Of a stretch of DNA of 37,395 nt, positions 1-37,395 are shown one piece after another. A program made the position numbers and the translations under genes. Within the stretch, counting starts at the first letter, position 1. Each line of letters starts with the position of its first letter. The DNA lies in contig JAJDWI010000019.1 in assembly GCA_022825665.1 (NCBI GenBank), forward strand, positions 1 through 37,395, written 5' to 3'. Origin of the DNA: Candidatus Poribacteria bacterium (GTDB lineage Bacteria > Poribacteria > WGA-4E > WGA-3G). Below the pieces are notes generated by a model that saw only the letters and a program-made list of their open reading frames with translations, did not search any database and was not told where the DNA came from.

Positions 1-33
1 GTTGCAGTAACAACCACCACTGAAAAGGTATAA
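1..33 (+). CDS. Possible C-terminal tail of a TnpB-like protein (partial)
   Basis: Frame 1 reads ten codons from the window edge to a TAA at 31-33 (VAVTTTTEKV). Only the last residues are visible, so the protein cannot be identified directly. The assignment rests on the hairpin at 91-130, which resembles the right end of IS200/IS605-family elements that carry tnpB, and on its distance from the stop codon. It could equally be an unrelated gene end. Confidence 0.25.
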   Translation, partial: VAVTTTTEKV

Positions 34-59
34 ATAGTATACCATGTTTCTTGAACAAA

Positions 60-131
60 ATCAAGTTTATTTCACATATAAAATCAAATGCCGTCTACAT
101 CCCACAAGCTAAAGCATGGGGATTTGACGGG
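60..131 (+). mobile_element. Probable right end of an IS200/IS605-type (TnpB) element
   Basis: CCGTC (91-95) pairs with GACGG (126-130) and ATCCC (99-103) pairs with GGGAT (119-123) around a GCTAAAGC core. This closely resembles the palindromic right ends, and the 3' end of the guide RNA, of tnpB-bearing IS200/IS605 elements that I recall. No transposase body is in the window on this side. The exact outer boundary, which would be the cleavage site, cannot be fixed from one copy. The opposite window edge (37115-37395) holds the left end of an element of this family in the same orientation. Confidence 0.5.
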
Positions 132-153
132 GAGTGTTAAAAAATGGTATCGA

Positions 154-411
154 TTATTCTGTATCTTTTTCACTTTTAATCAATTTTAGAAGTGTCTCTT
201 CCTGTATTTCAGAAAAGGTATCTTGTTCAAGTTGCGTTAATTCCTCAGAATCAGCCAAAGGAGTGCTAATACGATATTCCTCGTTTAGCCATTTACCTAA
301 ATCTATCGACTTACACCTTTTGCTACAAAATGGAAAATGTGCAGGTAAAGGTTCATCTTTGATATATACAAATTCATAGTTTTTTCCGCAGAGGCTACAT
401 TTTAGTTGCAT
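154..411 (-). CDS. yacG: DNA gyrase inhibitor YacG-like zinc protein
   Basis: An 85-residue protein with the YacG zinc-binding pattern: Cys6-x2-Cys9 near the start, then Cys29-x3-Cys33, followed by the family hallmark IDLGKWLNEEYRI. YacG of other bacteria binds zinc and inhibits DNA gyrase by binding GyrB. Length is slightly above the usual 60-70 residues because of an acidic C-terminal tail. The start is backed by a good Shine-Dalgarno (AAAGGAG about 5 bases upstream of the ATG at 411). It lies 70 bases downstream of nadD on the same strand, so the two are probably cotranscribed. It is divergent from the dcw cluster. Confidence 0.85.
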   Translation of the reverse strand: MQLKCSLCGKNYEFVYIKDEPLPAHFPFCSKRCKSIDLGKWLNEEYRISTPLADSEELTQLEQDTFSEIQEETLLKLIKSEKDTE

Positions 412-481
412 ATTAACTCCTTTCCAGATTTATTCTAAACATATTTTGCGGAATAATGTTCATTATGTTCCATCTATAATG

Positions 482-1063
482 TCATCTATATAGTTTGTGT
501 TGGTCAATATATGCTGCAACCGCTTCAGGAACAAGATACCTAACTGAAACATTGTTACGAATTCGATTCCTTATCTCAGTTGCTGACATATCAAAACCGG
601 TGATTTGAAAAGTTTTAACACGTTCTCTGATTTCTGATGGAACAAGTTCTAAATCGTAATTTGGACGTGTTGTGGCAATCAAGGTGCACTGTTTTAGAAC
701 TTCATCAAAATCTTTCCAAATCTTATATTCAATCAAGGAATCCGCGCCTATAATCCATGCAAGTTCAGTTGTTTTACCATACTGCTGTCTTAACGTTTTG
801 ATAGTCTGGATTGTGTAAGAGGGTCCCTCGCGATCCAATTCTATCCGTGACACTTCAAAATACGGATTTTGTGCGGTCGCTAACTTCACCATTTGATAAC
901 GATGTTCAGCAGAAACGATATCTGGTTGGAATTTGTGAGGGGGACGTGCTGCGGGAACAAACAGTATTTTATGATAATCCAAACCCTCACGCACCTGTTC
1001 GGCACTAAGCAAATGTGCATAGTGGATAGGATTGAATGTGCCCCCCATGATTGCAATTTTCAT
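482..1063 (-). CDS. nadD: Nicotinate-nucleotide adenylyltransferase
   Basis: NadD joins nicotinate mononucleotide and ATP to form deamido-NAD in cytoplasmic NAD synthesis. The 193-residue product has the nucleotidyltransferase motif GGTFNPIHYAHL (residues 7-18, equivalent to GxFDPxHxGH), the substrate-pocket segments PSYTIQT and WIIGADSL, and the C-terminal MSATEIRNRIR motif (usual form ISSTxIR). Length is normal for the family. It starts at ATG 1063 with only a weak purine-rich stretch (AAAAAGCAG) as ribosome site. It is first in a minus-strand pair with yacG, and its promoter must lie in the 735-base gap shared with rsmH. Confidence 0.95.
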   Translation of the reverse strand: MKIAIMGGTFNPIHYAHLLSAEQVREGLDYHKILFVPAARPPHKFQPDIVSAEHRYQMVKLATAQNPYFEVSRIELDREGPSYTIQTIKTLRQQYGKTTELAWIIGADSLIEYKIWKDFDEVLKQCTLIATTRPNYDLELVPSEIRERVKTFQITGFDMSATEIRNRIRNNVSVRYLVPEAVAAYIDQHKLYR

Positions 1064-1799
1064 CTGCTTTTTATTTTGATGCTGACCAAAGAAGAACCAG
1101 ATCTATTTGCTATAATTAAATGTTGATTTGTGTCTTGAGATTGACACACTATGTGTAAAAGACCGTATAATATACCAATAATTCAGATTTTAAGTATACC
1201 AATAACAAGAACAAAATACAAGACAAATTTGGATGTGAATCAGAGACAGTAAAATGTCATATTTTTAAACGATGGATAGAGATAAAGTAGGAACGTTACG
1301 TCCATCGGACAAACAATTTCTGCCTTTGTACCTAATGATACGGTTATGGAAATACTTATCAATTTATTCGCGAAAATTGATAAGTTTAAAATGTCATATT
1401 TCAGAGTTTTCAGAGTCAATCGCAATTTTGCTAATTTTTACCTGAGGCTATGAACCTATATCTGAACTGGTTTTACAGCATTATTATGACCATATAAGTC
1501 AGGAATGACTCTGAAACTTTTAGAATTTAGTTATCGGTTGGTTAGTTTGCTTTATAATACCTAAAGATACAATAAATGTGTCTGAATTGAGTTGGGAAAC
1601 TCTTCCAAGAAATGCGATTTGAGACAGTTGAATAGTTGAAAGAAATAATTAGAATTTTGCATGACATTCTTATAGTATTAAACGGATGAAAAAAGAAGTC
1701 CTATAACATCAAAATCTATAGATTACGGTCAATATCACAGAGGAAATTAACTTATTAATAATTGGCATAATTCTTGCTATATTGTATTAAGGTGACAAT
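1064..1799. other. Non-coding divergent gap between nadD and rsmH
   Basis: I see no convincing gene in these AT-rich bases. They hold a 15-base direct repeat, TAAAATGTCATATTT, at 1250-1264 and 1387-1401. Just inside the second copy is a near-perfect hairpin with an 11-bp stem (1355-1365 with 1374-1384, loop of 8). A short direct repeat TATACCAATAA occurs near 1172 and 1196. The stretch must contain promoters for nadD-yacG and for the dcw cluster, but I could not pick one confidently. Confidence 0.6.
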
Positions 1800-2759
1800 A
1801 TGTCAGAAACACACATCCCCGTTTTACGCAACGAAATACTTGATTTCGTCAAACCGAAGCCAGAAGGGATTTATGTGGATGCGACAATCGGATTAGGCGG
1901 ACATGGTCTTTCGATTTTAAAGGAATCTCAGCCTTCTGGTCGGTTGATTGGTATTGACAGGGATGTGAATGCTCTTGCAATTGCGAAAAAAAGATTACTC
2001 CCATTCAAAGATCGTTTCAAGTTGATACATGGGAACTTTGCTCAACTTCAGCAGATATTAGAATCGCATGGTATTTCCAAAGTTGATGGAGTATTGATGG
2101 ACCTGGGTGTATCTTCGTTGCAACTTGACTCACCCGAAAGAGGATTCAGTTTTCAGCAATCAGGTCCCTTGGATATGCGAATGGATACACAGATACCTAT
2201 ATCAGCATACCAGATTATCAACGAAAGTTCATTGGACAGACTGACAAAGATATTTAAGGAATATGGTGAAGAGCGTTTTTCAAAGCAGATTGCTCAGCAA
2301 ATCATTTCAGCCCGTGATGAACAACGGATAAGTACTACAAAACAACTTGCAGAGATCATTGAAAAGGTCTACTCAAAGTATACAAGACGTTCGAATAAAT
2401 CTCCACAAACAGGTAAAGGTATTCACCCTGCTACACGTGTTTTTCAGTCTTTACGGATTGAAGTGAATTCCGAACTTGAAAATCTAACATTAGGTTTAGA
2501 GTCAGCTATCTCAGTGTTGAAACTTGGTGGAAGTGTCTGTGTAATAAGTTTTCATTCACTTGAAGATCGGATAGTAAAGCATACATTTCGCAAACATGCG
2601 AAAACTTGTATATGTCCACCAAACACCCCAGTTTGTATCTGTGAACATAAAAAGTCGTTGGATATAGTTACAAACCGACCAATGATGCCATCAATAAGTG
2701 AAATTGAGGCAAATCCGCGTTCACGTAGTGCCAAATTACGAGTGGCAATTAAGGTTTGA
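1800..2759 (+). CDS. rsmH: 16S rRNA (cytosine-1402-N4)-methyltransferase RsmH (MraW)
   Basis: A SAM-dependent methyltransferase acting on C1402 of 16S rRNA, classically the first or second gene of the dcw cluster. The 319-residue product shows VDATIGLGGHGLSIL (SAM motif I, near residues 26-40), LMDLGVSSLQLDSPERGFSF, HPATRVFQSLRIEVN and CVISFHSLEDRIVK, all diagnostic. A cysteine cluster near the C-terminus (CICPPNTPVCIC) is typical of the family. The ATG has AAGGTGA just upstream. There is no mraZ before it. It ends with TGA, showing that TGA works as a stop in this genome. Confidence 0.97.
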   Translation: MSETHIPVLRNEILDFVKPKPEGIYVDATIGLGGHGLSILKESQPSGRLIGIDRDVNALAIAKKRLLPFKDRFKLIHGNFAQLQQILESHGISKVDGVLMDLGVSSLQLDSPERGFSFQQSGPLDMRMDTQIPISAYQIINESSLDRLTKIFKEYGEERFSKQIAQQIISARDEQRISTTKQLAEIIEKVYSKYTRRSNKSPQTGKGIHPATRVFQSLRIEVNSELENLTLGLESAISVLKLGGSVCVISFHSLEDRIVKHTFRKHAKTCICPPNTPVCICEHKKSLDIVTNRPMMPSISEIEANPRSRSAKLRVAIKV

Positions 2760-2806
2760 TCTGAAAATTTGTATCAATATTTAAAATCTAACGTATAAAT
2801 TATAAA

Positions 2807-3130
2807 ATGCAAAATCCGACAACTTTCAGTTCGCTGTTTAATGAAAATCCGAATCCTGAACCCAAAGTCGCCATGTTTTTTGTTTATTTGGTTTTAGGAT
2901 TATCATTAGGTGTTTTTGGCGCAAGTATATGGTTTTCATCTTATGCAAAGGGCGTTTTTTTACAACGTAGACCTACATTTGAAAAGCAGCGTGAGAAAAT
3001 ACAAGATGAAATCCGAAAACTTGAGTTGGAGGAAAATGCGTTAACTGATGTTGATAGGGTGCGTTCACTTATTAAGGAATTAGGTTTAGTTGAACCTACA
3101 TTAAAAACATTAGAACTACATGATAGATAG
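2807..3130 (+). CDS. ftsL: FtsL-like bitopic division protein
   Basis: A 107-residue protein with a short cytoplasmic N-terminus, one membrane helix (about residues 22-45) and a charged, heptad-like C-terminal half (about 60-105) suited to a periplasmic coiled coil. Sequence identity within FtsL is always low. The call rests on topology, size and position between rsmH and ftsI, where ftsL sits in most dcw clusters. FtsL with FtsB and FtsQ recruits and activates the FtsW-FtsI synthase. No ftsB is visible nearby. I see no strong ribosome site before the ATG. Confidence 0.6.
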   Translation: MQNPTTFSSLFNENPNPEPKVAMFFVYLVLGLSLGVFGASIWFSSYAKGVFLQRRPTFEKQREKIQDEIRKLELEENALTDVDRVRSLIKELGLVEPTLKTLELHDR

Positions 3131-3276
3131 TATAACTGTTGAAACAGTTGGATTGGTTTATATAACTTGCTATTACTATTCAGAAAGGTTAGTTTCAATA
3201 TCTCTGACGACATACTATTGCTATATTGAGAACTTTAAGATCTATTCACAACATTCCTGAAAGTGATAATCAGACT

Positions 3277-5169
3277 ATGAAAAATAATACATTTCTTTCA
3301 ATTCGACGACTGGTAGTTGTTCTAATAGTCTTACAATTAGGATTTTTACTATTAATTGGTAAGCTATTCAAACTACAAATACCATTAGATGGTGGCTTAG
3401 AAGCATCCCGACGTGATTGGCGTTCGGAAGAAAATAATGATGTAAAACGAGGGAAGATACTCGATAGGCACGGTACTGTTTTAGGTATTAGCCAAGACTT
3501 AATCTCGGTTAGTGCAGACCCTAAAACCTTTAACAGAAAATCTAACGCACATACCGTTGCCTCAGACTTAGCACCTCTATTGGATAGCACTACTTCCGAG
3601 TTATTAGCAACACTCAAACGCAAACGAAATGGGGAGTACGTCGAATTTGTCTGGCTTAAAAAAGGAATTGAATACGATAGGTTGGACGACATTCTTAACA
3701 TTACCGATAAACACAGAGGGCTTAAAATTGAGATTGAACCTGAACGCTTATATCCAAAAAAGCAATTGGCATCACAAGTCATTGGATACCTGAATGATTT
3801 AAATCATGGTGAAGGAATCGAATACCAGTATAACACTTTCTTGCAGAAGGTACATTCCCCACTACAACAGGGAAAAGTTGGATTACAATCTGTCGCTCTA
3901 AAAAACACTTCATCTACCGTATCGCTTGGAAACAGCGGATGTAATGTAGTTCTTACCATTGATGAAATCATTCAAGACATAGCAGAAAGAGAGCTTGAAC
4001 AAGCGTGTAAGAAATGGAATGCCCCTAAAGGAACAGCGATTGTACTTGCAGTAGAAACGTCTGAGATATTAGCGATGGCGAGTTGTCCAAGTTATGATAT
4101 AAATGACCAGACGAATGCAAATGAGGACGCAAAACGAAATCTCGGAATTTGGTATCTTTTTGAACCGGGTTCAATATTCAAGATTATCGCATCCTCTGCT
4201 GTATTGAATGAAGGCATCATGTCACCTACATCGACAGTCTTCTGTGAATTTGGTCGTTACCGACTTTCAAATAGGCGTGTTATTAAAGATGTTTCAGCAA
4301 AGGGAGATTTGACCCTTACAGAGGTAATCCAGAAGTCAAGTAATATTGGAATGATTAAGATTGTGAAAAGATTAGGACCTAACTTATTCCAAGAATATGT
4401 TGATAGATATGGTTTTGGAATGAAGACAGGCATAGATTTACCGTATGAACAATCTGGAAGTCTTTATACACTAAGAAAATGGGATACAAACTCCCTTGGT
4501 TCTGTCCCCTTCGGTCAAGGTATCTCTGTAACACCATTACAGATGGTCAACGCTTTAGCGGCTATAGCCAATGGCGGTGAATTGCACCGACCCTATATTA
4601 CAAAAGAGATACGCGATGACCGTGGCAATCTTGTTAAAAAGAATCATCCTGTAAGAGTTCGACAAGTTATTCATGCAGAAACAGCAAGAAAGATGACTGA
4701 TATTCTTGTCGGTGTTGTTGAAAAGGGAAGCGGAATGAGAGCAAAGATTGAAGGTGTTAGTATTGCTGGTAAAACCGGGACTGCACAGAAAGCAGAAAAA
4801 GGTAAAGGTTATGCTGCTGGAAAAGAGGTAATGTCCTTTATGGGATTTCTTCCCGCGGACAACCCGAAATTTGCAATTATTGTAACCATTGATGAACCCA
4901 AAGGCGCAAGATTTAGTGGTTTAGTTGCTGCTCCAGTCTTTAAACGGATTGCACAGCAAACACTTGATTATAGTGACAGGATAGGTTTATTTGACTCCGT
5001 TCCAAGAAAAAGAAACAATGACAACAGACAATATGTAGAAGGAAATCAAAGTAATACAACTACATCTGGTTCTTACACCAGTAAACCTAAAAGAAGCACC
5101 TCATCTGGAAACACACAAAACCCTTCTATCCCTGAAAACACTCTTGTGAAAAATGGAGTGGGTTTATGA
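3277..5169 (+). CDS. ftsI: Penicillin-binding protein FtsI (PBP3), septal transpeptidase
   Basis: Septum-specific peptidoglycan transpeptidase anchored in the inner membrane. Counting from the ATG at 3277, there is one N-terminal membrane helix (about 10-32), a dimerization region, and the three penicillin-binding motifs: SIFK (Ser299, Lys302), SSN (354-356) and KTG (499-501, in KTGTAQ). After the transpeptidase domain comes a low-complexity Ser/Thr/Asn tail of about 60 residues. No PASTA domains are present. An upstream TTG at 3226 would add 17 residues, but it has no ribosome site and the added residues have no family match that I recognise. The last codons overlap murE (ATGA), which implies translational coupling. 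Confidence 0.93.
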   Translation: MKNNTFLSIRRLVVVLIVLQLGFLLLIGKLFKLQIPLDGGLEASRRDWRSEENNDVKRGKILDRHGTVLGISQDLISVSADPKTFNRKSNAHTVASDLAPLLDSTTSELLATLKRKRNGEYVEFVWLKKGIEYDRLDDILNITDKHRGLKIEIEPERLYPKKQLASQVIGYLNDLNHGEGIEYQYNTFLQKVHSPLQQGKVGLQSVALKNTSSTVSLGNSGCNVVLTIDEIIQDIAERELEQACKKWNAPKGTAIVLAVETSEILAMASCPSYDINDQTNANEDAKRNLGIWYLFEPGSIFKIIASSAVLNEGIMSPTSTVFCEFGRYRLSNRRVIKDVSAKGDLTLTEVIQKSSNIGMIKIVKRLGPNLFQEYVDRYGFGMKTGIDLPYEQSGSLYTLRKWDTNSLGSVPFGQGISVTPLQMVNALAAIANGGELHRPYITKEIRDDRGNLVKKNHPVRVRQVIHAETARKMTDILVGVVEKGSGMRAKIEGVSIAGKTGTAQKAEKGKGYAAGKEVMSFMGFLPADNPKFAIIVTIDEPKGARFSGLVAAPVFKRIAQQTLDYSDRIGLFDSVPRKRNNDNRQYVEGNQSNTTTSGSYTSKPKRSTSSGNTQNPSIPENTLVKNGVGL

Positions 5170-6722
5170 ACCTCCAACAACTTCTGGACAGAATAGAAGT
5201 TAGCGAAATCACAGGAGACCGGAATCCGGAAATTGCGGGTGTTGTGAGTGACCATCGACAAGTCAAGCCAGGATATGTATTTGTTTGTTATCAGGGACTA
5301 AATGTAGATGGACACTCGTTCATTTCCGGGGCGATTAAAAACGGCGCACGCGTAGTTATTTCAGAAAAACAAACCCCAAACCTACCTAACGATGTAACTG
5401 GTGTTGTGACCTCCAATGGACGAATAGCACAAGCCCTTTGTGCTGCAAATTGGTTTGGCAATCCAGCAGACCGTCTAAAGTTAACCGGTATCACTGGTAC
5501 TAACGGCAAAACATCAACAGCACATTTAACATACGGTATTCTCAGGACGGGTGGATATAAGACTGCTGTACTAGGGACAGTTGGACATACGTTTGTTTCA
5601 ACATCAAATGGTAAAGATCCATCAAAAATTGAGATTCCAGCACTATTGACAACACCAGATGCGTTTCAACTCCATTCAATGTTAAAACAGATGGCAGATG
5701 CTGGTGTTGAGCATGTTGTGATGGAGACCTCTTCTCAAGGACTTGCACAACACCGATTAACTGGACTTACCTTTGAAACAGCTGTTTTTACTAACCTTAC
5801 ACAGGACCATCTTGATTACCATGGAACGATGGATAATTACCTCAATGCGAAAATGATGTTATTTGATCAGTTGAGTCCTGCTGGTATTGCAATTTTAAAC
5901 GCTGATTCCTCCGTTACTCCTCGTATTATCCAACATATTCAAAATAGGAAAATACTAACATACGGTCTTGAGAATGCAGCTGATTTAGAAGCACGAAATG
6001 TAGATAGTTCTTTACATCAGTTAGCGTTTACTGCAGTCTTAAATAAGAACGACGCGTTTAGTTCTTCAGATATTTTGTGGAGTGAGATACAGACTACCAT
6101 TGGATTACTTGGGGAGTATAATATTTACAATGCCCTTGCTGCTATTGGCATAGGGCTGAGATATGATTGTAGTGCTACATCTATTCGTAATGGTCTTACA
6201 TCAACTGTTGTTCCTGGACGTTTTGAACGGATTATGGCAAACGGCAAATCTATTGAAGACTTTGCGGTTATTGTAGATTATGCACATACTCCTGATGGAT
6301 TGGAGAATGTATTATCTGCCGCACGTGGAATTACAGAGGGCAGGTTAATCTCTGTATTTGGTTGTGGTGGTGATCGTGATAGTGGGAAACGTCCTAAGAT
6401 GGGTGCAATTTCCACGCAAATTGCCGATATGAGCGTGATTACCTCTGACAATCCGAGAACTGAGAATCCTGATAAAATCATCTCAGATATTGTGTCAAAA
6501 TTACCACATAATGCAGCATTTTTATGTATTTCAGAAAGACGTGAAGCAATTCGTTATGCAATTTTGGATGCAAAACCTGGTGATGTGGTGGTAATTGCTG
6601 GTAAGGGTCATGAAGATTATCAAGAAATTAACGGTAAACGTTTTCCATTTGATGACCGGACAGTTGCAGCTGAAGTACTACAAAATTTACCAATGCAGCC
6701 TGAACATGAAATTGTCACATAG
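5166..6722 (+). CDS. murE: UDP-N-acetylmuramoyl-tripeptide synthetase MurE (meso-DAP type)
   Basis: A cytoplasmic Mur ligase adding the third stem residue to UDP-MurNAc-L-Ala-D-Glu with ATP. It is 518 residues long. The N-terminal domain binds UDP-MurNAc, the ATP-binding P-loop GTNGKTS lies near 112-118, and YLNAKMMLF carries the lysine that is carbamylated in Mur ligases. In the C-terminal domain TSDNPRTENP contains DNPR (428-431), the motif associated with meso-diaminopimelate rather than lysine. The organism therefore probably has DAP-type peptidoglycan. The start overlaps the ftsI stop by four bases. Confidence 0.95.
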   Translation: MNLQQLLDRIEVSEITGDRNPEIAGVVSDHRQVKPGYVFVCYQGLNVDGHSFISGAIKNGARVVISEKQTPNLPNDVTGVVTSNGRIAQALCAANWFGNPADRLKLTGITGTNGKTSTAHLTYGILRTGGYKTAVLGTVGHTFVSTSNGKDPSKIEIPALLTTPDAFQLHSMLKQMADAGVEHVVMETSSQGLAQHRLTGLTFETAVFTNLTQDHLDYHGTMDNYLNAKMMLFDQLSPAGIAILNADSSVTPRIIQHIQNRKILTYGLENAADLEARNVDSSLHQLAFTAVLNKNDAFSSSDILWSEIQTTIGLLGEYNIYNALAAIGIGLRYDCSATSIRNGLTSTVVPGRFERIMANGKSIEDFAVIVDYAHTPDGLENVLSAARGITEGRLISVFGCGGDRDSGKRPKMGAISTQIADMSVITSDNPRTENPDKIISDIVSKLPHNAAFLCISERREAIRYAILDAKPGDVVVIAGKGHEDYQEINGKRFPFDDRTVAAEVLQNLPMQPEHEIVT

Positions 6723-6789
6723 ATGGGTGGTATGCGTAAATTTGCTGTATCAAGACAGCTGATAACAGGTATATTGGATAGGCATTGAG

Positions 6790-7548
6790 ATGGGACGAGT
6801 AAAGTTCATAGAAATAGACCAACTCAAGATTGCATATAATGTTGTAGGAAGCGGTAAGCCTGTTGTTCTCCTCCACGGTTGGGGTTGCGAAGCTAATATA
6901 TTTAAATCCGTATTGGATATGTTATCAAGGACTCACCAAGTATTTGCCCTTGATCTGCCTGGATTTGGTCTGAGTGAGAATCCACCGATAGCATGGAATG
7001 CTTCAGACTATGCTAAATTGATCTCCTCATTCTTAGATAAACTCAATATCAGTAAAGTAAATCTCGTTGGACATTCTTATGGTGGAAGAATATCAATAGT
7101 GTTGGCAGCAAATGAAGCAGAAAAGGTAAACAAACTAATCTTGGTGGATAGTGCAGGAATTATACCTCGACGAAGCGCAAAGTACTATATACGAATATAT
7201 ATGGCAAAAATTGGTCGTCTGATGCGACATTGTGGTACATTTGGAAATAGAATTGCTGACAGAATAGCACATCGGGTAGGTTCAAAGGATTATCAGGAAG
7301 CAGGATCAATGAGAGCAACACTTGTTAAATCAGTGAATCAAAATTTGAGACCTTTATTGCCGCAGATACAAGCATCAACGTTATTGATCTGGGGAGAGAA
7401 CGATACTGATACACCTGTATCTGATGGTAGGATAATGGAAGCGGAAATTCCACAAGCAGAATTAGTGATTCTTGATAATGCTGGACATTACTCGTTTCTT
7501 GACCAATCCCATCAATTTTGTCAGATTGTGTCTAAATTTTTGGAATGA
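6790..7548 (+). CDS. Alpha/beta hydrolase inside the dcw cluster
   Basis: A 252-residue alpha/beta-hydrolase-fold protein with no signal peptide. VVLLHGWGCEANIF (about 25-38) supplies the oxyanion-hole HGxG region, GHSYGG (94-99, Ser96) is the nucleophile elbow, the acid is probably Asp206 or Asp208 in GENDTDTP, and His234 in NAGHYSFLD completes the triad. The substrate cannot be told from sequence. Its position between murE and the membrane-anchored murF suggests a role tied to the cell wall or lipid intermediates. I recall similar hydrolase and membrane Mur ligase pairs in some other phyla. It ends in TGA. Confidence 0.85.
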   Translation: MGRVKFIEIDQLKIAYNVVGSGKPVVLLHGWGCEANIFKSVLDMLSRTHQVFALDLPGFGLSENPPIAWNASDYAKLISSFLDKLNISKVNLVGHSYGGRISIVLAANEAEKVNKLILVDSAGIIPRRSAKYYIRIYMAKIGRLMRHCGTFGNRIADRIAHRVGSKDYQEAGSMRATLVKSVNQNLRPLLPQIQASTLLIWGENDTDTPVSDGRIMEAEIPQAELVILDNAGHYSFLDQSHQFCQIVSKFLE

Positions 7549-7764
7549 ACACCTGTAGATGATGGTAAGTTTTGCCATACAGATTATTTGAAGAAAGATG
7601 TAAAAAAAGATAATTTAGTTGCTCAGTCAAAATTACACTATAATGCGCAGTGAATGTGTCTAATGAATTAGTTAGGTGGTAGACATTTCATTGCGTATTT
7701 TGTTATCTTCGCAATAAGATATAAGGAAAATAAGGATCAGTAAACATACATTCACAATATAGTT

Positions 7765-9396
7765 ATGGTTAGTTCAATACTATTTTATGTTCTGGTTGTT
7801 GCCTGTTATGTAAGAGGTATCATTAGAACAAACAGCGGTCTACATATATTACAACTTGATGGGTATAAACCTGGACGGTATCTGAAATGGATATTGACAC
7901 ATATCAATCACTGCTTTGAAATCATTGAGATAAGTATTGTCGCTGCAGTAGTAGTAGCTGTGTCTATTATTCCGAACCTTCAGTCCGAATGGTTGTTACC
8001 AACACTTTGTCTCGTTTGGACAGCGTACCAAGCTTATAAGATAGTGTGGCGAAAAAAGACAAAAGCAAAAAAACCGTTGGTTTACACTGCGCGTGCAAAA
8101 CGACTCTTTGGATTAGCACTTACCCTACTTGTTGTATCTGCTGGATTAATTGGTGTATTAGTCACAGATAACCGATTGCGGATAAGGGTTTTTTTGTTCA
8201 GTGAACTTAGTGTGCCAATTCTCGTTGTAAGTAGTTATTTAATTTTGCCTGTGGAACAATTAATAAACGGATTCTATTTACGTGATGCAAGAAAACATAT
8301 AAGAACACTTCAACCCAAAATTATAGGCATTACAGGCAGTTATGGTAAAACAAGCACCAAATATATTCTTCACCAAATTTTATCACAGAAATATAAAACT
8401 TTGATGACCCCGGATAGTTATAATACACCTATGGGGATATGTAAGGTTATCAGAGGTGACTTATCGCCAGAACATGAAATATTTATTGTTGAAATGGGAG
8501 CATATAAACGGGGTGATATTCGTGAGTTGTGTCGTCTTGCTCCACCTGAGATAGGTATACTCACTGCTGTTGGTCCTCAACATTTAGAACGATTTAAAAG
8601 TATTGATAACATTGCCCGTGGAAAGTATGAGTTAATTGAATCATTGCCATCCGATGGATTAGCAGTGATAAATGTTGATAATGAGATTTGTGCGGGGTTA
8701 GCAGATAAAACCGACAGTGTGCCTGTGATTCGGTATGGTGTAGAAACCAAGTCATCTGAAAACACATCCCTAAGTTTAACAGCCCACGATATAACACAGA
8801 GCGATAAAGGATTGACTTTTACTGTTGTTGACAAAGACGCAGGAACAGCAGAAATAACAACTCGTTTACTGGGGAAACATAACGTTTCTAATATACTTGC
8901 TGCAATTGGTGTCTCACTGTATTGTGGAATGACAATGGAAGAAATTAGAGACGCATTTGAGGCATTAGAACCTGTGCCTCACCGTTTACAGTTGATACCT
9001 GGGGCTGCAGGTGTAACTGTAATTGATGATAGTTTTAACGCAAATCCGGAAGGGGCAAAAGCAGCTCTTGAGGTGCTAACCGATTTTGTAAGCGAAAAAG
9101 AAGGAAATAAAATATTGGTTACTCCAGGTATGGTGGAACTCGGTGAACTTGAGTATGAGGAGAACAGAAAGTTTGGTATAGAAGCATCTAAAGTTTGTGA
9201 TCTCGTAATCCTTGTAGGTCGTTCAAGAACTGCTCCTATATTAGATGGACTCAAAAAAGCCAACTATCCAGAAAAACAGATATATGTCGCAAATAACCTT
9301 GATGAAGCACGACAACACCTTACCAAGCACGTGACACCGGGAGATGTCGTGCTTTTTGAAAACGATCTACCAGACAATTATAATGAAGCAGTTTAA
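7765..9396 (+). CDS. murF: Membrane-anchored MurF-type Mur ligase
   Basis: Mur ligase, probably adding D-Ala-D-Ala to the UDP-MurNAc-tripeptide. At 543 residues it is about 90 longer than classical MurF. The first roughly 180 residues are not a normal MurF domain but several hydrophobic segments (about 4-20, 54-70, 78-94, 114-133, 146-164), with LQLDGYKPGRYLKW between the first two. The ligase core follows: P-loop GSYGKTS (191-197), a Mur ligase central domain, and the C-terminal segment VIDDSFNANPEG typical of MurF. The end (VLFENDLPDNYN) lacks the KGSR segment of classical MurF. It is the only murF candidate in the cluster. It follows a 216-base gap and has no strong ribosome site. Confidence 0.82.
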   Translation: MVSSILFYVLVVACYVRGIIRTNSGLHILQLDGYKPGRYLKWILTHINHCFEIIEISIVAAVVVAVSIIPNLQSEWLLPTLCLVWTAYQAYKIVWRKKTKAKKPLVYTARAKRLFGLALTLLVVSAGLIGVLVTDNRLRIRVFLFSELSVPILVVSSYLILPVEQLINGFYLRDARKHIRTLQPKIIGITGSYGKTSTKYILHQILSQKYKTLMTPDSYNTPMGICKVIRGDLSPEHEIFIVEMGAYKRGDIRELCRLAPPEIGILTAVGPQHLERFKSIDNIARGKYELIESLPSDGLAVINVDNEICAGLADKTDSVPVIRYGVETKSSENTSLSLTAHDITQSDKGLTFTVVDKDAGTAEITTRLLGKHNVSNILAAIGVSLYCGMTMEEIRDAFEALEPVPHRLQLIPGAAGVTVIDDSFNANPEGAKAALEVLTDFVSEKEGNKILVTPGMVELGELEYEENRKFGIEASKVCDLVILVGRSRTAPILDGLKKANYPEKQIYVANNLDEARQHLTKHVTPGDVVLFENDLPDNYNEAV

Positions 9397-9490
9397 TATA
9401 CATCAATTGATTCAGAGTACGGGTAATGATTTGATCAGGATTGAAAAGATGTTACAAAGAACAATTGTATCTGTAAAGGAAATGTAAAAC

Positions 9491-10726
9491 ATGAATGTGG
9501 CACTCTTATTTGGTGGACGATCTCCTGAACACGAAGTATCTATAGTTACCGCGCACCAAGTCAATGCTGCTTTGTCAGAAACGCATGACGTTATTCCAAT
9601 CTATATAACAAAAGATGGTGCATGGTTAACAGGTGATAAACTCAATGAGTTGAATACATTTACAGAGGGAACACTCCCTCATGCAACTGATTTTGAGTCT
9701 GTTAGTATTGAATTTGATACAACCGCTAAATTCACTGTTTTACCGAAAAGAAGCGGTTTATTCAGCAAAAAAAGGGAACTCTCAATAGATGTTGTATTTC
9801 CTGCGATTCACGGAGTAAACGGGGAAGATGGTTCTCTTCAAGGACTTCTTGAACTGATGAATATACCTTATGTAGGAGCTGGTGTTGTAGGTTCTGGTAT
9901 AGGTATGGATAAAATCATGATGAAAGCCGTTCTAAATGAGAATGGACTTCCTATAGTTCCTTATATATCATTCACAAAAAATGATTGGAATTCAGCAAAC
10001 AACGAGATTATAAAGGTAATTGAAGATTCAATTTCATACCCAATGTATGTTAAACCTGCAATCAGTGGATCAAGCATTGGTGTGAGTCAAGTTATAGATC
10101 AAGATGAGCTAAGTGATTCTATTGAACTTGCATGTAGATATTGCCGACGTGTGATCGTTGAAAAGGCTATTGTAAATGGCTATGAGATTAATTGCTCAGT
10201 GATGGGTACTCATCAGCCGACTGCATCTGTTTGTGAACAACCGATTTCAAGCACAGACTTCTTAAGTTTTGACGACAAATATATCCATGAAAATTCGGAT
10301 GCTGAAACGAATGCCGACGGAACGTCTGAGTCTAATGTTGCATCTGGAATGGCAGGTGCACAACGTGAAATACCTGCACCAATTTCAGATGAATTAACGT
10401 TACATATACAAAAACTTGCAACTGAAACTTTTCATGTCCTTGACTGTGCTGGTATTGCGAGAATTGATTTTTTAGTAGACAGTGAAGAACAGGTTTATGT
10501 GAATGAAATAAATACGATTCCTGGTTCTTTCAGTTTTTACTTATGGGAACCTGTCGGAATATCCTTTCCTGAATTGGTATCTCAATTAGTTTCGCTTGCC
10601 GTAGAAACACATCAAGAGAAGAGCAGATTAATCTATTCTTATACAACTAATTTGTTGAGTCAAGCAGGAGCAAGTTTTGCTAAGTTAAAAGGCAATGGCA
10701 ACTCGAAACCAGAGGAAACTGTTTAA
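9491..10726 (+). CDS. ddl: D-alanine--D-alanine ligase
   Basis: An ATP-grasp ligase making the D-Ala-D-Ala dipeptide used by MurF. Motifs over 411 residues: LLFGGRSPEHEVS at the N-terminus, FPAIHGVNGEDGSLQG, YVKPAISGSSIGVSQV (ATP-grasp glycine loop) and VNEINTIPGS (metal-binding and catalytic C-terminus). The segment before REIPAPIS (about residues 265-295) is longer and richer in polar residues than in E. coli DdlB. The ribosome site AAAGGAA lies upstream of the ATG. Its place between murF and mraY is unusual, since ddl commonly follows murC or murB. Confidence 0.95.
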   Translation: MNVALLFGGRSPEHEVSIVTAHQVNAALSETHDVIPIYITKDGAWLTGDKLNELNTFTEGTLPHATDFESVSIEFDTTAKFTVLPKRSGLFSKKRELSIDVVFPAIHGVNGEDGSLQGLLELMNIPYVGAGVVGSGIGMDKIMMKAVLNENGLPIVPYISFTKNDWNSANNEIIKVIEDSISYPMYVKPAISGSSIGVSQVIDQDELSDSIELACRYCRRVIVEKAIVNGYEINCSVMGTHQPTASVCEQPISSTDFLSFDDKYIHENSDAETNADGTSESNVASGMAGAQREIPAPISDELTLHIQKLATETFHVLDCAGIARIDFLVDSEEQVYVNEINTIPGSFSFYLWEPVGISFPELVSQLVSLAVETHQEKSRLIYSYTTNLLSQAGASFAKLKGNGNSKPEETV

Positions 10727-10837
10727 ATAATGTATCTGCAGTAATAGGATATCTAACTGCATTCGATTATATAAATCTTTATTAGAACTTTATCATAACA
10801 CTTTATCCACCCAATTATGTTGGAAGCAGCATTATAA

Positions 10838-11956
10838 ATGTTTTATCACCTTTTTTTTGAAACTCTTGTTAGTATATTTCAACCTTTTGAAGTTTTTGGT
10901 TCAATACCTTTTCGTGCGGTTTATGCGACAGCGACAGCCCTTGTTATTTCGCTTGTATTAGGACCGTTCATGATCAGACGGTTAAAACAGTTGCGAATCG
11001 GGGAACATATTCAAGAAGAGGTGGAAAAAGCTCAGCAGCAAAATGAGGATCAGAACAAGGCAGGAACTCCAACTATGGGTGGAATTCTGATTATTGTAGC
11101 GGTATTGATATCTATCCTATTCTGGGCAAAGTTGGATCAACCGTTTATTTACCTTATGATCTTTACGACACTCTGGTTTGGTGGACTTGGGTTTTTAGAT
11201 GATATGTGTAAAATAAGCAGGAAACAATCACTTGGTCTCCGTGGTTGGCAGAAAATAGTCCTGCAAACAATAGGTGCTTTAGCAATTGCATGCTATCTTT
11301 ATCAATGGGGTCCTGTTGAAGCGAATGATGCCGCAAGTCGCACAGTATTACATATTCCATTTTTGAAAGACATACAACCTAATCTTGGATTTCTCTTTAT
11401 CCCATTTGCAACCTTAGTTATCGTCGGCACATCAAATGCAGTTAATCTAACAGATGGGATGGATGGATTGGCGATAGGGTGTACTTTATTCGTCGCAGCG
11501 ACAATTGGTGCATTAGGATATTTAACAAGTCATAATCTGATAGCAGAACACCTTAACCTGTCACACTTACCAATTGGTGGTGAGGTTACTGCGATCTTCT
11601 GTGCCTCCTTAGCAGGAGCGGGTTTAGGTTTTCTATGGTATAATGGACATCCTGCCCAATTATTTATGGGAGATACAGGTTCTCTGCCTCTGGGTGCAAC
11701 GCTTGGGACTTCTGCGTTGTTAATCAAGCAGGAATTTCTTCTTATCATTGTTGGTGGTATATTTGTTGCGGAAGCATTATCTGTTATTATACAAGTCTGG
11801 TCTTACAGAACTTTTGGAAGACGGGTCATCAAGATGTCCCCTCTTCATTACCATTTCCTACTATCAGGATGGAAAGAATCTAAGGTTGTAATCCGTTTCT
11901 GGATTGTTGCCTTGATTTTAATGTTGATAGCATTAAGTACGTTGAGATTGGGATAA
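10838..11956 (+). CDS. mraY: Phospho-N-acetylmuramoyl-pentapeptide transferase MraY
   Basis: An integral membrane enzyme that moves phospho-MurNAc-pentapeptide to undecaprenyl phosphate, forming lipid I. The 372-residue protein is rich in membrane helices and carries the family signatures GGLGFLDDMCKI (the Asp pair), SLGLRGWQK, NLTDGMDGLAIG and FMGDTGSLPLGATLG, plus SPLHYHFLLSGWKE near the end. Length is typical. It sits in its usual place upstream of murD. A modest GGAAGC ribosome site precedes the ATG. Confidence 0.97.
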   Translation: MFYHLFFETLVSIFQPFEVFGSIPFRAVYATATALVISLVLGPFMIRRLKQLRIGEHIQEEVEKAQQQNEDQNKAGTPTMGGILIIVAVLISILFWAKLDQPFIYLMIFTTLWFGGLGFLDDMCKISRKQSLGLRGWQKIVLQTIGALAIACYLYQWGPVEANDAASRTVLHIPFLKDIQPNLGFLFIPFATLVIVGTSNAVNLTDGMDGLAIGCTLFVAATIGALGYLTSHNLIAEHLNLSHLPIGGEVTAIFCASLAGAGLGFLWYNGHPAQLFMGDTGSLPLGATLGTSALLIKQEFLLIIVGGIFVAEALSVIIQVWSYRTFGRRVIKMSPLHYHFLLSGWKESKVVIRFWIVALILMLIALSTLRLG

Positions 11957-12008
11957 TAGTATATGACGTAGATAACTCCTGCTTATATTTTTCAGATGAG
12001 GTAAATGT

Positions 12009-13538
12009 TTGAAATATCCTAACATGAACAGATATGCAGGAAAAAGAATCACGATTTTTGGAGCAAATCGCAGTGGTATCGCAATTGCACGATTACTTTT
12101 TGACCTTGGTGCAATTATATCTCTTACAGATACTCGTGACTCAGGTGCATTAGCTGAAGAAATATCTCAATTAGACGGATTACAGTTACAATATTACCTT
12201 GGTGGACATGATGAATCTTGTATTGCCAATGCTGAATTAATAGTCGTTTCACCGGGAGTTCCATTAGATATTCCGATTTTAGTTGAGGCGAAGAATAGAG
12301 ATATTTCTATTTTAGGAGAATTGGAAATCTCAGCAAGTCTATGTCGAGCTCCTATTGTAGCGATTACTGGGACAAAAGGAAAATCCACAACAACCCTTTT
12401 GACAGCAGCCATTCTTGAGAAGAGTAACCTTTTTTCTTCTGTGGTAGTTGCCGGAAATATAGGCGTTCCGTTAGCAAGTAAGGTGGGAACTGTTACAAAG
12501 AACGATATTGTAGTCGTAGAAGCAAGCAGTTTCCAATTAGAGAGTACAGACACTTTCTGTCCAGAGGTGAGTGTGGTGCTAAATGTTTCACGGGATCATC
12601 TCGATCGCCATCAAACAATGGATGCGTATTTTAACGCAAAACGCAAAATATACGCCAATCAGACTGAGAAGGACTGGATCGTGCTGAATGCATCAGACCC
12701 AAGAGTAAAAGGTCTTAACAACGACAATGATGCTAAAAAAGCATATTTTACTGATAGTCTTGAACATGCAGAGATGGAGCTGAATTTATTATGTCAACAG
12801 TTAGAATCGGATATAGGAGCGCGTTTGCAAAGTAAGGTAGACACTGCTGACATTTACACTTTTATAGACAGACAGGAACATTGGATTTGTAATACTGCAG
12901 AAATACCGTTAGCTGGAGCTCATAATGTTCGGAACACACTTGCTTCTGTTGTTATTGGCACTATCTACGGTGTTAAACCCACGGACATTAGAAATGCTAT
13001 CCTTGAATTCAACCGGACACATCCTGCTCTTGAACATGCTTATGAAAAAGTAAGTGTTATCAATGGAGTAGATTACATAAACGATTCAAAGGCAACAAAC
13101 GTCTTAGCAACATACGCTGCACTTGAATCAATCCAAGTATCATCACATCAAAATGGGAAAGCAAAACGTGTATATTTAATCATTGGTGGTTTTGATAAAG
13201 GTAACGATTACGCATCCATTATTGAACTTGTCAACACCAAGGTTAAGGTTTTGATATTGCTTGGAGAACATACACAGAACATACAAAAGGAACTTGCAGG
13301 TTGTGCTGAGATGTTTCATGCTGCAACAATGGAAGCTGCCGTTGAATTTGCACATAACCAAGCAACACAAGGTAACATTGTGCTTTTGTCTCCTGCAAAT
13401 GCGAGTTTTGATATGTATACAAATTATAAAGAACGTGGTGAAGATTTTAAAAGAGTTGTAAAATCACTTGACCCCAAATTGGACACAAAAATAAACACAA
13501 ACAATTTATATGCAAAATCAAAATACACTGAATTATAG
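12009..13538 (+). CDS. murD: UDP-N-acetylmuramoylalanine--D-glutamate ligase MurD
   Basis: Adds D-Glu to UDP-MurNAc-L-Ala in the cytoplasm. The protein is 509 residues, somewhat longer than usual. It has an N-terminal Rossmann-like UDP-binding domain (ITIFGANRSGIA), P-loop GTKGKST (121-127), the central-domain VLNVSRDHLDRHQTMDAYFNAKRKI with the carbamylated-lysine region, and C-terminal NDSKATN. The start is taken at TTG 12009 because GAGG at 11998-12001 is well spaced for it. The ATG at 12024 would remove only five residues. The 3' end overlaps ftsW by 29 bases. Confidence 0.93.
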   Translation: MKYPNMNRYAGKRITIFGANRSGIAIARLLFDLGAIISLTDTRDSGALAEEISQLDGLQLQYYLGGHDESCIANAELIVVSPGVPLDIPILVEAKNRDISILGELEISASLCRAPIVAITGTKGKSTTTLLTAAILEKSNLFSSVVVAGNIGVPLASKVGTVTKNDIVVVEASSFQLESTDTFCPEVSVVLNVSRDHLDRHQTMDAYFNAKRKIYANQTEKDWIVLNASDPRVKGLNNDNDAKKAYFTDSLEHAEMELNLLCQQLESDIGARLQSKVDTADIYTFIDRQEHWICNTAEIPLAGAHNVRNTLASVVIGTIYGVKPTDIRNAILEFNRTHPALEHAYEKVSVINGVDYINDSKATNVLATYAALESIQVSSHQNGKAKRVYLIIGGFDKGNDYASIIELVNTKVKVLILLGEHTQNIQKELAGCAEMFHAATMEAAVEFAHNQATQGNIVLLSPANASFDMYTNYKERGEDFKRVVKSLDPKLDTKINTNNLYAKSKYTEL

Positions 13539-14721
13539 TAGTTCGACTGCATTTTCATCTGATCGAGCTCGTCCACAAATTTCGGGTGTCGGTAGAGTAG
13601 ATACCGGTTTGCTTGCTGTTACACTATGCTTGGTGGGAATAGGAATATTGATGGTATATAGTGCGGGGCATGTATTATCAAACAATCAGTATGGAAACAA
13701 CTTTCACTATTTGAGAATTCAAGTCATTGCTTGTGTAATAGGTTTAGTTGGTATGGGGATTGCTTCATACATCCCGTATAGGTTTTATGAAAAGTATAGT
13801 AATTTGCTACTTTTCCTTGCATTTGTATTATTGATCCTTGTTTTTACACCTATAGGTATGGGTGTAAGTGGAGCAGAAGGTGGTACTTTTAGACGATGGA
13901 TTGCAATAAAGAGTATTCGGTTTCAACCTGTGGAATTTGCGAAAATTGCCTTGCTAATTCATACAGCACATTTCTTAGCAAGAAAACCGGAACGTATTAA
14001 AAGTTTTTTTCATGGCGTGTTACCTAACATTCTTATAATTGGTTTGATGTTTGGATTAGTTGCCAAACAACCTGATTTTGGTTCTGCAGTCCTTTTAGCA
14101 GCAACCGCAGGATGTCTGCTGTTCATTGGAGGTATCAGACTATCTCACACGTTCATGTTAGTAGGTGCTGGTGTATCATTGCTGGCAGGATTCATTATAA
14201 GTAGTCCATATAGGCTAAAACGTTTGACGGATTACTGGGCATCCTTACAATCGCCGGATGCAACGAGTTTTCAGTTGGGACGTTCATTGGAAGCACTGAA
14301 ATGGGGTGGTTTTTTCGGTGTAGGAATTGATGACAGTTCAGCAAAAATCAATTATTTACCATATCCGCATACAGATTTTATTTTTTCAGTCTTAGGAGAA
14401 GAATTTGGTTTTATCGGCGCAGCAAGCGTTACAATTATCTTTATGATATTTGTGTGGCGCGGGATTTCAATTGCAAGACGCACTGAAAACAGGTTTGGGG
14501 CACTTTTCGCGACTGGACTAACGTTAATCATTGGACTACAAGCATTCATCAATATCGGTGTTGTAACAGGATTACTGCCAACAAAAGGTATTACACTTCC
14601 ATTTCTCAGTTATGGAGGTTCGTCTCTTGTAATAAGTTTAGTCAGTGTAGGTATACTCTTAAATATATCCAGAAGTGCTACAAGGACATTACCAAAAGCA
14701 AGAAAAAATGAACCTAAATAA
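13510..14721 (+). CDS. ftsW: SEDS-family division glycosyltransferase FtsW
   Basis: A polytopic SEDS protein that polymerises lipid II at the septum together with FtsI. The 403-residue product has about ten membrane helices after a polar N-terminus of about 30 residues. Signatures: VDTGLLAVTLCLVGIGILMVYSA in the first helix, RRWI, FQPVEFAKIALLI, KQPDFGSAVLL (with the SEDS aspartate region), and PTKGITLPFLSYGGSSL near the end. The reading frame starts inside the end of murD (29-base overlap), so coupled translation is likely. Confidence 0.94.
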   Translation: MQNQNTLNYSSSTAFSSDRARPQISGVGRVDTGLLAVTLCLVGIGILMVYSAGHVLSNNQYGNNFHYLRIQVIACVIGLVGMGIASYIPYRFYEKYSNLLLFLAFVLLILVFTPIGMGVSGAEGGTFRRWIAIKSIRFQPVEFAKIALLIHTAHFLARKPERIKSFFHGVLPNILIIGLMFGLVAKQPDFGSAVLLAATAGCLLFIGGIRLSHTFMLVGAGVSLLAGFIISSPYRLKRLTDYWASLQSPDATSFQLGRSLEALKWGGFFGVGIDDSSAKINYLPYPHTDFIFSVLGEEFGFIGAASVTIIFMIFVWRGISIARRTENRFGALFATGLTLIIGLQAFINIGVVTGLLPTKGITLPFLSYGGSSLVISLVSVGILLNISRSATRTLPKARKNEPK

Positions 14722-14791
14722 AGACTGCTAATTATAAATACTCTGGTAAGATAGTATCAATATTTGACAAGACCAACCCACTTAAATGTAA

Positions 14792-16039
14792 GTGATATTA
14801 GTTGATGTGAAAAATCAGAATACACAACAGAAACGGCAAGACACTATAAACGAAAATATAAATAAGAAAATACATGTGAAAAGGTTCGTATTTGCTGGTG
14901 GTGGTACAGGTGGACATATATATCCTGCCATTGGTATTGCCCAAGCCCTTCAGCGACTCAATCCAAAGATAGACCTTGTATTTATTGGTGGACGAGACCG
15001 ATTAGAATCGACACTTGTTCCACAACAAGGCTTCAATTTTCTACCTATTACCGTAGAAGGATTCCCACGCAGCTTGACATTGAAGTGGATCCCTGTTATA
15101 ATAAAAACTTGTCAAGGACTGCTGCAGTCGTTGAAATATTTGAAGCAATTAAAGCCGGAGGTGGTTATAGGAACAGGCGGGTATGTATCAGGTCCCGTTC
15201 TTTTTGCTGCTTGGTTAATGGATATTCCGATAGCGATTCAGGAGCAAAATGTGTCACCAGGATTGACGAATAGTATTCTTGCACGTTGGGCAAAGGCAGC
15301 GTATCTTGCATTACCACCAAATAACCAACGATTTCCCGAACATATTGTTCAGGTGACAGGTAACCCGATTCGTCTCGGTATAACAGAATATCCACGGAAT
15401 GACGAAACTTACAACAAATACAATCTATCTCCATTACGTAAAACGGTCTTCGTAATGGGAGGTAGTCAGGGGGCACGCGCAATAAATGAAGTGATGATTG
15501 ATGCTTGTCCATTAATTGCTAAGTTTGCTATGTCTGATGATCAGGAAATGGATAGAGACAACATAGATATGCATAAGTCTTCAAATTCGTGTAATATCCA
15601 GATTGTACATCAGACAGGAAAATCCCATGTTGAAGAAGTGCGAGACGCGTATGTTCAACATGGAATTCCACATCATGTTCAATCTTTTTTTGATACTGTA
15701 GAAGAAATATATAGCATTACAGATGTAATGATATGTAGAGCTGGTGGTATGACGGTATCTGAAGTAACCGCTTGCGGTATTCCAGCAATTTTCATCCCGT
15801 TGCCTGCCGCTATTGGAAATAACCAGGTAATCAATGCAAAATCAGTTGCAAATTCTGGCGCAGCAGTAGTACTTGAACAGGATAAGTTTACACCCGAGGA
15901 CCTTGTGGATCATCTAATCAATATTCTCACAGAGGAAGAAACATATCAACAGATGAGAGCTGCATCTAAAGATTTAGGACGACCGTTTGCCTGTGATACT
16001 ATTGCCGAGTCGCTTTATAAACTTACAGAGGCATTGTAA
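14792..16039 (+). CDS. murG: UDP-GlcNAc:lipid I N-acetylglucosaminyltransferase MurG
   Basis: A peripheral membrane glycosyltransferase that turns lipid I into lipid II. Signatures: FAGGGTGGHIYPAIGIA (N-terminal glycine loop), IGTGGYVSGPV, QEQNVSPG, VTGNPIR, VMGGSQGARAIN and CRAGGMTVSEV...IPLPAAIGNNQ. A polar insert (near residues 240-265) lengthens the C-terminal domain. The start is uncertain. GTG 14792 gives a Lys/Asn/Gln-rich leader of about 28 residues without family resemblance. GTG 14876 would begin right before the conserved RFVFAGGGTGGH. Neither has a clear ribosome site. Confidence 0.94.
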   Translation: MILVDVKNQNTQQKRQDTINENINKKIHVKRFVFAGGGTGGHIYPAIGIAQALQRLNPKIDLVFIGGRDRLESTLVPQQGFNFLPITVEGFPRSLTLKWIPVIIKTCQGLLQSLKYLKQLKPEVVIGTGGYVSGPVLFAAWLMDIPIAIQEQNVSPGLTNSILARWAKAAYLALPPNNQRFPEHIVQVTGNPIRLGITEYPRNDETYNKYNLSPLRKTVFVMGGSQGARAINEVMIDACPLIAKFAMSDDQEMDRDNIDMHKSSNSCNIQIVHQTGKSHVEEVRDAYVQHGIPHHVQSFFDTVEEIYSITDVMICRAGGMTVSEVTACGIPAIFIPLPAAIGNNQVINAKSVANSGAAVVLEQDKFTPEDLVDHLINILTEEETYQQMRAASKDLGRPFACDTIAESLYKLTEAL

Positions 16040-16101
16040 ACATAAGACTTATTTAGGTGTTTTAATTTATTCAATTTTGGTTTCGGTTTTGGAGGTAAGT
16101 G

Positions 16102-17466
16102 TTGTTTGGTAAAACTCAACACATCCATTTTATAGGTATAGGTGGGGCGGGATTAAGTGGTATTGCAGAAGTCCTTCTTGACCACAAATTTGATGTAACC
16201 GGTTCAGACATAAAAAAAACTGCAACAACAGAGCATTTAAAGACCTGTGGTGCAAAAATCTGGTATGGTCATGCTGCTACTCAAGTTAATGGAGCGGATG
16301 TTGTTGTTATGTCGCCAGCAATTCCATCAGATAATCCGGAATTGCAAGCTGCCTTGTTCGCCAAAATCCCTATTATTAGGGGTGCTGAAATGCTGAATGA
16401 AATAACACGTATGCGGTATAGTATTGCAGTTAGTGGAACACACGGTAAGACGACCACTACAGCAATGACTGCCGCTGTTTTGTCAACACTTGACCCAACG
16501 GTAATTGTAGGAGGTAAGTTAGTTGATGGTAGTAACGCACGAAGCGGTCATGGAAATGTGATGGTAATTGAAGCAGATGAGGCATACGGTTCCATAGATA
16601 TGATTTATCCGACAATCGCTGTTGTAACATCAGTTGATGCAGATCATTTGGACTACTATGACAGCGTTGAAGAAATCGGAGAGACTTTTCTTACCTTCAT
16701 TAACAAAGTGCCATTTTATGGTTCTGCTGTCCTGTGTCTTGACCAAGAAAACATACAAAAACTCATTCCACAAATTGAAAAGAAATTCCTCACATACGGT
16801 CTTGATACTCGCGCAGATTTGATTGCAGAGGAAATTGAGATAGATGGACCCACTTCCCATTATCAAGTGCGTTACAATGGAGTACTGTGTGGAAAAGTCC
16901 ATCTTAAAATGCCCGGTCGACACAACATCTCAAACTCTTTAGCTGCTATAGCAGTTGGACTCGAATTGGATATTTCATTCGAAAATATACGTCAAGCACT
17001 TGAATCCTTTCAAGGGGTTCATAGACGATTCGAGGTATTAGGATCAGTCGATGACATTGTTGTCGTTGATGACTATGCGCACAACCCTGCGAAATTAATG
17101 GCAGCATTACGAGGGGCAAGAGAAGGTTATAACCGGCGCATCGTAGCAGTTTTTCAACCGCACCGATACGCCCGAGTCCGTGACCTTGCAGAAGAGTTCT
17201 CCAGATCCTTTTATCAGGCAGATATATTGATTGTTACCTCTATCTTTGGAGCTGGTGAAGAACCGATTGAAAATGTAACAGGAGAAAATCTCGCTAATGC
17301 CATAGAAGCACATGGACACCCAAATGTAATCTACATATCAGATATGGGTGATGTGGTTAATCATCTACTGGAGATTACACGTCCCAATGATTTGGTTATT
17401 ACACTTGGAGCGGGTGATATCGTAAATGTAGGTCATAAATTTTTAAGTAGACTTTCCACAGAATAG
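16102..17466 (+). CDS. murC: UDP-N-acetylmuramate--L-alanine ligase MurC
   Basis: Adds L-Ala to UDP-MurNAc, the first Mur ligase step. Features: IHFIGIGGAGLSGIAEVL (N-terminal Rossmann domain), GTHGKT P-loop (about 112-117), IEADEAYGS, VTSVDADHLDYY, and VDDYAHNPAKL plus FQPHRYARVRDL in the C-terminal domain. Length is about 454 residues, normal for MurC. A strong GGAGG (16091-16095) lies six bases before TTG 16102 but only three before GTG 16099, so TTG is the better start. The difference is one residue. It precedes ftsQ by 11 bases. Confidence 0.95.
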   Translation: MFGKTQHIHFIGIGGAGLSGIAEVLLDHKFDVTGSDIKKTATTEHLKTCGAKIWYGHAATQVNGADVVVMSPAIPSDNPELQAALFAKIPIIRGAEMLNEITRMRYSIAVSGTHGKTTTTAMTAAVLSTLDPTVIVGGKLVDGSNARSGHGNVMVIEADEAYGSIDMIYPTIAVVTSVDADHLDYYDSVEEIGETFLTFINKVPFYGSAVLCLDQENIQKLIPQIEKKFLTYGLDTRADLIAEEIEIDGPTSHYQVRYNGVLCGKVHLKMPGRHNISNSLAAIAVGLELDISFENIRQALESFQGVHRRFEVLGSVDDIVVVDDYAHNPAKLMAALRGAREGYNRRIVAVFQPHRYARVRDLAEEFSRSFYQADILIVTSIFGAGEEPIENVTGENLANAIEAHGHPNVIYISDMGDVVNHLLEITRPNDLVITLGAGDIVNVGHKFLSRLSTE

Positions 17467-17477
17467 AGTGTAATACA

Positions 17478-18434
17478 ATGGAATTACTTAAAGCTGGTAA
17501 ACATAGAAATGATGGTCCTGTGCATCGAATCATAAAATCAAAGGGTAACCAGAACGCAAAATATCGTGTGCGAAGGATGGTTATAGTCGTTACTGTTTTA
17601 ATAACGATGTTGTATATAGGAAAGATTCTTCTTGGTTTTTTTGATTTACAACACGTGCACGTATCCATTGTACTTGCAGGTAATTCTCATTATACAGAAG
17701 GTGATATTTATGATGTTTTAGGAGATAATCTTGAAAATATCATAATGGATTCTGAAGCTAAAACTGTTACATATTTGAAGGACAATCTGAGTTATGTTAA
17801 AAATGCTCATGTTTCCAAAAACTATGTCAAACGACAGTTGACTATTGAAATTATTGAACGTGTACCATTTGCGCGATTAAAACATATCATATTAACTGAA
17901 AAGAGAGCAAAAGAATCCAATCAACAAAACACTGATAAGAAAAACACACATCAATATTATTTAATAGACGATGCAGGTTATGTGTTAGAATCTATTACAT
18001 CAGAAAGAGAAAACCACTTGGCACTAATACTGGATGAAGGGATTAAAGAACCAGAAATTGGTAAACAAATCAAAACTGGTACAACGCAACGTGGTATACA
18101 TATCATCAAACTCGTAAGGTTGAGAAAGCCGGAACTAAGTCCACATTTGACGAGTATTGATGCACGAGTGTCTGATATGATAACAATTAATATTGGCATT
18201 TTGCCGATGCAAGCATGGATCTCATCGGACATGATTGAGACAGGTTTAAACCATATTTGGTTGTTCATAAAACAACAAGGTCTACACATCCTGCAGAGAG
18301 AAAAAATGCGTGTGCAAGGAACAACATTTTTGAATAAACGTGGAAATAATAAGAAAATTAACATACCAGAAACAATAACATATTTAGATGCACGATATAA
18401 AGATACACTATTTTTAGGAGGAGAAAGCAGATAG
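17478..18434 (+). CDS. ftsQ: FtsQ/DivIB-type division protein with POTRA domain
   Basis: Bitopic division protein of 318 residues. It has a basic cytoplasmic N-terminus (1-33), one membrane helix (about 34-54) and an extracytoplasmic POTRA-like region starting VLAGNSHYTEGDIYDVLG. This is followed by VKNAHVSKNYVKRQLTIEIIERVPFA (the beta domain) and YYLIDDAGYVLES, the recurring FtsQ segment. It links early and late divisome proteins. The stop codon abuts the ftsA ATG. The leader of ftsA (AGGAGGAG) lies inside the end of this gene. Confidence 0.88.
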   Translation: MELLKAGKHRNDGPVHRIIKSKGNQNAKYRVRRMVIVVTVLITMLYIGKILLGFFDLQHVHVSIVLAGNSHYTEGDIYDVLGDNLENIIMDSEAKTVTYLKDNLSYVKNAHVSKNYVKRQLTIEIIERVPFARLKHIILTEKRAKESNQQNTDKKNTHQYYLIDDAGYVLESITSERENHLALILDEGIKEPEIGKQIKTGTTQRGIHIIKLVRLRKPELSPHLTSIDARVSDMITINIGILPMQAWISSDMIETGLNHIWLFIKQQGLHILQREKMRVQGTTFLNKRGNNKKINIPETITYLDARYKDTLFLGGESR

Positions 18435-19670
18435 ATGGCAAAAGGAACAATTATCACCGGCTTGGATATCGGCTCGAGTAAGATCTCTGTTGTAGTGTGC
18501 CATGCCCTGCCAAGTTTAGATGGAGAGATGGAAATTATCGGAGTCGGTGCTGCAAGTTCACAAGGGTTACGAAGAGGAGTCGTAACCGACATCAATCTGA
18601 CTGCAGGTGCGATTCGAGAGGCAATCTCAGAAGCTGAACTCATGGCAGGGGTCAATATAGAGTCAGTGTGTTTAGGGATAACAGGTGAGCATGTTGTGGG
18701 ACAAACTTCACGCGGTGTCGTGACAGTAAAAAATAGTTCTCAGATAACTAAGGATGATGTAGACCGAGCAGTGCAATCAGCACGAACAATTGCTGCTATC
18801 CCGGAAGGTCATGATATTCTACATGTGATTGAACAGAACTTTATTATTGATATGGATAATAGGATTAAGGAACCGATTGGCATGTCTGGTTCTCGTTTAG
18901 AAGCAAACGCATATATTATTACTGGTAATTCAAGTGGAATTCAAAGTCTTCTAAATAGCGTTGAAAGTGCAGAGATTCCAAGTGTGGAAACACTTGCCAT
19001 TGCACCTATGGCATCTGCCAAAGCTGTCTTGCAAAGAGATGAACGTGAAGTGGGTATTGCCCTTGCAGATATCGGTGATCAAACAACAGAAATCATTGTA
19101 TACAAAGAAGATGCTATTGAGCATGTAGTTGTATTTCCGGTTGGCGGTCAACATGTAACAAACGATATTGCTCAATATTTAAAGGTAACGCTCCCCATGG
19201 CTGAAGAACTGAAACTTCACCGGGGATGTGCATGGACTGAGTGGGTAACTGAAGAAGATACTAATCCTGTTCCGATTACAACAGGATCTACACCTCCACG
19301 ATTTATCAGTCGATTCGAATTAGCACAAATTATTGAATTCCGAATGGCACAAATTCTTGAAGCAATTGCAAGCGAACTTGGGGACTTACAACTGCCTGGT
19401 GGACTTGTGTTAACAGGCGGAACAGCACTAATGGATGGTTTGACTGAACTTGCAGAACATGTATTACAGGTACGTGTCCAAGTCGGATATCCAAAGGAAC
19501 TGAAAGGCTTAACGGATCGTGTAAATTATCCAATGTATTCAACGAGTTTAGGGTTAGCGATGTATGGAGAATCCTTACGCCGCGAAGAAAAGCAAGCTCA
19601 TGCTTTACGACGTAGTTCAGGTTGGTTTGGCGGATTTTTTCGTAATATAAAGGAATGGTTCGGTTATTAA
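18435..19670 (+). CDS. ftsA: Cell division protein FtsA
   Basis: An actin-like ATPase that tethers FtsZ to the membrane. The 411-residue protein opens with ITGLDIGSSKISVVV (phosphate 1 loop) and contains the SHS2/1C region, DIGDQTTEIIVY (phosphate 2) and GGLVLTGGTALMDGL (adenosine loop). It ends with the amphipathic tail WFGGFFRNIKEWFGY that serves as the membrane-targeting helix. A strong ribosome site, AGGAGGAG, lies at about 18417-18424. Unusually, ftsZ does not follow directly: 608 non-coding bases separate them. Confidence 0.96.
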   Translation: MAKGTIITGLDIGSSKISVVVCHALPSLDGEMEIIGVGAASSQGLRRGVVTDINLTAGAIREAISEAELMAGVNIESVCLGITGEHVVGQTSRGVVTVKNSSQITKDDVDRAVQSARTIAAIPEGHDILHVIEQNFIIDMDNRIKEPIGMSGSRLEANAYIITGNSSGIQSLLNSVESAEIPSVETLAIAPMASAKAVLQRDEREVGIALADIGDQTTEIIVYKEDAIEHVVVFPVGGQHVTNDIAQYLKVTLPMAEELKLHRGCAWTEWVTEEDTNPVPITTGSTPPRFISRFELAQIIEFRMAQILEAIASELGDLQLPGGLVLTGGTALMDGLTELAEHVLQVRVQVGYPKELKGLTDRVNYPMYSTSLGLAMYGESLRREEKQAHALRRSSGWFGGFFRNIKEWFGY

Positions 19671-20278
19671 ATTAATCTACAGCATTACAACACACATTTA
19701 ATCTTATATAAGTCTATGAAGGCAAATAACATAAAAATGTAAATTACCTATATTATATCCATGATTTAACTGACGAGAATACTGACACACCACTGAAATT
19801 CACTTTTCTCCATACTATAGCAATATATTGATTTAAAATAAATTCTAATGTATAATTTTAACTAATAGGTCTATAATACTAATATAATCATACGAAAATA
19901 CTAATATAATCATACGAATTGAAGTAATCGTAGATTTGTAAAAGGTGAAAACAGAAATTTTGTTAACTTAATAATGATATCTTAAATCAAGAGAAACAGT
20001 TACTTGATTAAATCTAAATTCTCTACTTTCAATATTATCGTAAATTAACACTTTAGGGGTAAATGGGATAGTGTTATATTGATTGCTAAACTAAAAGTGT
20101 ACTATGAACGTATTAAAATTCACATTGTAATAGTGCTTGAAAAAATTGAAATACTTTTGAAGTGGGAGGTATAAGGTTACCATTGGAAATACAACATTAT
20201 ATAACTATTCAAAAGGATGTTATATGCTGCTGCGGATGCACCGAAGGATGAGTTGTCCAAAGGTGACTGAAAAAAATA
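19671..20278. other. Non-coding ftsA-ftsZ gap with a short tandem repeat
   Basis: I find no credible gene in these 608 very AT-rich bases. A 21-base unit beginning ATACTAATATAATC occurs twice in tandem (19876-19896 and 19898-19918, period 22). The gap probably holds a separate ftsZ promoter, since ftsZ is normally made at higher levels than its upstream genes, but I could not identify one with confidence. A 22-codon frame starting at 20224 overlaps the ftsZ start and has no supporting evidence. Confidence 0.6.
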
Positions 20279-21607
20279 ATGATAGATTTTGAACAAGAAG
20301 AATTTGATAATGCGAGTGCGAAAATAAAGGTTATTGGTGTTGGTGGAGCAGGCGGAAATGCTGTAAGACGTATGATAGAAGCAGGTCTCACTGGCATTGA
20401 GTTTTATGCTGTAAACACTGACCAACAGGCACTTAGCACATGCCATGGGGCGAAACAAATTCCGATTGGAATGAGCACAACCAATGGATTGGGTGCAGGT
20501 GCAAATCCTGAGATCGGAAAAAAGGCTGCTGATGAAGACCGAGAAGTTTTACAAGAAATTGTTGATTCTGCAAACATGGTTTTTGTTGCAGCAGGTATGG
20601 GCGGTGGTACAGGAACTGGCGCAGCACCGGTTGTAGCAGCTCTCGCTAAGGAGAAGGGTGCTTTAACAATTGGTGTTGTTACTCGTCCATTTAATTTTGA
20701 GGGTAGGCATCGTGCAGAAAAGGCTGATATTGGATTGAATGAGCTTCGAATAAGTGCTGACTCTGTCATCGTAGTTCCAAACCAACGTCTGATAGACACC
20801 ATTGACAGGAAACTCCCTATTCCAGAAGCATTCAAAATAGGCGACGAGATTCTATTACACGGTGTTCAGAGCATCTCCGATATTATTACGGAGGCTGGTG
20901 AAATTAATGTAGACTTTGCTGACGTTGAAACTGTCATGCGTGATGCAGGAACAGCCTTGATGGGGATGGGGCGAGCCACTGGAGATAATCGGGCTCAAGC
21001 CGCCGCCGCTGCTGCTATTTCCTCAGATCTTCTTGAAGAAAACAGTATTGCAGGTGCTGTTGGCATGATCGTAAATATCACATCACCCCCAGATTTTACA
21101 ATGGCGGAATTGGATGACACGATGCGAGTAATTGTAGAAGCTTCTCAAGATGCACAACCGATCTTTGGATTGGTCTATAAGGATGAATTGGAACTCAACG
21201 ATGAAGTGTTGGTGACTGTAATTGCTACAGGATTTGACCCGCCTTCTGATCCAAGTCATATATCAAGACCAAGTGGAGGATTCAGTGGACAAGGTGGTCA
21301 ACCGAATCCGATGTTCCAAGGCAGCCGTGTTCGTAATACTGAATCCAGTGGTGGTGGACGTGGACAACAGGGCACACAACGTCCTGCATGGGATAGACAA
21401 CCTCAGGAAAGAAAGGACGAGAGGGCACCTGCATCTACGCAATCGAGAACACCTGCTTCTCAACGGCAGCAACCACAACAAAAGACACAAGATGAACCTG
21501 AAAATGATCAGGATGCAAATAATGAACAAGAACAGAACCGAGAAAAACAGTGGGATATCCCAGCATTTCTTCGTGTTCAACAACGTCGGGATAAACGAAG
21601 AAACTAA
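20279..21607 (+). CDS. ftsZ: Cell division GTPase FtsZ
   Basis: A tubulin homologue that forms the Z ring. The 442-residue protein has IKVIGVGGAGGNAVRRM at the nucleotide-binding N-terminus, the tubulin signature GGGTGTG (108-114), FNFEGRHR, and NVDFADVETVM of the T7 loop. The globular part ends near residue 325. A linker of about 100 residues, rich in Gln, Arg, Ser and Gly, leads to the conserved C-terminal peptide WDIPAFLR, which binds FtsA and other partners, and a basic end. A ribosome site, AAAGGTGA, lies about 11 bases upstream. Confidence 0.98.
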   Translation: MIDFEQEEFDNASAKIKVIGVGGAGGNAVRRMIEAGLTGIEFYAVNTDQQALSTCHGAKQIPIGMSTTNGLGAGANPEIGKKAADEDREVLQEIVDSANMVFVAAGMGGGTGTGAAPVVAALAKEKGALTIGVVTRPFNFEGRHRAEKADIGLNELRISADSVIVVPNQRLIDTIDRKLPIPEAFKIGDEILLHGVQSISDIITEAGEINVDFADVETVMRDAGTALMGMGRATGDNRAQAAAAAAISSDLLEENSIAGAVGMIVNITSPPDFTMAELDDTMRVIVEASQDAQPIFGLVYKDELELNDEVLVTVIATGFDPPSDPSHISRPSGGFSGQGGQPNPMFQGSRVRNTESSGGGRGQQGTQRPAWDRQPQERKDERAPASTQSRTPASQRQQPQQKTQDEPENDQDANNEQEQNREKQWDIPAFLRVQQRRDKRRN

Positions 21608-21650
21608 TTCTGTTCAAATTCTTGACTAATACTAATTATGGGGAATTATA

Positions 21651-23393
21651 TTGGATTTACGCAGGCACACACTTCAATTACTACAATCAGAAAAACACAC
21701 AATTGAAGATGAACGCACATCAACACACTATAGGAAATCTAACAAATTTGCATTGGTTTATCCGAGTACATATCAACTTGGTATGTCAAGTTTAGGGGTA
21801 CAGGTAATACATGCGACGTTGAATCGTCGTTCGGATACTGCTTGTGAACGTGTTTTTATTCCAGAATCAAAATATGTTCACGAATTGATTAAGAAGAACA
21901 TTCCACTTTTCTCATTAGAAACACAAACTCCTCTGAACGCATTTGATATAGTTGGATTTTCAGTTTCATTTGAATCTGACTACGTCAATATCGTGCGTGC
22001 CTTGGAATTAGGTAAAATACCGCAGCTATCTGATGAACGTTCAGAATGGGATCCGCTTATCATCGCGGGTGGAATAAACATCTCCTATAACCCAGAACCG
22101 TTAGCGGATTTCATAGATGTCTTTGTTGTAGGTGAAGCAGAACTAATTATCCATGATTTGATAGATAAATTCAACGATTGGAAACAGTCCAATACCCCTA
22201 AAGCAGAATTACTAAAATCTCTCGCAAAAGAACCAGGTTTGTATGTTCCAAGTTTTTACGATGTTACATACAACTCAGATGGAGTTGTTGATCATGTCAA
22301 TGCTAAGCCAGGATTTCCAGATAAAATTCGTTCCGCAGCAGTACCAGTTCTTAATGATGTGGAGACCTGTACACATATACATACACCAAATACAGAATTT
22401 TCCAACGCACACCTGATTGAAATTGTACGTGGATGTGGAAGACAGTGTCGTTTCTGTGTAGCGGATTATGCACGTAGATGGCCTCGACACCGTACCGTAG
22501 ATAACACGCTTGAACTTGCAGAAAAGGCACGCGGTATTACGGACAAAATTGGTTTGGTTGGAGCGTCTATTTCTGACCATCCGCAGATAAACGAGATAGC
22601 AACAGGTTTAGTTAATCAAGGATTTCGTATCTCATGTGCTTCGCTTCGGGCAGAGACAGTTGAAGCCCCCCTACTTGATGCCCTTGCAGATAGTGATCAA
22701 GGCACGATCACCATCGCACCGGAAGTAGCAACTGAGGAACTACAAAAGGTTGTCAACAAAGCAATTCCCAAAGAACGTCTCTATTACATTTTTGAAGAGG
22801 CGTTAAAACGAGATATTCTTAACCTTCGGTTGTATTTTCTCATAGGTGTTCCGCAGGAAACACCGGACGATGTAACTGCGATCGTGGACATGGCACGAGA
22901 GATGCGTACTATTTTGTTACCACATGCTAAGCGCACAGGAAAAATAGGTCGTATCAGTTTTACGATTTCACCGATGGTGCCAAAACCACATACACCGTTT
23001 CAATGGGTAGCAATGGAACCACCAAAAACAATTGCAAAAAAGCTTGATTATCTGAAGCGGGAGATAAATAGACTTGGCAGTATCAAAGTATCCTCTGCAA
23101 GCGCGCGGATGGCACACCAAGAGGCTGTATTTGCCAGAGGAGACCGTCGGCTTGGAAAGGTTATTCTTGAACTTGCGCGAGGGAATACTTGGAACAACGC
23201 GTTCCGCTCACATGGGTTATCCCCAGATTTCTACGCACTTCGTCAACGAAGTTTCACCGAAGTAAACCCGTGGGATCATCTTGACCTTAACGTTAAACCC
23301 CAATTTTTACAACTTGAACACAACAAACACGAAAAAGGTTTTATGACAAGTCAATGCGATACTACTGTCTGTAAAAAATGCGGTGCTTGTTAA
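21651..23393 (+). CDS. Radical SAM protein with B12-binding-like N-terminus (TIGR03960-like)
   Basis: A 580-residue protein. The N-terminal part (ALVYPSTYQLGMSSLGVQVIH, near 30-50) fits the B12-binding-like half of TIGR03960 proteins. The radical SAM cluster is CGRQCRFC (Cys262, Cys266, Cys269). The C-terminus ends in a cysteine motif, CDTTVCKKCGAC. The reaction is not established for this family as far as I know. In many bacteria the gene adjoins, or is fused to, a DUF2344 partner, which is missing here. The start is TTG 21651, supported by GGGGAA about 5 bases upstream. It lies 43 bases after ftsZ. Confidence 0.85.
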   Translation: MDLRRHTLQLLQSEKHTIEDERTSTHYRKSNKFALVYPSTYQLGMSSLGVQVIHATLNRRSDTACERVFIPESKYVHELIKKNIPLFSLETQTPLNAFDIVGFSVSFESDYVNIVRALELGKIPQLSDERSEWDPLIIAGGINISYNPEPLADFIDVFVVGEAELIIHDLIDKFNDWKQSNTPKAELLKSLAKEPGLYVPSFYDVTYNSDGVVDHVNAKPGFPDKIRSAAVPVLNDVETCTHIHTPNTEFSNAHLIEIVRGCGRQCRFCVADYARRWPRHRTVDNTLELAEKARGITDKIGLVGASISDHPQINEIATGLVNQGFRISCASLRAETVEAPLLDALADSDQGTITIAPEVATEELQKVVNKAIPKERLYYIFEEALKRDILNLRLYFLIGVPQETPDDVTAIVDMAREMRTILLPHAKRTGKIGRISFTISPMVPKPHTPFQWVAMEPPKTIAKKLDYLKREINRLGSIKVSSASARMAHQEAVFARGDRRLGKVILELARGNTWNNAFRSHGLSPDFYALRQRSFTEVNPWDHLDLNVKPQFLQLEHNKHEKGFMTSQCDTTVCKKCGAC

Positions 23394-23476
23394 ACAATTA
23401 CTGGATTGTGTTTTATGTTGCATTGATTTGATAATTGACATACGTGAGAATGAATTACTATGAGGAGGGACTTACA

Positions 23477-24256
23477 GTGTTAAGATGGGTAAAATTCACA
23501 ATAGTATTGGTTGCATTACTGTCATTGTTCCTTGTAACTCCGCACACATTCGCGGATTTAGATGATGAATCACTCGTGTTATACTTTTCCTTTGATGAAG
23601 GCAAGGGGAACACGGCAAAAGACAGTTCTAATTATGGACATGACGGTGACCTTATCGCAAATCCATCATGGACTGATGGTAAATTTGACAGCATGGCAAT
23701 TGAATTTGATGGAGCAAAAAGTCAATATGTACAAGTTCCAATAAACGAAACTCTCCAGTTGAGAGAACAGTTTACCGTAGCATTTTGGGTCAAACGTGGA
23801 GCCAATCAAGTTGCGACATGGAACTATATGGTTTCTGCTGGTTCACTTGTATGGGCAACCATTTTTAATCGAGATAGCCAAAAGACTTATTTGTGGTCTA
23901 AAGCACCAGGTTGGGCTCAAAAAGGTATTACCGATGAAAACCAACCCCAAGATTGGGTGCATATTGCTGTGACGCATGATATACAGAATGATGTAAGCAT
24001 TTATTATGATGGCAAAAAAGTCGGTGGTGGACCAAAACCACCAGCAATTATACAGATTGACGGTTCAGTAATGGTTGGAGCAAGGCATCCTGGGCTTGAG
24101 TTTTTTACGGGGATAATTGACGAAGTGTATCTCTTTAATCGAATCCTTACCGTTGATGAGATAAGCATGGTTAAAGATGGTGCATTTTTATCTGTAGAAC
24201 CTGCAGATAAACTGGCTACAAGATGGGGTCTTATAAAAGCTGAAAACAAAAAGTAG
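23477..24256 (+). CDS. Secreted LamG (concanavalin A-like) domain protein
   Basis: About 260 residues. A signal peptide (LRWVKFTIVLVALLSLFLV..., cleavage probably after HTFA) is followed by one LamG-type jelly-roll domain: LVLYFSFDEGKGNTAKDSSN, FTVAFWVKRG, WVHIAVTHD, ISIYYDGKKVGG and GIIDEVYLFNRILT are the recurring strands. Such domains bind sugars or proteins outside the cell. No catalytic domain is attached. The frame is open from TTG 23435, but GAGGAGG at 23462-23468 is correctly spaced for GTG 23477, which also places the signal peptide at the N-terminus. A terminator follows closely. Confidence 0.85.
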   Translation: MLRWVKFTIVLVALLSLFLVTPHTFADLDDESLVLYFSFDEGKGNTAKDSSNYGHDGDLIANPSWTDGKFDSMAIEFDGAKSQYVQVPINETLQLREQFTVAFWVKRGANQVATWNYMVSAGSLVWATIFNRDSQKTYLWSKAPGWAQKGITDENQPQDWVHIAVTHDIQNDVSIYYDGKKVGGGPKPPAIIQIDGSVMVGARHPGLEFFTGIIDEVYLFNRILTVDEISMVKDGAFLSVEPADKLATRWGLIKAENKK

Positions 24257-24281
24257 GTTTAGGGTTAGGTTTAGCATGTAA

Positions 24282-24306
24282 GGGCAGAGATATCTCTGCC
24301 CTTTTT
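24282..24306 (+). terminator. Rho-independent terminator after the LamG gene
   Basis: A perfect 20-base palindrome, GGGCAGAGATATCTCTGCCC (24282-24301), is followed by TTTTT. It lies 26 bases downstream of the LamG stop and separates that transcript from the convergent minus-strand operon. Confidence 0.9.
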
Positions 24307-24352
24307 CGTTTCTTGTTAGATTGAGTGTTTAATCGGGTAGGTTGGACTGATG

Positions 24353-24482
24353 TAGTGAAATCAAAATAAGTGCACACACCTGGTAGATGCGGTTTCCTAA
24401 CCGCATCTATGAGACTGAATAAACACCAGTTCGGTTAGGAAACCGAACCTACCGTGGTGTGTAATAAATATGGATTTTACTA
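24353..24482. repeat. Family A inverted-repeat element (MITE-like), intact copy
   Basis: About 130 bases with imperfect terminal inverted repeats. The left end, TAGTGAAATC...GCACACACC, mirrors the right end, GGTGTGTAAT...GGATTTTACTA. Inside are two hairpins: GGTAGATGCGGTT with AACCGCATCTA, and TTCGGTTAGG with its reverse-complementary partner AAACCGAACCTACC. Related copies lie at 28428-28553 and 30838-31122, with a partial one at 32326-32353. It has no coding capacity. Confidence 0.8.
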
Positions 24483-24514
24483 TAAGTTCTATTCTATAGT
24501 AGAGATAGAATTTC

Positions 24515-25138
24515 CTATAGCGATTCCAATTCATTCAATGCAGTGATAATCTGATCCGAAGATGTTCGATGACCAAACCTTGCACCAAGGTCTTTCCAAG
24601 CGATCTTTCCATTCTCATCAATAATGTAGGTGGCAGGACGTGCGTGATTCGGATTGCCATGTTGTTCAGCCACGTTGTAATCACCGATAGTAAGTGTATC
24701 CTCATCTGAAAGAAGTAGATAGGTAATACCTAAATTATTGTTATTGAGCAAGTTACGCAGTCCAAATGAGCTATCACTGCTTATTGCAATCAGTTCTTCT
24801 GCGCCAGCAGATTTGATATCTGTATAACCATTTTGCAACTCACCGAGTTGCCCTTTACATACAGTTCAGGTACTCGTTGCAAAAAAGACGAGGACTACCT
24901 TCTTACCATCATAACCTGACAAGGAATGTAGATTACCATCTGCATCTGGCAGTGAAAATGCGGGTGCTGTTTCTCCAATTGATAGACCATCTCCATCAGG
25001 TAAAGGATCGAAAGTTGGTTCTTCAGGTATTGTTAATATATTTTCCGGCAGCGTATCAGTATCAAGGCAACTAAAACCTATTAATGTCACGGCAATTAGT
25101 GTGACAAACGAAAGTCCATTAATAAGTTTATTCATCAT
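24515..25138 (-). CDS. Thioredoxin/peroxiredoxin-like selenoprotein (UxxC), probable lipoprotein
   Basis: Read through one in-frame TGA (24866-24868) this is a 207-residue AhpC/TSA- or TlpA-like protein. Without readthrough it splits into two frames that are each half a domain. The order is a signal with a possible lipobox (IGFSC), an acidic linker, then APAFSLPDADGN, VVLVFFATST-Sec-TVCKGQLGEL, and PATYIIDENGKIAWKDLGAR. Sec91 and Cys94 occupy the CxxC position of thioredoxin-fold oxidoreductases, so the protein probably reduces peroxides or disulfides outside the cytoplasm. ATG 25138 is chosen because AAGGAG lies about 9 bases before it. The start overlaps the sulfatase stop by 11 bases. A SECIS-like hairpin follows the TGA. 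Confidence 0.88.
24835..24868 (-). promoter_or_regulatory. bSECIS element for the redoxin selenoprotein
   Basis: Read on the minus strand, 21 bases after the TGA comes the loop of a perfect 7-bp hairpin: GCAACTC, loop GGT, GAGTTGC (plus-strand 24835-24851). A 3-base apical loop starting with GG, at this distance, fits the published loose consensus for bacterial selenocysteine insertion elements bound by SelB. Confidence 0.82.
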
Positions 25139-26447
25139 ACTCAATTTCTCCTTTATCTCCTTGTGTTTGCATCCATTTTTGAATATCAGCACGCATCTGT
25201 TCAAGAATCGGTTGTAGTGTTGGATCATAAGCAATATTGTCAAATTCGTAAGGATCTGCAGTTATATCATACAGTTCCTCAACAGGATGGTGTTGTGTTA
25301 AATAAACAAGTTTAGCAGTATTTGGGTCATGTTTTGCTTTTTCCACCCAACTGTTCCATACCTCTGCATGACTTTCTGGTATACCCTCTACTTGTGTGAA
25401 ATGTGTTGTCCAAGTATTTTCAGGCATAAGGTTTAAGATATATTTATATTGGTTATTTCTAACACATCTTTGTGGGAATACGTTCATGTTTCCATCGCGC
25501 GTATGTGTGCCGTATATTTTATCACGAAAAGTTGCATGTTGTCCACACAAAACTTCCTTGTAACTTTTACCATCTAAATCTTCAGAAGGTTCCCCTCCGG
25601 CAATATCTATTAGGGTAGGTAAAAAGTCAATATGAGAAATTATTGCGTCTGAAACAGAACCCTTTGGAACGACACCTTGCCACCTTGCGATAAATGGAAG
25701 ATGTATACCTGTATCATACAATGTCCACTTGCAGTGGGGCCATTCGGATCCGTGATCAGTTGTATATATAAAAAGTGTGTTATCTGAGTATCCGTGTGTT
25801 TCTAATATTCTATCAATCTCTCCAATACGGGTATCCATCGTAGTGATATCCTGATAGTAGTTGGCAAGTGCTTTCCGTGCAATGGGTGTATCTGCTATAT
25901 AGGGTGGTAAAGGTAATGTGTTGGGGTCATATATCTTGTTCGGTTCCCAAGTAACATGTGGGTTGCTATCGCCTAAAATAAGACAGAGCGGTTGATTAGG
26001 ATTTTCTTGTTGATGGGTGGATAGAAATTTTTCAACTGGATCGGTGTCAAGACCTTCTGCGCGGTATTTACGTCTATGTTCTTCCTGTTTTGGAAGAAAT
26101 CCACCGACATATTCAAAATCAAAGAGTGATGCAGGTTTCACATGTGTTTTTCCTGCGATTGCAACCCTATAGCCTTGTTTGCGTAGCAGTTTTGGTAAGG
26201 TATCAAGTGTTGCATGACATTCTGTATGGTTTCCCATAGCACCGTGTCGCGTAGGATATAGTCCTGTGTATAGTGTGGAACGTGAAGGCGCGCAGGTAGG
26301 TGTTGGTGTAAATGCTTGCGTAAAACGCATTCCATGTTCAGCAATGCGATCTAAGTGTGGTGTTTTGATGTGTGTATTTCCGTAGCAACCGAGGTATTCC
26401 CTCCCATGATCATCGGATAGATAGACTATGATATTTGGTTTCATCAT
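25128..26447 (-). CDS. Type I sulfatase (formylglycine-dependent)
   Basis: A 439-residue alkaline-phosphatase-superfamily sulfatase. IIVYLSDDHGREYLGCYGN supplies the N-terminal metal aspartates (Asp12, Asp13). CAPSRSTLYTGLYPTRHG contains Cys52 in the C-x-P-S-R signature that an anaerobic or aerobic maturase turns into formylglycine. YTTDHGSEWPH holds the second metal site. I see no signal peptide, so it may act in the cytoplasm, or export may be by another route. The substrate is unknown but likely a sulfated sugar. The start overlaps the PhyH stop by one base (TAATG), and the stop overlaps the downstream selenoprotein, so the three genes form a tight operon. Confidence 0.92.
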   Translation of the reverse strand: MMKPNIIVYLSDDHGREYLGCYGNTHIKTPHLDRIAEHGMRFTQAFTPTPTCAPSRSTLYTGLYPTRHGAMGNHTECHATLDTLPKLLRKQGYRVAIAGKTHVKPASLFDFEYVGGFLPKQEEHRRKYRAEGLDTDPVEKFLSTHQQENPNQPLCLILGDSNPHVTWEPNKIYDPNTLPLPPYIADTPIARKALANYYQDITTMDTRIGEIDRILETHGYSDNTLFIYTTDHGSEWPHCKWTLYDTGIHLPFIARWQGVVPKGSVSDAIISHIDFLPTLIDIAGGEPSEDLDGKSYKEVLCGQHATFRDKIYGTHTRDGNMNVFPQRCVRNNQYKYILNLMPENTWTTHFTQVEGIPESHAEVWNSWVEKAKHDPNTAKLVYLTQHHPVEELYDITADPYEFDNIAYDPTLQPILEQMRADIQKWMQTQGDKGEIEYDE

Positions 26448-27304
26448 TAATATCCCTCAGCTGTTGGGAACGGTTTCATTTTCTCAGTGTTCTTGATTTC
26501 TATTTCAACAGCTTCTGGCGGGAATTGAGTACATACTTCACCATCTTTCATTGCCCAACGGGTTTGCGGAGGCATACGTATGCTATTTCTTACAATATCA
26601 GGATTTGTCCATACCCCAGCAACAGCAATACGACTCTTGTCGCTTTTATTAGGAGGACTATAGTGCCACATATTGCTATGCCAAAACACCACATCGCCAG
26701 GTTCTAATTCTATGTGATGCACACCTTGTTTTTTCGTCATCTCCTTAACTGCTTCCCGTGGTAGTTCTCCGTGGATACTATCTGGATATAGCACATGTTG
26801 TATAATATCTGTCTTATGACTTCCTGGGATAAACTGCATGCATCCATTTTCTTGCGTAGCCGGTTCAAGTGGCATCCAGAAGTTGAAAGGTTCTGTCTCA
26901 CCATCACGCCAAAGTCCGTTATCTTGATGCCAAGGTGTAGCACTGCCAGTGTGAGCAGGTTTTAGGAAACAACTATTATATTTGACTAATATATCACTAC
27001 CGAGAAAGTGACGTGCTATGTTTAGCAATTTCTCACCAGCATGAATGTTATGCCATATTAAAGGTGATTGAACACAGAAGTTGGCTAATTTCCTGTAGCG
27101 TGCAATGCGTCCTTGTGGTGAGTCATCCATTGGATTCATTGGATCTAAGTTAGCAAACTGACCGGGTTCCGGCAACATAATGACATTACGGATCACCCCA
27201 CGTAGTTCAGCAGCGAGGTCCGCAGAAATTATATTGTGGAGTATAAAGTATCCTTCCGACTCATATTGCGTCTTTTGTTTCTCAGTTGGTTGCCATAGTG
27301 ACAT
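26447..27304 (-). CDS. Phytanoyl-CoA dioxygenase (PhyH) family Fe(II)/2-oxoglutarate oxygenase
   Basis: About 285 residues from ATG 27304, which has AAGGAG about 12 bases upstream. A TTG at 27343 would add 13 residues but lies upstream of that ribosome site. The iron ligands are His126-x-Asp128 in TPWHQDNGLW and probably His214 in MWHYSPPNKSDKSR, whose Arg225 would bind 2-oxoglutarate. GCMQFIPGSHK is another family hallmark. Members hydroxylate varied small molecules, and the substrate here cannot be read from sequence. It is the first gene of the PhyH, sulfatase, redoxin operon, which hints at breakdown of a sulfated or modified organic compound. Confidence 0.9.
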   Translation of the reverse strand: MSLWQPTEKQKTQYESEGYFILHNIISADLAAELRGVIRNVIMLPEPGQFANLDPMNPMDDSPQGRIARYRKLANFCVQSPLIWHNIHAGEKLLNIARHFLGSDILVKYNSCFLKPAHTGSATPWHQDNGLWRDGETEPFNFWMPLEPATQENGCMQFIPGSHKTDIIQHVLYPDSIHGELPREAVKEMTKKQGVHHIELEPGDVVFWHSNMWHYSPPNKSDKSRIAVAGVWTNPDIVRNSIRMPPQTRWAMKDGEVCTQFPPEAVEIEIKNTEKMKPFPTAEGY

Positions 27305-27636
27305 AGAAATTATATCTCTCCTTGATGAACAGAATAATACCAATGCATTTGGATAATAAAGACATTTTTAAGTCAAAAAATGCATTTTTATTGTAACCAT
27401 TACTTTTATTTTTACGTAGATTTTTTAAAGGGTATATTTTAGTAAGGAAACTATGCTGGCATAGGTGTTTTAAGTGATTTTTGTTAAATTAGTAGGAATA
27501 TTGTCAATAATTCCTAAAAGTGAAATTTAACATAAATTGAATACAGTGTCAAGCAATTCTGGATGTATCTATTCATCCTCTTTCCCAACACATAATTTTG
27601 TAATTATCGCTGTACTACCACATTTGCGGGATCAAA

Positions 27637-28386
27637 ATGCTCACGAAAGAAATGGTGCAAGACGCGCCTTTGGATCCGGGAGTCTACTTTTTTTATGGTG
27701 CTTCTGGTAAAATCCTATATATCGGTAAGGCAAAATGTCTGCGTAAACGGGTCCGCTCCTATATCCATAATGTAAAGAACAGACGTTCCAAAATCAAACG
27801 ACTTATCCGTTGGACGACTGCTGTCCGTTATCATGTGTGTCAATCTGAGCAAGAGGCACTTTTCCTTGAATCGCGTTTAATTAAAAAACATCTACCCTCA
27901 TATAATTCCGCTTTGAAGTATGGAACTCAAACGTGGTATATTCGTATTGATGTTTCCGATGATTTTCCGCTACTTGAAAGAGTTCCTGAGATTCAATCAG
28001 ACAATGCAAGATATTTCGGTCCACTTTCCAGTCGTAGATGGACTGATGAAGCGATTGATGTTTTACAACGGATATTTATGGTTAGAACATGTCAAGGAAT
28101 CATTACACCTAATGCTGGCTATAGAGCGTGCTTACAATACGATATGAAGCGTTGTTATGCTCCGTGTGCTGCACTCATTACAAGGGAACTTTATAGAGAA
28201 ATAATAATGAATATTATCAATCTACTTGATGGTGAGTATGAGAAAGTGCAAGCGAATTTATTAGCAAAGCGGAATAGTGCATCTGCGATGTTACAATTTG
28301 AAAGGGCTGCTGCAATACATAAACAGATGTTACGTCTTCAAAAAATCTTCCCTTTTCTGGATGCACATAGAGAGAAACCTTACTAA
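27637..28386 (+). CDS. Short UvrC-like GIY-YIG nuclease (N-terminal half of UvrC)
   Basis: A 249-residue protein equivalent to only the N-terminal part of UvrC. The GIY-YIG domain (GVYFFY...ILYIGKA, about 15-32, with the downstream Arg and Glu in EALFLESRLIKKHLP) makes the 3' incision in UvrC. The four cysteines Cys152, Cys165, Cys173 and Cys177 match the spacing of the iron-sulfur ligands of UvrC. A UVR (UvrB-binding) segment lies near 212-240 (ASAMLQFERAAAIHKQMLRL). The RNase H-like 5'-incision domain and the helix-hairpin-helix are absent: the frame simply ends at a TAA. It differs from Cho-type proteins in keeping the UVR motif. It may be a stand-alone nuclease or a truncated uvrC. Confidence 0.82.
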   Translation: MLTKEMVQDAPLDPGVYFFYGASGKILYIGKAKCLRKRVRSYIHNVKNRRSKIKRLIRWTTAVRYHVCQSEQEALFLESRLIKKHLPSYNSALKYGTQTWYIRIDVSDDFPLLERVPEIQSDNARYFGPLSSRRWTDEAIDVLQRIFMVRTCQGIITPNAGYRACLQYDMKRCYAPCAALITRELYREIIMNIINLLDGEYEKVQANLLAKRNSASAMLQFERAAAIHKQMLRLQKIFPFLDAHREKPY

Positions 28387-28427
28387 CACTAACATATAGG
28401 TCTATATTTTGCTTTGATAATTGTAGT

Positions 28428-28553
28428 TATGGTAAAATTCGCAAGTGCTTGGACACTTTGGTAGGTTGGGTTAGTCAACCGAGTCTGTGTAAATAGTGTG
28501 GTTAGAAACCGCACCTACCAGGGAGTGTGAACATATTTTTGGATTTTACTATA
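28428..28553. repeat. Family A inverted-repeat element, second copy
   Basis: Its ends, TTATGGTAAAATTC and GGATTTTACTATAA, are inverted copies of each other. Inside, GGTAGGTTGGGTTAGTCAAC and GGTTAGAAACCGCACCTACC replace the two palindromes of the copy at 24353-24482. The layout is the same but the inner hairpins have drifted. Confidence 0.7.
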
Positions 28554-28586
28554 ATATACAACAATAACCTACATTAGAAAAAGGTA

Positions 28587-28616
28587 TTGACAGCATCAGT
28601 AATAATATGATAATAT
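28587..28616 (+). promoter_or_regulatory. Sigma-70-type promoter for the Sec-HMA genes
   Basis: A consensus -35 box TTGACA (28587-28592), an 18-base spacer, and a near-consensus -10 box TAATAT (28611-28616) are followed about 15 bases later by the strong ribosome site AAAGGAGGT (28632-28640). It is the clearest promoter in the window, and it suggests high expression of the first selenoprotein. Confidence 0.75.
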
Positions 28617-28646
28617 GGTAATGTAAATAACAAAGGAGGTATAACG

Positions 28647-29030
28647 ATGAGAATCGCGAAATATGCGCTGATTACACTCGTTACCTTTGCGCTCCTGACA
28701 GGTTGTGGTATGATTGGAAAGCAGGCAGAGATGCCTGAAGACACCACTATGGTTGCGGAAGAAAAACCGATGGACGAAATCTCGGTGCCGACACCAGAAA
28801 AATCATCCTATCAGGAAGTGACACTTCAGGTGGAGGGCATGACTTGAGCATCGTGTCCCGCCGCAGTGCAGGATGCACTGAGTAAGGTCACAGGTGTTGC
28901 AGAGGTCATTAGTGTAGAAAGATCCACTAAGAAGGCTGTCGTTAAAGTTGAAAAGGGCAAAGTTTCTAACGATGCTCTGATTAAAGCCGTTGAAGCAGAT
29001 CCTCGTTTTACGGTATCATCCGTTAATTAA
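28647..29030 (+). CDS. Selenocysteine-containing HMA-domain lipoprotein 1
   Basis: Translated through an in-frame TGA at 28845-28847 this is a 127-residue protein. A lipoprotein signal (LLTGC lipobox, Cys about 20) and an acidic linker lead to a single heavy-metal-associated domain: VTLQVEGMT-Sec-ASCPAAVQDAL, GVAEVISVERSTKKAVVKV, and ALIKAVEA. Sec67 takes the place of the first cysteine of the GMTCxxC metal-binding motif, and Cys70 is kept. HMA proteins such as MerP and CopZ carry copper, mercury or similar soft metals. Here the site would be selenolate plus thiol, facing the periplasm or cell surface. A strong promoter, ribosome site, SECIS-like hairpin and terminator all frame it. It is a paralogue of the next gene. 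Confidence 0.9.
28845..28880 (+). promoter_or_regulatory. bSECIS element of HMA selenoprotein 1
   Basis: CAGTGCA, loop GGA, TGCACTG (28864-28880) is a perfect 7-bp stem with a 3-base loop beginning GG. The loop starts 24 bases after the TGA. Stem, loop and spacing fit bacterial SECIS rules and match the redoxin hairpin almost exactly in shape. Confidence 0.85.
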
Positions 29031-29038
29031 CGACACTT

Positions 29039-29067
29039 AAGGGCGGGGTTACTCGCCCTTTATTTTT
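29039..29067 (+). terminator. Terminator after HMA selenoprotein 1
   Basis: AAGGGCG (29039-29045) pairs with CGCCCTT (29054-29060), followed by TATTTTTATA. It lies between the two HMA genes, so the second gene may rely on readthrough or on its own promoter. Confidence 0.75.
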
Positions 29068-29121
29068 ATAATCAATAATGTTATTCATAATTCGTAAGAA
29101 CAAATTTATAAGGAAAAAAGA

Positions 29122-29490
29122 ATGTTAAAAAGAGCACTCATCTGCATAGTAATGTTGGTTGTTATCTTTGGATGTGCTAACCAGAAAGACTCTGCAGAGG
29201 ACACAACAGAAGCAACAGAGACAACTGAACAGGTAGATGCAAACGTTGCTATTGAAGAAATCAGTTTACAAGTTACAGGTATGACGTGAAGTGATTGTGT
29301 CGCCAGTGTGCAGTCTGCACTTAAAAAAGTTGAAGGCGTTACTGAGATAGTCAGTGTTTCTCAATCGGATGGTAAAGCAGTTGTGAAGGTCAAAAAGGAT
29401 CAAGTTAAAGCTGCTACTTTGGTAGAAGCTGTCGCAGCAGCTGATGAAGTTGATGGAAAACCGCTTTTTACAGCAAAAGTAATTGAATAA
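29122..29490 (+). CDS. Selenocysteine-containing HMA-domain lipoprotein 2
   Basis: Read through the TGA at 29287-29289 this gives 122 residues. A lipoprotein signal (VVIFGC, Cys18) is followed by a Thr/Glu-rich linker and one HMA domain: ISLQVTGMT-Sec-SDCVASVQSALKKV, GVTEIVSVSQSDGKAVVKV, and a C-terminal strand. Sec56 replaces the first motif cysteine and Cys59 is the partner. The gene and its upstream neighbour share layout and TGA position, so they arose by duplication and both kept selenocysteine. The ribosome site is AAGGA, about 9 bases before the ATG. A caller that stops at TGA would keep only a C-terminal fragment starting at 29308. Confidence 0.9.
29287..29320 (+). promoter_or_regulatory. 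bSECIS element of HMA selenoprotein 2
   Basis: GTGCA, loop GTC, TGCAC (29308-29320) forms a 5-bp stem extended by weaker pairs. The loop begins with G, 24 bases after the TGA, the same spacing as in the upstream paralogue. It is weaker than the other two hairpins but conserved in position. Confidence 0.7.
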
Positions 29491-29561
29491 ATATGGATGG
29501 TAAATGGAGGTATTCTCGTATCTCCCTTACACATTTCAAACTATAATGATATTGCTTTGTT

Positions 29562-29597
29562 CCTCATGTGCTTTTTGCCCATGAGGATTCTTTTTTG
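29562..29597 (+). terminator. Terminator after HMA selenoprotein 2
   Basis: CCTCATG (29562-29568) pairs with CATGAGG (29580-29586), followed by ATTC and six T. It lies 71 bases after the stop and 24 bases before the next gene, which therefore probably has a separate promoter. Confidence 0.7.
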
Positions 29598-29620
29598 ATA
29601 CCATAATTTCAAGGTATAAT

Positions 29621-30823
29621 ATGAAATTCTTATTAATGGGAAGTGTAGTCGTTATGATTCTGATGCATTCTATGCCTATATGTGCTAATGAAAAATCACC
29701 AGTATTTGAGGAGATTGACCCCTATTTGGCTACACCGGCACTTGGACATCTTTATGAAATACCTGTTGTCATAATGAGGTATTTACCTACAGCAGATGGT
29801 AAGAATGTGGATGTTAACAAAGCACCCGATTTTTACGACTTGGGTGAAATGTCCTTGAAAGAACTCAAGTCAAAGATAGATCTATATGACAAACGAGTGA
29901 AGTTTATGCTTGAAGAGGGAACTCGTTTTAGAGGTTATAAGAATTCTTCTGCTGTACCTTCCATTGGTTATAGAGTTGTGGAATATATCACTGTATATGA
30001 ACAGACTCCACAAGGACCGGTTTCTACTCACCTAAAGGATGGAACACCGTTGTACTCTCCTGACTACCATAAGATATTCGAACGATTTAATATGGAGCAT
30101 TATGTCAACGATTTAGGTGTCAAAGAGATATGGATGTGGATGGGTGGTGTGAATTCTGATTTTCCTTGTTATGATCCTGCTTTGCATAAACCGGAAGATT
30201 TCAGAAACTGGTGGGAATCAAATATGTCAAGTCCGTTGACAGGAGATATTTCGAATAGCAACCGTGATAATACAGACCTACCTATCTACAAATCAACATA
30301 TACTGTGTATGGACAGAATTTTCGACGTAGCCACGCAGAAGCGGTGCATAACCATGGTCATCAGTTGGAAGCGATATTAAGTCATGCGAACCAATTACAA
30401 TTTGGTAATACAGACCTATTTTGGAAGAAGTTTGTTGGTCAAGATGAAGCAGGCGACTTTATTACAGGACGCGCTGGTTGGACCCACATGCCACCAAATA
30501 CAACGAAACACTATGACTACACGGGAACGATGACTCTCGTGGAAAGTGATATTGAAGATTGGACTCCTGATAATAGTGGAACAAAGACTTTGGTGAACGT
30601 TGACACTTATGGTAATCTGAAGTATGAGTGGAAAGAACCTAATCCTGAAAATATTCCACAACGAATTGAGTCTCAATGGTATATCTATTGGATGCAAAAT
30701 ATGCCTGGATATAAGAACGGTATACCGTTTGAGAACAGTGAAATGACGAATTGGTGGGTGTTTACCGCTGATTGGGATAAGGCGATTTCATCCGCTATGG
30801 GTCTTGTTTCCGACCCTAAGTAA
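29621..30823 (+). CDS. Secreted protein of unknown function
   Basis: A 400-residue protein with a clear signal peptide (LLMGSVVVMILMHSMPICA, cleavage near residue 23). I do not recognise the family. The mature part is rich in Trp, Tyr and His. It contains a striking histidine cluster, RSHAEAVHNHGHQLEAIL (about 235-252), and a later THMPPNTTKHYDY, which look like metal-ligand candidates. There is one cysteine in the mature part (in SDFPCYDP). Repeats, membrane helices and coiled coils are not evident. It sits just downstream of the selenoprotein pair but behind a terminator, so a functional link is only possible. Confidence 0.75.
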   Translation: MKFLLMGSVVVMILMHSMPICANEKSPVFEEIDPYLATPALGHLYEIPVVIMRYLPTADGKNVDVNKAPDFYDLGEMSLKELKSKIDLYDKRVKFMLEEGTRFRGYKNSSAVPSIGYRVVEYITVYEQTPQGPVSTHLKDGTPLYSPDYHKIFERFNMEHYVNDLGVKEIWMWMGGVNSDFPCYDPALHKPEDFRNWWESNMSSPLTGDISNSNRDNTDLPIYKSTYTVYGQNFRRSHAEAVHNHGHQLEAILSHANQLQFGNTDLFWKKFVGQDEAGDFITGRAGWTHMPPNTTKHYDYTGTMTLVESDIEDWTPDNSGTKTLVNVDTYGNLKYEWKEPNPENIPQRIESQWYIYWMQNMPGYKNGIPFENSEMTNWWVFTADWDKAISSAMGLVSDPK

Positions 30824-30837
30824 ATTACATTTGATTT

Positions 30838-31122
30838 TATAGTGAAATCCAAAAATATATTCACACTCCGTGGTAGGTGCGGTTTCATGAAGATTAATTT
30901 ATTCTTTCGGTAATATTAATTTCCTAATACCTGTAGGCGCGCTTTGTAAGCGCGCTGGACTTCAATAGTAAATTACCGAATTTATTTCTTAATCTTCATC
31001 TAACCGCACTCTTTACACAGGTTGGGTTAGGATACCGAACTTACCGGATTTGGGTCCGAATTACCTAATTTATTTTTTAATCTTCCTGAGCGTGCCTACT
31101 ACCATGTTGGATTTTTCACGTT
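30838..31122. repeat. Family A element disrupted by other repeats
   Basis: The left end TATAGTGAAATCC and the hairpin arm GGTAGGTGCGGTTTC match family A. The arm is split by a 113-base insert (30887-30999), then continues as CTAACCGCACT. A second arm, GGTTGGGTTAGGATACCGAA, follows. Beyond it lies a half-copy of family B (about 31054-31098), and then TTGGATTTTTCAC (31109-31121), which resembles the lost right end of family A. Confidence 0.7.
30887..30999. repeat. Family B inverted-repeat element nested in family A
   Basis: It is 113 bases, with ends ATGAAGATTAA and TTAATCTTCAT as exact inverted repeats. The homology continues inwards (AATTTATTCTTTCGGTAAT against ATTACCGAATTTATT). The core is the hairpin GGCGCGCTTTGTAAGCGCGC. 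The flanks, GGTTTC and CTAACC, rejoin to the intact family A palindrome centre GGTTTCCTAACC, so the insertion is precise with no target duplication visible. Confidence 0.8.
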
Positions 31123-31153
31123 CAACATAACCGTCACATGATTGATTTTCCGT

Positions 31154-32233
31154 TTAGTTGCTTCTACTTAAGGGATGTTCTCGGTTTGCAATTGGAAATG
31201 GGACACGGCTGCCTGTTAGTTGAGATTCATACGCGCCTAAAATCATTTCCAATGCAGCAACAGCGTCTTCTGCAGCGGAAATCGGTTTACGGTCATTTTC
31301 TATTGCGTCTATAAGGTCAAGAATAGCAAGTTCGTTACCTTTGAAGAATGGGGTTTGGTCAAGGTCAATCGCTTCCCACTCCTGCTCAGAATTTGAAGGA
31401 ACTAACACTGGATACGGATAAACCATAAGTCTATTGGCGACATCCCCTCGCAGTGAAAAAGTGCCTTCGCTGCCAACAATTTCCATACCGTATCTACCAG
31501 CACCAGCCTGGTCTTTCCGTGATACGAAGAACCCTGAAACACCGTTTTTAAAGGCAATGTAACTATTTATACAATCCCCTGCAACCGGTCCGACAGGTTC
31601 AGTTGGTTCGTGGTCATCCCCGTAAGCCACTTCTTTTCCATCCTTAGTAACATGGGATTGCATCCAATCTACATCTCCAACGAAGAAGCGCATCATATTG
31701 AATAGGTGTGTTCCGAGGACAATCATATCCTCTCCACCACCGCGTCTATCCTGTTTCCCGCTGGCATGGATGGACTGGATAGTGCCGATTTTACCATCAT
31801 CAAGCATCTGTTTGATTGTATGTGTAGCGGGTAGATAGACCGCTTGATGTGCTACTGCTACCTTCAATCCGTGTGCATTTGCAGTTTCGACGATTTTATC
31901 CCCTTCTTCAAGTGAACCTGTCATAGGTTTTTCGCAGTAAACAGAACATCCTGCTTCCAGACATGCAGTTACCATAACCAGATGTTCTGTTACCCACCGT
32001 GGACAGACACTTACGATATCCAATTCTTCCTTCTCTAACATTTCATTATAATTTGCGTAGCTGCGTACTGCCCCTGATTCTGATACAGCCTTTTCTCTGC
32101 CTGCTTCATCAGGATCGGATATGGCGATGAATTCTACGTTTTCTATGTCTTTGTAGGCAGTATGCAATCCGTGTCCGTAGTTTCCAGCACCAGTATGTCC
32201 GATTGCTGCTGCACGATATATCTTTTGACTCAT
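31154..32233 (-). CDS. Gfo/Idh/MocA-family oxidoreductase
   Basis: About 359 residues. A Rossmann NAD(P)-binding domain (AAAIGHTGAGNYGHGLHTAY, then FIAISDPD) carries an unusual GHTGAGNYG loop. The family motif EKP is at 101-103 (CEKPMTGSLEEG), and the C-terminal alpha/beta domain includes GGGEDMIVLGTHLFNMMRFF, with the His likely catalytic. Members oxidise or reduce sugars, inositols and related compounds, and the substrate here is unknown. ATG 32233 is chosen because GAAGGAAATG lies just before it. An ATG at 32248 would add five residues. It is isolated from its neighbours by repeat regions on both sides. Confidence 0.9.
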   Translation of the reverse strand: MSQKIYRAAAIGHTGAGNYGHGLHTAYKDIENVEFIAISDPDEAGREKAVSESGAVRSYANYNEMLEKEELDIVSVCPRWVTEHLVMVTACLEAGCSVYCEKPMTGSLEEGDKIVETANAHGLKVAVAHQAVYLPATHTIKQMLDDGKIGTIQSIHASGKQDRRGGGEDMIVLGTHLFNMMRFFVGDVDWMQSHVTKDGKEVAYGDDHEPTEPVGPVAGDCINSYIAFKNGVSGFFVSRKDQAGAGRYGMEIVGSEGTFSLRGDVANRLMVYPYPVLVPSNSEQEWEAIDLDQTPFFKGNELAILDLIDAIENDRKPISAAEDAVAALEMILGAYESQLTGSRVPFPIANREHPLSRSN

Positions 32234-32325
32234 AACATTTCCTTCCATAACTATGGGATGATTAAATAAAGAGCATTAAAGATTTTGACGGTAACGTGTG
32301 TATGATATTATATAATACCAGAATA

Positions 32326-32353
32326 CGGTGCGGTTAGGAAATCGAAGCCACCG
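32326..32353. repeat. Partial family A palindrome
   Basis: A GGTGCGGTTAGGAAATCG core within CGGTG...CCACCG resembles one inner hairpin of family A. It is flanked by short AT-rich inverted sequences (GATATTATATAATA and TTATTATATC). Confidence 0.5.
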
Positions 32354-32377
32354 TTATTATATCAGAATCCACTCCAA

Positions 32378-33661
32378 TTATAGACTAATTAGGTAAATAA
32401 GTAATCCCATAAGTGGGATTAATGCGAACAATAGTTTTACTTCAAGCAAGCATTTTCTATACCTGTGAATATTGGTGCTTTCCTTTGTAGATTGATCAAT
32501 AAATTCTATTCTTTTATCAGTAGATGGGTGTGTATTGAACATCTCAATTATTAGACGGAATGTTTTCGGAAATGAACTATATGATCCAAGGTTCTTTAGT
32601 GCGGATTTATATCCTTCAGAATTATTGGTTAGGTCAGCAGCGTATAAATCAGCTTGATATTCAAAACGTCGTGACAGAAAATTAAAGAACACCCTAAAAT
32701 AGAACACAAAAAACAGTATTGTAATTATTGATGAAATAATTGGATAACCTGCGAGTAGCGACATAAGAGGTTTTCCAACTAATTGATAGAAGATTGTATA
32801 ACTTAGTAGATATCCGAATACAATAAAACATGAGATTAGCAGATGTCTATGACGGATATGTCCGATTTCATGTGCTACAATTGTCTCTATCTGTTCATCG
32901 GTAAAATTCCGTAAGAGTGCATCTGTAATAAAGATTCGTCGGTTTTTCGGTATAATGCCTGCGACAGCTGCATTTGTTATCTCAAAATTCCCTGTCTGCC
33001 ACACTGCTATATCTCGAAACTTCACTTTGCTTCGTTTTGTCAACTCAGTTAGTTTTTTGATGAGTATTGTATCTGTTAGCGGTTTTGTTTTCCATAAAAA
33101 TTGCATCATATATGGAGCGAAAATGTATGGAAACGCAAGTAATGGGATAAACATAATGAAGATAAAAAGTGCCGCAACTTCTTCAGAGAATAAGTGGCTA
33201 AAGTCTAATATGCCGTACCAGGCAACCAATGGAATAATAGGTAGAAGTAAATGCCTGAAATGGAAGTTGAGATGTTCCCTTCGTTCTTCTCGGTTTGTAT
33301 GTGGTGTCTCATGCATTGCGACACGAATACCGAGTAATGCAATAAAAAGCGGTATGAGTGAAAATAACTCACGAGAGTGATGCACCATTTCCAAAAAGTA
33401 TAGGTGTTTATTGATGTAAGCAGGTAAATTGAGTCTGTATAGTGTAAAAATGTAACATACGAGACTTAGAAGATCAAAGATAATCATATTATGTAATACC
33501 CTCAATCTCCTTGTAAAATATGTCAGAAGGACGGGGGCAAAAGTCAGAATACATGTCCAAAATATCATAGGTGCGTTGTTGAATTCAACACCTGCTTCAG
33601 GTACTTGATAGCGTATGAGAAAGATGAGTCCTGCGATTAGGACGATGCTTGTTTGTCCCAT
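32378..33661 (-). CDS. M48-family membrane zinc metalloprotease (HtpX/Ste24-like)
   Basis: A 427-residue multi-pass membrane protein with about four hydrophobic segments before the protease domain and more after it. The zinc site is HEIGH (His264, Glu265, His268), and the third ligand is the Glu in FEYQADLYAADL. The family degrades or processes membrane proteins at the inner membrane. The long N-terminal membrane region is more like Ste24/YfgC relatives than the compact HtpX. A C-terminal membrane helix ends the protein. The ribosome site is weak (AAGGACACC some 14 bases upstream). It is a single-gene unit flanked by repeats. Confidence 0.88.
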   Translation of the reverse strand: MGQTSIVLIAGLIFLIRYQVPEAGVEFNNAPMIFWTCILTFAPVLLTYFTRRLRVLHNMIIFDLLSLVCYIFTLYRLNLPAYINKHLYFLEMVHHSRELFSLIPLFIALLGIRVAMHETPHTNREERREHLNFHFRHLLLPIIPLVAWYGILDFSHLFSEEVAALFIFIMFIPLLAFPYIFAPYMMQFLWKTKPLTDTILIKKLTELTKRSKVKFRDIAVWQTGNFEITNAAVAGIIPKNRRIFITDALLRNFTDEQIETIVAHEIGHIRHRHLLISCFIVFGYLLSYTIFYQLVGKPLMSLLAGYPIISSIITILFFVFYFRVFFNFLSRRFEYQADLYAADLTNNSEGYKSALKNLGSYSSFPKTFRLIIEMFNTHPSTDKRIEFIDQSTKESTNIHRYRKCLLEVKLLFALIPLMGLLIYLISL

Positions 33662-33751
33662 TTTGTTTATTAGGTGTCCTTGTATGATGTTATGTTATTA
33701 TGGTATGGACACTATTGATAGTTATCATAAAGCAATTTTGATCTGAATGTT

Positions 33752-33911
33752 GTCTGAACCAGGATTTCCAGGATTTCAGGATTTTCAGGATAAGAGATTT
33801 ATATTCCAATATTCCTTTGCACAAGGTAGTCCGTCATCCTGGACAACGGGATATATACTTACCAACTCCTAATCCTGTCCATCTTGTGATCCTGAAAATC
33901 CTGGTTCAGAC
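33752..33911. repeat. GTCTGAACC-bounded inverted-repeat element
   Basis: GTCTGAACCAGGATTT at the left is mirrored by AAATCCTGGTTCAGAC at the right, about 160 bases apart. The left arm contains three or four short tandem CAGGATTT-like units. A lone related end, TTGTCTGAACC, lies near 34343. I recall the TCTGAACCAGGATT sequence as a widespread intergenic repeat in several phyla. Nothing coding is in it. Confidence 0.75.
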
Positions 33912-33915
33912 AACA

Positions 33916-34025
33916 TGTCGGAGGTTGCTTTGCTCGCTCCGACCTACAGGATTGTATGTGAGAATACGGGCGAGGTCTCCTCGCCCCTACGATAATGTAA
34001 GAAGCTTAATGAATTGCGCGACTAC
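33916..34025. repeat. Row of three small palindromic modules
   Basis: Three different GC-rich hairpins sit side by side, each with a CCTAC/ACTAC edge. 33916-33948 is CGGAG...CTCCGACCTACA. 33965-33990 has a perfect 8-bp stem GGGCGAGG, loop TCT, CCTCGCCC, then CTAC. 34008-34025 is the half-palindrome GAATTGCGCGACTAC. Read on the other strand they begin GTAGG or GTAGT, like the hairpins inside families A and B. Confidence 0.65.
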
Positions 34026-34084
34026 AAACGTATCTCCTCCTTAAATTGACGCTTATAGTGTTATTTTTATAACTTAATCTTCAT

Positions 34085-34409
34085 TTAGTTGTTTTTTTTG
34101 ATTTTTCGTGTTTGGTATGTTGTCATTGCATTGCAGAAGTTTTGTGTGATTTATTTGAAGATTTCGTTTTTGGATTTGGCTGATTGTCATTGGGTGCCTC
34201 TATTTTTTAAGTTATGTGTTGGATGTTAGGTTATATTATACTTGATGGTCGTTTGGTTTTGTAGTGTTATTGCGTTTGATAACAATATATATCCAATATG
34301 TTTGATGTGCGTTTCAGTTTTTTGGTTTCGTTTTCAGTATTGTCTGAACCAAAATTTTCAGGATTAGTTTCTTCATAGATAAATTGACACCCATAATAAT
34401 AAATAGTTG
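34085..34409. other. Non-coding T/G-rich gap
   Basis: No gene is visible. The plus strand is very T-rich and C-poor up to about 34330, and the short sequence TTAATCTTCAT (34074-34084) just before it matches the end of repeat family B. A single GTCTGAACC repeat end is near 34343. Confidence 0.5.
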
Positions 34410-36410
34410 TTATTTGGATATGGTATTAGGTTTTATTTTTTCCCAGTTCCAGAGGAGTATAGTACCGTCGTATTCACTTCTGCTGGCAAGTATCTTTCCA
34501 TCAGGTGAAAACAGTAATTCCTCTATCCAACCAGTATGAGCATTAATTGAATTGAGATATTCACCATTAGTTGCGTTCCAAATCTCAATTTTTCCAAATC
34601 CACTGGCTATTAGGTATTTTGCGTCTGGTGAAAATGTTAATCCCATTATGATGTTATATTTAACGTTCTGTAATCGATATAGTTGGACGAAACCATCGCT
34701 TGTTTCATCGTAGCGATAGATATTTACCCCATTTGCGAATAATTTTCCATCTGAAGAAAATGCTAACGCTAATCTACGCATTTCTTCTCCTTCAAATTGT
34801 GCGATTTCGGTGTTTGTTTTGACATCCCATAAGCATGTGGTAGCGTCTGAATTTGTGCTGGCTAATATTTTGCTATCTGGCGCAAAAACAAGTCTATGAA
34901 ATTGACCTGTGTGTCCTTCAAGCGTAGGCAAGGCACTACGATTGGTAACATCCCACAACTGAATTGATCCATCGGAGTGTCCTCTCGCTAACAGTGTGTT
35001 ATCTGGTGAAAAAACCAATTTTCTTTCAAAAGCATATCTTGGACCCGTATTCTCTCTTTTCGCTTTCAGGAGAGATATAAAGTGTTTTGTAGTCCCATCC
35101 CATAACTGAACTGATTCATTAGCACTCTCGGTTGCAAATAGACTTGCATCTGGTGACAGTTTGACAGCTGCATTTCCACCAGAACCATCATCAATAATAT
35201 CATGTGAGAGTTCCTTACCAGTGTCAGTATTCCATAGAGATGCAGTCATTTGTCCATAATTTAGATTGATGTTTGTAAGTGTATTATTTTTGGAGAATGC
35301 AAAAGTCTTCACATTACCTATATGTTGCTTAAATGATGTTTTCTCAGTGCCTGTATCTTTATCCCAAATCCTGATATAACCGTCAGTATTTGCACTTGCA
35401 ACCATTTTGTTGTCTTGTGAAATAGTGATGGCGTTGAATCTGAATGATGCGGCATGTCCTAATAACATCTTTGGCTGTCTGAATACTTGATTCCATGCAC
35501 GATGTAAGATTGAAAATTTAGCATCAGTAGGTACTTTCCATAAACGAACAATTCCATCTGGACTTCCAGTTGCAAGGTGATTGCCATCTGGCGAATATAT
35601 TAATGTATGTATAATTGTTTGGGTGTTTATAGAAGAAATCAAACTGTTTGTTTCTATATCCCAAAACTGAATTTGATCAGTATCTAATTTAGCAATTGTT
35701 TTCTTATCTGGAGAAAACGCCAACGTTGAAACTGATCCAAGTGAAGGATCCTTCAATGTAGAAATCTGATGTCCCGTGTTCACATCCCATATTTCAATTT
35801 TGAATCTCTTATTTTCTTCTGATTTTTCTACATTCGCAAGGTAACGTCCGTCCTGGGATAGAGCAAGTGTTGTGCCTGGGAACCCTTTCAAATGTGATAA
35901 GTCGACAACATTTTGTTGATGTATGTCCTCTGTAGGATTCCAAGTCCAGACCGCTTCTGTCCAATCTTTGCTTCCACCAGCAATCACAAGTGTTTTTTCA
36001 TCAGTTGTGTAGGCTAAGGATTTTATCTCTTTCCAATTACCGATAAAAGACGATATAACCTTATATGTTTCAATATCCCATAACCGAACAGCACTTTCAT
36101 AAAATTGGTATTCTGATTCTCCGGCAGCAAGAGTTTTACCATCGTTTGAAAATACCAACACACTAACTTTTTTCGGATGTGGTAACAACGCGAGTTCTTT
36201 ACCAGAATTTACATCGTAAATCCAAATGCCGATTGCAGTTGCTGCTGCTAAGAGTGAACCGTCTGAAGAGAATTTTATGTCGTTGACTTCACCTTTTCCT
36301 AAACGTGCAATGGCACCGTTAGGTAGGTGCCACTGTGTGTAATCTTTGGGTGTATCCGTCTGGGTGTTCAGCGAAGAGGAATCATTTTGATTTTGATCGT
36401 TGGTTTGCAT
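34410..36410 (-). CDS. WD40 repeat protein with 14 repeats (probable double beta-propeller)
   Basis: A 666-residue protein without a signal peptide. After a polar N-terminus of about 35 residues, I count 14 WD-like units of the form ...FSPDG..LA....DG.I.LWD...G, from VNDIKFSSDGSLLAAATAIGIWIYD to IEELLFSPDGKILASRSEYDGTILLWNW. Fourteen is what two seven-bladed propellers need. No kinase, protease or caspase domain is attached. WD40 proteins of this kind are scaffolds for protein partners. The ribosome site TAGGAA precedes the ATG. It lies 37 bases downstream of the lipoprotein gene, probably in one transcript. Confidence 0.88.
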   Translation of the reverse strand: MQTNDQNQNDSSSLNTQTDTPKDYTQWHLPNGAIARLGKGEVNDIKFSSDGSLLAAATAIGIWIYDVNSGKELALLPHPKKVSVLVFSNDGKTLAAGESEYQFYESAVRLWDIETYKVISSFIGNWKEIKSLAYTTDEKTLVIAGGSKDWTEAVWTWNPTEDIHQQNVVDLSHLKGFPGTTLALSQDGRYLANVEKSEENKRFKIEIWDVNTGHQISTLKDPSLGSVSTLAFSPDKKTIAKLDTDQIQFWDIETNSLISSINTQTIIHTLIYSPDGNHLATGSPDGIVRLWKVPTDAKFSILHRAWNQVFRQPKMLLGHAASFRFNAITISQDNKMVASANTDGYIRIWDKDTGTEKTSFKQHIGNVKTFAFSKNNTLTNINLNYGQMTASLWNTDTGKELSHDIIDDGSGGNAAVKLSPDASLFATESANESVQLWDGTTKHFISLLKAKRENTGPRYAFERKLVFSPDNTLLARGHSDGSIQLWDVTNRSALPTLEGHTGQFHRLVFAPDSKILASTNSDATTCLWDVKTNTEIAQFEGEEMRRLALAFSSDGKLFANGVNIYRYDETSDGFVQLYRLQNVKYNIIMGLTFSPDAKYLIASGFGKIEIWNATNGEYLNSINAHTGWIEELLFSPDGKILASRSEYDGTILLWNWEKIKPNTISK

Positions 36411-36447
36411 CTATATTCCTATAGGAATGTTGGATTTGAGGGAAATT

Positions 36448-37005
36448 TCACTCAGTTGATTCTTCAATTGCCATATTTATGACAACGCTTTTTACGCTGA
36501 CAGGTTCATTGGAAACATGGATAATTTGTCCGCCGGAAACATAATGTTGATGATAGACACCTTTTGTATCCCACCAATATAGGTAGGGGATAGATGAACC
36601 GTAAGTGCCGTCATCTTGTACTACTTCATCCGTTACCATTTTGTCTTGTCCAGTAGAAAAACCTGGTCGTCTATATTCTCCACTTGCTCCAACAACAACG
36701 GCGGTCGGAGACAAACGTTTACTACTGCTCGTAACCTTTCCACGTACAGTGGAGTAGATGATGGTTTGTCCACTGTATGCAGAAATTACATAAAGATGTT
36801 TAATACTTCCAACTTCGTTATCCATCAATAGCCGTTCTCGTATATTCTGTTGTTCCACAGTAATACCTTCTGCATTTACAGGGACATCTACTTGAGTAGG
36901 TTTAACGCCGGAACTTGCTATAGGTTCACGTGATCTTGTATTGCATCCGCAGAAAATACTAAATGTGCATAATAGAACTAAAAGTAGACATGTTGTTTTT
37001 TTCAT
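36448..37005 (-). CDS. Small lipoprotein of unknown function
   Basis: About 185 residues if started at ATG 37005, which places a classic lipoprotein signal (MKKTTCLLLVLLCTFSIFCGC) at the N-terminus. An ATG at 37077 in the same frame would add 24 residues rich in Gly, Pro and Lys, and has no ribosome site. The mature part has HLYVISAYSGQTIIYSTVRGKVTSS and a Tyr/Trp-rich patch (YLYWWDTKGVYHQHYVSGG). I do not recognise a domain. It is probably cotranscribed with the WD40 gene downstream. Confidence 0.75.
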   Translation of the reverse strand: MKKTTCLLLVLLCTFSIFCGCNTRSREPIASSGVKPTQVDVPVNAEGITVEQQNIRERLLMDNEVGSIKHLYVISAYSGQTIIYSTVRGKVTSSSKRLSPTAVVVGASGEYRRPGFSTGQDKMVTDEVVQDDGTYGSSIPYLYWWDTKGVYHQHYVSGGQIIHVSNEPVSVKSVVINMAIEESTE

Positions 37006-37114
37006 CAACGTTTTGGGTAGGAGACCCAATCCTTTAGGTTTGGGAGGAATACCCACTCCTATTTTCTTGTTTGACATTTATGTTAATCTATGCTAAACTA
37101 TACTCAGCATAGTT

Positions 37115-37155
37115 GGTAGAGAATACTACCCACCTCTCTTGAGGTGGTCTCTACC
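37115..37155 (+). mobile_element. Left-end hairpin of an IS200/IS605-type element
   Basis: GGTAGAGA (37115-37122) pairs with TCTCTACC (37148-37155), and an inner 7-bp stem CCACCTC/GAGGTGG (37130-37136 with 37141-37147) sits within it, leaving a one-sided bulge. Such subterminal imperfect hairpins mark IS200/IS605 ends and lie just upstream of the transposon genes. Here tnpB begins 39 bases later, with no tnpA between. Confidence 0.65.
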
Positions 37156-37193
37156 ATAACAGAGTAGTATCTGGAACTATGCGAGGATAAACT

Positions 37194-37395
37194 ATGCGAA
37201 CCTATAAGTATAAGATACGCAATCATTCTAAAAATAAACGCTTGGGCAACTTGTTTGATGACCTTGCTGATGTCCATAACCATTTTCTGCGTTTGGAAAA
37301 ACGCTATTATCGGATATATGGTAAGTATGCGGGTCGTTATCGTATGCAGCCGCACCTTACGAAGTTGCTCAAGACAACTAAGAAACATTGGTCTT
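37194..37395 (+). CDS. tnpB: TnpB (IS605 OrfB-type RNA-guided nuclease), N-terminal fragment cut by the window end
   Basis: The 67 visible residues, starting MRTYKYKIRNHSKNKRLGNL and continuing through LRLEKRYYRIYGKYAGRYRM to HLTKLLKTTKKHW, match the N-terminal helix-turn-helix region of IS605-family OrfB/TnpB proteins. TnpB is an RNA-guided endonuclease related to Cas12 that helps the element persist. The catalytic RuvC part lies beyond the window. GAGG lies about 7 bases upstream of the ATG. Confidence 0.82.
   Translation, partial: MRTYKYKIRNHSKNKRLGNLFDDLADVHNHFLRLEKRYYRIYGKYAGRYRMQPHLTKLLKTTKKHWS

Follow-up and report, generated by a model that had tools for sequence, protein, structure and literature searches.

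MerP, CopZ and the N-terminal domains of copper ATPases hold metal or pass it on by means of two thiolates. Most selenoproteins are redox enzymes. A 2026 review counts more than 110 prokaryotic selenoprotein families; its entries include a metal-binding protein with a UxxU motif as well as a MerT-type protein, and a UxxC motif is listed for a P-type ATPase (PMC13188914). An earlier survey describes two metagenomic MerP sequences from the Global Ocean Sampling (GOS) in which Sec (selenocysteine) was predicted (PMC2398784). The initial annotation of the locus described here had supposed that isolated Sec-containing MerP-like or HMA sequences might already have been reported; the GOS MerP sequences, the family NF041115, the MerT-CopZ selenoprotein and the P-type ATPase bear this out. 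Here we describe genes of sponge-associated Poribacteria which are predicted to encode exported, copper-chaperone-like proteins with the first metal-binding Cys replaced by Sec.

The window, by which we mean the whole stretch of 37,395 nucleotides that was analysed, is one contig of a Candidatus Poribacteria bacterium genome (4.53 Mb, 95% complete). Two adjacent readthrough frames lie on its plus strand, each with one in-frame TGA at the place of the first Cys of a GMTCxxC motif, and the coordinates proposed for them in the initial annotation were confirmed. Gene A (28647..29030) would encode a lipoprotein-like Sec-HMA protein of 127 amino acids with Sec67 in the motif GMTUASC (UGA codon at 28845..28847), and gene B (29122..29490) one of 122 amino acids with Sec56 in GMTUSDC (UGA codon at 29287..29289). 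Orthologues of gene A were found at L051-L061 and further loci; TGA was present at the motif in all orthologues read, and Cys in some paralogues. The codon of gene B was assigned by the same TGA/Cys comparison of homologues. The best match of gene A was 95% identical, and the closest named records were all metagenome-assembled genomes of Candidatus Poribacteria.

Both genes have the same layout: a short N-terminal signal with a lipobox-like Cys, an acidic linker and a single HMA domain. By eye, the signals end in LTGC (gene A) and IFGC (gene B), and the Cys after the signal was also found in the class I copies read. When Cys was put at the TGA, PF00403 matched across it, at 28821..28994 in gene A and at 29266..29439 in gene B (38.1 and 35.9 bits, cut-off 24.8; E=2e-9 and 1e-8). 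The two genes are 42-45% identical over their whole length, and the homology that had been claimed for both sides of the TGA was upheld.

A sigma-70-like promoter of the pair (28587..28616, plus strand), recognized by consensus match only, consists of TTGACA at 28587-28592 and TAATAT at 28611-28616. The TTGACA element and an A/T-rich -10 region were recognizable in most of the related genomes aligned. Gene A has a strong ribosome-binding site, AAAGGAGG (28632..28639, plus strand), 7 bases before its ATG, which was kept recognizably in the aligned relatives. Conservation upstream of gene A was not found beyond the promoter area in the alignment of relatives. Between genes A and B a terminator-like hairpin followed by a T-rich tract was seen by eye (29039..29068, plus strand).

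Conservation of the UGA codon was assessed with a profile of the Sec-HMA domain (A2), which was used to search 85 Poribacteria genomes and matched 76 of them. Among the loci read there were 102 distinct copies with TGA at the motif, coming from about 50 assembled genomes, and 13 copies with a Cys codon; no copy had any other residue. The restriction of homologues to TGA or Cys at this codon supports the assignment of Sec to the metal-site motif of an exported HMA protein. In an independent GTDB-based collection TGA was kept in 23/23 Poribacteria loci, usually as a tandem pair (Cys in 0/23). Pairwise comparison of the window with the orthologues L052-L056 gave dN values of 0.07-0.11 and dS values of 0.32-0.49 after the TGA; this region is translated as protein under purifying selection, with a constraint similar to that on the part preceding the TGA. 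Retention of TGA in all 23 loci, together with the purifying selection downstream, excludes chance.

The G-M-T residues and the second Cys did not vary in the profile alignment, and hardly varied when the wider set was examined. The residue following Sec was Gly, Ser or Ala in 102/102 copies, and the base following the UGA was G or A, whereas the Cys copies had mostly Asp at the same place. The small residue may reflect either the chemistry of the site or the reading context of the codon. A variant at L191 (about 5217), GMTUGISC, has one extra residue between the ligands. In the window's genome all three Sec-HMA domains (3/3) belong to proteins with an N-terminal signal-like segment, and the only HMA domain without TGA, found in an ATPase-length frame of 751 aa, has kept its Cys (GMHCENC). 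Outside Poribacteria the HMA copies had Cys in 136/136 cases (57 loci, other phyla), a sample that may be biased, since one of the two scan patterns included the Cys position.

The hairpin that had been noted after the TGA was found in both genes, at 28865..28879 in gene A (AGTGCA-GGA-TGCACT) and at 29308..29320 in gene B (GTGCA-GTC-TGCAC; both on the plus strand), and proved common to the other Sec copies. Its consensus, [A/G]GTGCA-G[G/T]N-TGCACT, has six base pairs and starts 17 bases after the UGA. The hairpin lies within the codons of the V-Q-x-A-L segment, so protein conservation alone could produce it. Codon choice, the first of three results that tell the two causes apart, was frozen in the Sec copies: V7 was GTG in 101/102 (19% for Val elsewhere in the domains), Q8 was CAG in 95/95 (33% elsewhere), A10 was GCA in 101/101 (26%) and L11 was always CTN (62%). 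The Cys copies, with nearly unchanged protein sequence, had drifted (GTG in 7/13, CAG in 8/10, GCA in 5/12); as the copies are related, neither the freeze nor the drift counts represent independent events. In the G020 array, the Cys domains have GTT and their Sec sisters GTG.

Within the hairpin 98% of the cells were paired, and compensatory change was observed at two pairs. The fourth pair changed from G-C to A-U in G036 (L171:5118-5150, minus strand), with a concomitant Ala to Val replacement; in G036 the RNA pair is preserved at the expense of the residue. In five copies the innermost pair changed, A-U being replaced by G-C and Gln by Arg. The pair counts exceeded nearly all shuffled controls, but these controls ignore relatedness, and the counts are therefore to be read as support and not as a probability. 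The synonymous freeze in the Sec copies, the drift in the Cys copies and the compensatory pairs indicate that the six-base-pair hairpin is very probably a SECIS element. Like the bacterial SECIS of the fdhF type, which is located directly after the UGA, it has a short stem and, soon after the UGA, a conserved loop G, which is invariant here; it differs in having only three loop bases, a stem of six base pairs and a lower stem that is not conserved. The sequence GCAGTCTGC is much like the apical hairpin of E. coli fdhF. Neither the hairpin nor the stretch upstream of gene A had an Rfam match at gathering score; there was only an insignificant match to rli34.

The initial annotation had proposed a search for the Sec machinery, and all four genes were found in the genome: selA (612 bits), selB (354 bits), selD (362 bits) and selC, encoding tRNA-Sec (78 bits), which starts 60 bases past the end of the selB match. 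The selD gene (L203; genome contig C115:56502-57428) is a selenoprotein gene in its own right, with an in-frame TGA where the GUASK motif is expected. Of the Poribacteria genomes, 70 had both selB and the HMA family, six had the HMA family only, six selB only and three neither; each of the six HMA-only genomes is at most 83% complete. This agreement is at the level expected from incomplete assemblies. Taken alone it is no strong test, since some genomes have selB but lack the family. Taken with the codon and hairpin data, the prediction that Sec is inserted for the first Cys of GMTCxxC by SelB and tRNA-Sec, guided by the hairpin directly after the UGA, is strongly supported.

The tandem lipoprotein pair had been thought distinctive, which turned out to be an understatement: the pair occurs throughout the family of the window's genome, and two further Sec-HMA architectures were found. 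In one of them, exported proteins contain an array of HMA domains, four or five in number; the leading three or four carry Sec, and Cys is found in the final one or two. The array at L163 (6149-7573) has 4 Sec and 1 Cys, that at L161 (4322-5518) has 3 Sec and 2 Cys, and those at L164, L165 and L200 have 3 Sec and 1 Cys each. The arrays look like multi-site binders, and would constitute natural Sec/Cys pairs within one chain. The third architecture is a protein of ~530-580 aa in which an N-terminal CxxCH motif is followed by WD40 repeats and, at the C-terminus, by a Sec-HMA domain; the segment around the CxxCH was recognized as PSCyt1-like by reading, not by a Pfam match. A copy is present in the window's genome (contig C58, L002:1483-3081), and others were found at L183-L187 and L178. 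PSCyt2/PSD1 and DUF1501 proteins are encoded in an operon that includes the gene or lies close to it, and three family f4 genomes have Cys orthologues of it (L188-L190).

In most genomes of the genus gene B is directly followed by orf400 (29621..30823, plus strand), which encodes a predicted exported protein. It had no match in Pfam, NCBIfam or PDB sequences, and its structure model (mean pLDDT 37) was too poor to use. In two related species the mature part of orf400 is fused in frame to gene B (L176, about 5280-6727; L196, about 1630-3090, minus strand), forming one lipoprotein-like chain with the Sec-HMA domain and orf400. The fusion suggests that gene B and orf400 work together in the genus. 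Since orf400 occurs in only 21/83 Poribacteria genomes, it is not essential to the Sec-HMA family as a whole. No metal transporter, metalloregulator or copper gene adjoins the pair, and the neighbouring genes in other families were mixed, with no consistent functional clue. Sulfatase, PhyH and GIY-YIG genes (window 25128-28386) stay beside the pair across much of the family. We take this for conservation of gene order, and found no functional link. Farther away, the window contains cell division and cell wall genes (7765-21607), including those of Mur ligases, FtsW, FtsA and FtsZ.

In the structure model of gene A the HMA domain is confident (pLDDT about 90) and has the order strand-helix-strand-strand-helix-strand; the linker is disordered. 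The best solved match of the model was oxidised MerP (1osd), with a TM-score of 0.90 by target length and 43% identity; copper ATPase domains and CopZ came next. The sequence profile neighbours were copper ATPases, MerP and CopZ. The site originally proposed, a selenolate-thiolate pair on the cell envelope serving a soft metal or redox chemistry, is consistent with the HMA fold.

Our preferred reading, which we regard as probable, is that A and B are exported and probably membrane-anchored HMA selenoproteins whose Sec-x-x-Cys motif acts in the extracytoplasmic space as a clamp for Cu(I) or a comparable soft metal. Once exported and anchored in the membrane, the proteins would present Sec-x-x-Cys as a high-affinity selenolate-thiolate clamp, and the metal would be held or passed on as it is by the two thiolates of the HMA proteins mentioned above. 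On general chemical grounds, a selenolate would have the advantage over a thiolate outside the cell: at the pH of seawater it is deprotonated, it is the stronger rival of chloride for soft metals, and it is more resistant to oxidation. The HMA fold with MerP as its best structural match, the profile neighbours, the retained G-M-T and second Cys and the multi-domain arrays speak for the metal site. As context, every Red Sea sponge species studied accumulated selenium, and every one except a single species accumulated copper (PMC3997428). A broader proposal, quite possible but put forward tentatively, is that the tandem lipoproteins, the poly-HMA arrays with up to four Sec and the PSCyt1-like/WD40 protein belong to one phylum-wide extracytoplasmic soft-metal (probably copper) system, in which Sec would be a structural metal ligand and not a redox catalyst.

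The main rival to the metal clamp is a thiol-selenol redox carrier, in which Sec and Cys would form a reversible selenenylsulfide for periplasmic electron transfer or substrate reduction, the HMA fold being only a scaffold. Three observations count against the metal reading: the lack of a metal gene beside the pair, the UxxC motif, which is common and typical in redox selenoproteins (PMC13188914), and the third architecture, whose joining of Sec-HMA to a protein with a haem-binding-like CxxCH motif suits electron transfer no less than metal handling. A redox carrier would also accord with the small residue after Sec and with the oxidised state of the closest solved structure. However, the fold is not thioredoxin-like, no reductase gene was seen beside the pair, the Gly-Met-Thr of the metal site is kept along with CxxC, and Sec-HMA arrays exist without an attached electron carrier. 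We consider the redox carrier rather unlikely. A narrower metal function, that of a mercury-specific MerP-like scavenger serving mercury resistance, might be suggested by the structural match to MerP and by the Sec-MerP and MerT-CopZ selenoproteins predicted elsewhere. But MerT was absent from all genomes of families f1-f4, the window's genome included; it was matched in 2/83 Poribacteria genomes, one match being under the cut-off and neither lying in the pair-bearing order. No mer genes adjoin the pair, and its MerP scores (49.7 and 31.3) are far under the cut-off of 92.55. With MerT absent, we rejected a mercury operon and hold mercury resistance to be quite improbable; the mercury option left open by the initial annotation is correspondingly weakened.

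Exported poly-Sec proteins might also serve as selenium carriers or stores, loosely like animal selenoprotein P. An exported protein can hold as many as four Sec (L163), and sponges accumulate selenium, the highest levels being found in a symbiont-rich species (PMC3997428). The commonest form has only one Sec per protein, however, and the partner Cys and the HMA fold, needless for storage, are strictly kept, which makes such a role very improbable. That the proteins are not selenoproteins at all, the TGA being a sequencing error, the mark of a pseudogene or an ordinary stop, finds some support in the G052 copy (L174, about 4906-4950), which has, in addition to the TGA at the motif, a TAG replacing a conserved CAG downstream, inside the hairpin. 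This copy may be a pseudogene, an error or a second recoding; one or more of the copies may thus be defunct or wrongly assembled. Yet 102 distinct copies, spread over about 50 assembled genomes, have the same codon, and the full Sec machinery is present. Conservation of the TGA, the synonymous freeze, hairpin pairing with covariation, and purifying selection downstream led us to reject artefact and pseudogene, which we regard as extremely improbable.

A conserved UxxC motif in a metal-chaperone fold, present in most of the phylum and accompanied by natural Cys counterparts in the same proteins, offers a clean test of Sec as a plain metal ligand. Enrichment of selA and selB in sponge symbionts has been described (PMC5649159), and the Sec-HMA family would provide a concrete reason for Poribacteria, and perhaps other sponge symbionts, to keep the costly Sec machinery. 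Wherever annotation takes UGA as a stop, Sec-HMA genes are likely to be truncated or missed.

Among the known systems MerP (TIGR02052; PDB 1osd, 1afi) is like the pair in being a single exported HMA domain with GMTCxxC, and the identity over the fold is 43-44%; the pair differs by Sec at the first Cys, a lipoprotein-like anchor, the tandem arrangement and the lack of a MerT partner. The best selenoprotein family match was NF041115, the UxxU metal-binding (seleno)protein (50.6 and 45.3 bits, cut-off 95). It is also an HMA-type metal-binding selenoprotein, but UxxU implies two Sec per site, whereas the UxxC of the pair has one, with Cys in the second position. The MerT/CopZ fusion-like heavy metal transport selenoprotein NF045683 (44.6 and 26.8 bits, cut-off 375) shares a CopZ-like domain with the pair, which is without the membrane MerT part, and CopZ itself (NF047957; scores of 51.5 and 49.7, cut-off 85) differs from the pair, which has an N-terminal export signal as well. 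The cation-transporting ATPase E1-E2 selenoprotein (PMC13188914) has the same type of motif, UxxC, and belongs to a soft-metal ATPase family, but it is a membrane pump. The GOS protein (PMC2398784) resembles the pair in being of the MerP type with predicted Sec; it is represented by two metagenomic sequences, and the passage that describes them names neither motif nor organism. Membership of a known curated family was rejected, every NCBIfam match being under its cut-off. Our literature search, which covered few subscription journals or preprints and is accordingly weak evidence, found no report linking Poribacteria with selenoproteins. As no NCBIfam cut-off was passed and no report was found, we count the Poribacteria family as new among Sec-HMA proteins: Sec in HMA-type proteins was known, and this family apparently adds to it an uncatalogued use of selenium on the cell envelope.
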